A model generated the notes under the pieces. It had not been told where the DNA came from and searched no databases. It saw nothing but the letters and a program-made list of their open reading frames with translations. From positions 1 to 52,222 of the forward strand of contig WHTU01000020.1 of NCBI GenBank assembly GCA_009377575.1: a DNA stretch of 52,222 bases, written 5' to 3'. The stretch is from Nitrososphaeraceae archaeon (GTDB lineage Archaea > Thermoproteota > Nitrososphaeria > Nitrososphaerales > Nitrososphaeraceae). Shown here piece by piece: positions 1 through 52,222 of the stretch (position 1 is its first letter; every line of letters begins with the position of its first letter). Both the position numbers and the translations under genes were made by a program.

Positions 1-2
1 GG

Positions 3-542
3 CAGAATATTATTCAACTCAAGTCATATACCATCTGGTCATTTTTGATGATTGACCTAGAGGGGAGTGAGATACCACATAGACCATTATCTTTTGAAAG
101 TGCAGATTTTGGTACGTTATCTCAAAAAGGGGTAACTCAAACTCTCATAGATGTTCTGGGTGCTAAGAAACCAAATAGGCACGGAGAAAGCAGGATGCTA
201 TTATTTGATAAATCCAAATTCGACAGGCAGAGGAAGTTATACAACCTTGATGAAATAAAAATTCGGGAAGAGAAGGCAGGAGAAGAGGATGTCGATGGCC
301 AAGACAATGGAAATGGGACGGATGGGACACATTCTGGAGGTGTAAGTGAGGATTCCAATCATTTTCATGATGCAGGAAACGAAGGAAATGATGATGGAAT
401 CAATAAAAATTATGAAGAAGTTAGAAATGAATCTAATAATAGTGATGACAAATGGGCAGCAAATACCTCCTTATACTTCCACAATGCGTCCCATATGTCC
501 CATGTGTCCCAATCGTTAGGCGAACAAAAAGAGGGGTCTTAA
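3..542 (+). CDS. C-terminal part of an unrecognised protein, cut by the window edge
   Basis: The frame is open from the first bases of the window, so the true start lies upstream; the first in-frame TTG/ATG codons (45, 48) are probably internal. The visible part has a folded-looking N-terminal third, then an acidic, Asn/Gly/Asp-rich low-complexity linker from about residue 75, and ends in a Ser-His-rich tail (ASHMSHVSQ). I do not recognise the family with confidence. The architecture recalls replication (primase/helicase-like) proteins of thaumarchaeal integrated elements, but that is memory-based inference. It precedes a small ORF, a HEPN-like gene and an HTH gene, consistent with an accessory cluster. 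Confidence 0.55.
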   Translation, partial: QNIIQLKSYTIWSFLMIDLEGSEIPHRPLSFESADFGTLSQKGVTQTLIDVLGAKKPNRHGESRMLLFDKSKFDRQRKLYNLDEIKIREEKAGEEDVDGQDNGNGTDGTHSGGVSEDSNHFHDAGNEGNDDGINKNYEEVRNESNNSDDKWAANTSLYFHNASHMSHVSQSLGEQKEGS

Positions 543-602
543 ACGGCTACCATGGTTTGAGTTTAGACCAAGAATCGAGGTGATGACAGACATGTCATAG
601 AT

Positions 603-914
603 TTGGTTGAAGGCGGCACGTACGATCCATTCCGAATCGATCAAGCTGATATTGCAGGGTTGATGATATCAAATGGAATCGTGTCGGAAGATGACGCGTA
701 TTTACATAATTTCAATGAACAAGATGAAAAAAGATTAGCAGTTGAACTTGAGGACAATTGGGATGTTCTAGACGATTACAGTAAGGTCGTGTACCACGTA
801 ATTTGGAACACAGCAAACCTTCCAAGGTGGAGAAAACCCTACCCTCTAACACAGGAATTTTTGGAAGGTCTTAAGGGATTTTTAAGCAAGGATCCGAGAT
901 CGGCAAAGATTTGA
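603..914 (+). CDS. Hypothetical acidic protein, 103 aa
   Basis: The frame begins at TTG 603 and is open upstream only to 567, so the start is either TTG or the 5' end is damaged. The product is acidic and aromatic-rich (VVYHVIWNTANLPRW, then WRKPYPLTQEFL), without a signal peptide or membrane segment. It has the look of a small helical protein co-transcribed with the gene ending at 542. A GAGGTG motif at 577-582 precedes a five-codon open frame ending at 600, which might be a leader. Function unknown. Confidence 0.45.
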   Translation: MVEGGTYDPFRIDQADIAGLMISNGIVSEDDAYLHNFNEQDEKRLAVELEDNWDVLDDYSKVVYHVIWNTANLPRWRKPYPLTQEFLEGLKGFLSKDPRSAKI

Positions 915-1011
915 TGTATGTATGGACTAATGATAAGCTGAACGTTTGCTTGCGTTAGAGCTCTTATATTAACAATAATAAATGTCAACTTACTAATGCA
1001 TTGTCTAAGAA

Positions 1012-1566
1012 ATGGCTTCATCTCCGTCTATCTCTGATGAAAAACGTATGGAGTACATGGATACTATTAAGAACTTTATGATTGAGGATTCAAAAAGAGG
1101 GGTAGAGTCTGGATTAAACTATTTAGTAGCACTCGGAATGTCTGCTTATACGGAAATTCTAGGTGGTCTGTGTAATAGAAACTTACAGTCTAACCACAAA
1201 GGTGCGTACGAATTGTTTCTCAGGAATTATTTTGATAAAAAATGCGGGTGCGAATATATGAAGGTAGACGATGAATTGAAGGATTTAGGCGGATTGTATG
1301 GAGTAGTCAGGAGTGGATTTGTTCACAAATATCTATTGACAAAGAAAAGCTTTGTTGCTACCCATTCAGATAGTCCATTAAAATGTGCTATCATTTATAA
1401 TCGTAAAGAAGATCCTGAGATAATATTCGTAGTTGAGGAATACTTTAAACATTTTAGATGTGCCCTCGAAACCTACTATGACGAACTGATAAATAAGAAG
1501 GACATACATTTGATTCAGAACTTTGATCTGGCTGTCACAAGGTCTGATCTGATTAGTGAAGATTGA
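1012..1566 (+). CDS. HEPN-like protein (RX4H motif)
   Basis: This is a 184-aa soluble helical protein starting at ATG 1012. The segment VVRSGFVHKYL contains R-X4-H, the catalytic signature of HEPN RNases, preceded by a Gly-rich turn (LGGLYG) as in HEPN-like proteins of abortive-infection and toxin systems. The motif sits near residue 105, with predicted helices on both sides. No MNT-type nucleotidyltransferase antitoxin is visible next to it; the downstream neighbour is an HTH/coiled-coil protein. The RX4H pattern is short and can occur by chance, so RNase activity is an inference. Confidence 0.55.
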   Translation: MASSPSISDEKRMEYMDTIKNFMIEDSKRGVESGLNYLVALGMSAYTEILGGLCNRNLQSNHKGAYELFLRNYFDKKCGCEYMKVDDELKDLGGLYGVVRSGFVHKYLLTKKSFVATHSDSPLKCAIIYNRKEDPEIIFVVEEYFKHFRCALETYYDELINKKDIHLIQNFDLAVTRSDLISED

Positions 1567-1851
1567 AATAGATGTACTGCCATCGCAGAGATCATTCAAT
1601 CCTTAAGGTTCATTGAGTGAATGATCATCAACTCGGCGTATGAGCTCGAAACAAATTGAATTTAATTCCTATGCTGGGCTAGGACATGTGATTTAAATAA
1701 AGAATGGATATCTTCATTTGAAGTATGAGTCAAGCTCATTTCGATAGCAGTCTGATGCAGAAAATTACAACAAATAACACGCCAGTATCACATAATACCA
1801 TATGATAACAGAAGAGCTAAATCATTGTAGGTATAAAATAATATAAGAACA

Positions 1852-2694
1852 ATGGATAAAAAGCAGAAAGAAGCCTTGGTTCTAGCAATGCTTGAAAAGG
1901 GAGAGTCGTATCGCTCTATTGCGCAAAAAGCAAAAGTATCACCCAATACAATAAAAATGCTCGCGAATCGAGCAGGCCTTGACGCAACTACTTCAATATC
2001 CTCAAGAGCATTCGAACTTTATGTTCAGCAAAAGACACCTGTGGAAGTAGCCATTGCATTAAACCTGGAAGCTAAAGAAGCAATACGTTTTCATCAAGAA
2101 TATATCATGCTTTTAGGGCTTACTGAATTCACCAAGGTCTACATTCAGATCAAGGATAATCCTTGGCCATATGTGAATCTTGCCAGACTAGTTCATAATG
2201 CAAGAATGGGTGATGGTGAGGTAGTAGAACTACTTAGGATCGCAAACGGATATCTTCCCAGGGTTAGACTAGAATATGACAGGGTCAAAGAGGAAAAGAA
2301 TTCATTGGAAGCCGAATTAAATTCTTGGAAAGCTGAATTAAACAGTATAGCTCGAACATATCAACAATTCGTTGATCGAAATATCAAATTGAAAAGGAGA
2401 GAAGATGAGCTACAACTGAACATCGATGAGTTGGAGACTAAAGAGGCTGAATTGAAGAGGACTATATCTGAACTTAAACAGCAGTTATCAGAGCTTCGGG
2501 AAAATAAAGAAGACAGTTATAATCTCGATCTAGAAATCAAACAAGAGGAGGTCAATTTTACTAATGAACTATTCATACCATCATCAAATATCCCAATCGA
2601 TTATCATCAGAATGAAAGTGAAAAGCCTTGTTATATTACTACAGTTGAGCCCTCATCATCTAGGACAATAATTGATACCAGAGACTTGGGCTAA
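1852..2694 (+). CDS. HTH protein with long coiled coil
   Basis: The 280-aa protein begins with a helix-turn-helix resembling a resolvase/homeodomain-like HTH (SYRSIAQKAKVSPNTIKML, residues about 19-38). A second helical region follows (to about residue 130), then a heptad-rich coiled coil (about residues 140-220, many E/K/L), and a polar C-terminal tail. It is probably a DNA-binding protein that oligomerises through the coil. The ATG start is preceded by an AT-rich region with ATAAAATAATATAAG, usable as a TATA element. Similar HTH-plus-coil proteins are common in thaumarchaeal accessory regions; the target is unknown. Confidence 0.6.
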   Translation: MDKKQKEALVLAMLEKGESYRSIAQKAKVSPNTIKMLANRAGLDATTSISSRAFELYVQQKTPVEVAIALNLEAKEAIRFHQEYIMLLGLTEFTKVYIQIKDNPWPYVNLARLVHNARMGDGEVVELLRIANGYLPRVRLEYDRVKEEKNSLEAELNSWKAELNSIARTYQQFVDRNIKLKRREDELQLNIDELETKEAELKRTISELKQQLSELRENKEDSYNLDLEIKQEEVNFTNELFIPSSNIPIDYHQNESEKPCYITTVEPSSSRTIIDTRDLG

Positions 2695-3326
2695 CGTCCA
2701 GTCCCTTTCTAGTAATAGATTCTAATATTCCTCTCTTATCCTCTTTAGGCTAGATGTTAACCTAGAAATTAAAGAATAGTTGATACAATGATCATGTATA
2801 AGTCCTCTCTATACCTTTGAACAAAGCATTGATTTTATGGTAAGCTGAGCTGAAGAATAACTTTAATTCTTTATCTGACCCTTGATCCACTTGCTTAATG
2901 GCAAGTGCATAAGAATATAGGTTGCACTATCTTTTTATCATAAAAAGAGATGGTAAGCCAGAACTGAGCTTGAACGTTCAGTATGTTCAAAATGATTATT
3001 GTATGACCAAATCTTAATAGGCAATTTTAGTGTCTTTATACTCCTTAACCACACAATAGTAGCAACTACTTCATTTTTTTATGAAGATATCAGTGTCTTA
3101 GCATCATCTGGATTAGATCGTTATTCTTTTTATAATTTATTGTGCAAGGATTAATCCCAATAGGATATAGCCAATAATTCCTAAAAACATCCTAGTATTT
3201 CAACCAATCGGCTTTCAGAAAATTTATAATGATTACGACGTCGGATACTTGGATGTCAAGATTAGGCACTGCATTAACATCCGCAGGATAAAACTTTACC
3301 AATTACAGTAAGACTTAGAAATTATA
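2695..3326. other. Intergenic stretch with two hairpins
   Basis: I see no protein-like frame here. There is a perfect 7-bp hairpin, CACTTGC/GCAAGTG with a 6-nt loop, at 2888-2907, and a second AT-rich hairpin (ATCT..TTTTTAT/ATAAAAAGAGAT) at about 2929-2952. They lie roughly 200 bp beyond the stop of the HTH gene. Either could be a terminator or part of a small RNA; nothing decides this. Confidence 0.35.
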
Positions 3327-3716
3327 CTAGACACTTAGACGTTCAAAATCCCCGACGATGAATTTAGTTCCCTGAGGCAGCAAATCCATTGATTGTTTCA
3401 TCATTTGTCCAGCTCTTTCATCTTTATCAATCTTTGCCAGTACTTCATTCATGTGCTGACGATCTCTATAGTAAATCGACTCAATCCACACTTCCTCATC
3501 TTGATTTGCAGAAACAATACTGGCAATATTCGCAAATCCTTCCATTGGCACGTCGGTATTGCTAAGCTTGAAGGCATCATAGTGTAGAATTCCGTGCTGC
3601 TTGAACATATCGTAAGCTTCTTTGCAGATTTGTAACATCGCATCATAATTCTTTTTGGGAACTCGGTATACAATGTGTGAAACAGTACCTGCTTCAGTTG
3701 AATTAGATTTGCTCAT
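3327..3716 (-). CDS. DUF1428 family protein
   Basis: The 129-aa protein fits the DUF1428 family (YbaA-like, ferredoxin-like alpha/beta barrel fold): it has the opening strand plus VPKKNYDAM, the HGILHYDAF segment, and a middle EEVWIESIYYRDRQHMNEV matching the family's VWF..Y.SRAHRD region, then KDERAGQMM. Length is normal for the family, with a short Ser/Thr-rich N-terminal addition. Biochemical function is unknown. It is transcribed alone, leftwards. Confidence 0.75.
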   Translation of the reverse strand: MSKSNSTEAGTVSHIVYRVPKKNYDAMLQICKEAYDMFKQHGILHYDAFKLSNTDVPMEGFANIASIVSANQDEEVWIESIYYRDRQHMNEVLAKIDKDERAGQMMKQSMDLLPQGTKFIVGDFERLSV

Positions 3717-4022
3717 GACCAGTAGTATATTTCTTGGAGTATAAAAATGGGTAAGGGATCAAAAGTATACTTAGCTGCGTTACACAAAAATTGCAGAAGT
3801 CAGAACTTTTACTATCATGCTTTTTATGTATTTCACATAGTTAAAGGTGTAGGCATGATGAGGACTCCTTAGAGAAATTACTCCAAGATCCTGTGTTGCC
3901 TTTTCTAGAAGTAAACGAAAGACAATAATTGTAGGAGACCAAAGGACGCTATCAAAAAGCAAGTTCCTATCAAGATCAATAGATACTGTAGTCAGGAAGG
4001 ATGGATTCTTCATATGGAGAAA

Positions 4023-4059
4023 GGAGAAGTAATATGTGAGGAGAGGAGAAGTAATATGT
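4023..4059. repeat. Two 15-bp direct repeats upstream of the 4100 gene
   Basis: GGAGAAGTAATATGT occurs at 4023-4037 and again at 4045-4059, a 22-bp period, about two helical turns. It lies 41 bp upstream of the ATG at 4100, where an operator or promoter would be. It could also be a simple local duplication. Confidence 0.6.
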
Positions 4060-4099
4060 TTTATGAACAGTTATAGTACGATGAGTCCAAGTTAAAAAA

Positions 4100-5248
4100 A
4101 TGAATGATAATTCAAATACTTTCACGTTCCAGATTGATGGAAATACCTTAACACTGAACAAATTAAATAAACAAATGGACAAACAGTTCGAGCTTATGTA
4201 CCGATATTACTTCTTTAAACAAAAGTTTGATATTGATTTGTTCAAGAAATCAGCTGTGAAATTCTTTGACGAATTTTCAGAGGTCAAGATACATGATAGA
4301 TTCTTTAACAATTTTACAATACTTTGGCAAATACTAATACAGAATGGTTCTTTCTTTTCTGCCGAACAGATATGGCAACTAGCAGTACAAATAGCTACAG
4401 AATGGGAGACACTAAATCAATCTAAATATAGAATACATAAGGGTGCTGCATATTATTTCTGGGCGGTAACCTGCATACTAAAAGAAGATCTAGAAAAAGG
4501 ATTCTTGTTAATGCATCAAGCCCTAGAGGAAGATAAGAAAAATAGGCCTAATGAATTAACTTATGCTCCTGCCCACGCATTCGTAAGACTTGATTACGAT
4601 CAACAAGAACAGTACTTTAGAAATAAAATTCTTGAAGTAACAGAATTCCTTGAACAGAGGTTAAAGCTGTATCAATCATCAAGAAATGGTGCCTTGTCCT
4701 TAGATCAATTGAAATCTGAATTTTTAGATAATAAAGACTTAATAGATGAGACATTTCTTTTCGTTTATCACCTATTTCACATTAAAAAGTTATTATCTGA
4801 GTCCAAACAGGGATTAACTCAAAATATATATGGATCGATACTAATGATGCAAATCATTTTCACATTTATTCTTGTAATAGATAATGCAATCAAGAAGAAG
4901 TACGAAAATAAAGATCCTCATAAGCAAGATCTAGTACATCTAGTAGAATTTCTTTCAAAGGAATCAAATCTTATAATAGACATAAGTAAGTTAAGAGAGA
5001 TTGGTAATAGAGCAAGTAATGATCTTCAATCGGTACTTATAGATCTTCTGAGCTTGAAGCCAATTTTTAAGAGTAGCAAATTAGAAGATATTGAAACTGA
5101 TATTGGGATTGTGTATGCTCTCAGAAATCCTGCCGCACACAAAATACGTGATAGGCCATTTATACATCAAAATTTCAAACAAATAGTAGATAGACTATTT
5201 AATGTATTCTTTCTAGCAATAGAAAAATTGTATATTGGAACAACATGA
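4100..5248 (+). CDS. Large helical protein with C-terminal HEPN motif
   Basis: The 382-aa protein is almost all helical. Residues about 115-150 (YYFWAVTCILKEDLEKGFLLMHQALEED) look TPR-like. Near the C-terminus, YALRNPAAHKI gives R-N-X3-H, the best form of the HEPN RNase signature (RNxxxH), followed by a long closing helix as in HEPN domains. This suggests a repeat-scaffold plus HEPN arrangement, possibly an RNA-targeting defence or stress protein. The N-terminal half is unrecognised. The direct repeats at 4023-4059 sit just upstream. RNase function is inferred from the motif. Confidence 0.6.
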   Translation: MNDNSNTFTFQIDGNTLTLNKLNKQMDKQFELMYRYYFFKQKFDIDLFKKSAVKFFDEFSEVKIHDRFFNNFTILWQILIQNGSFFSAEQIWQLAVQIATEWETLNQSKYRIHKGAAYYFWAVTCILKEDLEKGFLLMHQALEEDKKNRPNELTYAPAHAFVRLDYDQQEQYFRNKILEVTEFLEQRLKLYQSSRNGALSLDQLKSEFLDNKDLIDETFLFVYHLFHIKKLLSESKQGLTQNIYGSILMMQIIFTFILVIDNAIKKKYENKDPHKQDLVHLVEFLSKESNLIIDISKLREIGNRASNDLQSVLIDLLSLKPIFKSSKLEDIETDIGIVYALRNPAAHKIRDRPFIHQNFKQIVDRLFNVFFLAIEKLYIGTT

Positions 5249-5461
5249 TAAATCTGGATCTAACACTTATAACGATTAGCACAAAAGTGGAGTGATTTCT
5301 TCACTTCAGATTTTGATTTGAATATTGTAGCTTACGAGCTTGTTGTTAACGACGCTTAGGAGGCGCAAGAAAAATAATTGTTCATTCCACGTTCTTATTC
5401 TCATAATTTTTCAAATTAGCATAAATGAAAGTTCCTTTGTTCTTTAGTAGTTATTCGCTTT

Positions 5462-6037
5462 CTATAGTGTTTTGCATTCATCAAATACATATTTTGGACC
5501 ACCAAAGAGTTTTGTAATTGCCCATATTTTAGCCCACTCTTCAAGTGATTCAACAACAGCACGTGCTTGGTGAATATTGTTTCCAACAGTTACAACTCCG
5601 TGGTTTCTAATTATAACTGCTCGTACCTCCTCGTGAGGCTGTCCAAAGGCTCTGGAAACCGTTTTCGCCAGTTCTGTTGATCCTGATGGTTTATTTGATA
5701 TTATAACAGGATTTCCTACCACTATTTTGGCTTCTTCTAATATGTGTTGAAACTCATCTACTGCAGATGTAGCTACTCCTAGTGTGTACGGACTGTGAGT
5801 ATGCATAATTGCATTCACTTTTCTTAACCTCTTATAGATGGATGTATGCATATGCCACTCTATACTGGGTTTTAATCTACCGATAATCTTGCTAGTTTCT
5901 AAATTAACTCTGACCAAATCTTTCTCTTGCAAATTGTAACGCGGAACTCCTGAAGGAGTTATCCACATCCATTTCTTATTTTGCATTCTAATGCTATGAT
6001 TGCCTGATACCGGTGAGGTAAAGCCCATGTTATACAA
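5462..6037 (-). CDS. Class II aldolase/adducin family protein
   Basis: The family includes L-fuculose-phosphate aldolase and relatives, zinc enzymes cleaving or forming C-C bonds of sugar phosphates. Visible signatures are VSGNHSIR (phosphate loop), TPSG, the SIEWHMH segment with the catalytic Glu and a His, the zinc motif HTHSPYT, and the late RNHGVV His. All catalytic residues are present. Conserved N-terminal helix residues (KKILINCVKALYNMGF) are encoded upstream of the TTG at 6037 in the same frame, open to 6097 but with no ATG/GTG/TTG. So the start shown is the only conventional one, and the true N-terminus may be longer or its start codon lost. Confidence 0.8.
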   Translation of the reverse strand: MYNMGFTSPVSGNHSIRMQNKKWMWITPSGVPRYNLQEKDLVRVNLETSKIIGRLKPSIEWHMHTSIYKRLRKVNAIMHTHSPYTLGVATSAVDEFQHILEEAKIVVGNPVIISNKPSGSTELAKTVSRAFGQPHEEVRAVIIRNHGVVTVGNNIHQARAVVESLEEWAKIWAITKLFGGPKYVFDECKTL

Positions 6038-6100
6038 AGCCTTAACACAATTTATAAGAATCTTTTTGGTATCTAAATAACATCGCCTTATTTTTCTTCA

Positions 6101-6511
6101 GAGTAATAGTATGTAAAAGACTTTTTGCGTCATGATTTTGTAGATCTGTAATAACCTGATTAACATGGCAAACTTGTGAAATGATTCATACTCACAACGT
6201 TCCGATATATCCAAAGCAAATGGCAAAAATACAAATACAGTTTAAATTCTTCACCTGATGAAATACGAACATAAGAGAACGGCTCACAAGAGATCCTGGA
6301 GGCAGCGAAGGTGGATTCCTTTCTAAGCAGGTTTTCTCCTCGGTAGGACTTTGATATTCCTCTCCTCATATCAAAACAAGATTACACATACTTGCCAAAA
6401 ACAGGATGTCTTTAGGTATTTCTCAACAGCATCATAAATCTCTTTACTCTGTATCCGCAATTTATCTATTGAGTATATAGTGTAGCAATAGCAATAGGTT
6501 TTGTGACCCTT
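6101..6511. other. Intergenic stretch
   Basis: No convincing gene on either strand. The open frame at 6160-6369 (minus) has an ordinary random composition and no start context. The stretch probably carries the promoters of the aldolase (leftward) and of the zinc-finger gene (rightward). Confidence 0.4.
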
Positions 6512-6709
6512 ATGACTATAGTAGGAAACCTGCCCGGAGAAAGTGTTGATCTAGCTGAAATCGAATCTCCTGTTCCGGGAAAAGCAATAAAAAATGAGGT
6601 AAATATCGTGTGTCCCTATTGCGAATCCAAATTTGAAAATAAGGATGATTTATCAAAACACATACATAAATTCCATCTCGAATCTGGATTACCTGAAGGA
6701 AAGGAGTAA
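6512..6709 (+). CDS. Small C2H2 zinc-finger protein
   Basis: The 65-aa protein carries one canonical C2H2 finger, CPYC-X12-H-X4-H, ending HIHKFH near its C-terminus, preceded by a short acidic/proline segment. Single-finger proteins of this size are frequent in thaumarchaea and are presumed nucleic-acid or protein binders. ATG 6512 is preferred over the GTG nine bases upstream. Confidence 0.65.
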   Translation: MTIVGNLPGESVDLAEIESPVPGKAIKNEVNIVCPYCESKFENKDDLSKHIHKFHLESGLPEGKE

Positions 6710-6854
6710 GGATTATGCTCCAATAATCCATTGTGATTTAGACTTCACTTGAATTGATCTGGCAATCTGTGACCGGGTCTGAAGCCAATCATTTTTCATA
6801 CTTTGCTTGAAAAAACGTCGCTCTGAAACTAATAACTGCTGTTTAACATTATTA

Positions 6855-6971
6855 CTAGTTGTTACCAATACCTTTTTGTGCTTTATCTATTAGATCTGTT
6901 TCGCTAACAATGCCGACCAGTTTTGAATCTCCAACCCGCAGATTTAAGAAAAGCCTAAATCCTTGACCAGA
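6855..6971 (-). pseudogene. CBS-domain remnant
   Basis: On the minus strand this short frame reads a typical end of a CBS domain (SKLVGIVSETDLIDKAQKG) before a TAG stop. The upstream side closes at a TGA (6972-6974), so no complete domain exists. CBS domains bind adenosyl ligands; here only the last strand and helix remain. It is probably the relic of a gene replaced by rearrangement next to ridA. Confidence 0.5.
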
Positions 6972-7151
6972 TCACACCACTCTTCATTACACATACTCAA
7001 AACTACTGCGCTGAGCGTTTTTAAATCTGCTGGTCATCCGTCTGTGCGCTCTGATAGAACGCTTACTTCCTTAAACGTTTTCTCGGCTCCGAGTGTAAAG
7101 GTCTCAGAGTACACCTCCGCCTCCTACAATTTTATCCCATCATTGTGAACT

Positions 7152-7565
7152 CTATACCTTGGCAACACACCTAATCTCAATCATAAGCTCAGGAAAGGCC
7201 AGGCTCTGAATTTGTACGATTGTGCTTGCAACAACAGGGGTCCCAGAAAAAATGTCCTGCCTGCATTTAACTGCCGCAGCGAAGGCCGTATTCATGTCAG
7301 TCACAAAAAGTATCTCATCGACTATATTGTCCATCGTGGCGTCATACTGTGCTAGCACTTTCTTAATATTGGTATATACTTGGCGCATCTGTGCCTCCAT
7401 ATCCCCAACACCGACAATTTTGCCTGTTTCGTCGTGGCTCACCTGGCCGGATACATAGATGGTATCTCCAACTTTTACTGCCTGGGCATAACCGTATTCT
7501 TTCTCCCATGGCATACCAAGACTCTTTACCTGTTTGTTGATGGTCAAAACTTGCTCCCTTTGCAT
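7152..7565 (-). CDS. RidA family (YjgF/UK114) deaminase-like protein
   Basis: The 137-aa protein matches the RidA family, which hydrolyses reactive enamine/imine intermediates from amino-acid metabolism. Family features are the opening YGYAQAVKVGDTIYVSGQV, the Gly-rich DETGKIVGVGDMEAQ segment, a middle DIVDEILFVTD strand, and the C-terminal IEIRCVAK containing the conserved substrate-contacting Arg. Length is normal. The neighbouring CBS remnant on its 3' side is unrelated. Confidence 0.85.
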   Translation of the reverse strand: MQREQVLTINKQVKSLGMPWEKEYGYAQAVKVGDTIYVSGQVSHDETGKIVGVGDMEAQMRQVYTNIKKVLAQYDATMDNIVDEILFVTDMNTAFAAAVKCRQDIFSGTPVVASTIVQIQSLAFPELMIEIRCVAKV

Positions 7566-7829
7566 TTTTTAATTAGTTTGATGATTGCTCACACACTCTG
7601 ATCTCGTGACATAATATAAAAGAGGTTTGTCATTAGCGTTATTAGTATCTTAAACCTCTGAGACCTAGAATACTAAAAATATGATCAGTGTTTTTCTTTA
7701 TCTATGATTTGTAGATCCTTTGGTTTCCAACATAGGATAAATAATTACCATTAGTGAAAATATTTTATTGCCTTTATATTATTCAATATTATATCATACA
7801 TTACAATAAAGGAAAGAACAACCAACGAT

Positions 7830-8603
7830 ATGCTACTCGTTCAGTTATCAGATCTCCATATTGGAGGAGCTTATTTCAAGCAAGAGATTTTTGATACTAT
7901 CGTTAATGAAGTCAATAATAAGCTAAAACCAGATGTAATACTAATAACGGGAGATTTAACTGATGAAGGGCTGATTTCTCAATTCAAGCGAGCGAGCGTA
8001 GAAATTAAAAGGCTTACAGATGCTTGTCCTAATGTCATAATTCTACCGGGAAATCATGACTATCGTCATTCGGGCTATCTGCTTTTTAAGAAATTCTTTC
8101 CTTCTTCCTATCCATCCAATGTTTACAGATTTAATAGGACCATAATCATAACACTTGCTACTGCTAGACCAGACAGGGATGAAGGTGAGGTAGGTCATAG
8201 ACAAAATTTATGGTTGGAAAAGATATTAAGCAATGAAAAATACAAGAAAAAGACGAAGATTGTTGCAATGCATCACCATCTTATAGGAGTTCCAGATACT
8301 GGTACAGACAAGATAGTAATCGTTGATGCCGGTGATATTCTTAGGACTTGCCTTCAATACAAGGTAGATTTAGTACTATGTGGACATAAGCATAGACCGT
8401 GGCTGTGGAACCTAGAAACTTTAGATATTGCATACGCAGGAACTGCGTCATCAACTAGATTTAGGGGATTCACCAAGAATACTTACAATATTATAGAGAT
8501 CGAAGATGACGGAAAAGTAAACATTGATATAAAAATAGTAGGTGGAAGAAGGTTACCTCTTATAGAGGTACTAAAAAAGCATAGGCCATTTCCTGAAACA
8601 TGA
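7830..8603 (+). CDS. Calcineurin-like metallophosphoesterase
   Basis: All five metal-binding motifs of the family are visible: D8-L-H10, G-D42, G-N75-H76-D, the HHH block near residue 149, and GHKH. The 257-aa length and the order suit cyclic-nucleotide phosphodiesterase or nuclease-like members acting with two divalent metals in the cytoplasm. The substrate cannot be read from sequence. The Hef-type helicase follows on the same strand after about 150 bp; a shared role in nucleic-acid processing is possible but unproven. Confidence 0.85.
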   Translation: MLLVQLSDLHIGGAYFKQEIFDTIVNEVNNKLKPDVILITGDLTDEGLISQFKRASVEIKRLTDACPNVIILPGNHDYRHSGYLLFKKFFPSSYPSNVYRFNRTIIITLATARPDRDEGEVGHRQNLWLEKILSNEKYKKKTKIVAMHHHLIGVPDTGTDKIVIVDAGDILRTCLQYKVDLVLCGHKHRPWLWNLETLDIAYAGTASSTRFRGFTKNTYNIIEIEDDGKVNIDIKIVGGRRLPLIEVLKKHRPFPET

Positions 8604-8760
8604 ACTACCAGGAAAAAGATCGATTGATTTAGGTGATCAGTCTGTGTGTAAGTGCAACAGTTGGTTAAGATACTACCTATTACTCTTTCAACAAAATACC
8701 AGCAAACGTTAAAACGTATTTACAAATAACCTACATGTGAAAGGGAAAGAATCCATTAGT

Positions 8761-11022
8761 ATGTTTACCCCCCACCAGCATTCAGATTCTTACCCTAATA
8801 TCTCACCACTCATTTATACGGAATCAATTGAGTTCAGGGCATACCAGAAGAATATTGCAGAATCAGCCTACAACAAGAATACACTTGTAATTCTGCCAAC
8901 TGCATTGGGCAAGACGGTCATAGCAATAATGGTATCGGCACATGCTCTCTACAATTATAGACATAAAAGGGTGCTTGTAACAGCTCCGACGAGACCTCTT
9001 GTAGTGCAACATATGAAATCTTTCTTTTCAGTGTTGAAAATCTCACAAGATCAAGTGACTGAGATTACAGGGAAGACTCAGCCGTTACCAAGGACAGCAA
9101 TATGGAATAATAAAGATATCCGACTCATATTCGCCACTCCAGAGGTTGTAAGAAACGATTTACAGGATAATAGATTGAATTTGAATGACTTTAGTTTATT
9201 AATCTTTGATGAGGCACATAGGGCCGTTAAAGATTATGCATATACTGCAATAGCCAATCGATGTGTCAGTCAGTCGGAGCATCCAATGATCTTGGCTCTG
9301 ACTGCAAGTCCAGGATCAGACACAACAAGAATACAGGAGGTATGTAATAGTCTATTTATTGAACATATTGAATACAGAACAGAGGAAGATGTAGATGTAA
9401 AACCATATGTCAATCCGATAGATGTTAACTGGCAATGGGTCAATTTGACTTCAGAATACAATTACATACGTTCAATTCTCAGGAATATGCTTGACGATAA
9501 GCTAAGGTGGCTTATTCAGCATGGATTACTTAGAAAGAAAGGAGACATACGCTGGATATTCAAGCGAGATCTGATTGATGCAGGCGCAGAAATCCGATAT
9601 AGTTTAGAATTGTCTCAAGAGGAGCTAAGAGCTTCACTTTATTTTGCTCTGATGCAACAGTCATCGGCACTTACTCTATTGTATTGTGTGGAGCTTATAG
9701 AAAGTCAGGGATCTTATTCATTAAAAGCTTTTCTTGATAGAATTGAAAACGAACATAGTATTTTTGGCGGTGGCGGTGGAAAAGCGCATAGATCGTTGCT
9801 AAATGATCCAAGGATAAAAGAAATTAGAACTCTCCTTGGTACCTTAAGAATAGAACACCCAAAACTCAATTGTTTGATAGAAATTCTGAAAGAAAAAACA
9901 TCGTGGCAACCACCTCTTATTCAAACCGATAGCACTACCAGTAGTAATACAGTTGTTAAAGGCAATGATAACATAAAGGCTATAGTATTCACACAATACC
10001 GTGATACTGCACAACACATAGTTGACATTCTAAATAGCAATGGGATAAAAGCATCAAGATTTGTTGGCCAGGCAAAGAAAGAAGGCGATGCAGGAATGAA
10101 ACAGGAAGAACAAGCACAAGTATTAGAATCCTTTAGAAGAGGCGAGTTCTCCGTACTGGTAGCAACATCAATAGCTGAAGAAGGCCTTGATATTCCTGAA
10201 GTGGATCTCGTCATATTCTACGAACCTATACCTAGTGAAATAAGGTATATTCAGAGAAGAGGTAGAACTGGAAGAAGATCCTCTGGTTCTGTAATTATAC
10301 TTGCAGCCAAGGATACTATAGATGAACATCACCTTAATGCCAGCAAGAGACGTATAGAAAGGATGAACCGGACGTTAGGCACTGTTAATTCTATTCTTAA
10401 ACCCATGGAAAGAACAACTTCGTTTATTCCAGATCCTATGACAGCTGACGAAATATCCTCTATCGAAGCTAGCAGAACAAAATTAGAAACAAGAATGGAA
10501 AAGATAGTACAAACACAGAGGACAGGCACTCCGTCAATGGCTTCTGAAAGATTAGTGCCTCAAAGTATACCTTTACTAGATAGCGACCAATTTTATACTA
10601 CACAGTTCGTAAGAGATGTAAATAATGCTGCAAGAAAGATACATTCATTATTGATAAAGAAAGGAAGATCTGGAGAAGATGTTGATATCATCAGAGAAAC
10701 CTTAGGCTTTGATAATATGATTTTGATTGAAGCGTTGAAGAAACTTGAGAAACTGAAAAGGATACAATGGTTGGATGATGCAACGATTGTACTCTCTGAC
10801 AATCTAAAAAACGTGCCTGGAGAAGTACATGATATATACATCGAAAAAATTCTTTCTGGAACTACTCTGGTTATGATAGATGGAAAATGGCATGCTAGAT
10901 TAAATCACTATGATTATGAAGGACCAAGACATCTTCTCAAGAAGGGAACAGAGTTTAAAGCGGTATCTGAGCTATATCGTGATGGAAAGACGTTTTGTGT
11001 AAGGATAAAACAAATAGTGTAG
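8761..11022 (+). CDS. Hef-like SF2 helicase (helicase part only)
   Basis: This is an archaeal Hef/FANCM-type ATP-dependent DNA helicase for branched DNA at stalled forks. Motifs seen: PTALGKT (Walker A), TAPTRPLV, DEAH, LTASPG, then the second RecA domain with FTQYRDT, EEGLDIPEVDLV and QRRGRTGR. There is no ERCC4 nuclease motif (ERKxxxD), so it is a helicase without the nuclease half found in euryarchaeal Hef. The C-terminal ~200 residues are a less conserved helical region. ATG 8761 is chosen over GTG 8737 because an AT-rich TATA-like element at about 8716-8727 would start transcription downstream of the GTG. Confidence 0.88.
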   Translation: MFTPHQHSDSYPNISPLIYTESIEFRAYQKNIAESAYNKNTLVILPTALGKTVIAIMVSAHALYNYRHKRVLVTAPTRPLVVQHMKSFFSVLKISQDQVTEITGKTQPLPRTAIWNNKDIRLIFATPEVVRNDLQDNRLNLNDFSLLIFDEAHRAVKDYAYTAIANRCVSQSEHPMILALTASPGSDTTRIQEVCNSLFIEHIEYRTEEDVDVKPYVNPIDVNWQWVNLTSEYNYIRSILRNMLDDKLRWLIQHGLLRKKGDIRWIFKRDLIDAGAEIRYSLELSQEELRASLYFALMQQSSALTLLYCVELIESQGSYSLKAFLDRIENEHSIFGGGGGKAHRSLLNDPRIKEIRTLLGTLRIEHPKLNCLIEILKEKTSWQPPLIQTDSTTSSNTVVKGNDNIKAIVFTQYRDTAQHIVDILNSNGIKASRFVGQAKKEGDAGMKQEEQAQVLESFRRGEFSVLVATSIAEEGLDIPEVDLVIFYEPIPSEIRYIQRRGRTGRRSSGSVIILAAKDTIDEHHLNASKRRIERMNRTLGTVNSILKPMERTTSFIPDPMTADEISSIEASRTKLETRMEKIVQTQRTGTPSMASERLVPQSIPLLDSDQFYTTQFVRDVNNAARKIHSLLIKKGRSGEDVDIIRETLGFDNMILIEALKKLEKLKRIQWLDDATIVLSDNLKNVPGEVHDIYIEKILSGTTLVMIDGKWHARLNHYDYEGPRHLLKKGTEFKAVSELYRDGKTFCVRIKQIV

Positions 11023-11135
11023 TGTTTTGATTGCTTGTCCTACTTGACAAATGAACTATAATCCTTTCCCATGTTGTTCTATTTTTCTCTCATTGACAAT
11101 CCTGCCCATTATTCTACCCGTTATCCGTCTATCTG

Positions 11136-11972
11136 TCAATCAAGCGATTTTGTATCGATAACAAACCGATACCGAACGTCGCTCTTCACGACCCGCGGGT
11201 AAGCCTCATTGACCTTTTGAATCTGGAGAAGTTCAATGTCACTGGCAATGTTATGTTTACTACAGAAATCAAGCATCGCCTGGGTCTCACGTATTCCACC
11301 TATAACAGATCCTGCAAGACTTCGACGAGCATTGATAAGTGAGGCTGCACCAAGTGGAGTTTCATTCTCCGGAAGCCCAACTACGACCATAGTCCCATCG
11401 AGGGTTAGCAGATTCAAGTAACGATTCCAATCAATCTCTACCGAAAGCGTGTTGATGATCAGATCAAAATATCCTTTGAGTTTCTCGAAACTTTCCTGAT
11501 CTGATGATGTAGTAGCATAGAATTTATCGGCTCCCATCTTCTTGGCTTCATCTTGTTTTTTAAGTGAGTGACTTAATACGCTGACCTCTGCGTCTAGTGC
11601 ATGGGCGATTTTTACTCCCATGTGACCCAAGCCACCGAGACCGATGATACCAACTTTCTTTCCAGGACCAGCTTTCCAATGCATGAGAGGAGAATACATG
11701 GTGATACCTGCGCAGAGAAGCGGTGCTGTTCGATCCATTGGGAGGTTGTCAGGAATCCGAAGGACGTAATTTTCATCAGCTACGATTTTGTTTGAATACC
11801 CTCCTTGAGTTCTAGTTTGTCCATCTCTTTCCACTCCATTGTAAGTCAAAGTCGGTCCCTCCACGCAATACTGCTCAAGCCCTCCGAGGCAAGGGCCGCA
11901 CTTGCGGCAAGAATCAACGAAGCAACCGACGCCCACTCTGTCGCCCACTTTATGAGGAACTTGGTACCCCAT
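11136..11972 (-). pseudogene. Zinc alcohol dehydrogenase, N-terminus lost
   Basis: The frame encodes most of a cinnamyl/AdhC-type NADP-dependent alcohol dehydrogenase: structural zinc cysteines (C22, C25, C28, C36 of the open frame), Rossmann motif GIIGLGGLGHMG and the normal C-terminus. About the first 70 residues of the family are missing, including the catalytic-zinc Cys and the GHE motif, so it cannot be an active enzyme. At its 5' end it runs out of frame into a patatin gene (junction near 11970-11980), which looks like the product of a deletion joining two genes. Confidence 0.8.
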
Positions 11973-12412
11973 TGTGGAATAGATTCGTACATATTTGGTA
12001 CGCCGCGCAGACTAAAGGCGAACTTGAAGATAGACCAGAACCTTCTGGCACTTTCGACATCAGCTATGCCATGGTTGATAGTACGCAAATAGTTCCACGA
12101 ACTGCGGATAAAAGGGTTCTCTCCTAACAGACCATCTGCAAAGGTGGGACACATAAACCCTTCCCAGAATTCCAAGAGCTTTTCGGCAGAACCTACCCAG
12201 CTGTTTTTATTCCTTAGATAATGTCCAACCAGAACTGTGGAATTTATGGCCCCTATTGATGTGCCTGCAATAATATCGAATAGCCTTCCATCTGTACTCT
12301 CTTGACCGGCTTTCTTATAGATCTGCTGATAGGTTCCAGCTTCATAAGCACCAAGAGCGCCACCTCCTTGGAAGACCAGTGCCTTCTGATGGTTACCTTT
12401 ACCTATTGACAA
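11846..12412 (-). pseudogene. Patatin-like phospholipase, 3' part replaced
   Basis: The N-terminal half of a patatin-like lipid acyl hydrolase is clear: oxyanion loop QGGGALGAYEAG and the nucleophile elbow GTSIGAIN. After about residue 145 (MYESIPQWG) similarity ends and the frame simply reads antisense to or out of phase with the alcohol dehydrogenase sequence until 11846. The catalytic Asp (DGG/DGA motif) is absent, so the Ser-Asp dyad is broken. Bacterial-type patatins of this group usually exceed 300 residues; here about 145 remain. Confidence 0.75.
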
Positions 12413-12692
12413 TTAAGTTATCATCCTCTCTAAATTTGGTTGAAAACTGACATATGTGAATGCGGCACAGATATTTTCTCTTAGGGTATAGTCCATAAAT
12501 ATTAATATTCGAACATTATGAAAAATGTTTTCATGACAAGTTTCCTTCATAGAGCTTATGTTATGAATAAAAAAACTGCTTTAGAAAATGACGTGGGTAC
12601 CGTCTGCATTCCACCATTTTGCAATGTCAAAGTTTGTAATAGTACCAATTTGTTTCAAAATACAAACATACAATAATGGTCATCATAGTATA

Positions 12693-13226
12693 ATGGCTAC
12701 AACTTCTTCTAGTTTAGATCAGTTCACGCAAAGTACATTTCCATTTTATGATAATTCATTCATAGATATCTATAATGCTTTTGCTCGAGCACTTTCAAAC
12801 ACTACTCAATTCAACATGATATTGTCTAATGCTTTTGCTGACGCCTATCCAATCTATTTTAATGCAATTTCTGAATAGAATAAGTCTTGGAAGGATTTAT
12901 CTGAGCTAGATAAAATCTTAAGAAGTAGATTTCGTAAGGCCTTTGATGAAAAATTCAGAGAAGAAAACTTCGTTAATACACTCTCAGATACTATTACCAG
13001 CTATTCAGAATTAGCTCGAGTTACCGGCTTAGGAATAATGTATAAACATTTATCGAACAAATCATCAGCATGGAATAATGATTTCATAGAGCCAATTAGG
13101 GATACGTTATATCGTACTCCTTCAGAGAAGATTTGTGAGATAGAAAAATACTCGCTTTTTCATTATAATAGCAGCGCCAGTTGGCGGCACTTGCAAATGT
13201 CATTGTACATATCAAACCAAGTCTAA
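12693..13226 (+). pseudogene. Class III PHA synthase (phaC) N-terminal part, TAG-interrupted
   Basis: One reading frame runs from ATG 12693 to 13226 broken by a single TAG at 12876-12878. The downstream part ends with a segment (FIEPIRDTLYRTPSEKICEI then EKYSLFHYN) that fits the start of class III PhaC (the TPxE..Y....L.RY motif). The lipase-like box with the catalytic Cys is missing; after HYNSS the frame is lost. PhaC polymerises hydroxyacyl-CoA into storage polyester. This copy cannot be functional. A CAG-to-TAG change would explain the stop. Family call is from motif memory. Confidence 0.5.
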
Positions 13227-13702
13227 GTAGCAATTATTATACTACTTCAAGTAGTAATAGTGCCAGTCCATTTACTACTTTCAAAGATACTATGATTAAG
13301 CATTCATACCTAAGGACTCCGAAATCAGCTATCTTTTATGCAAAGAGAATCGGCAAGAGAAGAAATCTAATGCTTTTCATATTTGATTGATGTAACATCG
13401 ATCGAATAACAACATCATTTAGACAGCTCTACGAAGAAACAATCGCTGAACTAAAATCAGAGTTGCAAGATGCTATAGTCGATCTTGGGCATAAAAATGC
13501 ATCCGATTTAATATTACAAGATGCTTGGAACAGAGAACAAACTGCTATGGATAATTCTACACTGCTAACCGTTTGTGATAAACTGAATCCAATAACTGCA
13601 ATTCATAATAGAAAACTAACTGCTGCAATGTCAAGATATGAATTATATAACCAAGATAAGAAAGATATCGAAATAGCAAAGTCAGATTCATATAATGAAT
13701 AG
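13227..13702 (+). pseudogene. Remnant of an unrecognised gene after phaC
   Basis: A second frame (phase of 13181) continues from here to 13702 with one TGA at 13388-13390. The part after 13391 is clearly protein-like: a helical segment (QLYEETIAELKSELQDAIVD), then ASDLILQDAWNREQTAMDNS and a Lys-rich tail. I do not recognise it. It may be a PHA-related partner gene or an unrelated helical protein left behind when phaC decayed. Confidence 0.4.
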
Positions 13703-13749
13703 ATTTCGATTCATGTCTTGTCTGAAATATCCTAACATTATAGATCAAA

Positions 13750-14649
13750 TTATAACCTATCTTTGTAACTACCATACTTAACAAACTCGCTTAAGGCTTT
13801 AATCATCGGACCCATTTTATAAATGTCTGGCATAACATCTACAAATACATTGTTCTCCTCTAGTATCATTCTTGTTGAAGGGCCAATGACAGTTACTATT
13901 ACCTTTGCGTTCAGAGACCTCTCCAAAGACTGTTCTAAACTATGATTAGTCGCTATCCTAAAAAGTCCTTGGGCTGATGGCGGACTGGTAAATGTTATAA
14001 CATCAATAGTTCCTTTGTTTATTTCTTCTATAAGCTTGACAACCATTAACTCATTTGGGGATTCATACTTAAAGCCCATTCTTTTAAGTATTCATGCTCC
14101 AGCACTATCAAGTTTATTGGAATAGGTGTAAGTGAATGATTCAAATACATTGGCTCCATTCTTTTGAAGCTCATCACTCAATACTCGTGAATATGAACCA
14201 TGCCAAAATATTGCGATTTTCTTGTCTCGGAGTTCATATTTCTGGAGCAGCCTAAGTATTCCTTTTGCTGTGTTTTCATCCCTCGGGATTAGATGTGCTT
14301 TTAATTTAAAATGAGATAGTGCTATCTTTGGCTTGTCACTTCTGCATACTATTGAAGTATCATGTAAGGCATTAGTAAGAAGTTTCTGTATTCCTGATTC
14401 TCTGGCAATATCCATAAGAGAGTAAACACCAATACCTGTCATGAAGACAACATAGTCAGGTTTTTCTCTCAAGATTTTCATAATAAACTGCTTTCCTTGT
14501 TCAGCTGATGGCTCAGTTATTTCAATTCCAATCGTTGGTGCAATATACGGTCTACCTCCAAATGATTTTATTATATGGGCTAATTCGTTTGCTCTGCGAC
14601 TCCCAGTCACTGCTATCGTCAAATTAGAAAGAGACATGAACTTAAGCAT
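13750..14649 (-). pseudogene. hemD: Uroporphyrinogen-III synthase (hemD), broken by one TGA
   Basis: Both halves of HemD-type proteins are present in one frame: the N-terminal half (LTIAVTGSRRANELA, VVFMTGIGVYSLM) and C-terminal half (DVITFTSPPSAQGLF, IGPSTRMILEE, family motif iGp.Ta). They are separated only by a TGA at 14092-14094; a CGA (Arg) there would give an intact protein of about 299 aa. HemD closes hydroxymethylbilane to uroporphyrinogen III in tetrapyrrole synthesis. It is the third gene of a leftward run after the sulfurtransferase. Another hemD copy would be expected elsewhere if this one is dead. Confidence 0.72.
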
Positions 14650-14767
14650 CCACTGTTATTCCATAAATGTGAATATCAGTAAGATCCTTCATTTTAAGTG
14701 CCTTAACCACTTCTGGTAAAAATTTCTCTTTCCTTGGTATTTCATAGAGTAGATCATGCTCAGCCAT
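14642..14767 (-). CDS. Small ORF coupled to hemD
   Basis: A 41-aa frame (start MAEHDLLYEIPRKEKFL, end HIYGITVDA) whose stop overlaps the hemD start (ATGCTTAA). The composition is protein-like rather than random. The same frame stays open upstream through a hydrophobic/aromatic stretch (KIAKGYFYLPFF) to the end of the sulfurtransferase gene but without ATG, so either the short version is used or the gene has lost its start. Function unknown. Confidence 0.4.
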   Translation of the reverse strand: MAEHDLLYEIPRKEKFLPEVVKALKMKDLTDIHIYGITVDA

Positions 14768-14817
14768 AAAATGATTCAAATATACACTAAAGAAAGGAAG
14801 GTAAAAGTAACCTTTAG

Positions 14818-15606
14818 CTATCTTAAGGGATTACGACGCCGAGCCCAATCAATGATTGAACCATCATACAATTTTACATTGTTATAACCAGCCTGTTTAA
14901 ATTGCAAATATTTGTGTGATGCTCTGGCTCCAGAATGACAATAGCATATGATCACTTTGTCTTTGCTAATCCGCTTCTCCTCAAAGTCTCTTTCTAGTTC
15001 CTCCTTACTCTTCATCATTTCACCATTAGGACCTAATCCTTCTTCCCAGTTATCTAATATCGAACCGGGGATCCTTGCTTGCATATGTTCTATGGATGTT
15101 CTAGCATCAACAATTACAGTACCAGAATGATTTTGTAGTTCTTTTGCTTTTATTATATCGGCATCAGCTCTAATCATGGAATTTATTTTTGACTTGAAGT
15201 GAACATTTTCGTTTGATTGTTTTTGGTTCGAAATTTGTCTGGTAATTGGGAATTCAGATTTTTGCCATTCATTAAATCCAACATCTAAGATTTTTACATT
15301 TGGTTGTCCATGATACATCAAAGTCCAAGCTATTCTAGCTGCTGATGGATCCATATATTCACCGTACACTACGACGATCTTATGATAATCAATCCCAAGA
15401 CTAGTGAAAACTTCTTCAGCCGTTGGTGCATCAATGACTAAGTTAGCTCCGTTAGGTGCCGTTGAAATAACATGCTCAACGGAAAGTGATAATGCATTCT
15501 TAATATGTCCAAATCTGTAAGGCATAACTCCTCTTGCATCTATAATAATTACATTAGGATCATCAAGATGGGATAAAAGCCATTTACTATCGACGGTTAC
15601 TATCAT
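14818..15606 (-). CDS. Two-domain sulfurtransferase (rhodanese/TST-MST type)
   Basis: Length and layout (262 aa, tandem rhodanese domains) match thiosulfate or 3-mercaptopyruvate sulfurtransferases, which move sulfane sulfur via a Cys persulfide. The C-terminal domain has the active loop CHSGARAS with Cys223; the N-terminal domain has YGEYMD at that position and is catalytically silent, as usual. Other landmarks are IIDARG, HIKNAL, and VDARTSIEHMQARIPGS. It heads a leftward run with a small ORF and hemD. Confidence 0.85.
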   Translation of the reverse strand: MIVTVDSKWLLSHLDDPNVIIIDARGVMPYRFGHIKNALSLSVEHVISTAPNGANLVIDAPTAEEVFTSLGIDYHKIVVVYGEYMDPSAARIAWTLMYHGQPNVKILDVGFNEWQKSEFPITRQISNQKQSNENVHFKSKINSMIRADADIIKAKELQNHSGTVIVDARTSIEHMQARIPGSILDNWEEGLGPNGEMMKSKEELERDFEEKRISKDKVIICYCHSGARASHKYLQFKQAGYNNVKLYDGSIIDWARRRNPLR

Positions 15607-16357
15607 ATATCATCCATACAATATATCGTCAGACAATAATTTAAATGATATTAACTGTGTTAAATTTCATTTTAAGGGGTTTTGTAATAAGATTGAATAG
15701 AACGTATTTAACCTCATGATAGGGTTTAAAGGTGAAGAATCTATATGATGATCTACTTGAATACCACATTACTAAAACAGGAAGACGAACACAAGGAAGA
15801 TTCGATTTTAGGAGTTCCTGTCTGTGGACTTAACTTTAGTACCCACTGTGGTTGATCAGGCTGGCTACACAGGAGAGATTCACTATAGAATCGGAGACCG
15901 AATGTATATAGAAAATGCTGACTAGGCTTCAGATATTGAGTATAATAAAAGAAGGCAAAATATCCCATTTTATTTCTTTCAATCTCAGTTGTTTCAGAAG
16001 CAATGTGATAATTTGTTACTAATAGAACATAGCAGATACAGTCATACATAATCATTTATTTCCTTTTAAAAAAAAACGTTATCAGATGGTTATAGAATAG
16101 ATGATAACTTATTATAGCAGCGAAAACGAGATCCCCCCTTTACATCGAATAGAGCTAGCCTTGGTCATGTTTGGAAAATTGATAGCTGTTACATGTTGTC
16201 AAAACGCTATTTTCATATCTGAAAAAGAGTTTCAGTGATCCGTTTGCAGCCATACCTTACGCTAGACTAGTAACTTATGGTTATGGTGATATAGATTGTC
16301 TAGAGAAGGTTTGGGCTTTACTTAATTTCAATTATTGTTATTACTACCAGAAACTAA
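15607..16357. other. Gene-poor stretch with a possible remnant
   Basis: No intact gene is seen. On the plus strand, 16187-16320 reads a protein-like segment in one frame (SFSDPFAAIPYARLVTYGYG, then DIDCLEKVWALL) without a start or family assignment; it may be a decayed gene. The minus frame at 15753-16055 looks random. Confidence 0.3.
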
Positions 16358-16906
16358 TTACAATAATCTCTGCTCTGCTTCCTTTAATGAATCGACTCTA
16401 ACTGGCCAATCAAAATCTTTGTTCCAAGGTTGATTAACCAATATTGCAGATTTTGGCGAGGCTACATCTATAAGGTTAATAGGTGCATCGTCAATTAGTA
16501 CATCAAATGAATATTTTGCTTTAGGTGTGCCATCAAAAATGAATATTAGATCATCACAATAAATATCATGAGTATCTAGCCACTCTGCAACATATTTAAC
16601 TGATGATCTATATCTTTTTGTTAGGATTGAAATTCTGTATCCTTTTTTATGTATTTCTCTTGTAGTGATGTTTAGATTAGGCTCGGTTGGAGGAATATTT
16701 TGCCATCTATATTTCCATATGTAATTAAATGTTCGAGAAATTTCATCCACAGAAATCCAAAGGGCTTTAGAGATATCCCAATGTGTTATATCATTTTTGG
16801 TTATATTTGTACTGCTTCTCCTGTTATATTCTTCTAGCCATGTAATCATTGTATCGGCAAGAACTGAATCAAAATCGATTGCAAGTATTTTCTTTGTTGA
16901 TCTAAT
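16358..16906 (-). CDS. HAD-superfamily hydrolase (5'-nucleotidase-like), start unclear
   Basis: The protein looks like a HAD phosphatase of the 5'(3')-deoxyribonucleotidase or YqfW type. The catalytic motif I (LAIDFDSVLADT) lies upstream of the first ATG (16849), at 16856-16885; the later VLIDDAPIN is the acidic motif IV, and SILTKRY the motif II Thr region. The frame is open to 16957 but contains no ATG/GTG/TTG before motif I. I place the start at the ATT at 16904-16906 only as a placeholder; an AUA/AUU start or a lost start codon are the alternatives. Starting at the ATG would remove the catalytic Asp. Confidence 0.6.
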   Translation of the reverse strand: MRSTKKILAIDFDSVLADTMITWLEEYNRRSSTNITKNDITHWDISKALWISVDEISRTFNYIWKYRWQNIPPTEPNLNITTREIHKKGYRISILTKRYRSSVKYVAEWLDTHDIYCDDLIFIFDGTPKAKYSFDVLIDDAPINLIDVASPKSAILVNQPWNKDFDWPVRVDSLKEAEQRLL

Positions 16907-17095
16907 GCCTAGATGGATAACACTATCCTCGGAACTGTAGCCAATAAATTTAACTAATCAAAGGATAATTTTTATGTTAGGATTTGGTTAAGGTTATCCT
17001 TCTGGTCTATCACATCGTATGATTGTTTTTACTAGACAACATTCCTCAGGTTTTTATTTTTAGGGTCTATAGTAACATTTGGAGGTTTCTTAATT

Positions 17096-17332
17096 CTAAA
17101 TATTCAGATTATCCTGCTCCTCCTTCTTTGCATTAAGACTTTTCAATAGGTCTTGAGCCTTGTCGTATCCCAATATCTCTTTCAGTCTTTCTTCGGATCT
17201 CGTACCTTCCCAAGAATCCAGTAATCTAATAATACTATCCTTAGTTTCTGGATGGAGATCTCTTATTGAATTTTCTATAACTTTCCTATAACCGGTTCTT
17301 CCTAAGTCCTTTGGTCTAAATACAGCGCCCAT
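17096..17332 (-). CDS. Hypothetical helical protein, 78 aa
   Basis: A charged helical protein (RPKDLGRTGYRKVIENSIRD, then LDSWEGTRSEERLKEILGYD and a Lys/Glu-rich end). No domain is recognised. The first codons abut the truncated DUF6659-like fragment on the other strand, so its 5' end may have been created by a rearrangement and the original protein may have been longer. Confidence 0.4.
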   Translation of the reverse strand: MGAVFRPKDLGRTGYRKVIENSIRDLHPETKDSIIRLLDSWEGTRSEERLKEILGYDKAQDLLKSLNAKKEEQDNLNI

Positions 17333-17626
17333 GCTGGCGTAAGTGATGATTCAGGTGAGATAAAATATGGTGGACAGCGTAAAGGGATAACAATTCTTCT
17401 ATCTCCAGACGCAACGAAAAGATCAAATTTGCAGGCCATAGTAAGATGGGCTTTAAGGAATTCCCTCTCATCAAAAGTCGGCAAAGGAAGATATGCGATG
17501 GCAGAATATGAGAAAATCAAAAGGATAACATTTCCGTTAGAACAGAGCCATTTGCTCTTAGCTATCACCGAGGTAGATGCAGAACACAACAAAATAATAA
17601 GAAATATTCTAACCATGCTTACGTAA
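17333..17626 (+). pseudogene. DUF6659-like protein, 5'-truncated
   Basis: In one frame from 17333 the sequence reads AGVSDDSGEIKYGGQRKGIT, LLSP, then YAMAEYEKIKRITFPLEQSH and a closing VDAEHNKIIRNIL. This matches, from memory, the C-terminal two thirds of a small thaumarchaeal family (DUF6659, a roadblock-like sensor fold). The N-terminal strand and helix are missing; upstream sequence belongs to the oppositely oriented 78-aa ORF. There is no proper start codon before TTG 17429. Confidence 0.55.
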
Positions 17627-17774
17627 AGATTCCTGATTTCAGATCATTTTATATAATTAATTAAAATTGTGTTACATATGCCAGAAACAATCCAAAATTG
17701 GACAGACTGGTACTGAAAGGAGTGCGTTCTAGTGACTATGAAGACACGGGAAATAACATTGCAATCGATAAGGA

Positions 17775-17954
17775 TTTTCTTATTTTGTTGACGGGAAGGC
17801 AGTGTTTAAGATGCCAAAGTCATTTGTACAAGGATATAATGGAAGCGAAGTATCCCTAAATGTTCCCGCAACAGAGGTAGTAAAGCTTGAGCTATGGACC
17901 ACCCGACTTATGAGATTTCACCTATTGTTGCATTCATGGCCCGACAATTACTAG
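17775..17954 (+). pseudogene. Possible PRC-barrel/DUF2171-like remnant
   Basis: A stretch reads YFVDGKAVFKMPKSFVQGYN, GSEVSLNVPATEVVKLEL and then loses protein character before TAG at 17952-17954. The pattern of a short strand, 'xxPKxxVxGYdG' and a final strand resembles PRC-barrel-like proteins. The start is missing. Low-confidence family call; decay is evident. Confidence 0.35.
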
Positions 17955-18114
17955 TTCTGTTGGCCGTATAACTCGCTCTTTACATATTCATGTCAGAGCT
18001 TCTGAAAAATATAATTCTTATTTTCTTAGTGTACATAATCCGTTTGCAACACGGAATGAGATCATCAATAAATAATCTTAACAAGGTATGGAAAGAATTT
18101 CCCTAATCTAACTA

Positions 18115-18252
18115 TCAAAATTTCTGCCACTGTTTATTATGTTCGTTCATATGACACTGGTCTGAACAAAAATAATCGTCGCACATGTAACAATATACTG
18201 GATAATCTTGAATTTTTTTACCGCAGCTGCAGCATGAAACAGACATATCCAT
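18115..18252 (-). CDS. 45-aa zinc-binding Cys protein
   Basis: A complete small frame with ATG at 18250-18252. It contains CCSC at residues 7-10, CYMC at 21-24, C29-X3-C33, and His34/His38, i.e. enough ligands for two zinc sites, in an order reminiscent of HIT/MYND or B-box treble clefs (YCYMCDDYFCSDQCH). Such cross-brace mini-proteins often act in protein-protein contacts. It stands alone between decayed sequence and the F420 reductase-like gene. Confidence 0.6.
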   Translation of the reverse strand: MDMSVSCCSCGKKIQDYPVYCYMCDDYFCSDQCHMNEHNKQWQKF

Positions 18253-18454
18253 TGAAATTGTCTTAAGATATTATCGTTATAGTTGCTTAGAAAGGTTTCT
18301 ACGTAACTGAGTTCATTTGAACCCATAAAATAAGAAATCTATTTTAGGAGCAATTCATTTCTGCTTTTCTTTTGATTACAGTTAAACCTGAAAATATTTT
18401 TTTTGAAATAATAAATGTATAAGAACTGAAATAATAGAAGAGTACCATAGAAAT

Positions 18455-19099
18455 ATGGAAATTGCTATTATTGGAGCAGGAGGTGTAGGAGGCACATTAG
18501 GAAGATTATGGATTAAGAAAGGGCATCAGATAATGTTCGGTGTTAGAAATCTTCAAAGTCACAACGTTCGGAATCTAATTAGATCTACAGACTCCGGTGT
18601 TAAGGTAGGAACCATTGGTGAGGCAGCCTCTTTTGCAGACGTAATAGTTCTTGCTATACCGTGGATGGCTGTTGAGGAAGCAATCAAAAGCGCAGGGGAT
18701 CTCTCTGGAAAGATCTTGATAGACCCCACAAATCCGATTAACGCTGACCTAACGGGTTTAATCATTGAATCCTCAACCTCTGCTGCTGAAGAGATAGCAA
18801 AATGGGCCAAAGGTTCCAAGGTTGTTAAGGCTTTTAATTCTATAGGCGCAAAAACATTAGATAATTTACAATTTGGCTTAGTCAGAGCCGATGCCTTTAT
18901 CTGTGGGGACGATTTCAAGTCAAAAACAGTGGTCAAGAAACTGGCTACAGAGATTGGTTTTGATACTGTAGACGCTGGTCCTCTTATCAACGCACGGGTA
19001 TTAGAGTATCTGGCTTTACTGTGGATTCAACTTGCATATAGTCGACAAATGGGACCAAATATTGCTTTCAAATTATTAACCAGAGCTGGAGGAGCTTAA
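18455..19099 (+). CDS. NADPH:F420 oxidoreductase-like protein
   Basis: The 214-aa protein belongs to the COG2085 group (F420-dependent NADP reductase-like, dinucleotide binding). Evidence is the N-terminal GAGGVGGTLG, the following basic GVRN (NADP phosphate contact), DVIVLAIPW, the LIDPTNP strand, KAFNSIGA, and a C-terminal LEYLALLWIQLAY helix. It would exchange hydride between reduced F420 and NADP, or act on a related substrate. Transcribed alone from an AT-rich promoter (AAATGTATAAG at 18413-18423). Confidence 0.75.
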   Translation: MEIAIIGAGGVGGTLGRLWIKKGHQIMFGVRNLQSHNVRNLIRSTDSGVKVGTIGEAASFADVIVLAIPWMAVEEAIKSAGDLSGKILIDPTNPINADLTGLIIESSTSAAEEIAKWAKGSKVVKAFNSIGAKTLDNLQFGLVRADAFICGDDFKSKTVVKKLATEIGFDTVDAGPLINARVLEYLALLWIQLAYSRQMGPNIAFKLLTRAGGA

Positions 19100-19232
19100 T
19101 TTGTCTAATGATATGATCTAGTTCTTGTTACATACCTTTTTTCCTTCTGGTAAACATTGGCACTCACTTTAGAGATGTTGTCATCATGGTAGCTGTCTTA
19201 TTATAACAGTTCTCATGATATTTTCATAACCT

Positions 19233-19559
19233 TCATAGCGACGAATGAAAGCATTTTGAAAATGAGATATGAGCATAATCTGGAAGGTAATCTGAATCGT
19301 GTGAGATCGAGGAGTGTCTAAGGCAGTATGGATTAAGCCTTTTTGTATTAAGTAATATCTTTAGTTTTTCTCTTTCAGAAACATCAGTTATTGAACCTGT
19401 TTCAATCAATCGTCTTATCCTCAATCTTAGCTGATTCATCATAGTCCAGAGAGCCTCAGGTTTGAGTGGTGCACCATTATTTAGGCTACAGATCAGTCGT
19501 GCTGTAAACAGTAAATACACACAGATATCGCCTACTGATTTTTGCGCGCACGCACACAC
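19233..19559 (-). pseudogene. Tyrosine recombinase (integrase) catalytic fragment
   Basis: Between about 19490 and 19260 the minus strand reads a piece typical of thaumarchaeal XerC/D-like integrases: GAPLKPEALWTMMNQLRLRI, then KLKILLNTKRLNPYCLRHSS and ISHDSDYLPDYA. The RHS is the box-containing catalytic Arg region. The rest of the catalytic core, including the Tyr, is absent and the frame ends in unrelated residues. Related N- and C-terminal pieces occur at 29589-29723 and 25797-26049. Confidence 0.6.
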
Positions 19560-19575
19560 AATCTACCTAATTGTA

Positions 19576-19719
19576 CTAACAGAAAATGAATTGATGGGGT
19601 TTGATGGTTGTATGTCCACAGTATGGACAGTGCCTTGCGACGTCTTGCGGGGGAGGTATTTTAATCAATTGAAATCTGGAACCACAAGTCCTGCATAAGT
19701 ACGTATACGTTCGCAGCAT
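19576..19719 (-). CDS. 47-aa zinc-ribbon protein
   Basis: ATG at 19717-19719. The protein has CRTC (residues 9-12) and CPYC (31-34) separated by 18 residues, a classic zinc ribbon, with basic/aromatic flanks (RTYTYLCRTCGSRFQLIK). Probably a small nucleic-acid or protein-binding ribbon like the many found in this phylum. Immediately downstream is a GCGCGC palindrome (19544-19549). Confidence 0.6.
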   Translation of the reverse strand: MLRTYTYLCRTCGSRFQLIKIPPPQDVARHCPYCGHTTIKPHQFIFC

Positions 19720-19931
19720 CAGAGACATAAACATGGAACAACAAACAAATAGTTACGGATTACTGATCCCATTCATTCCTTCATCAAAGTTGTCCTTGTC
19801 TGCAAATTATGCAATTTAAGAAGATAGTGAGTAATTATGTCTCAGTTTACCGCATTAAGTATCCACCTCATTTTTTTTGCGCGCAAATTCCTTATCAAAT
19901 CAAAGAAGTTCTTAAGGCGCGAAAAAATGTA

Positions 19932-20345
19932 CTATTTCCATTCCCATAACCTATGTTCGTAGTTACCTAATGCATCTGCCTCATACTCATTCACTCCAAT
20001 GAGATGATTGAGAAATGCAAGTTTATTCCTTGAATGTGTCGCATAAAATATTGCACCAACGTATCTCATCTTTCCTGACTCGACCTTTTTTCCTTCTGCG
20101 CGGCCTGTTGCCGTTGCCATGTCTTGACCATCCTTGGTCATTATTACCCCTTGACCTTGACTATGAGAAGTCCCATCAGGTCTTTGTATTGCCCAATACG
20201 TCCAGGTTGTTGTCACTTCCAGGCTCCCCGTGAATATTCCAGTGCCTGCAATTGAGATTTCAAATTTTGGAATTCCGTTCTCAACTGATAGTACTCGTTG
20301 GCCTGTGACTCTTCCCCTACTTTCAAAGATTAATTCTCCTAACAT
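19932..20345 (-). CDS. Conserved beta-rich hypothetical protein
   Basis: A 137-aa protein built of alternating strands (ELIFESRGRVTGQRVLSVEN, GTGIFTGSLEVTTTWTYWAI, QGQGVIMTKDGQDMATATGR) ending LWEWK. It looks like a soluble calycin/dirigent-like beta barrel; I recall similar uncharacterised proteins in soil thaumarchaea and bacteria. No signal peptide. Tandem ATGTGATTCTA motifs lie 36-66 bp upstream. A GCGCGC palindrome lies just past its stop (19879-19884). Confidence 0.65.
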   Translation of the reverse strand: MLGELIFESRGRVTGQRVLSVENGIPKFEISIAGTGIFTGSLEVTTTWTYWAIQRPDGTSHSQGQGVIMTKDGQDMATATGRAEGKKVESGKMRYVGAIFYATHSRNKLAFLNHLIGVNEYEADALGNYEHRLWEWK

Positions 20346-20380
20346 TCAAGTTTCATATCAAACTTACAAATCAGTGATTT

Positions 20381-20411
20381 ATGTGATTCTATATCATTTC
20401 ATGTGATTCTA
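20381..20411. promoter_or_regulatory. Tandem 11-bp repeat upstream of the 20345 gene
   Basis: ATGTGATTCTA is present at 20381-20391 and 20401-20411, exactly 20 bp apart (about two turns), in the region upstream of the minus-strand start at 20345. This placement suits a dimer or tandem repressor site; no regulator is identified. Confidence 0.45.
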
Positions 20412-20596
20412 CACTAATCAGATTGGTAAACTTGATAATATTCGACCAACTAGTGGAAAAGATGGTTTTAAATATGATGAAGAATTTGAACCCCCGGCGG
20501 TGATGAATTTGAAGGGGATGAAGAGTTAAGTGAAGGTTCTAAATAAAAATGCGCGGAGGACTATGTTCTGTCTTTTGTTGAATACATCTTTGAACT

Positions 20597-20944
20597 TTGA
20601 AAAGAGTGAATCGCGACGTACATCTTATTTTCGAACAGGGTTCCGTTATGAGATTTGGCTTTGAACCATCAGCAGCTCAGAATAGCCCTGAATGGTTGAG
20701 GCCTTTCGTTGGTAGAGACCAGGAAGTTGCAGCGGTTGGAGATACAGAGACATCTAATAGTCCTCATTTACATTTTGGTGCATCAAATGGCGGTGAGGCG
20801 GGTCTTGTTACTATTACAATAGCATTTAGCGATTACTGGGCCCTTGAAGGCAATAATTGGATCCATGTTCCATTAGGTGTTCCCAGCCTAGGTCAGGTCG
20901 TAATGAGGCGAAATTGTTTGCCACAAGCTCAACCTGTACCATAA
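20597..20944 (+). pseudogene. M23-peptidase-like C-terminal fragment
   Basis: The segment PEWLRPFVGRDQEVAAVGDT followed by ETSNSPHLHFGASNG fits the end of a peptidase M23 (LytM-type) domain, where the HxH motif is a zinc ligand and catalytic. The N-terminal HxxxD zinc motif is not visible, so the domain is incomplete; TTG at 20597 is the only start. Either a relic or a diverged stand-alone beta domain. After the M23-like part come about 45 residues rich in hydrophobics without recognisable homology. Confidence 0.45.
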
Positions 20945-21179
20945 AAACTGGTAAAAGAGAAAAACGATGAATGGTTGTGCAGACTTTGCTGAGCTTCTCA
21001 AGTTCTTAAGGGTCGTGGATTGAATGTGGAATGGCAGAAGCACCAGAGAATATCAGAGCGGGGCAGATCTGCCTGCTTATTCAGGGATCAGTAAAAAGAA
21101 AGAATGACTTTGTAAACCCATTATTTCAGATGAACCGTTCTGGCGCCCAAATTAATTCACGGCAAGTTCAGTAAGTAAA

Positions 21180-21581
21180 TTAGGTCGAAATTAACTTTGG
21201 TTTCCTGGGCTTCCCATCTTTAAAGACGGCTTTAGGTATATATTTCATTGAGAAAGAAACTGCACTGAGTAATACCGGTTCGAATCCTTTACCAGTATCA
21301 GTCAAACTATATTCTACCCTTATTGGATACTCTGATACGATCTCTCTTCTAATAATTCCAAGCCGTTCGAGTTCGCGTAGACGTTCTGTAAGAACCTTTG
21401 GTGTAATACCTACTATATTTTCCATGAATCGATTAAACTGTGTATGACCCCTGAGTATTTCTCTTATGATTAGGACTGTCCATTTTTTTCCAATAATTTT
21501 AAAAGTCGTTTCAATTGGGCATGACTTGAGTTCCGGCATATTATAGACTGTTTCTATAATGGAGCATAGAGTGTCTGTCAT
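21180..21581 (-). CDS. HxlR-family transcriptional regulator
   Basis: The 133-aa protein has the HxlR winged-helix signature: CPIETTFKIIGKKWTVLIIR, then LRGHTQFNRF, and GITPKVLTERLRELERLGII followed by a beta wing (SEYPIRVEYSLTDTG). HxlR proteins are dimeric MarR-like repressors/activators of redox, aldehyde or membrane functions. It is divergent from a four-helix membrane protein, with about 86 bp between the starts, so it probably controls that gene and itself. Confidence 0.85.
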   Translation of the reverse strand: MTDTLCSIIETVYNMPELKSCPIETTFKIIGKKWTVLIIREILRGHTQFNRFMENIVGITPKVLTERLRELERLGIIRREIVSEYPIRVEYSLTDTGKGFEPVLLSAVSFSMKYIPKAVFKDGKPRKPKLIST

Positions 21582-21667
21582 TCATTTCATCACTTCCTAT
21601 TTGGTAACTAACTATAGATCTGGTTACGTGAGACTTATAAACTATACTTTTAATATCTACTATGTAA

Positions 21668-22108
21668 ATGAATCCAATATCTGGGAGTGCAAAAGAACAA
21701 TTACGATACAACAATACAACCTCGATACTAGTTGCTGTGCACACTTGGAGAATCGTAGGCATCGCCTTCCTATGGGGTGTTTCTCAGGGGATTTTACCGC
21801 CGGCCTTTGGCATACCTGCAGGAGTGGGAGATATTTTAATTGGAGTGACAGCGATTCCCTTTGCATACTTCCTGAGAAAAGGGTATAGTTGGTCCAGATA
21901 CGCTCTTGTAGTTTGGAGTGTCTTAGGTATTGCAGATCTGGTTAATGCAATCAGTCTGGGTTTGATCACTGCACCTGAATTTCCAGGTTCCACAATGACG
22001 ACAATTCCGTGGGTTATAATACCTACTATGGGAGTACCGCTTGCATTGATACTACATGGAATCACTCTTTACCGCCTAAGAAGCACAGGATTTCCCTCTT
22101 CGACCTAG
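21668..22108 (+). CDS. Small multi-pass membrane protein divergent from HxlR
   Basis: 146 aa with four likely transmembrane helices (about residues 24-45, 50-67, 75-97, 112-135), rich in Gly/Ile/Leu with short polar loops (RKGYSWSRY). No enzymatic motif. Its head-to-head arrangement with the HxlR regulator suggests co-regulation. The sequence TAAACTATACTTTTAATA (about 21636-21654) upstream is a likely TATA/BRE region. Confidence 0.65.
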   Translation: MNPISGSAKEQLRYNNTTSILVAVHTWRIVGIAFLWGVSQGILPPAFGIPAGVGDILIGVTAIPFAYFLRKGYSWSRYALVVWSVLGIADLVNAISLGLITAPEFPGSTMTTIPWVIIPTMGVPLALILHGITLYRLRSTGFPSST

Positions 22109-22317
22109 GTCCAAAACCTATCACACTTTCTTTCTTTTTGGATTCCTCGGGAAGTAAAATCAGACATAATGTCATGAATTCGTTCGTGAATAATTCTGTC
22201 TAATGTTTACGGATTTATTCTATTTTCTAACTTTCCTAGTAATCGACTTTTATTAGGTATGATTCACTGGCAATTATGGCACATTAGATTTTGCGCGCGC
22301 GAAGATGGAAGGTATTC

Positions 22318-22752
22318 TCACGGTATTCTAGAACTAATATACTTATTGATAGCAACTTCTGTTTTGCATTCGTTCATAGGTGGATGTTTTTCACAGACAT
22401 ACTCCAGACGTTGACATTCTGGATAGTTAAGGTTCATGACGTATCCCTCTGCACATTCTTCACTATCTGGAATGCATCTTCCACTCTCAGCACCTTCATG
22501 GGAATGATATCCTTCAGGACATCCTCCTTCGTGTCTTGGAAAACATTGTTCATATGCGTTCATTACAAATCCCACAGGACACCCTTCTGGACCTGGAATA
22601 CATTTTGGTATGGAGGGATCATATAGACAATCTTCATCCGGTCCATCACTAATAGTTTCATTATCTCCATTGACTGACAATGCGATTAATTTATCAAAAG
22701 ACGAAGACGACCATAGAATTATGATAATAACTATCGGAATCTGTTTCAACAT
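22318..22752 (-). CDS. Secreted Cys-rich protein
   Basis: 144 aa with an N-terminal hydrophobic signal segment (IPIVIIIILWSSSSF), then a cysteine-rich domain with repeated C-P/A-x-G-Y/F-x units (GCPVGFVMN, GCPEGYHSH, ECAEGYVMN), 10 or more Cys in all, probably disulfide-bonded outside the cell. The repeat suggests three related modules of about 28 residues. Function unknown; a GCGCGCGCG run lies just past its stop. Confidence 0.6.
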   Translation of the reverse strand: MLKQIPIVIIIILWSSSSFDKLIALSVNGDNETISDGPDEDCLYDPSIPKCIPGPEGCPVGFVMNAYEQCFPRHEGGCPEGYHSHEGAESGRCIPDSEECAEGYVMNLNYPECQRLEYVCEKHPPMNECKTEVAINKYISSRIP

Positions 22753-22940
22753 CCTGTTTCATATCTTTTCGAATCCATGAAGATCAGATGTCAGAGACAT
22801 TTTTAATCTTTGCATTTTGATATTGCGCGCAAAAATTGATGATAATGGTTAATATCATGTCATTATTTGTTAGGATTTATCTACGCATAACCTAATTCCT
22901 TCCAAAAAGGTTTAAGATTGATTCATCCATTGTAATAGTG

Positions 22941-23129
22941 ATGTACGTTTTAGTATGTCGAGAATCTGGCTTAGGTTGCGATTTTGTTATAAAAGGTAAA
23001 ACAAGGGAAGAGTTCTTAGAAAATGGTGCCGAACATGCAATTCAAAAACATGGTATGCGCACCGAAGATGTCTACTTGAATAGTATCCCAGTTAATCTGT
23101 TGTGTCATTCTTTTAACGAAGAAACCTGA
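22941..23129 (+). CDS. DUF1059 family small protein
   Basis: 62 aa with the family pattern CRESGLGCDFVIKG, then EEFLENGAEHAIQKHGM. Two Cys and a His-rich helix suggest a metal or redox role, which is unproven for the family. ATG 22941 directly follows an in-frame GTG. A GCGCGC palindrome at 22825-22830 lies in the shared upstream region with the secreted protein. Confidence 0.75.
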   Translation: MYVLVCRESGLGCDFVIKGKTREEFLENGAEHAIQKHGMRTEDVYLNSIPVNLLCHSFNEET

Positions 23130-23131
23130 GG

Positions 23132-23205
23132 TAACAGGCAGGTCGAGATAAAGGCAGGCGACCATGGAAGAAAGGTTGTAAGCCAATAGGGTCGCCCGCC
23201 TGTTA
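23132..23205 (+). ncRNA. Candidate structured RNA, copy 1 of 3
   Basis: Outer stem TAACAGGC (23132-23139) pairs with GCCTGTTA (23198-23205); inner stem GGCGACC (23157-23163) pairs with GGTCGCC (23190-23196). The loop contains GAAGAAAGG. The element is GC-rich in an AT-rich genome and directly follows the DUF1059 gene. Two further elements with the same GGTCGCC core lie at 36341-36413 and 36515-36575. It may be an independent RNA or a 3'-UTR structure. Confidence 0.5.
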
Positions 23206-23476
23206 TTCTGTGTAGGGCCGTCATAGTGAATGGATAGAAGTCAACCTTATTGCCATTTCGTTAATAGATCATATAGTGTTGCATACTGGTATATGCGGGC
23301 CTAAATAATAGAGTATTACTATTTTTCGCGCGCGCAATTAAAAGAAAAACGTACTAGATTGATTGAATTGTCACAAAGGATATTGAAAATGTTCATGAAG
23401 TCAATTATTTTTAACTAGTTGAACATGCTTCCGGGTCTAATAACCTTTATTTTATACCCAATGAACGTAAGTTCGA

Positions 23477-24082
23477 ATGCCACCGGACTACTGTAATAGA
23501 CACGTACAAAAATGGATGAATATATTTTCAGACGACGAACCTGATCTAATGGGTATGGAACTTGTCAGAGAATTTGACAACTTAACGAACAAATTCTACA
23601 GTATTTTTCATGATAATTTAATCGAGTCAGATGAAGGATCAGAGTTGTATTTAGGTATCAAAAGTGAGGTCTTTAGAGAGGAGGTATACGTTATACAATA
23701 CGATTCCGATTCCGTTGTCAGACCGAGAAAGGATACAAAAGTACGAAAAATTAGAAGAAAGGTCGGACCTGTATCTGTACCTGTAAAGAGGCGCTCTGAC
23801 AATGTTTCTCTGTCTGAAATCAGAGGGGTGGAACAGGATTCTTCAGAGGATATCATTGTTACTGATAAGAACGTCAAAATAGTGTCACAACTCCCTATTA
23901 ACAATAGAAAAGAAAATATCAAGGTTATTGCCTATGACGATAACTCTGTTACAATTTCCTATCTAAACGTTGAAGGAAAACGATGCACCCATACTTCAGA
24001 CATTCCGTATGATATTGACTGCGAGAATGCCAAGGCGACTTATAAAAATGGTATATTAGAGGTCAAATTTGATAGAAAATAA
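23477..24082 (+). CDS. Hsp20/alpha-crystallin-like protein
   Basis: 201 aa. The last ~75 residues (VKIVSQLPINNRKENIKVIA, ..SVTISYLN.., then NAKATYKNGILEVKF) match the small-heat-shock-protein alpha-crystallin domain, including the final 'A.y.nGiLev' strand. The N-terminal ~120 residues are acidic then Arg/Lys-rich and unrecognised; longer than a typical N-terminal arm. No C-terminal IXI motif. Probably an ATP-independent chaperone or a gas-vesicle-like GvpH relative. A CGCGCGCGC tract (23327-23335) lies upstream. Confidence 0.65.
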   Translation: MPPDYCNRHVQKWMNIFSDDEPDLMGMELVREFDNLTNKFYSIFHDNLIESDEGSELYLGIKSEVFREEVYVIQYDSDSVVRPRKDTKVRKIRRKVGPVSVPVKRRSDNVSLSEIRGVEQDSSEDIIVTDKNVKIVSQLPINNRKENIKVIAYDDNSVTISYLNVEGKRCTHTSDIPYDIDCENAKATYKNGILEVKFDRK

Positions 24083-24211
24083 ATAATCTGATATCGGTAC
24101 ATATTACTGATTCCTCTTGTTATTTCTGGCCTGTTTTTTCGCGAGCACAAATTCGTCAACAAACACAGAAAACTCTTATTCAATTGTGTTCTTTTAGTAT
24201 TACCAAAGAAC

Positions 24212-25092
24212 TTGCAATATTACATAGGATGTTCCGGATGGTCCTATTCATCCTGGCAAGGGCCATTCTATCCTAAGGGTATCGAAAATTCTAAGTGGCT
24301 AAAGTATTATTCAAGGGTCTTTGATTACGTGGAAATAGATTCTTGCTTCTACCGAATTCCTAATGAATTCATGGTTAGAAACTGGTACAAACGGACTCCT
24401 GACAACTTTCGAATTATTGCAAAATTCCCTAAAGTCATAATGCATGTTAAGAGACTATCGAATTTCGACATGGATCAACTAAATTATTTCTTTGAGTCTA
24501 TCTCCGAATTAAAGGAGAAATTACTGGCGTTATTAATTCAACTACCTCCGTCCATACAGATTGTCGAAGGTCTGGAGGCTCTCAGTAATATCCTTCCGTA
24601 TCTTCACGGACACTTCAGATATGCAGTTGAGGTAAGACACAGATCTTGGTTTCAGGATCTTGCGTACAACTTCTTTGCCAAGAACAATATGTGCATGGTT
24701 TGGAGTCAACTTGCGGATATGCGCACTCCTCCAATAGTTACCTCAGATTTCGTTTACGTTAGTTTAATTGGAGACAGAAGTATTCAAGAAAAGGATTTTG
24801 GTACTATTCAAATCGATAGAATAAAAGAAATGAAAAAAGTTGCGCACAATTTTAAGGGCGATTCAAATGAAGAAATTTGTCAAAAGTTCGATTTGCCATC
24901 GTGGCCGCGAATAATCATTATGCTGGCTTCGGTACTGGCACCGTGAATATTTTTAGACAATTGATTGGCCTGGAGGAAGTGAAATGGGGAGATGAATATA
25001 TCTCAAATGATCTGGAAAAGGATGATGATCCAAATATGAATAAAAGTGTTATTAGGACTAAACAAACGAGTCTGTCTGACTTTTTCAAATAA
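24212..25092 (+). pseudogene. DUF72 protein with a -1 frameshift
   Basis: DUF72 (YecE-like TIM barrel) features are plain: YIGCSGWSYSSWQGPFYP, YVEIDSCFYR, FAKFPK-like region and RHRSWF. The first frame stops at 24944-24946, but the family's terminal IVAANNHYAGFGTGTVNIFR is encoded in another phase from about 24886. Adding one A to the AAAA run at 24882-24885 restores a full 290-aa protein. This is either a real frameshift, a sequencing error, or slippage. TTG 24212 is the only usable start. Confidence 0.8.
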
Positions 25093-25187
25093 ATTCAACG
25101 AGGATATTGGGACCCTTCGTGATGAAGGGATTTGTCGTTACTTGTTTATTGATATACTTAAATTTCAATTATTCTTTATAATTATGT

Positions 25188-25502
25188 ATGACAAAACATA
25201 GGCCAAAATCTTTCGAGTTCACTATTAATAGCATTCCTACAGATTTACAAAAATTATCTGGTCTATTCAGTAATACACACGTATACACATGTGGTAATTG
25301 TAATCACCCAATAATCTTTCCGTATTTGACTCCCCGACCACCCAGATGTAAAAAATGCGGTGATGATATAGATTGGTCTGGGCATGAAGAGAAGGGAGAC
25401 AAAAGACCTAAAATATGTCCTCAATGCAAAACACAGTTTGCCCCGGAGGATGAATTTTGTGACAAGTGCCCAAGTAAAGTTAATCTAATGTGGAGTGATT
25501 AG
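25188..25502 (+). CDS. Protein with paired zinc ribbons
   Basis: 104 aa containing two zinc-ribbon units: CGNC...CKKC (residues about 35-57) and CPQC...CDKC (about 78-94, PQCKTQFAPEDEFCDKC). The N-terminal ~30 residues are helical and unrecognised. Probable structural zinc; may bind nucleic acid or partner proteins. It is bracketed by the DUF72 gene and a degraded second copy of that gene's 3' end. Confidence 0.65.
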   Translation: MTKHRPKSFEFTINSIPTDLQKLSGLFSNTHVYTCGNCNHPIIFPYLTPRPPRCKKCGDDIDWSGHEEKGDKRPKICPQCKTQFAPEDEFCDKCPSKVNLMWSD

Positions 25503-25504
25503 AG

Positions 25505-25581
25505 AATGGGCTGCCACGGCCAATATTTCCAGACAATTAAAAGGTCTGGAAGAAATGAGATGTGGAGACGAGTACCATGGG
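25505..25581 (+). pseudogene. Degraded copy of the DUF72 3' end
   Basis: In one frame this reads TANISRQLKGLEEMRCGDEY, matching TVNIFRQLIGLEEVKWGDEY of the DUF72 gene at about 24937-24999, and the DNA is similar as well. Only some 25 codons remain. It shows a partial duplication flanking the zinc-ribbon gene. Confidence 0.7.
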
Positions 25582-25796
25582 ACAAGACGATGGTGTTCCT
25601 AAGAACAAAAATATAATTAAGATTGAGACAATCCTATATGATGTTTTCATCAATACCAAGAAGCGATCCTGTTCTTTAGGATGCTAACAAAAGGTATATC
25701 TTTAAGTTTGATCTTTTAAATAACGGAATATGTTTTAAGAACCGGTAACGGCACGGATACCCTTAGGCCCAAGTCAATCTTATCCCTTTATTTAGT

Positions 25797-26049
25797 TTAG
25801 TTTACCTTTGCAATATCTATTTTGGCTACAATTTGTTGGAACTTAGACTCCATATCCTCGCGTATGGCTTGTATCTCTTCTCTGTGCTTAATATTTAGTC
25901 TTTCGAGTTCGCTATTCTTCTTGGTGAGTCTGACTACTACTTTACGTAAACGATTTTCTTCTTTGATGGTCAGGTTGTCAATTGCCTTAACATATTCGTG
26001 TAGTACATAATTCTCTTCTGGTTTGAAGTAATGATCGTCCAGGCCTATA
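25797..26049 (-). pseudogene. Integrase C-terminal fragment
   Basis: The frame reads DDHYFKPEENYVLHEYVKAI, DNLTIKEENRLRKVVVRLTK and then a Glu/Lys coiled-coil tail to TAA. This is the typical end of thaumarchaeal tyrosine recombinases ('eYlkavd.LTI.eEnrL'). It has no start and overlaps by a few bases the stop of the DUF899 gene, which probably invaded or replaced the upstream part. Confidence 0.55.
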
Positions 26050-26803
26050 CTTCATAGTTCCTTGGTTCGAGCCAGCTATGAAATGTCTTGCCATATTCAT
26101 CATGGCGGCGGACCCAGAATTGAGGGAAGTCGTGACCGGCCTCATCCCGACCTTTGGGAACTAGGTCAAGGTAATGATATGCCACATTCAACATATCGAT
26201 GCCACGCGCATAAGCTGAATAGGTGTGGAACACGCGACCTCTGGAGTCCTTGAAAAATACACTGACTCCTTCTCGCTCCGGGCCTGGGTTTGCTTGAGCA
26301 ATATAGTTGTAGAATGCTTCATTCTTGGCTAACACTTCCTGTGTGAAAGACACGTGGTAGTCAAAATTGAAATCTGTATCGTAGGAAGAGAACCACTTGA
26401 AATCCCAACCCATCCGTTTTTGGTACGCCGCCAGCTTATTGTATGGAGCCCGAGAAACAGCAATCATGGTCACATCTCTGTGGTTCAAGTGCACAATAAT
26501 TCCATTGAAATTGTCCGCCCAAAAGGAACAATGCAAACATCCATCCTCCCAGCTTGGATCAAACATAAAGTGATAGACTATTAGTTGGCTTCTTCCATCA
26601 AAAAGTTCTGAAAGAGTCTGTTTCCCATTCTGTCCTTCAAAGACATACTCCTTATTAACGGCTACCCACGGTAGATCGCGTCGTTGCTGGCTAAGTTGAT
26701 CGCGCAAAGCAGTGAACTCCCTTTCCTTCTTTAGAAGCGCCCTGCGAGCCTCGACCCATTCTTCTTCGGAAACAATCTTGTGATCTTTTAGGGGGTCAGT
26801 CAT
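26045..26803 (-). CDS. DUF899 thioredoxin-like protein
   Basis: The protein shows the DUF899 pattern: WVEARRALLKKEREFT, LPWVAV, the active-site-like CLHCSFWAD (thioredoxin-fold CxxC), DVTMIAVSRAP, GWDFKWFSSYDTDFN and a final HDEYG. Family members are predicted peroxidase/dithiol-disulfide proteins in the cytoplasm. Length (252 aa) is normal. ATG 26803 is preferred over TTG 26827. Codons look more GC-rich than neighbours, and bacterial homologues are common, so acquisition by transfer is likely. Confidence 0.82.
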   Translation of the reverse strand: MTDPLKDHKIVSEEEWVEARRALLKKEREFTALRDQLSQQRRDLPWVAVNKEYVFEGQNGKQTLSELFDGRSQLIVYHFMFDPSWEDGCLHCSFWADNFNGIIVHLNHRDVTMIAVSRAPYNKLAAYQKRMGWDFKWFSSYDTDFNFDYHVSFTQEVLAKNEAFYNYIAQANPGPEREGVSVFFKDSRGRVFHTYSAYARGIDMLNVAYHYLDLVPKGRDEAGHDFPQFWVRRHDEYGKTFHSWLEPRNYEV

Positions 26804-27079
26804 TATTTTCTCTTCCTCTTTTGGCAATAAATTTCTTCTAATAGTTTAAATTATTATGACAGATACTATGAACCAAATCAACTCTGTTGTCGTTCCCCTG
26901 TCCAAAGATCAGAACCTGTTTCCTCCGGGGAATACGAGAAGAATCAGTCAGCAGCCAAACTCCGTCTTTATGATTTTCATTCATAATTGCTCTCATCAAA
27001 ATTAAGGCATAAATATTATTTAAATCCTCGTTTCAAAAATCATAATAAAACTCAACTTCCACATTGATACTTACATAGT

Positions 27080-27436
27080 TTAGCTACTTTCTCCCTATAT
27101 CCTACCCTGCTGTATCCTCTTGTGTTTAAGATACTCATGTCTCTTTGGCTATAGTTGGATGCTCTTGTCCTGCATAGCTGGGGATATTAGTATCGCTGCG
27201 CTTAGCTACGTTACTATTGTCCATGCTTCTAGTACTCTCTTCAAGTCCTTGCGTTTCTTTAGCTTGTTTGCTGTTAATCCTTCTGTTTGCTGTGTCATTT
27301 CCTACTCCACGAATGCTAATTGTACCTCTGTATCTACTCCAGCCTTCTTTACTACCGTAAATATTCCTACATTGTTAGCGTCTATCTGCTTAAGGTATAT
27401 GCGTGTTGGATGGCCGTCAATGTTTGCCGTTGCTAT
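27080..27436 (-). pseudogene. 119-codon frame interrupted only by four TAGs
   Basis: From an ATA at 27434-27436, 4 nt after GGAGGTG, the frame reads TANIDGHPTRIYLKQIDANN, GIFTVVKKAGVDTEVQLAF and later a Lys-rich stretch (LTANKLKKRKDLKRVLEAW), IVT/LSAAILISPAMQ. It is broken by TAG at 27302-27304, 27206-27208, 27149-27151 and 27095-27097 before a TAA at 27080-27082. No TAA or TGA occurs in between. TGG-to-TAG and ATG-to-ATA changes would explain all the defects. A row of tiny genes is the alternative. No family recognised. Confidence 0.4.
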
Positions 27437-28200
27437 GCTACACCTCCTTTTTCGGCCATTGTAAATCTAATTATAATATAGTTACTCATGTTACCACATA
27501 TGAATAACTCTGAGTTGCTTATAGTAACTATTTCCTTTTAGCCAAATAAGGCGTAGTTCCCCTTACTCTCTGGCTGTAAGATACCTGATGTCTAATAAAA
27601 GAAAAGCACAGGTTATGTATGATGTCTTATGCTATTAGGCTAAGGCGAAGTGATCAATACCGTAAGTAATGATTCAGTACCTGGGCCAACAATAAGCGGT
27701 ATACCTTGAGTACTAACTCCAACAGCAGATGTACAGTATATTTTTAATCTGTTAGGAGAATTTCGAGCCTCGTAATATAATTATTGCCGTTACTGACCGA
27801 CCATCCCCTCATCTTTCTGTTGATGTATATGAAGATGTATCGTTAGATCAGATGTTTTGCATTGACTGACGATCGAATAATCAGCTCAAGCACTCTGTTG
27901 CACCTCCAGAGTCTTCTGAATATTCAGACGTTGAATCTCTCGTCTTGTTAAAGTCCTGCTTGCCGAATGTGTCCTAACCTTGTTCATTCTGAGAGAAATG
28001 TATGAATCTAGTTCTCTTGCTTTAGTACCTGGGTTCTCTAAGCGTTCATCCAAGTCTAGAACCGTCTTAAAAATGTCATATCGTAAGCGGCCAGAAATCT
28101 AGAGTACTGCAATAATGACCCACATCCATGCTGGATTTATGATGATTTACGAATAGACAACTCTTTTTGTCTAGGGTCAGATTCACTTTAATACATCGCA
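27437..28200. other. Decayed stretch without intact genes
   Basis: A plus-strand frame at about 27762-27962 reads NFEPRNIIIAVTDRPSPHLS, VDVYEDVSLDQMFC and, after a TGA, SVAPPESSEYSDVESLVLLK before TAA. It looks like the ruin of a gene but is not recognised. The rest has scattered stops and no start-stop structure of interest. Confidence 0.35.
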
Positions 28201-29244
28201 GTGTGTAAAGGGTTCGTGTCAAGTCACAGACTTGTTAGGAAAGATCATCTAGTCCTTTTTGCTGTCATATCTACTCTTGTTATCGCAAGCTCATCAATTA
28301 GTAACTATGGCACCAATAAATTTGTGTATAGTCAGTTAGATCCGGACAATTCCAACATAACGAATTTGGTGGATATACAGGATATCCCATTAGAAAAAGT
28401 TCGTGTTGGAGAGATAGATATTGCGTACAAGGTCTTTGGTAAAGGTGACCCTATTTTACTTTTCAATGGCGCTTCTGAAAGTATGGGTGGCTGGGACCCA
28501 TCCTTTCTAAGGAGTCTTTCTTCAAATCACACAGTAATTGTGTTTGATAGTCGTGGAGTTGGAAATACAACAACTGGTTCCACACCATATTCTATCCAGC
28601 TACTTGCAAACGATACGGCTGGTTTGATGGATGCTCTGAAAATACAAGAGGCAGATGTTCTTGGATATTCCCTCGGAGGACACATAGCTCAGCAATTTAC
28701 AGTTACCTATCCAGAAAAGGTTAACAGGCTCATACTTGTTGCTACAACATGTGGTGGAAAAGATGGTATACCTAAACCATCTGAGTTTATAAAATTGCAA
28801 TCCGAAATTGTAAACAAATCTCTAAATAATGTTTCTATTTCTCAGGAAGAGATGAAATCGCTTGTATCTGCTTCATTAGGATCGGGATGGATAAGACTGC
28901 ATCCTGAATCTGTTGAGAACATTCCAGATTTACAACAAGCGAAGCCTAGTATTTCCCTTGATGTAATGAAGAATCAGATGAACGCAGGATTTGCTTGGGA
29001 GGCAACCAACTGGAATGGTGCTTGTGACGAGCTTGCGAAAATAGCCAAACCCACGTTGGTCATAACTGGAACAGATGATAATCTCTACATCCCGCATGCA
29101 AATTCTTTAGTCATTGCAGGAAAAATACCAGGGGCCTGGCTTGTACAGATCAAAGATGCTGGTCACGCAGTAATGGATCAATATCCGGATGAGATCAGTA
29201 AGATATTGCAAACATTTCTATCGACTACAAATGAAAATAGTTGA
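28201..29244 (+). CDS. Exported alpha/beta hydrolase
   Basis: 347 aa, GTG start. An N-terminal hydrophobic segment (LVLFAVISTLVIASSSI) acts as signal peptide or anchor, so the enzyme is extracellular. The fold is a standard alpha/beta hydrolase: GDPILLFNGASESMGGW (oxyanion region), VFDSRGVGNT, nucleophile elbow GYSLGG with Ser157, ITGTDDNLYIP (Asp) and DAGHAVM (His). It likely cleaves an ester or related bond; substrate unknown. Resembles the secreted hydrolases expanded in soil thaumarchaea. Confidence 0.85.
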   Translation: MCKGFVSSHRLVRKDHLVLFAVISTLVIASSSISNYGTNKFVYSQLDPDNSNITNLVDIQDIPLEKVRVGEIDIAYKVFGKGDPILLFNGASESMGGWDPSFLRSLSSNHTVIVFDSRGVGNTTTGSTPYSIQLLANDTAGLMDALKIQEADVLGYSLGGHIAQQFTVTYPEKVNRLILVATTCGGKDGIPKPSEFIKLQSEIVNKSLNNVSISQEEMKSLVSASLGSGWIRLHPESVENIPDLQQAKPSISLDVMKNQMNAGFAWEATNWNGACDELAKIAKPTLVITGTDDNLYIPHANSLVIAGKIPGAWLVQIKDAGHAVMDQYPDEISKILQTFLSTTNENS

Positions 29245-29588
29245 CCAGGTATGAAGGATGAATACGATGCAGCGATTGCATATCTATCAGTTACTATTCT
29301 TAGGACCTTAAACAATCCAATTAAATTAGTCGATTAATCGTGTCGGACTTTGACTCTGACATATTATTCCGGCAGAAGCAATTAACAGTAGATCAATTGT
29401 CCAGGTAGGATCCCCATAAACAGAAATATTATTTAATTAGTAAGCCAAATATATCTCTGATACTGGTAATGAGCCCCTTTACCTACAGGAATCTAACCCC
29501 CCTTGGACCCACAGTAATATTAGTTCTCAAATAGGATTCTCGGACCCGTAAAAAGAGAGAAACCAAATTGAGAATGTAACATTTAGAC

Positions 29589-29723
29589 GTGGGGAAGGAA
29601 TCAGAATCCTACGATTTATTCGTATTCGCTATTAATGCTGAACAGACCAGGGAAAAATATATTTCAAGATTAGAAAAATTTCTAGAAATTATTGGTATTG
29701 ACCAAGAACAGAATCTAGACTAA
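29589..29723 (+). pseudogene. Integrase N-terminal fragment
   Basis: GTG at 29589 opens a 44-codon frame with ESYDLFVFAINAEQTREKYI, SRLEKFLEIIGID, the typical SAM-like core-binding start of thaumarchaeal tyrosine recombinases. It stops at TAA 29721-29723, inside the 3' end of the oppositely oriented 29689-29988 gene. The catalytic half is absent. It is the third integrase piece in the window. Confidence 0.6.
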
Positions 29724-29988
29724 CACCTTGTATACCTGAGATCGCCTTTTTCAAATCATCAAGGTTCATTGCAGGAGGAATTTCTACAATGGTATCGAAT
29801 CCCTGAAATAAAGGTTCTGCAATTGCCGGAATCATATCTGGACGCGGCAGATCCAAAACAAGGACCATAGTTCTGTTCCCATTCACCTCAGTAAAGTATG
29901 CGGCCTCAAAATTGAACTTCTTGGTGAAGTCTTCGGTAGTCTTCAAGAAATTAGGATCTTTGACCATCTGTTGCCGGCAGTTGTCCAA
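29689..29988 (-). CDS. Small alpha/beta protein, DUF3303-like
   Basis: 99 aa from TTG 29988. The core (FEAAYFTEVNGNRTMVLVLD then MIPAIAEPLFQGFDTIVEIP and MNLDDLKKAISGIQ) fits a ferredoxin-like fold seen in DUF3303-type small proteins. The first strand expected for the fold is missing (an in-frame TAG lies just upstream of the TTG), so the gene may be 5'-truncated. Overlaps the integrase N-terminal fragment by 35 bp. Confidence 0.5.
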   Translation of the reverse strand: MDNCRQQMVKDPNFLKTTEDFTKKFNFEAAYFTEVNGNRTMVLVLDLPRPDMIPAIAEPLFQGFDTIVEIPPAMNLDDLKKAISGIQGVSLDSVLGQYQ

Positions 29989-30237
29989 ATCATTGCTCTA
30001 GCTAGGACTCTCATTTAAGTCCCAAAGTTGACCTGCGTATCTTAATAATTAATCTTTCTAACCGTGGTATTTGGAATGTTATGTAAGTAATCTTACACAT
30101 AAATCTTTAGAAACTCTCTAACTTATGTTCGGTTAATCGGAAAGAGGTAGACAAATCATTCTGCCTTTTTTCTAATAAACGATAATAGAATTGGTAATAG
30201 TTGATAGAGGGGGGAGACCTGAAAAGTCTGATAAGTA

Positions 30238-30858
30238 ATGAGCGCGCGCATATTTACTCCCGATATAAAGGTAGAACATGTAATATCATTTAGTGATGCG
30301 GTATTTGCCTTTGCCATAACTCTTATGGCACTCACAATCGATATACCTGATTTACCCCCAAATCTTAGTCAATCAGAACTTTTACAGAGATTAGATGACT
30401 TTTATCCCCAGTTCGAAGATTATATTATTAGCTTTGCCGTTATCGCAATATTCTGGATTTCATATCATCAGGTATTCGACCATATTAAAGGTTCGCATAT
30501 CTCGATGGTTTATCTTAATCTTTTGTTTTTGTTATTCATAACTCTACTATCGTTAACAACTACATTTGTAATAAACTACGCATCGTATCAGATACCATAT
30601 ATTATTTACTGCATAATAGTAATTATGACAAGTTCATTACTTGTGTTAATATGGTGGTATGCCACAAAGGAGTACCGATTAGTAGACAAAGGCATGAATC
30701 CACTATTCATAAAGGGCACCTTCTTTGCACTTCTGTCTATACCCATAATTTTTAGTATTTCCATAATTATTTCATTTATTGATCTTGACATCGCCCAATA
30801 TTTCTGGTTAGGCATTATTCCAATGAATGTCCTGATTAGATACAAGTATAAACACTAG
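30238..30858 (+). CDS. TMEM175-like (DUF1211) membrane protein
   Basis: The signature FSDAVFAFAITLMALTIDIP at residues about 18-37 marks the DUF1211/TMEM175 potassium-channel family; the FSD motif lines the pore in characterised members. About six transmembrane helices follow, the expected single-repeat size for prokaryotes (206 aa), which assemble as tetramers. ATG 30238 overlaps a GCGCGCGC tract (30242-30249) encoding Ser-Ala-Arg. Confidence 0.85.
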   Translation: MSARIFTPDIKVEHVISFSDAVFAFAITLMALTIDIPDLPPNLSQSELLQRLDDFYPQFEDYIISFAVIAIFWISYHQVFDHIKGSHISMVYLNLLFLLFITLLSLTTTFVINYASYQIPYIIYCIIVIMTSSLLVLIWWYATKEYRLVDKGMNPLFIKGTFFALLSIPIIFSISIIISFIDLDIAQYFWLGIIPMNVLIRYKYKH

Positions 30859-30907
30859 ATGACATGTCGAAATGAATGTCTTGATACGGTTTACTATGGG
30901 TCTTTAG

Positions 30908-31288
30908 ATGCCCATTTTTATCTGTAACAGATGCGCGCGCAAATTGATAATGAAGTACGGTCGGCATCAAGGTTTAAACATTTCAGGCTATGGGCCCCTT
31001 GGACCTACTGCTGGTGCAGACATGATATACACTGGTAAACGAGCAATACTTTTTGGTGGTACTGATGGCATTGTACTAGGCCACAATAATTGGGATTGGA
31101 GAGGTAACCTGTGGACACAGCGCCAAAATATGGGTCCCCCCAGCAGAGGGTTGCACTCAATAGTGTATGATAGCGACAGAAATCTAGTAGTTCTGTTCGG
31201 TGGGATTGATGATTCTAGAAATTTTAGACACATGGGAGTTTACAGTAAAGAATTCTGGCTGAGGAAATTGATTATGTTTGTCGATTAG
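30908..31288 (+). pseudogene. Kelch beta-propeller fragment
   Basis: Residues about 35-105 carry two blades of a kelch/galactose-oxidase-like propeller: YTGKRAILFGGTDG..., WDWRGNLWTQRQNMGPPSRG, LHSIVYDSDRNLVVLFGG. A full propeller needs five to seven blades and usually a signal peptide, so this is a relic. The first ~30 residues are encoded partly by the GCGCGCGC tract (30933-30940) and are probably not original. Confidence 0.65.
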
Positions 31289-31377
31289 ATAGTTGAATGA
31301 CGTATTCAATGCGTTACTGTATCTGTGGTCATATCTCTATAAACTTTAATAATTCGCTATTTTAATACAGCCTAATT

Positions 31378-31518
31378 ATGCATGTAAATGTGGACGAGGG
31401 TAAAATTGAGATAGATATTACAGATAGCTCCATTGGATATTACCTTCTAAGTTATCTTCGTGGGACTCTTAGTTACCTTGCAACCAAAATAAAAACGTGG
31501 AAGGAGGAAATAAGATAA
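31378..31518 (+). CDS. 46-aa hypothetical protein
   Basis: ATG 31378, ending TAA 31516-31518. The product (MHVNVDEGKIEIDITDSSIG, then YYLLSYLRGTLSYLATKIKT) has a strand-rich acidic first half and an amphipathic aromatic helix. It ends 48 bp before the GNAT gene and may be co-transcribed with it. Composition looks coding; family unknown. Confidence 0.4.
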   Translation: MHVNVDEGKIEIDITDSSIGYYLLSYLRGTLSYLATKIKTWKEEIR

Positions 31519-31566
31519 AGTGAAAGAATTTAATAACCAGTACTTAAGAAGGTTTCGTACAAACAT

Positions 31567-32460
31567 TTGGACCGTACAGAGTATGCCTTTAAATTGAGGC
31601 CTGGAAGGATAGATGATGCTGATACGGTAGGAAAGATAATTTTTGAGGCATTTTCAGCGATCGCAGACGAACATGGTTTTCAACGCGAATTCCCAACTGT
31701 TGATACCGGCAGAGGCCTAGCATCTTCTTTTCTATCTAATCCTGGATTCTATTCTGTAGTCGCTGAAGGTACTAGTGGTGAGAATAAAGATAGGCTTGTT
31801 GGGAGCAACTTTTTAGATGAACGCTCAAATATCGTAGTGGGAGTGGGACCAATAACAGTTGATCCAAAATATCAAAATAAAGGTACAGGCAGGCAGTTAA
31901 TGATTGATGTATTGGAGAGAGCTAAGATCAAAAACTACCCGGCGGTACGTTTGCTTCAAGCTTCTTACCATAACCGGTCACTAGCTCTCTATGCTAGTCT
32001 TGGATTTGAAGTAAGGGAGCCAATCTCAACCCTGCAGGGCAAACCAATTCGAGAAGTTATTCCTGGGAGATCTGTACGTCCAGCAACTGAGTCTGATGTT
32101 GGGTCATGCAATGCGATCTGCAAAGCAGTTCATGGTCATGACAGAAATGGCGAGCTAAGAGACAGTATAAAGCAAGGAAGCGCTGAAGTGGTTTTGCACG
32201 GAGATAAAATTACAGGTTATACTTGTGGATTAACATACTTTAACCATTCAGTAGGTTTAACCAATGATGACCTCAAGGCTCTGATCTCCTCAGCAACCGA
32301 TTATTATGGAGGACCAGGCATTCTAATTCCTACTCGAAACACCCAACTATTTCGCTGGTGTCTGAACAATGGACTGAGGTTAGTTCAGCAGCTTACCCTT
32401 ATGACAATTGGATTGTATAATGAACCTGCAGGCTTCTATATGCCTTCGATTCTATATTGA
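31567..32460 (+). CDS. Tandem GNAT N-acetyltransferase
   Basis: 297 aa from TTG 31567. The N-terminal GNAT domain is complete: acceptor-side LRPGRIDDADTVGKIIFEAF, VGVGPITVDPKYQNKGTGRQLM (motif A, Q/RxxGxG) and LYASLGFEVREP (motif B). The C-terminal half (VRPATESDVGSCNAICKAVH...) resembles a second, degenerate GNAT lacking a clear acetyl-CoA loop. Such double-GNAT proteins acetylate small amines or antibiotics; substrate not readable. Preceded by the 46-aa ORF. Confidence 0.8.
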   Translation: MDRTEYAFKLRPGRIDDADTVGKIIFEAFSAIADEHGFQREFPTVDTGRGLASSFLSNPGFYSVVAEGTSGENKDRLVGSNFLDERSNIVVGVGPITVDPKYQNKGTGRQLMIDVLERAKIKNYPAVRLLQASYHNRSLALYASLGFEVREPISTLQGKPIREVIPGRSVRPATESDVGSCNAICKAVHGHDRNGELRDSIKQGSAEVVLHGDKITGYTCGLTYFNHSVGLTNDDLKALISSATDYYGGPGILIPTRNTQLFRWCLNNGLRLVQQLTLMTIGLYNEPAGFYMPSILY

Positions 32461-32535
32461 GGATCATTAAAAAAATTCTTTTCTGATGTAAACGACCTAA
32501 CTCTAACAGCATTGTATGAGCAGTAGGTTAGATGG

Positions 32536-32918
32536 TCAGAATGATGCTCTCAGTGAATATATCAACGCAAAGTTGCCAAGGTGGTTAGAGTCATTTACTA
32601 TTGTCTCTGCATCTACAGAATTAGTGACAGTAATATTGCCTAGATTAATCTTGTCAGCAAAGTTGCATCACAGTCATTAGAAGCTCTAAACATTACTTCA
32701 CCATGACCATTTGCTATTCTGTTAGTCCACCATATGGCATAGATGTTATCTCCAGAGATTGCTACCGACGCTTTTTAAATTGTCATCGATCTTTGTCCAT
32801 CTTCTGCTTTAAATGCATCTTCTTGTTGTTGTTCAAGTAATAACATTGAAGTTGCCAAGGCTATCGCTATCGCTATCCCAAGAGTCATTATGACACTCAA
32901 AACTAATCTTGTATTCAT
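32536..32918 (-). pseudogene. Decayed secreted beta-propeller (BNR/sialidase-like) gene, copy A
   Basis: ATG 32916-32918 opens a signal peptide (TRLVLSVIMTLGIAIAIALA). The frame hits TAA at 32775-32777, continues with VAISGDNIYAIWWTN and VMFRAS, then needs a phase shift to read FADKINLGNITVTNSVDAE. The repeat pattern (AISGDNxYxxWW...VMFRASxDGGxTFxDKINL) is that of secreted BNR/Asp-box proteins common in thaumarchaea. Homologous to copy B just upstream. Confidence 0.7.
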
Positions 32919-33009
32919 CAAATTATAGTGAAAATGGGAGTAATATTTGAGCTGTCAACTTGATTGTGAGCGACTGGATTCTCTCAAGTCTCTCCGGTTT
33001 TATTGTATT

Positions 33010-33448
33010 TTAACTAGGTCCAATAGTCCCATTCATAGATAGCTTTAGTATCGGACCAAATGTCTGACCATTATCGTTACTCAGTCTAGCCATTGGTTCG
33101 TTACTTGTAGCATTACGCTCCCACCAGCTCACCACTCCGTTATTAAAATCTGAAGCAATTTCGGCATCCACTGAGTCCGAGTTGGTACTGTTGCTTAGAT
33201 TTATTTTATCGGTAAATGTAGCGCCACCATCATCTGATGCTCTAAACATAACTTCGTCATCACCGTCATGTTTGTCCACCACGCAATATACGTATCATCT
33301 CCCGATATGGTTACTGGGGTTTTCGCAAAATTTGATGGGAAGAATGCTTTTCCATCTATTGATTGCTGTAGCCACGTACCAGGTACTACTATTATTATTG
33401 CTCCAAGAGTTATCATTATGATAACACTCAATACTATCTTTTATTCAT
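33010..33448 (-). pseudogene. Decayed secreted beta-propeller (BNR/sialidase-like) gene, copy B
   Basis: Same architecture as copy A. One base is missing right after the start (ATGAATAAAAGA...), the next frame begins at TTG 33431, reads a hydrophobic leader, TPVTISGDDTYIAWWTN, then shifts phase near 33275 to HDGDDEVMFRASDDGGATFT, DKINLSNSTNSD, VVSWWERN and SNDNGQTFGP before TAA. At least two frameshifts, and only about 140 residues remain of a protein that usually has several blades. Confidence 0.75.
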
Positions 33449-33730
33449 TAAATATTAAAAAATGGGCTTAGTATTTATAAGATCGTTCCATAGAACCCCG
33501 ATTCCGAATAATTTCACGCTACCCACGCAGAATCCCCCGTGGGGGTTGTTCTCCAACATACTCGATGTACTATAATGGTCTTATATGGGGACAAATACCA
33601 TTAAATGCCAGTGTCTATATAATCTTCGTGACAATGTAAATAAAATATGTGGGTTGTCAGATAATAAGAGAACCAAAAAAAGATTTGGTTTTTTGAACCC
33701 ATTACAAGTGTTGTGTGCGTCTTAGTTTTC

Positions 33731-33973
33731 TTATGGGAATGATTGGTCTGCTGCTGTAGTTACTACGTTCTCATCGCCTTGAATCTGAGATGCAGTGTTT
33801 TGACATCCAACATTCTCTGGCAAGAATCCATTGCCACAGTCGTTTGCTTGTGAGATTGCTTGACTCTTTCCATACTTCTTCTTACCTGCAAACGCATCTT
33901 CTGTCGCAAGTGCTGTTGCACCAATCAGCATTACTGCCATCGCTGCTACTATGAGCATATATTTAGTATTCAT
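33731..33973 (-). CDS. Small secreted protein
   Basis: 80 aa with a clear signal peptide (KYMLIVAAMAVMLIGATALA, then TEDAFAG) and a mature part containing a Lys-rich patch, QAISQANDCGNGFLPENVGC (one Cys pair) and a polar tail. I recall a paralogous family of such small secreted proteins in Nitrososphaera-like genomes. Function unknown. Confidence 0.7.
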   Translation of the reverse strand: MNTKYMLIVAAMAVMLIGATALATEDAFAGKKKYGKSQAISQANDCGNGFLPENVGCQNTASQIQGDENVVTTAADQSFP

Positions 33974-34488
33974 TCTTAGCAGCAGAGCGAGAGTTTAGCT
34001 TATCTACATTAGGCAAATCAAGACCCGTGCAAATATCTGATTTTTTTTCTATAAAAACGAACAAAAAAATTAATACATGGCTAAGTATTCTTCTTCGGAC
34101 TATGCTTACTTTACTGGCATGATCTAGTAAACTTCCAAACTATGGTTCATGTAAGAATTACTCAAAAAGGGATCTAGCGATGCCTAACGTGGCATTATTA
34201 TTTGCTATCTTACTAACTAAAGTTAATCAGTTATAGCGTGAATCAAACTTATCTTTTTGATACTGAGATTAAATATGGATATTGCAAATGCTAACTTGAG
34301 TAGAATTGGTATTGGGGTAAGGCCTCCAGATCTGTAATCCTCCTCATTGTTCGATTCCTGACTACTCACTTTTTGTATGCTAATATGTTTATCCCTTATG
34401 CTGGTAATGTTTTATAAAAATTTGCACATCTGAAAATTGTCTTTCCTGACAAGGCTTTTAAAAAAAATAAGTACTGCAATCGATATGC
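33974..34488. other. Intergenic stretch
   Basis: No gene is supported. The segment includes poly-A/T tracts (34044-34070) near the promoter of the secreted protein and no clear repeats. Confidence 0.4.
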
Positions 34489-34605
34489 CTAGGCAGTCAC
34501 AGTTAATGGTCTTTCTTCCAATTTCTCTATTTCAATATTTTTCTTCTGCTTTATTGGCTTTATTACAGCCTTTTCTAGTTCTGGGAATTCATAGTTGAAA
34601 CACAT
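34489..34605 (-). CDS. 38-aa hypothetical protein
   Basis: ATG 34603-34605 to TAG 34489-34491. The product (MCFNYEFPELEKAVIKPIKQ, then KKNIEIEKLEERPLTVTA) is a plausible short helical peptide with an N-terminal Cys and a regular charge pattern. It is divergent from the Cys-rich mini-gene at 34678, sharing a 72-bp upstream region. Too short for a family call. Confidence 0.45.
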   Translation of the reverse strand: MCFNYEFPELEKAVIKPIKQKKNIEIEKLEERPLTVTA

Positions 34606-34677
34606 TATCACTATAATGCTTTTTATCGCTTAAAAAGACTTCGTGTGCTTTTTATATCTTCGGTCATTATAGTTTAT

Positions 34678-34815
34678 GTGGATAACTGCAAGCACTGGGG
34701 TTGTACTCTAAAGAATAATACATGTAGTGGTTGTGTTGTAGTTATCTGCAGATTTTGCTTGAAAGAGCCAATGGATTGTAGATGTGATGATAGGGATTAT
34801 TGTTGCAATCAATGA
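34678..34815 (+). CDS. 45-aa protein with ten cysteines
   Basis: From GTG 34678: cysteines at 4, 9, 16, 19, 24, 27, 34, 36, 42 and 43, arranged as CSGC, CRFC, CRC and a final CC pair. That density can bind two or more zinc ions or a metal cluster, like a metallothionein or a double zinc ribbon. TTTTTATATC at about 34649-34658 is a TATA candidate. No signal peptide. Confidence 0.5.
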   Translation: MDNCKHWGCTLKNNTCSGCVVVICRFCLKEPMDCRCDDRDYCCNQ

Positions 34816-35083
34816 TTGATTATTTCATGAGTTTCAATCGGAAAAACAGCACCATATTTAGAAACACAAGCCATTCTCACTTAGTAATGGTACTTGGACA
34901 AAACTACCTTTTCTGAGGCTTCAGCACATTAAATATAAAACAAAAACAAGCAGGAGTTTGGCTTAAACAGTTTGCCTCATTTAGTCCTTATGGGGGACAA
35001 ACCTAAAGCAACCATACTCCCCCTGACAGAATCATATTACAATGCTTTTATGATCTTTAAATTATAGTGTATTGTGCTCCGTA

Positions 35084-35281
35084 ATGCCCTGTCGAAATAT
35101 ATGTACAAGAATAGGTTCAAGTTTCGGATATTATAGCACAGGAATAAAGTATTGCAGAAGGTGTGAAATATACCTTTTTCATGACGGGTATATCTGCCCT
35201 TGTTGTAAACGTCCTTTGCGAACGTCTCCAAATAATAGAAGGGGTAAGGAAAAATTACGTACAAAGCAAGTGATACAGTAA
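35084..35281 (+). CDS. Small zinc-binding protein of a thaumarchaeal family
   Basis: ATG 35084. The 65-aa product has CRNIC, then GIKYCRRCEIYLFHDGYICP with CPCC, and a basic end (RPLRTSPNNRRGKEKLR). I recall closely similar small proteins (a 'C..RC.IF...DG..CPCC...LR' pattern) throughout ammonia-oxidising archaea. The basic tail suggests nucleic-acid or ribosome contact. The upstream TTG (35072) is less likely as start. Confidence 0.6.
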   Translation: MPCRNICTRIGSSFGYYSTGIKYCRRCEIYLFHDGYICPCCKRPLRTSPNNRRGKEKLRTKQVIQ

Positions 35282-35488
35282 AACGGTTCAAAAAAGACTA
35301 AGATCTTCCAGAGTCTGAAGTCATAATCTTCTTTCGTGTAGTTCCACTATAAGGTAATATGTTGTTTAGACTAATAAAATGTACCATTCCATTATATTAG
35401 ATATGTAAGACGATTCTATGCAACGCTTTACCAGGCAATTTCATACCATAGCAACAATTTCATTAGCGATATCTAATCCCTTTCACGC

Positions 35489-36127
35489 TCAAGACTTTGT
35501 TACTCTTGAATTAGTAACACTACGATCCTTAATTAATTGTGGAGTATATATCTCCTGGATTGCATCTTTACAACGCTTTAGTATGTCGGTGTTAGTTTCC
35601 AATTTCTGTAGGTATCCACCAGTTCTGAATACAGAATTTCTGATATCTTGCATGAACTGAGTAATCCCTAATGTAAAAACCTGATCGACATGCACTATCC
35701 AGCCTGGTCTGACAGTTACTTGGTCTGGACAATCTTGGAGGGCCAAGTGATCAGGAGTATATTCATGAACATATTGCCAAGCCACAGTCTTGCCTTTGTA
35801 TGAAGAAAGTGGTCCTGGTTGCGCTAAGTGCACGAGTTTATGTCTAAAGACCTTGAGAATTAAGTCTATCTGTTCTGGAGTGTAACCCATAAACAATTTC
35901 ATATATTTTCGAGAATTCCTCGAAGTATCGGCTTTGTCAGACGCCTGTCCCGCCTGTAATGCGCCTAATAGATCTACACAAGATACACACCAAAGTATTG
36001 CAGGCATGGGCGCAAAAGGTCGTTGCAAACAATGCTTAACGTCCTTCTGTAAAGAGTCCATTTTATCCGTGACAAATTTTCTTACGAAATCCAGTTCGTC
36101 CGTGTTTGACTGATTATCTTTATTCAT
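35489..36127 (-). CDS. Uncharacterised helical protein with RX4H (HEPN-like)
   Basis: 212 aa, mostly helical. The segment LILKVFRHKLVHLAQPGPLS contains R-X4-H in the form seen in HEPN-like and related 'RhgLvH' proteins; before it is a conserved-looking YMKLFMGYTPEQ. A beta-rich patch follows, then a helix. Third RX4H protein in this window. It borders the hairpin-rich noncoding island. Catalysis is inference only. Confidence 0.5.
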   Translation of the reverse strand: MNKDNQSNTDELDFVRKFVTDKMDSLQKDVKHCLQRPFAPMPAILWCVSCVDLLGALQAGQASDKADTSRNSRKYMKLFMGYTPEQIDLILKVFRHKLVHLAQPGPLSSYKGKTVAWQYVHEYTPDHLALQDCPDQVTVRPGWIVHVDQVFTLGITQFMQDIRNSVFRTGGYLQKLETNTDILKRCKDAIQEIYTPQLIKDRSVTNSRVTKS

Positions 36128-36340
36128 AAGGTAATATCACTTATAATGGATTAAATAAATATGAAATAGTTAGAAAAAGATAGACCGTTTTGCTTCTACG
36201 AATTTTAAGGAATGGATATGTAAGAATAAATCTATCTATATGACTGCAGAAGTTTTTAGGATCCTATCTTAAGATACAACCCATTACATGCCTGCTCTAA
36301 TGGGAGGAATATTTGTCTCAGAATAAGAAATTAATTTTAC

Positions 36341-36413
36341 AGTAAGAGGTAAAAGAACGACGACATGAGAACTTGCCTTCGAAGAAAGGAACTGATTGGT
36401 CGCCGCCTCTACC
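36341..36413 (+). ncRNA. Candidate structured RNA, copy 2 of 3
   Basis: AGAGG (36345-36349) pairs with CCTCT (36406-36410), and CGAC (36361-36364) with GTCG (36399-36402) inside the GGTCGCC core (36398-36404). The loop again contains GAAGAAAGG. Outer stem sequence differs from copy 1 but pairing is kept. Confidence 0.42.
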
Positions 36414-36514
36414 CTAACCCTGTGCAGGTTTATTTTGCCAGACTTTGTAGTCAAAGTTAGCTTTGCGTTTTAGCATAAAAGACATTCCGGAACTTGGTTA
36501 TCCTTACTAAAAAT

Positions 36515-36575
36515 AGGTAGACGACCATATGAGGGTCATGCCAGACTCGATGATTATGGTGTAGGTCGCCTACCT
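36515..36575 (+). ncRNA. Candidate structured RNA, copy 3 of 3
   Basis: AGGTAGACGACC (36515-36526) pairs with GGTCGCCTACCT (36564-36575) with one A-C mismatch. Inside, CCATA pairs with TATGG and GTC with GAC, giving a long layered hairpin. It shares CGACCAT and GGTCGCC with copy 1. Confidence 0.5.
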
Positions 36576-36652
36576 AATGATATTACGTGTGTCAAATAGA
36601 CTCTGTTTGAATCTGCAGTAGTTCGCCGTAGTGCGGCCGCTGAATGTACAAT

Positions 36653-36715
36653 AAAGTATAAAAAAAAGCTCTAAAACTTGTGTTTGCAAGTGATTGCTAC
36701 GGTTTTTTATACTTT
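36653..36715. repeat. 13-bp perfect inverted repeat
   Basis: AAAGTATAAAAAA (36653-36665) and its exact complement TTTTTTATACTTT (36703-36715) flank 37 bp that contain a smaller hairpin (ACTTG/CAAGT). It could be the ends of a tiny mobile element, a terminator-like hairpin, or a cruciform. Confidence 0.6.
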
Positions 36716-36734
36716 CCAATCGATAGTATATGTG

Positions 36735-36796
36735 CTACTGCTGCTACAGCTGCGATGGTGGCGAGGTGGCTAAGTCTTCACCATCGTGGACAGTAG
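36735..36796. other. Hairpin in the noncoding island
   Basis: CTACTG (36735-36740) pairs with CAGTAG (36791-36796) and inner GATGGTG (36754-36760) with CACCATC (36779-36785). Together with the neighbouring elements it makes the 36.1-37.0 kb gap rich in secondary structure. No coding frame is seen in this gap. Confidence 0.4.
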
Positions 36797-37080
36797 TAGT
36801 AGTAATTTGTTCATGACTTCTGCTTAACTGGGTAATTCCGTTAGGTAGAGGTTCTAGGTCATGTTCTTTAGCGGATACTTCTTCTGACCGGCGTATAGTA
36901 CCGTCCCAGTTTTACCTAGGTATGGTACCTTCCAAGTTTGATGCGGCGTTATTAACCATATACAGTCTTTTTCCTGTATACTCATAACAGTATTAAATTT
37001 CAGTGACTCGTTAAGTAACTTCCATATTCGTCATATCTACATTCTTTATTAAGGTGTTTGCGTTTGAGATCCCGCGAATA

Positions 37081-37251
37081 ATGTCTCGGAGACGTTGCAA
37101 GTCTTGTGATGAACCAATCCCCACGAAATTAGAGAATTACTTAGGTACTGTACCAAATATCTGTCAATCTTGTCTTAATGCCGCTATTAAAGAGATGCAT
37201 AAGGATCAAGAACGTTATTGCTTTGGACTGGAAGGAGAAATAGACATATGA
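37081..37251 (+). CDS. Small zinc-ribbon protein, 56 aa
   Basis: ATG 37081 gives MSRRRCKSCDEPIPTKLENY, with CKSC and CQSC about 26 residues apart and an acidic C-terminus (GLEGEIDI). One zinc ribbon is likely. The upstream TTG at 37054 would add nine residues without Cys and is not favoured. Converges on the 111-aa gene, with 2 bp between stops. Confidence 0.55.
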   Translation: MSRRRCKSCDEPIPTKLENYLGTVPNICQSCLNAAIKEMHKDQERYCFGLEGEIDI

Positions 37252-37253
37252 TA

Positions 37254-37589
37254 CTAACTCTTAGGCATGCGTGATATAATACTAACAAGTAACGCGCACA
37301 TCTCACGAAACTCTGGCGTTTCTGCTTTTGCCATATCCGTCAACCTTTCCATACCATCCTTCCCGCTGATATCGATCCAGTAATCTGCTATTACTTTCGC
37401 CATTTCAAGCCAGTCAAACCTATACCGATCACCCATCCCTTGCTCTTTCATTCTGTCCATGTGTCTTACAAGTGCTTCGTGAAATCTTGGAGTAAATTCT
37501 GTTAAGGTTTCATTTTCTTCGGGTCTAAACTTTCGCTCTAGAATCCTTAGATCTATTGCTTTTTCTAATAATACTTTTTTGTCTGTCAT
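37254..37589 (-). CDS. 111-aa helical protein paired with RHH gene
   Basis: A soluble, charged, all-helical protein (LEKAIDLRILERKFRPEENE, HEALVRHMDRMKEQG, DWLEMAKVIADYW). Its ATG overlaps the stop of the upstream RHH frame (ATGA), so the two are translationally coupled. The pair arrangement (small RHH DNA-binding protein then a partner of about 110 aa) resembles a toxin-antitoxin or regulator pair, but no toxin motif is recognised. Confidence 0.5.
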   Translation of the reverse strand: MTDKKVLLEKAIDLRILERKFRPEENETLTEFTPRFHEALVRHMDRMKEQGMGDRYRFDWLEMAKVIADYWIDISGKDGMERLTDMAKAETPEFREMCALLVSIISRMPKS

Positions 37590-37693
37590 TTCCGATCCAA
37601 ATACTCATCCAATATTTTATTTACTAGCGCCGAGGTAGACAAATTCTCTTCAATCGCTCTATGTTTTACCTTCCGTATTGTGTGATCTTTTAT
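37586..37693 (-). CDS. Ribbon-helix-helix protein, start missing or ATA
   Basis: The frame reads IKDHTIRKVKHRAIEENLST, SALVNKILDEYLDRK, a good match to RHH (Arc/CopG) helices 1 and 2 (xTSxLVNxILxEYL). The first codon would be ATA right after GGAGG; no ATG/GTG/TTG lies in frame before a TAG at 37700-37702. In another phase, ATG 37734-37736 starts VCIAVEVRRDVAE, which resembles the missing RHH strand, so a frameshift near 37690 is a simple explanation. Confidence 0.45.
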   Translation of the reverse strand: MKDHTIRKVKHRAIEENLSTSALVNKILDEYLDRK

Positions 37694-37739
37694 CCTCCGC
37701 TACGTCGCGTCTTACCTCTACTGCTATGCATACCATATA

Positions 37740-38508
37740 ATACACTTCATTACTATAAGTAACTTACAAATCTAGAGGGTAAGCCATGGTTACCCAGTGT
37801 TATCATGAGTACAGTTGTGATCATGGAATTATGGCGAGAATTCAAGTAAGTGGAGCGGCTTGCTTTGCCAATTCTGTGCACAAGCTAGATGCCTTTTCTC
37901 TTCCGTTAGGATAGAATTTATAAGAGGCAAGAGGAAAACATACTAGCAGTTTTTATCGTCCTAATTATCATTAGATTGTAATAGTTCTGGCATAAGATAG
38001 AAAAAGGGAAAGCAAGGGAAGGGACATAGTAGTAATAAAACACAAGCTATAGGATTGCAGAAACCAACAATAATTTCCTGCAAGCAAATCGTCTAAGAAA
38101 GCGACTAATTAAGATCCAAGATGTGGAGTCTGAGATTAGCGTACTAATACAAAACTAGAGAATTATCGACTTAATACGAGTACAGGGATCTCTACTGCAT
38201 CAATCACCTTTCTAGTGTGACTCATAATGCCTTTTGGCAGTCAGAGATGCGATTAGTATTGCAATTATTTTATGCATATTTTCAGTGTCCTCTGGAAAAA
38301 TAAAAGTATTAGTTTATCTAAAGACTGAAACCTAAGGTACCAATACGAAGAAACTCTATGATTGTACTTATAAAGTTAACAGATTCATGAAAAATAAAAA
38401 TTATACATAGAATAACCTTATCTGTTTTCGCTATATAACAAGAAACTGGAAATGAATAGCCCATATATGTGGTAACGGTTGTAGGAGTCATTACTTTGAC
38501 AACGACCC
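37740..38508. other. Gene-poor stretch
   Basis: No intact gene. At 38038-38157 (plus) a frame without start reads a coiled-coil-like piece (RIAETNNNFLQANRLRKRLI, KIQDVESEISVLIQ), perhaps a remnant. Otherwise AT-rich with no clear repeat. Confidence 0.35.
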
Positions 38509-38520
38509 ATATATATAAAT
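38509..38520 (+). promoter_or_regulatory. TATA box of the CBS gene
   Basis: CATATATATAAAT-type element 28-39 bp before the ATG at 38548, the right distance for a short-leader archaeal transcript. Confidence 0.5.
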
Positions 38521-38547
38521 TATTAGTTAATATAAAGTAAAGAGAAA

Positions 38548-39759
38548 ATGATTTCGCAGGAGATTAGTAGACATCTGCATGAATATCTAAAAGACGTACG
38601 TAATAAAGAAATAAAGGGGTTTTTAGAAAAACCAATTTTAACAAAAGAAGATGTAACAGTCTCAAAGATTATTGGAATGATGACGAAGGAAAATGCTCAT
38701 GAAATATTTATCCAGTTAAAAGATAAACCCATTTCCTGTATAAACATAAGAGACATCTTATCTTCAAAAGACATTAATACGTTAAGATCGTCAGCCATAG
38801 GAACACGGATCCCAAGTCTTACTGAAAAGGATACCATGGGAAACGCAGCAAGAATAATGAATTTGTATAGATTGAGATCGCTCCCAGTAATAAATCAAAA
38901 TACTCATGATATAATAGGACAAATTTCATCTAAAAGAATTATAAAGTATATCTACGAGACTTTTTCTAGAAAGAAAATAGATTTTAAAAAAATGATAACC
39001 GCATCCGATATAATGACTCCAGATCTCATCATTATAGATCCTAAAGACAAATTTGACTCTGCTAAAGCCACAATGAGAAGAGATTTAATAGATCACCTAC
39101 CAGTTGCTGAAAGGCACTCCGATGGAAAAATTATGATAAAAGGTATGATAACATCAAATCATATTATGCAAACTCTGATACCTGCTGAAAGTATTGGAAG
39201 AAGATCATTAGGAACAGAAGATGATCAAAAATCAGAACAAGAAGTAATTGGAATAGCAGATAAAAATGTCATTACAGTAGATCCAGATGATACAATCACG
39301 TCGATAATAGATTCATTATTCAAGGCAAATTCAACATACACGATAGTAAAATCATTGGATAATATTTTAGGAATAATTACCTATAGAGATATAATTTCAT
39401 TATTAGGAGATCAGATTCAAAGTGATGTGCCCATTTATATAATAGGAATGCCCGAAGACCCATTTGAGGCCGAACTTGTGAGATCAAAATTTGTCAACAT
39501 TGTAAAGCATTTAAGCAGAATGTCTCCTAAGATTGAAGAAGCACGGTGTAAAATAAAAATTAGGGAAATTGAAGGTGAAAGAAAAAGATACGAGGTGTCT
39601 GCAAGTATAAACACAACATATCGGCGTCACGGATATACTTCAAATAGGGATTGGGATCTTGCAAAAATATTTGATGAGATGAGCGACGGTTTGAAAAATC
39701 AAGTCGCCCATGAGAAATCTGAGAGACAAAAAGATTCAGTAAGACATTCCTATGGATAA
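38548..39759 (+). CDS. Multi-CBS-domain protein with C-terminal basic domain
   Basis: 403 aa. CBS motifs can be followed in order: TVSKIIGMMTKENAHEIFIQ and INIRDIL (first), IPSLTEKDTMGNAARIM...SLPVINQ..DIIGQIS (second), ASDIMTPDLIIIDPKD..DHLPVAE..IKGMITS (third), VITVDPDDTITSII..ILGIITYRDI (fourth). The last ~120 residues (FVNIVKHLSRMSPKIEEARC, KIKIREIEGERKRYEV) form a separate alpha/beta domain like a ribosome-hibernation-type fold. CBS pairs bind AMP/ATP/SAM; this suggests an energy-sensing regulator. Confidence 0.8.
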   Translation: MISQEISRHLHEYLKDVRNKEIKGFLEKPILTKEDVTVSKIIGMMTKENAHEIFIQLKDKPISCINIRDILSSKDINTLRSSAIGTRIPSLTEKDTMGNAARIMNLYRLRSLPVINQNTHDIIGQISSKRIIKYIYETFSRKKIDFKKMITASDIMTPDLIIIDPKDKFDSAKATMRRDLIDHLPVAERHSDGKIMIKGMITSNHIMQTLIPAESIGRRSLGTEDDQKSEQEVIGIADKNVITVDPDDTITSIIDSLFKANSTYTIVKSLDNILGIITYRDIISLLGDQIQSDVPIYIIGMPEDPFEAELVRSKFVNIVKHLSRMSPKIEEARCKIKIREIEGERKRYEVSASINTTYRRHGYTSNRDWDLAKIFDEMSDGLKNQVAHEKSERQKDSVRHSYG

Positions 39760-40033
39760 TACAATATTACTCCACAACCTTATATGCATATCCTCTTACC
39801 CAGCTGTTTACCCTTCCCTCCTTCAGCAGTGTTTATCAAAATGCTGTTGTCATCTTCATCAATATCAACCCGTGTAGGGGTAACTTGTGGTGAGCCATCC
39901 TTCATTAGTGTTGATATTGTAAGCAAAATTTTTTCCGTTAAGAAGCTGAATTACAGGTTCTGTTATCTGACTCAAGGTACTTAATCTCATTGAGTAAGTA
40001 AAAAGCATATCTAATAATGATTATTATGTAGCG

Positions 40034-40090
40034 AATGTGAATAACACTACGACAATGTGAATAACACTACGACAATGTGAATAACACTAC
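40034..40090. repeat. Tandem 20-bp repeat, nearly three units
   Basis: AATGTGAATAACACTACGAC occurs at 40034-40053 and 40054-40073, with a 17-bp third copy at 40074-40090. The rest of 39760-40184 has no gene that I can support. Unit length and perfect copies suggest recent slippage; iterons or operator repeats are alternatives. Confidence 0.85.
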
Positions 40091-40184
40091 AAATATGATG
40101 ACAAAAGTTCGGGCCCTGTCAGCTTTAGTAATGAAGCTATGTATCGTAACATGAAAATCGAGATCCCTCAATGTATTGACCTAT

Positions 40185-40424
40185 TTATTGAGTTTGAATA
40201 TTCTCTAATTTCTCTTTCATTCCTTTTACGTTTAGCACTGAGGGACCCTTTTCAAGTAAAGCAAACTTTGCTTCATTACATTCCTTCAATAACCTTAGAG
40301 CTGCAATCTTTTCCTTGACTGTGAGATGAACTCCTTGACTCCAGTCTCCGTACTTATAAAGGCTCCAAGCTTCCCGTCGATTCTCATCCATTCCATCAAT
40401 GCACTGTTTATGGTAGTATGTCAA
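40185..40424 (-). pseudogene. Truncated duplicate of the 42710 HTH gene
   Basis: The 79 residues (YYHKQCIDGMDENRREAWSL, YKYGDWSQGVHLTVKEKIAA, LRLLKECNEAKFALLEK) are nearly identical to the C-terminal half of the protein encoded at 42710-43243; the DNA also aligns closely (for example about 40275-40345 with 42805-42890). The HTH half is missing, and the 5' end abuts an unrelated pseudogene. Confidence 0.85.
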
Positions 40425-40428
40425 GTCA

Positions 40429-40717
40429 TCAATATTCTTTTGTCTCCATCTGCTCGACGGTCCGCAATTTGGGGTTCTGCATGACTTTCTGTGCTTCCAT
40501 GCTACCCCATAGGTTTCGTGGTGCGGACCTAAAGTTCTCTACTTCCTTTAAACCATCAAACTCCAAGTCAATCATAACATAGCTTGGATCGTCTGTTTGT
40601 CACAGCATGCAGTAACGACGCACGCCTGATTTCTGCCTACCTACGGGACCACTGTCGAACGACCTCTTCCAAGAATCAAAGTGCGACTGTATGTTCAACC
40701 CGAAGCATGATAGTCAT
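40429..40717 (-). pseudogene. ABM-like protein, frameshift plus TGA
   Basis: ATG 40715-40717 reads TIMLRVEHTVAL, shifts phase, then FDSWKRSFDSGPVGRQKSGV, RRYCML, an in-frame TGA, DDPSYVMIDLEFDGLKEVEN and a final TVEQMETKEY. This is the pattern of small antibiotic-biosynthesis-monooxygenase-like (dimeric alpha/beta) proteins common in thaumarchaea. A CGA-to-TGA change and a one-base indel explain both defects. Confidence 0.6.
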
Positions 40718-40724
40718 ATTGACT

Positions 40725-41009
40725 CTACGACTTAATCGATAGATAAACTTGCTTAAGACATGTAGGTGGTCGTACTGGCCTCAACTTAGATGGGCATGCC
40801 AATAAGTCAGTTACTTCTGTACCGTCCCGGCATTGCTGTTCTTGCTGAGAAACCTGCGTCTGATTCTCTTCAGTATTCCCATTGTTATCATCTCCACTAC
40901 TATTAGATACAGCAGACTCGATTATATGGTCTTTGTCTACGTCTATCCTATCTGAACTCGTATCATCTAGTGAGTAACTGTTATTACCCATTAGGTGATG
41001 AAAGTACAA
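40725..41009 (-). CDS. Doubtful low-complexity protein
   Basis: 94 aa from TTG 41009, with a Ser/Asp/Asn/Gln-rich middle (VSNSSGDDNNGNTEENQTQV) and a Cys-Pro-containing end (LLACPSKLRPVRPPTCLKQV). No signal peptide is present at this start, though the composition is like that of secreted thaumarchaeal proteins, so it may be the mature part of one. Weak support. Confidence 0.3.
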   Translation of the reverse strand: MYFHHLMGNNSYSLDDTSSDRIDVDKDHIIESAVSNSSGDDNNGNTEENQTQVSQQEQQCRDGTEVTDLLACPSKLRPVRPPTCLKQVYLSIKS

Positions 41010-41014
41010 CTATC

Positions 41015-41140
41015 TTGACCCACAATATACGGGTTTGTAGTAGGTGCGGTGTTGTCTTTGATCTTAATATACGGAAAAACAAGGACTGTCCAATATGTGG
41101 TGCTGGACAACATACTGAACTTAGAATGAATAATATTTAG
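41015..41140 (+). CDS. 41-aa zinc-ribbon protein
   Basis: TTG 41015 to TAG 41138-41140. CSRCGVVFDLN and CPICGAGQHTE form one zinc ribbon (CxxC-X13-CxxC). Divergent from the doubtful ORF ending at 40725. The start codon is weak and the upstream frame remains open without ATG. Confidence 0.45.
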   Translation: MTHNIRVCSRCGVVFDLNIRKNKDCPICGAGQHTELRMNNI

Positions 41141-41466
41141 AATACTCGATTAGTTTTCTGGTGTTCGATATCTTCTTGTTCAGCTTTATCTTTGCCATCT
41201 TTGATATCTTGAAGTAGCGCCTTCTCTGTCTTGTTCAGGTGATCCTGTCTGCCTCATTTCAGATGAAAGCCTCCACCCCAGATGAGCGTTCCTGATCCTT
41301 AGGTATCTTAAACTGTCCATCAGATTCTTGATAAGAAAAAGGAATAAGCACTATTCCTAATAGCGGTATTATTAAGACCAATCGATCTCCGCTCGTAGAA
41401 GTGAATAATGCGAAAAACCTAGAATGATAAGCACAAATGGTTTATAGCAGGTAGAGTGGATTTGAG
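41141..41466. other. Intergenic stretch with a coiled-coil remnant
   Basis: On the minus strand about 41145-41250 a start-less frame reads DHLNKTEKALLQDIKDGKDK, AEQEDIEHQK, a helical piece that could be the end of a lost gene. Nothing else is supported. Confidence 0.3.
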
Positions 41467-41628
41467 ATGACAATGCAAGGAAAACGCTTTTCAAAAATTT
41501 TGGTTGCTATCGACGGTTGGGCACCTTCAATGCATGCAGCGGATTATGCAATTTCAAGACTATTTGGCTCGTTTGCAAAGTTATTTCTACTTGTGAATAG
41601 ATCTTTTCTAATGGTACTAAATACTTGA
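41467..41628 (+). pseudogene. Universal stress protein (UspA) N-terminal fragment
   Basis: ATG 41467 reads FSKILVAIDGWAPSMHAADY, AISRLFGSFAKLFLL, the first strand-helix-strand of a UspA domain (KILVAxDGSxxSxxAxxxA). After about residue 42 similarity ends and the frame closes at TGA 41626-41628, four bases before the stop of the oppositely oriented TFB gene. The ATP-binding G-X2-G-X9-G motif is missing, so it is a truncated relic. Confidence 0.75.
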
Positions 41629-41631
41629 TTT

Positions 41632-42561
41632 CTAATTCCAATGAATTGTGCTGTCAACCATCTTGTTTAGTTCCTTGACTCTATTTCGAATAGTTACTTC
41701 TGTTACCCCTGCAGCGTTTGCTATATCAAGCTGCGTTATTTTTTCACCAGCCTTGAAGGATGAAATATAAAGCACTGTTGCTGCGAAACTCATTGGATTT
41801 TTTCCAGCAGATATTTTACTTTTAATTATTTCTGTCATCATATTCATTGCTAGACGTGTTATTTTCTCCGACAGCTCAGCCTTATTTGCAATTTTGACAA
41901 TACATTTCATGGGATCGGCCATAGGCACTATAAGGTCAAGCTCGCCTATCAGCAGTCTACAACATAGTGCTATGTTCTTACGTTTCGTATTACTAATTGC
42001 AGCTATTTCCTTGAGAGTTCTAGGTGCCCCAATCTCTCTGCATGCGATGTATATTGCTGCAGCGACCATTCCTGAAATTGTTCTACCACGCACCAATCCT
42101 CTTTCCTCTGCTTTCCTATAGATATATGCAGTTTGCTCAATTATCGTATCTGAGAGCCTAAGCTTATCTTTTAATGCATAAAGCTGAGAGAAAGCTTGAA
42201 GTAGATTTCTATTAAGTGGACTATCGTGAATTATTCTATTATCCCATGTTCTTAATCTCTTGTATGTCGAATACATTGCAGTATCTAATTTCTGTCCACT
42301 AGCGTCTCTGCCTGTTTTTGAAATTAGTGTAGCAAGGCCTTTATCGTGTATAGCTAGAGAAGTTGGAGCTCCTGTTCTTGCTCTTTTATTCTGTTCTTCG
42401 GCTGTAAATGCACGCCACTCGGGATTACTAATGTTCTCAGACTTATCAGTTATAACTATACCACAATTACTACAAACAACCTCGCCTGATTCAGAATCAG
42501 TAATTATATCTGTGTAATCGTTCCGACAGACAAAACAAGTGACTGAGTTTGTTGTTATCAT
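41632..42561 (-). CDS. tfb: Transcription initiation factor IIB (TFB)
   Basis: TFB bridges TBP-bound promoter DNA and RNA polymerase. The 309-aa protein has the N-terminal zinc ribbon (C9-X2-C12, C30-X2-C33), the B-finger region (NPEWRAFTAEEQNKRARTGA), and two cyclin-like repeats (ISGMVAAAIYIACREIGAPR; MSFAATVLYISSF and ITQLDIANAAGVTEVTIRNR, the HTH contacting BRE). ATG 42561 is chosen: the GTG at 42621 lies only 7 bp from a TATA box and would precede the expected transcript start. Thaumarchaea carry several TFB paralogues; this is one. Confidence 0.92.
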   Translation of the reverse strand: MITTNSVTCFVCRNDYTDIITDSESGEVVCSNCGIVITDKSENISNPEWRAFTAEEQNKRARTGAPTSLAIHDKGLATLISKTGRDASGQKLDTAMYSTYKRLRTWDNRIIHDSPLNRNLLQAFSQLYALKDKLRLSDTIIEQTAYIYRKAEERGLVRGRTISGMVAAAIYIACREIGAPRTLKEIAAISNTKRKNIALCCRLLIGELDLIVPMADPMKCIVKIANKAELSEKITRLAMNMMTEIIKSKISAGKNPMSFAATVLYISSFKAGEKITQLDIANAAGVTEVTIRNRVKELNKMVDSTIHWN

Positions 42562-42627
42562 TTTTTTGTTGTTTAGGGTTTTTTCAATTTTTATTGCCGT
42601 ATTAGTAGTATGTAGAACCACATCAGG

Positions 42628-42636
42628 CTATTTAAA
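42628..42636 (-). promoter_or_regulatory. TATA box of the TFB gene
   Basis: Reads TTTAAATAG on the minus strand. Initiation about 25 bp downstream would fall near 42605, between the GTG at 42621 and the ATG at 42561, which supports the shorter start. Confidence 0.5.
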
Positions 42637-42709
42637 CCACCTGAATAGAATGGATCTTATGTGATCTGGGTTCCAAGACGCCTCATGGAAGCTGCTACCA
42701 TGTCACATA

Positions 42710-43243
42710 TTAATGACTGGTTCGTTTGATTTGGATATTATCTAATTTCTCTTCCATCGCTTTCAAATTCAGTACTGATGGACTTTTTTCAAGTAAAGCA
42801 AATTTTGCTTCATTACATTCCTTCAATAACCTTAGAGCTGCAATCTTTTCCTTGACTGTAAGATGAACTCCTTGACTCCAGTCTCCATATTTGTATAGTC
42901 CCCAAGCTTCTCTTCTAATTTCATCCATTCCATCTATGCACTGTTTATAATAGTATGTCAGCTCACCTTTTGCTAAATCAAATACAAACCGTTGTGACAA
43001 TTGTTTTAATTCTTTGACGTCTCTACAAATAGTACTTACGTGAACATGCAGTACTTGTGCAATGTCTGTTTCACTGTGTCCTTGTGCCAACATTTGTGCA
43101 ACCTCTCTTCTGCGTTCTTCTATTGCATATATCCACTTTTTTTGCTTAATTTGCATGCCTGTGCTTGAGTTTTGCATAGTAGCACAGTAAATTTCTGAAC
43201 TGTTTGCATGTTGTTTTATTTTATCATAGTTTTCACTATCCAT
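42710..43243 (-). CDS. HTH protein (terminase-small-subunit-like)
   Basis: 177 aa. Residues about 36-80 hold a helix-turn-helix (REVAQMLAQGHSETDIAQVL, HVHVSTICRDVKEL), followed by helical regions (YYYKQCIDGMDEIRREAWGL; LTVKEKIAALRLLKECNEAK). This plan recalls phage terminase small subunits or element-encoded DNA-binding proteins. A truncated duplicate lies at 40185-40424. TATA-like CCTTTATTAG (minus strand, about 43272-43281) precedes the start. Likely a mobile-element gene. Confidence 0.65.
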   Translation of the reverse strand: MDSENYDKIKQHANSSEIYCATMQNSSTGMQIKQKKWIYAIEERRREVAQMLAQGHSETDIAQVLHVHVSTICRDVKELKQLSQRFVFDLAKGELTYYYKQCIDGMDEIRREAWGLYKYGDWSQGVHLTVKEKIAALRLLKECNEAKFALLEKSPSVLNLKAMEEKLDNIQIKRTSH

Positions 43244-43537
43244 GCCATATTTACAGGGAACGGTTTCTAATAAAGGTTACTGTGTAATGGTAATAGTAAC
43301 TAATCTCGCACTCAAAAATTGGGTATGAGACGTCAACGAAGGATGAATACAAGCATATTGATGCATAATGACTAAATTCTTTCAATTAGCCATGAGAATA
43401 ACATCGTAGCTTCTCTACCCGGCTAGTTTCATTATATATTTTGCTCTCACATTTTCTTATGCAAGGTGCCTAAAAAGTTGTACAAAATAAGAATTGAATT
43501 CTTCATATGGGGCTGTGGTGGTAACTACCAGTAAACT

Positions 43538-43810
43538 CTAGCCTCCCACAGCCTGCGGTAATATAAATTCATCAATAATAGGTTGTGAATGTGGTAAATG
43601 GTCTATCTCTGTTACCTCAACCCTTATGAGATAGGGTAAGGGTTCTACAAGGACAGGTCCTTCTATATGATATGTTCCTGTAATAGGACTGTTAAGATCT
43701 GGACCATATGTAGTAGCCTTTATTGTAGAGCCCGACATTTCGCTGCTTGCTGTCGTATTGTTATTATTAGCAAAGTTAGTAGTAGGACCATTATTACTTG
43801 CATTAATGCT
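43538..43810 (-). pseudogene. Secreted-type protein lacking its signal peptide
   Basis: The frame is open from 43810 (after TGA) and reads an Asn/Thr-rich linker (INASNNGPTTNFANNNNTTA) then TTYGPDLNSPITGTYHIEGP, VLVEPLPYLIRVEVTEID and a C-terminal ILPQAVGG. The linker and beta-rich domain look like an exported protein, but no signal peptide or start remains; ATG 43738 would begin inside. The cut coincides with the start of the oppositely oriented 43811 gene, at a GCATTAATGC palindrome. Confidence 0.45.
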
Positions 43811-44257
43811 TCAAGATTTGTAAGCAAGACATACAAATATGGTATTAGAAGTTACAGAAAAAAATGGTTCCGTAAGAAGGCAAAGGATAAGCGTGGATTC
43901 ATGAGATATTCATCAGGTCCTAAATGGGGTGGCCAATATGATATGTATAAACCTGCATTCTGGCGTACATGGCAACCAGATGTATATCGTCAAAGAACGG
44001 ATAATGAATTACTACCTTCTGGATATGGTAGGACTGAGACTTGGATAGCGTTATGTAAATCCTGGAATGAATTTAAATTGGCTCAGAGAGAATGTGACCA
44101 CGCAGATATGAAACAATATGCTATGCAGATTAGATCACTTCAACAAGATTTAGGATTACCTTTGTATGAGTTTGATATGTTTACTCCTGAAGAAATAGAA
44201 TGGCTGGAAAGGGAATCAGATATGAAAGCTAAGGAGTTCTGGTATGCTACAAGTTAA
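43811..44257 (+). CDS. Hypothetical mobile-element protein, 5' end uncertain
   Basis: A strongly basic, aromatic-rich start (KTYKYGIRSYRKKWFRKKAK) is followed by GPKWGGQYDMYKPAFWRTWQ, PDVYRQRTDNELLPSGYGRT, ETWIALCKSWNEFKLAQREC and FDMFTPEEIEWLERE. The frame is open further left but there it is antisense to another gene, and no good start exists before ATG 43900. Likely a DNA-associated protein of a virus or plasmid integrated near the HTH gene. Family not named. Confidence 0.45.
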   Translation, partial: SRFVSKTYKYGIRSYRKKWFRKKAKDKRGFMRYSSGPKWGGQYDMYKPAFWRTWQPDVYRQRTDNELLPSGYGRTETWIALCKSWNEFKLAQRECDHADMKQYAMQIRSLQQDLGLPLYEFDMFTPEEIEWLERESDMKAKEFWYATS

Positions 44258-44507
44258 TAGCACTGAAGAAGAATTAACAGTCAGGCACATGAATACGATC
44301 TTCTGGTTTTCTTGTTCTGTCACTATACAATCTTTAGAGGCGAAGTTATGCTGACTGTTTGAAATACATCTTACGCCGAGCCGGGTTACCAGAAATATTC
44401 GTGTGACCCCGGTGTGTATCACAGCAACGGATATTGTATGTATAAAGTATGCTGCATTGCTGTTAGGATTGCTTTGATTTCCTTATATACTAGAGCCAAA
44501 TGCAGTA

Positions 44508-44750
44508 TTGATCTGGGTGGCAGCTTTCAAACCTGACAAAAAGAATGTTGGTTACCTGAAGAAAAAGAAGCGTCGTCATCATGGACTACAACGAGAAAGA
44601 ACAGATAGATCTCGACAGACGGCCTTGCTGGTAGCTTTGATCATACTATTTGCATGTACAACAGCTGCAACACCTGTCAATTCATCCCACGTATTAGCCG
44701 ATTTCGATACTAGCCTTCCGACTTACAATAATATATTGCTGACATCGTAG
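44508..44750 (+). CDS. Doubtful small membrane protein
   Basis: From TTG 44508: a Lys/Arg-rich start (KKKKRRHHGLQRERTDRSRQ), one hydrophobic helix (TALLVALIILFACTTAA) and a polar tail, the plan of a signal-anchored small protein. It ends 3 bp before the GNAT gene. Codon pattern is not clearly coding, so support is weak. Confidence 0.3.
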   Translation: MIWVAAFKPDKKNVGYLKKKKRRHHGLQRERTDRSRQTALLVALIILFACTTAATPVNSSHVLADFDTSLPTYNNILLTS

Positions 44751-44753
44751 AAA

Positions 44754-45359
44754 ATGTGGGACAATTTGATGACAGTACCAATTGTTAAAACCGCTATTGA
44801 ATCAGATGAAGCCGGTGTTATTGATGCATTAAAGCTAGCCTTTGTAGCTGATCCTGCTACACGTTGGGTATGGCCGGATCCTCAGAAATATCTTTCACAT
44901 TTCTCTAGCTTTGCCAATGCTTTTGGAGGAAAAGCATTTGCATATGGAAGTGCCCACTACGTTGAAAACTATTCTGGTGCAGCTCTTTGGCTTCCCCCAA
45001 ACGTTCACCCTGATGTAGAGCCGTTGATTGCATTACTGCAGAGTAGTGGCTCTGATGATGCCAAGAAGGACGGTCCAGAAGTATTCGAGAAAATGAATAG
45101 CTATCACCCAGATGAGCCTCATTGGTACTTGCCACTTCTCGGAGTTGATCCACTTCATCACGGCAAAGGAATCGGCTCTGCATTAATGCAGCATGCACTA
45201 GTTGGGTGTGATCAAGATAACAAATTTGCCTATCTCGAATCTTCAAACCCAAAGAACATTCCGTTCTACGAACGGCACGGATTCAAATTGCTTGGCACAA
45301 TCCAAGTAAACACGTCACCACCCATTTTTCCAATGCTCCGAAAACCGCGTAAGTTATGA
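44754..45359 (+). CDS. GNAT N-acetyltransferase
   Basis: 201 aa. GNAT features: AIESDEAGVIDALKLAFVAD start, GAALWLPPNV, LPLLGVDPLHHGKGIGSALM (motif A with the Q/R-x-x-G-x-G/A acetyl-CoA loop as HGKGIG), LESSNPKNIPFYERHGFKLL (motif B) and a final PMLRKP. It is of the type that acetylates small molecules, often annotated as such in actinobacteria and soil archaea. ATG 44769 is an alternative start. Confidence 0.8.
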   Translation: MWDNLMTVPIVKTAIESDEAGVIDALKLAFVADPATRWVWPDPQKYLSHFSSFANAFGGKAFAYGSAHYVENYSGAALWLPPNVHPDVEPLIALLQSSGSDDAKKDGPEVFEKMNSYHPDEPHWYLPLLGVDPLHHGKGIGSALMQHALVGCDQDNKFAYLESSNPKNIPFYERHGFKLLGTIQVNTSPPIFPMLRKPRKL

Positions 45360-45641
45360 TGCGATTAATTCTTAACCAGAAATTCTAGAATGAGAATTGG
45401 CTCATAATGCTCCTTGCAATTCAATTTTACAAGCATCAAGAGCAGTAGTGTTTGCAAAATGATGATGACGTCAAGAAGATCTTAGAAGAAGAAGAAGAAA
45501 CATAGATACAATTTGTATTTCCCGGTTCAGCGAAAATTACATGGCCTTCTCTTCTGACCCTTCACTGGCAGGACTAGAAGAGAAAACAGAAGTAATCTAT
45601 GGCGCAGGAACTACAGTCACTGCGACTCTTGAGAACCATTC

Positions 45642-46043
45642 CTAATTTTCTTTCTCAGAAAGCAATGCGCCAGTTTGCTTTAACAAATTCAGTTGATCTA
45701 CTACATCCCAGTGTCCTACAATTATTCCATCTTCTATTCTGTATAGATCTGCAGATCTGATGTTTACCGGTTTGTTCGTTGGTGGGATTCCATGAAATTC
45801 TCCTTTGTGTGTTCCTGACCCGTTGAGAAAAACCATTACAAGGTTGTTCTCTGCAACCATGTGTTCTATAGTTGTATGCATGTCAGGAAATGCTTTAAAA
45901 AACTCAGTCAAAAATTGTTTAAACCCTTCACCTCTCTTGCCTGCCTGAGGACTTCCTTCGACTGAATCATTACCGAAGTATTTTTCGACGAATGATAAAT
46001 TGCGATCGTTGAAAACTTCTTCTAAAATGATCTTATAGTAGAC
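45642..46043 (-). CDS. SnoaL-like ester cyclase, 5' end without start codon
   Basis: The polyketide-cyclase/SnoaL-like fold is visible: ILEEVFNDRNLSFVEKYFGN, GFKQFLTEFFKAFPDMHTTI, MVAENNLVMVFLNGSGTHKG, EFHGIPPTNKPVNIRSADLY and HWDVVDQLNLLKQTGAL. The N-terminal helix lies in the open frame above TTG 45911 up to a TAA at 46044-46046 but with no ATG/GTG/TTG. Starting at 45911 would lose a third of the cone. Either the start codon is lost or a rare start is used. Confidence 0.6.
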   Translation of the reverse strand, partial: VYYKIILEEVFNDRNLSFVEKYFGNDSVEGSPQAGKRGEGFKQFLTEFFKAFPDMHTTIEHMVAENNLVMVFLNGSGTHKGEFHGIPPTNKPVNIRSADLYRIEDGIIVGHWDVVDQLNLLKQTGALLSEKEN

Positions 46044-46305
46044 TTATTTCTTTCTTCTTGGAGACTCCCTTCTGTTGAAGGCATATAGTATCGCATATGG
46101 TCTTACACCATTTATTTCTCATTTATGTTTATTGTTTCTCTAAAAAGACTATGCACCTAGGTTTAGATGATCCGTAGTGACCAAAATTTACCAAGATCGA
46201 ATATCGATCAGGGTGCTATTCAGATGGACTAGTGTATTCATTCAGTTAAAACTCTATGAATAATGGACAGAAAGTTTTTTTGAAACTTCTATGCGTTTAC
46301 TTCTG

Positions 46306-46704
46306 TTAGCAGGACTCGATTATTTTATTTACTTCTTTTAACAGCTCTTCGTTATCGATTGGTTTTTGAATGAATAGGTTCTTATCAAGAGCACAATATT
46401 CTTTTTTCCTGAACTCCTCATAATACAACTCACTTGCTGTAAGAAAACATACCTTTACATTACTATCTCTCTTTTTCAACTCATTATACAGTTCAAAACC
46501 ATCCATTTTAGGCATCTTGATATCAAGAATGACCAAGTCATAATAATCTGGTCTAAATCTTGACAATGCTTCATATGAATCATTAAAAGTATCCACCTTA
46601 AATCCATAATGTTCCAAAGCAAGGCTACAGATTGTTGTAAGATCCGGTTCATCGTCTACTGCTAAAATTCTTTTTTGCCCTTGTTGTGGTTGTTTTTGAT
46701 TCAT
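46306..46704 (-). CDS. Response regulator receiver protein
   Basis: A single REC domain (132 aa): acidic pocket D17-D18, phosphoacceptor D61 (VILDIKMPKMDG), T89 and K114 (QKP). No output domain, so it works through protein contacts, like CheY. The start overlaps the 3' end of the histidine-kinase gene by 4 bp, so the two form a two-component pair and are surely co-translated. Confidence 0.9.
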   Translation of the reverse strand: MNQKQPQQGQKRILAVDDEPDLTTICSLALEHYGFKVDTFNDSYEALSRFRPDYYDLVILDIKMPKMDGFELYNELKKRDSNVKVCFLTASELYYEEFRKKEYCALDKNLFIQKPIDNEELLKEVNKIIESC

Positions 46705-48590
46705 CTATGATTCTCCCCTACTCCTCCTGCTAAATCTTCATTCACTTTAGGAAGTGTAAATATAAAAGTTGCTCCCGTATTGTCTTTACGATTCTCAGCC
46801 CATATCCTCCCCCCATGGGCTTCTATGATACTCTTCGAAATATATAATCCTAGTCCAGTTCCCTGAGATGACTTCGTAACAAACTTAGAAAATAGCTTTG
46901 CAAATATATCTTTGCTAATACCTCTTCCTGTATCAGTAATACTCACGATGATCTCCTTCTTATCGTTGCTTTCATGTACATCAACCACTATTTGTCCCTT
47001 ATCTGTAAATTTCAAAGCATTATTCAATATATTCGAGAGGACCTGAGTTATTCTTCCCTTGTCTGCCTCTACGAGAATTTGATGGTTAATGTTTTGCTGC
47101 TCATAAATCAATTTTATGTCGTTATTGCCACTTTTAATTTTCTCCATGTAATCCTTAGTCACCTCGGATAAAAGTTCAAAGACGTTAAATCGCTCCTTTT
47201 CAAGATGAAAGGTCTGACTTTCAATCCTAGTAACATCCAATATGTCGCTTGTTAGCGTTTGAAGTCTCTTGGCGTTTCTGCGTATGATTTCTATTAACTC
47301 ATCTCTTCTTTCTGGATAATATTGTAATAATCCACTCGTTCCAAGGATCGCCTGTGTGGGAGTCTTCATTTCATGGCTTGCTATATTAATAAATTCTTTT
47401 TGCATTTTATCATGAAGTTTTAACTGTTCATTAGCTGATTCAAGTCTATTATTTGATTTATTTAGTTCCTTTTCTTTTAGTTCTAGCTTCTTAAGTGATG
47501 ATTCTAAATCTCTTGTTCTATTCTTTACTTCATTTCGCAGAATATTGTTCCATTTAACAAGAAACACGATTAGAATTACAATGGCAGCAGTGATGCCTGC
47601 TAGCAATGTGAAAGTCTCTATTCTTTGCGTGAAAAGAACATCATTTATTTGTGAGTAGATTAGCTGAGTCGGTGTTACCACCTGTACAAAATATTCTGGT
47701 ACACCATTCATAAAAATAGGAAATTGAGTAGTTAATCTCTCACCTCTTCCGTAGTCATATACGCCGTAGCCCTCATTTCCGGCAAATAGATTCCTTGACA
47801 AATTATTTAGCACCGGGTTGTGATTGATAAACTTCTGAGTAAATTCTCCAAAGAAATTCTTGCCCAGCAACTCTTTTATACCTACAGCCAGGTAGGTTGC
47901 ATTTCTATCAAAAACTGCCAAGAATTGTGAGTTAACATCATGTATGTTTCCATAATGAGCAAAGAAAGATTCTGTAGGTATTGCTACACCTATTAAACCA
48001 AAATATTCTGTTGTCTGTCTGTTTATTATTGGGTAGGATAATGCTATTCTGTACTTATTATCTAATCCAATAAAGCCGTCAGAAAAATGGGGACCATTAT
48101 TATTCCTGTCGCTTGTAGCTTCCTTTACCCAATTAAAAGCCGATATATTGGTTCCGACAAAAGTGTTTTCTCCCTTTGGAACTATGTTAGTTTTAACAAT
48201 ATTATCTTTGTCTAAAATAAAGAGTCTGTCTGCTGGAGTAATCGCAGTTATTTGACGATATACTTCTTCTAATAGCCTTTTTGTGCTGTTATCAGATAAC
48301 TGTCCTCCTTGAAGATCTGCAGAGCCTGCGAGCAGCTGAAGTCTAGTCATAATTGAATCAAGATTTGAGCCAATATTTTGAGAGATAGCTCTAGTCGATT
48401 CTATCTGGCGTTGTCTTTGCTGCTCAATAAGGCTATTCTTAATATCATTTTCCGTAACACTTTGAAGGTAGAAAAATAAGCCGTATGAAATAATAACAAT
48501 CGATGCAATAGAAACAATCGCTATTTTCATTGTTTTCCCGGAAAAAAAGCTTGCGCCGCCTCCTTTGATGATATTCTTAAGGAAATCCAT
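46701..48590 (-). CDS. Membrane sensor histidine kinase with dCache domain
   Basis: 629 aa. TM1 at about residues 22-43, an extracellular dCache-like sensor (about 45-325, with FILDKDNIVKTNIVPKGE and YRIALSYPIINRQ), TM2 at about 330-350, a coiled-coil linker, HisKA with the phospho-His (SHEMKTPTQ, around residue 400), and HATPase boxes N (NILNNALKFT), G1 (DTGRGI) and G2 (GTGLGLYI). It senses an outside ligand and phosphorylates the neighbouring receiver. Thaumarchaea have few such kinases, so it is likely an acquired pair. Confidence 0.9.
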   Translation of the reverse strand: MDFLKNIIKGGGASFFSGKTMKIAIVSIASIVIISYGLFFYLQSVTENDIKNSLIEQQRQRQIESTRAISQNIGSNLDSIMTRLQLLAGSADLQGGQLSDNSTKRLLEEVYRQITAITPADRLFILDKDNIVKTNIVPKGENTFVGTNISAFNWVKEATSDRNNNGPHFSDGFIGLDNKYRIALSYPIINRQTTEYFGLIGVAIPTESFFAHYGNIHDVNSQFLAVFDRNATYLAVGIKELLGKNFFGEFTQKFINHNPVLNNLSRNLFAGNEGYGVYDYGRGERLTTQFPIFMNGVPEYFVQVVTPTQLIYSQINDVLFTQRIETFTLLAGITAAIVILIVFLVKWNNILRNEVKNRTRDLESSLKKLELKEKELNKSNNRLESANEQLKLHDKMQKEFINIASHEMKTPTQAILGTSGLLQYYPERRDELIEIIRRNAKRLQTLTSDILDVTRIESQTFHLEKERFNVFELLSEVTKDYMEKIKSGNNDIKLIYEQQNINHQILVEADKGRITQVLSNILNNALKFTDKGQIVVDVHESNDKKEIIVSITDTGRGISKDIFAKLFSKFVTKSSQGTGLGLYISKSIIEAHGGRIWAENRKDNTGATFIFTLPKVNEDLAGGVGENHR

Positions 48591-49228
48591 CTTACCTTGC
48601 AGGTTTTATTGATTTTGCTGTGTCCCTCTAAATAACATTTTCCATCTTTTTGATAAATGAAAGCAAATAAGAGCACGGTAGTGTCTCCATATTTGTAATT
48701 GGTACTAGAAGTCACGGTACGTTACTGAATTATTAAGAAGAATACGATCAAGGCCTAGGTGTTGGAGATGGCGCAATGGATGAATCAAAAACTCCCGTCA
48801 GTTACCAATGAAGGGCTAGCCTAGTCGCCGAACATCATTTTCATCATTAGTTTGATACAAGAATTGTAACAGTGTCAACTCTGAAGAAAGAGTCAGTACT
48901 CTTCCTAACCGTATCTCTATCACACTGAAGGGACTCGAAAGTGGCCAACGTCTCAGTAGCCGACTCAGAAATAACATTGCTAAATATGGAAGGGCTAGGA
49001 CTAGTGCAGTAGAATAAATAATAATGCTGGTTAATAGTAGCGAAGACCCTATAAACGGATTAAGAATAGATCTAGAAAGGGAGGCTACACTAACAACTGA
49101 CATCGAACAATTTTTCTAGTTCAAAAGCAACAAAAGTCCTGAGCGTGAAAGTGAAAGAATATCACTAGCGAGCCCAGACATACTTAATTAGGAAAGTCAG
49201 AGAATAAATCTTTTCGGAGAATGGCAAC

Positions 49229-49594
49229 ATGGAACACAATCAAGTACATATTAGAGCAGAATTTTTTATAAAAGAAGGAAAAATGGAAGAATACAAGAAC
49301 CTGGTACAAGATATGAGCAGAGCGGTAGAGGCTAACGAGCCAGATACACTAGGTTACCATTTTTATCTTAATAAAGATGAGACAAAATGTATCGTACATG
49401 AAACATACGCAAATTCAGAGGCTGTATTGGCTCACAATAACAGCGTTGCATCGCAAACAATACTTCCAAAGATTTTCAGTGTCTCTAAGATAAGTAGAAT
49501 TGAAGTTTACGGGAATCCTAGCGAGGAACTACAAAAGGTGCTAAAAAGTTTCGGTTCACAGACTTACAATCTATTTACTGGTTTCAGTCGTTGA
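49229..49594 (+). CDS. ABM-family (quinol monooxygenase-like) protein
   Basis: 121 aa with the antibiotic-biosynthesis-monooxygenase fold: VHIRAEFFIKEGKMEEYKNL, EPDTLGYHFYLNKDETKCIV and HETYANSEAVLAHNNS, the last containing the family's E.Y.s..A...H core. Members are dimeric cofactor-free oxygenases or related sensors. Single gene with an ATG start. Related but intact compared with the ABM-like relic at 40429-40717. Confidence 0.78.
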   Translation: MEHNQVHIRAEFFIKEGKMEEYKNLVQDMSRAVEANEPDTLGYHFYLNKDETKCIVHETYANSEAVLAHNNSVASQTILPKIFSVSKISRIEVYGNPSEELQKVLKSFGSQTYNLFTGFSR

Positions 49595-50049
49595 TGTTTA
49601 GGGACTACTCTTAAATTGTTTCATTTTCGAATACTGTCGTTCTACCAAATAAGCTCCCACTCACTCTATTATGTAACATGAGCCTTGGATCCGCGAGCTA
49701 ATCATTACCATAAATCGGAATATTTGTGATTGAAACTGTGCTTTATTAAAGTAGTGCCAACTATGTATTCGATGTCAAGGAAAAAGTAATCGTTATCAAA
49801 AGCATAATCACAGAATAACTATTGAGTAAGAATATTTTCATACATTCAAGTATGGATGCGTAGGCTTAAACCTTTACCTACATCCAAATGTCTGGCATGA
49901 TGAAAAACTATGGCAAAGAGGACTTATTCTCCTTTTTTAACTTCTCTTAATAACACCTATTTGTACCTTTTCAACTCTTTTTTTTCTGTTCTAACATTAA
50001 TACCACACACATTGATACAATGAAAAGTTCTTTTCATTAATTTTAGCAC
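49595..50049. other. Intergenic stretch
   Basis: No gene, repeat or clear structure seen. T-rich tract near 49975-49990 could serve as terminator for the ABM gene or end the convergent 50050 gene. Confidence 0.4.
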
Positions 50050-50679
50050 TCACCTATTTTTTCTTCTTCTTTTGATTTTAGTACTTTTAATTGACCTGCT
50101 TTTTTTAGATCTAGGTTTAACTGTAGCTGTAGTAGTAGCGGATGATGATAGTTTTCTAGATTTTGATTTTGTTCGTGCTATGGGAGCTGACCTTATCCTT
50201 TGAATGTCATTCTGAATTCGTGCCACCTGTTTTTGTAGTAATCTGAGTTGAGATTTAATCTGTTTCATAGATTGGAACTGTGAGTGGACTACTCCCGTAC
50301 CTGTTGTCGACCTGGTCTGCTTCTGCAATGATTGAATCGTCTTTGTTATTTTACTAATCTGATGTCCTTGCTTCTCTACTTGCTTTGATATATTGGATAG
50401 ATAAGAAGTTATTCGCCTCTTCTGTTTCCTCTTGCTAATTCTGGCTTCCTCTTGTACTTGTTCCATTTCTCTATTCTGTTCTTGCACTTTTTCCTCTTGT
50501 AGTTCTGCGAGGGGTACTTCTCTTATAGAAATCTGTTCATCTGTCACATCAAGTGAGGTAGGTCCTATCGAAATCTGTTCATCTGTCACATCAATTGAAG
50601 AGGGTCGTACCCTCGTTTTTTCCAACGGTTTATCCATCTCTTCCATCATAATAAGTCCTTCCTCTCTGTCCTCCGACAT
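50050..50679 (-). CDS. Coiled-coil protein with basic tail
   Basis: 209 aa: an acidic start with an internal 14-residue repeat (SSIDVTDEQISIGP / TSLDVTDEQISIRE), a Glu/Gln-rich coil (LQEEKVQEQNREMEQVQEE), a longer Gln/Lys coiled coil (about 90-165), and a Ser/Lys/Arg-rich tail resembling histone or DNA-condensing tails. It probably oligomerises and binds nucleic acid electrostatically. No family is recognised. Confidence 0.6.
   Translation of the reverse strand: MSEDREEGLIMMEEMDKPLEKTRVRPSSIDVTDEQISIGPTSLDVTDEQISIREVPLAELQEEKVQEQNREMEQVQEEARISKRKQKRRITSYLSNISKQVEKQGHQISKITKTIQSLQKQTRSTTGTGVVHSQFQSMKQIKSQLRLLQKQVARIQNDIQRIRSAPIARTKSKSRKLSSSATTTATVKPRSKKSRSIKSTKIKRRRKNR
50528..50594. repeat. 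25-bp repeat inside the coiled-coil gene
   Basis: The same 25 bases are found at 50528-50552 and 50570-50594, a 42-bp (14-codon) period, giving the protein repeat around VTDEQIS. Exact identity at DNA level suggests recent duplication. Confidence 0.8.
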
Positions 50680-51241
50680 ACTATGCTCTTCGTTCTTATA
50701 CTATTTATCTTAGACCTGGGTTAAGCTTGACATCTTGAAATAAACGACGTACGCCTTTATCCCTACATAGATAACATATTTAGATTGCCAGAATAGAATA
50801 ATATTCTAGGCGTGGGATTTGAAGTCAGTTCGTGAAAATAGTTGGTATGAAGATTTTCTGATGCATGTTATTATTAACTGGTCTAAGTAGATAGATTTGG
50901 ATGCCGGTGATATTCATTTCCTCTACCGAACCAAAGTTTACTTGTACAGCACCCTCTGTCCTTCTTTCCGTGGTGTGCTAATAGCTAAATACATTTAGCA
51001 CTTTTTTCATTGTTTGTGATTACCACATGAAAAAGAACAGGTGCAATAGATCTAGATACGAGAAAATCAACGAGATCTTGGCTAATTGTCTTAACAAGGA
51101 GCCGATCGCCTACTTTCTTTTATAAGTGCGAGAAGACACATGTTTCTATTGATGCAGACCTAACGTATTCTCTAAAAAAATATCTGGAAATTTTATAAAT
51201 TCCTTTTATCCAACTTCTTTGAAAAATAATCAGCAGGCAAA
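50680..51241. other. Intergenic stretch
   Basis: No gene supported on either strand. Probably holds the promoters of the coiled-coil gene and of the membrane protein at 51242 (AT-rich AATTTTATAAATTCC at about 51190-51204 is a TATA candidate). Confidence 0.4.
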
Positions 51242-51790
51242 TTGACACAGTCCTTAGAAAGACCTACAGGAGTTACAATTATTGCTATTCTGACTATTAT
51301 CGGGGGAATCATATTGTGTTTTGGTGGGATCTCCGCGCTGACACTTGGAGCATTCTTTGCAGGAGTTCCCATTGGTAGTATGATCTCAGAGCAGCAGCAA
51401 CAACAATTGCAGCCTGAAATTCAGAATGAAGCAGAACTGGAAGCCATAACACAATTCGTAGGAAGTGTCGGACTTGTGATAGGGGCAATTGTACTGACAG
51501 TTGGTATTGGATATTTAGTAGTTTCTTATGGCCTACTAAAAGGCAAAGGGTGGGCATGGACCATTACAGTAGTATTAACCATTATATCAATAGTAATCCA
51601 AATCATTTCTGTCATACCAACCAGTATGTTTAACGCATCATTCCCTAGCGATATGAATGCTCTTGTATCTGGAATTATTGCTCATATAGTAGGTCTGGCA
51701 ATTAACGCAGTCATTCTATATTATCTCTATCGACCTAACGTTAAAGCATATTTTGGTAAATCTCGACCTTCAACAACTATCCAAAGGTAA
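51242..51790 (+). CDS. Four-helix membrane protein
   Basis: 182 aa from TTG 51242. Four hydrophobic helices: about residues 10-40, 68-95, 100-125 and 138-162, with a Gln-rich loop (SEQQQQQLQPEIQNEAELE) and a typical YGLLKGKGWAWTITVVLTII motif of small DUF2127/DUF4064-like membrane proteins. Function unknown. The predicted TATA lies about 40-50 bp upstream. Confidence 0.7.
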   Translation: MTQSLERPTGVTIIAILTIIGGIILCFGGISALTLGAFFAGVPIGSMISEQQQQQLQPEIQNEAELEAITQFVGSVGLVIGAIVLTVGIGYLVVSYGLLKGKGWAWTITVVLTIISIVIQIISVIPTSMFNASFPSDMNALVSGIIAHIVGLAINAVILYYLYRPNVKAYFGKSRPSTTIQR

Positions 51791-51795
51791 AATTT

Positions 51796-51999
51796 ATGAG
51801 TTACTTGTCTTTTTCACATACTCAATACTGCATTTCCTCCTTTTTTGTGGATCTTGAACCAATATCTTGGGAAGGGCTTACACATTCTTTAAGGTTTAAT
51901 TATACTCCGTTTGGAATTAGAGTAGCTGTTATCGAACCTGGAGCAATCAATAAAGAAGTAGTAACTCAAACTATGTATATCACAAATGATCCCAAGTAG
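51796..51999 (+). pseudogene. Short-chain dehydrogenase (SDR) fragment
   Basis: From about 51856 the frame reads EGLTHSLRFNYTPFGIRVAV, IEPGAINKEV, the well-known SDR segment after the catalytic Tyr-X3-Lys ('gfsesLr.el.pfgi.V..i.PG.i'). Rossmann start and catalytic residues are absent, so this is a relic. It follows the membrane protein by 5 bp, with no start of its own. Confidence 0.65.
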
Positions 52000-52222
52000 C
52001 GTATTTTAACTCGCGTTTGCAGAGATGATGAAAAATATTACGTAGATCTAAAACATTATTGAGAATCGCTCGTCAATTTAGCTAACATCTAATGTTGTAG
52101 CTATGGAAAGGCCTTTAAGGGATTTGAAGTAAAAGAAAAAAATTGCGAACGGGATCGTCACTTCTTGCTATTCTTTATTACCTTCCTATACACAGACCAC
52201 TTGGATTACTTGTCTCACAACT

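Follow-up and report, generated by a model that had tools for sequence, protein, structure and literature searches.

The window, a 52,222-nt stretch of contig WHTU01000020.1 from a Nitrososphaeraceae archaeon, contains three hairpins, elements 1 to 3, each assigned to a putative small-RNA unit (w1, w2, and w3, respectively). The archaeal origin of the window is supported by a TFIIB gene within it, and a tRNA scan of the window returned none. The sequences and pairings that the original prediction had listed for the three elements were all present. The positions of the features are given in Table 1.

Table 1. Features of the window around the three hairpin elements (window coordinates) and bacterial look-alike palindromes (by locus).
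Feature	Position	Strand	Basis
DUF1059 small protein gene, convergent with putative RNA unit 1	22941..23129	+	PF06348, E 9.4e-9
Distal duplicate of the 3' arm (CTCGACCTGCCTGTTA on the minus strand)	23132..23149	-	Sequence; pairs with TAACAGGC (minus strand, 23198-23205)
3' hairpin of putative RNA unit 1 (w1), GGCGGGCGACC...GGTCGCCTGCC followed by TTTAT	23152..23201	-	R2 match in the window's genome (44.2 bits, E 5.2e-8)
Promoter-like element CTATATGATCTATTAACG of unit 1, class ATGATCTA	23259..23276	-	Alignment; class motif 12/76
3' hairpin of w2, degenerate (GGGTAGAGGCGGCGACC.../GTCGTCG..TTTTACCTC)	36341..36413	-	Flank homologous to units of C312 and C314
Upstream motif GATAACCAAGTTCCGGAATGTCTTTTATG of w2, class TTCMGGAA	36474..36502	-	Invariant blocks in alignment
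3' hairpin of w3, GGTAGGCGACC...GGTCGTCTACC, then TATTTTTA	36508..36575	-	R2, 40.4 bits, E 5.6e-7
5' domain of w3 (GCGGCCGCACTAC..., small hairpins)	36576..36640	-	Aligned with six paralogous units; fold
TATA-type promoter-like element TTTTTTATACTTTATTGTACA of w3	36646..36666	-	Alignment; motif 15/76
GGTAGNCGACC...GGTCGNCTACC palindromes, Planctomycetaceae Ncb351_bin65	L107, L109, L113, L120, L123, L127, L129, L131, L138, L139		
GGTAGNCGACC...GGTCGNCTACC palindromes, Hymenobacter lucidus	L118, L137		
GGTAGNCGACC...GGTCGNCTACC palindromes, Phocaeicola coprophilus	L108, L110, L115, L116, L128		

Element 1 can form two stems. The outer stem TAACAGGC/GCCTGTTA described in the original prediction does pair, but it involves a locally duplicated arm, the distal copy of the 3' arm, and it is in competition with the family stem, GGCGGGCGACC/GGTCGCCTGCC on the minus strand; the same layout recurs in C6/L009. 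Homologues of the w1 hairpin were found at C266, C353, and C323 and in three sister species. A K-turn seen in the sequence of one C266 copy was discarded, being absent from the aligned other copies. Besides the window copy, a DUF1059-like ORF lies before the hairpins in C266 and, as a fragment, in C6. The DUF1059-like ORFs of the window (22941-23129), L007 (14764-14950), and L009 (~850-924) end, convergently, within a few bases of three hairpin units, which suggests that ORF and RNA unit were duplicated together.

Elements 2 and 3 belong to two different putative RNA units arranged head to tail on the minus strand (36666-36340). The first, of the TATA/GCGGCCGC type, ends in element 3, and the second, of the TTCCGGAA type, ends in element 2. 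The w3 hairpin has a near-identical paralogue in C323/L051. Neither of the covariance models described below (R1 and R2) detected the w2 hairpin in the window, and element 2 is treated as a degenerate member because it was assigned by flank homology and minus-strand folding, not by a model.

Using element 1 as the query, we found five more sites in the same genome. Contig C266 carries three of these, the first of which comes immediately after a DUF1059-like small ORF, an arrangement like that of element 1. Covariance model R1, built from five close copies, was searched against 61 genomes; it had matches in three further species of the genus and in no other genus, with element 3 a borderline match in the window. 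Inspection of the model matches showed that hairpins of one type occur clustered. A stem scan independent of the model recovered dozens of copies in 0.29 Mb of loci, whereas three shuffled windows gave none and the full set of reversed loci gave 3. A second covariance model, R2, comprising 24 sequences, matched ~30 distinct places in the window's genome at E ≤0.1 and ~42 when weaker matches, to E 10, were included; the three elements of the original prediction are thus real, but they are not the whole set. Each of the four sister species gave 8-19 R2 matches, some of which represent both strands of one hairpin. The compiled set contained 76 distinct hairpins, which share the core GGTAGRCGACCA, a variable loop of ~10-35 nt, TGGTCGYCTACC, and then a T-run. 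These counts are lower bounds, since the search of relatives used strict filters and scored the best candidates alone. The units occur singly or in arrays within long intergenic gaps. In L094 (C312), two copies of a segment that carries different RNA units lie within 2.5 kb (2550-2862 and 4724-5064); arrays can therefore grow by segmental duplication.

The family is restricted to one genus and is not general to thaumarchaea: it was present in 5/5 genomes of the genus, and R2 had no match in 96 other relatives. The covariance-model search proposed in the original prediction thus yielded further homologues with covarying stems, as expected of the structured RNA family it had read from the conserved core and compensated stems, but within the genus and not beyond it. 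The family is previously uncatalogued. Rfam 15 gave no match at the gathering score or weaker for the window and five array loci and none at E ≤5 for window positions 36300-36720, and no description of such a hairpin family was found in the open-access literature.

Because the stems are near-palindromic, the strand of the units needs to be demonstrated. The original prediction had read the elements on the plus strand, where folding compared with shuffled sequences gave z values of -4.6 for element 3, -3.1 for element 1, and -0.2 for element 2; on the minus strand, z was -2.7 for the element 3 unit and -2.6 for element 2 with its flank. Orienting the 76 hairpins solely by which arm was followed by the longer T-run gave 74 G·U against 27 A·C pairs (p 3e-6, an optimistic value because the copies are related and relatedness was left uncorrected). 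In this orientation, the T frequency was 0.67, 0.71, and 0.58 at positions +1, +2, and +3 past the hairpin, and no matching excess of A preceded it. The A·C "mismatch" in the inner stem on the plus strand is a G·U pair on the minus strand. Because the T-run orientation favors G·U over A·C, the RNA strand of all three window elements, as read from the sequence, is minus. A plus-strand RNA was rejected on the basis of the G·U/A·C asymmetry, the T-run asymmetry, and the upstream motifs. On the minus strand, the GAAGAAAGG loop previously noted as shared by two elements corresponds to the pyrimidine stretch CCTTTCTTC.

Between homologous pairs, divergence was 10-13% in the arms, 20% in the loop, 21% upstream, and 30% downstream. 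Arms paired better with their own partners than with swapped ones (9.95 vs 9.02 of 13, sd 0.135), although this result and the covariation of the 3' hairpin are inflated because the copies were found partly by pairing; this selection has less influence on the tests of the 5' hairpin and of T-run orientation. In the T-run orientation, the loops contained 34% T, 27% C, and 14% G; they were 62% pyrimidine overall, and 50 of 60 were more than half pyrimidine. The word TTCAT, which was chosen after looking and is complementary to AUGAA, occurred in 11 of 52 loops compared with 3.2 expected. An anti-Shine-Dalgarno role for the loops was ruled out, CACCTCC being absent from them.

Of the hairpins with enough flank, all but one (73/74) were located outside ORFs of ≥100 aa; the gaps that hold them span 550-3950 nt. 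The family has a G+C-rich hairpin followed by a T-run on one strand, as in intrinsic terminators, and the hairpins could be solely terminators of neighboring protein-gene transcripts. We consider this improbable: the distance from the end of the upstream co-directional ORF to the hairpin was 146-1466 nt, with none at ≤145 nt (ORFs were called mechanically at ≥100 aa, so that small genes such as DUF1059 were uncounted), and terminators of this kind would have no need for sequence-conserved arms, tandem arrays, or a linked 5' hairpin. The hairpins may instead be terminators of the RNA units themselves.

One of three upstream motifs, at a nearly fixed distance (~55-87 nt), was carried by 39 of the 76 units; the other 37 had none of the three. 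The TATA-type motif TTTATAnWnTRTT was found in 15 of the 76, mostly 74-87 nt upstream (0.6 expected; 1 on the wrong strand), and the ATGATCTA motif in 12 (1.0 expected; 0 on the wrong strand), 52-83 nt and mostly 67-83 nt upstream. The TTCMGGAA motif, mostly 54-68 nt upstream, was many times above expectation but gives no strand information because it is near-palindromic. In a search of 61 genomes, the TATA-type motif also occurred a few nucleotides before ORF starts, both in the window's genome and in other genera, and hence it resembles a general promoter. Archaeal TATA boxes lie ~27 nt before the transcription start, which places the predicted start ~55 nt upstream of the shared hairpin; in subfamily C, this is approximately the first base of a second, 5' hairpin. 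This 5' hairpin showed five pairs with compensatory change and 94% of cells paired, and no shuffle was equal to it. A model of the 5' hairpin retrieved held-out copies to E 7e-14 in 5/5 genomes of the genus and had no match in 96 other relatives; the held-out copies covaried, in an alignment fitted to the model. Alignment A5 of this hairpin comprises L049, L048, L100, L099, L076, L085, L047, and L092. Its apical loop is strongly conserved (TAAATCACTCAT core) while the stem covaries, making the loop a candidate binding site.

Dispersed palindromes can also arise as mobile DNA repeats (REP/REPIN- or MITE-like), in which a single-stranded DNA hairpin is recognized by a transposase and spreads by transposition. 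The family resembles REPs and REPINs with GTAG or CGTC tags in its dispersed intergenic palindromes, dozens of which have GTAG in the arm, in its GTAG/CGTC letters, and in its G-T stem pairs (PMC3733652), and CGTC-tagged REPs without a dedicated transposase have been reported (PMC3733652). Look-alike GGTAGNCGACC..GGTCGNCTACC palindromes recur in a Planctomycetaceae MAG, Hymenobacter, and Phocaeicola. Mobile repeats retain a small chance, given that the copies are paralogous and scattered, but we regard them as unlikely. Y1/RAYT (PF01797) was absent from 5/5 genomes of the genus, whereas control genomes were positive. GTAG is paired inside a longer, 12-bp stem rather than forming a terminal tag beside a short palindrome (alignment A3), and the arms are kept while the loops and flanks differ strongly. 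Unlike REPs and REPINs, the units are promoter-linked, keep their motifs at a fixed distance, with two of the three confined to one strand, and carry G·U and T-run strand asymmetry and a linked second hairpin. The bacterial palindromes use the same letters with generally shorter loops; they may be REP-like, convergent, due to chance, or related in some other way. The bare arm pattern also occurred in five viral contigs (GC content 0.47-0.66), where the matches look like chance.

The conserved arms, variable loops, and mostly same-direction arrays, such as the hairpin run in ~1.1 kb at C325, would also fit integron attC-type recombination sites, in which a single DNA strand folds and the spacers would be cassettes. 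We strongly disfavor this explanation: the arm consensus GGTAGRCGACCA / TGGTCGYCTACC contains no GTTRRRY/RYYYAAC cores, the spacers of 60-250 nt contain promoter-like motifs and no ORFs, and the order of neighbors is kept between sister species (L045/L046 and L099/L100).

We consider it probable that the hairpins form the 3' ends of intergenic genes for small non-coding RNAs of ~110-125 nt, which together make up one multigene family; this judgment covers the RNA-gene reading and not the loop-pairing or protein-partner step. The family itself, its strand asymmetry, motif spacing, and covariation, and its restriction to one genus are established at the level of sequence; from the promoter-like motifs, the T-runs, the strand asymmetry, and the covariation, we infer transcription. 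Such a family would probably comprise more than 40, and at least 30, small-RNA genes in one archaeal genus. In a typical unit, a promoter-like element would be followed by a 5' domain that varies and is often structured, and then by the common 3' hairpin and a T-run. RNA polymerase would start ~27 nt after the TATA-type box and stop at the hairpin and U-run, producing discrete RNAs, and the hairpin would terminate and protect the RNA while holding its G-poor, pyrimidine-rich loop open. The loops of different members could base-pair with mRNAs at purine-rich leader or start regions; alternatively, one RNA-binding protein could recognize the conserved arms and hold the members of the family. Our proposal that the hairpin is a 3' terminating or protecting module, with a loop available for an mRNA or a protein partner, is tentative, and its role in ending transcription is assumed, because archaeal terminators need no hairpin. 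A genus-specific regulon, with dozens of diverse sRNAs whose common 3' hairpin is read by a dedicated RNA-binding protein and whose pyrimidine loops pair with different mRNA start regions, seems rather unlikely; if true, it would be an archaeal counterpart of Hfq-type 3' handles.

The small RNAs of this archaeal group are very poorly known. A large uncatalogued structured-RNA family would offer an entry point to post-transcriptional control in a little-known lineage, and the common 3' hairpin would offer a handle with which to recover the protein partner and targets. It also raises the question of whether a common archaeal 3' RNA module is used as bacteria use Hfq-bound terminators. Like the intrinsic terminators with U-tails of bacterial sRNAs, the family combines a 3' hairpin and U-run common to otherwise different RNAs with pyrimidine-rich loops; unlike them, it occurs in an archaeal host, and its arms are conserved in sequence, beyond pairing. 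Among archaeal sRNAs of the Methanosarcina mazei and Haloferax type, we know of no large paralogous family with one sequence-conserved 3' hairpin in arrays, a contrast for which direct sequence comparison was made through Rfam, with no match. The units are similar to archaeal intergenic sRNAs such as M. mazei sRNA162 (PMC3510493) and those of Haloferax (PMC5892119) in being short, intergenic, and structured, with loops that could pair with mRNAs.

Two further repeats were observed. Palindromes similar to TTTTGCGCGCAAA, a possible regulator site, recur close to w1-type units, where they precede the hairpin by roughly 100-150 nt (L007 ~15140-15155, 15352-15365, and 15917-15932; window ~22823-22837 and 23322-23340). 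L007 also contains, at 3641-3749, about seven or more tandem copies of the 11-nt repeat TTGAACGGCGG, which is unrelated to the hairpins.
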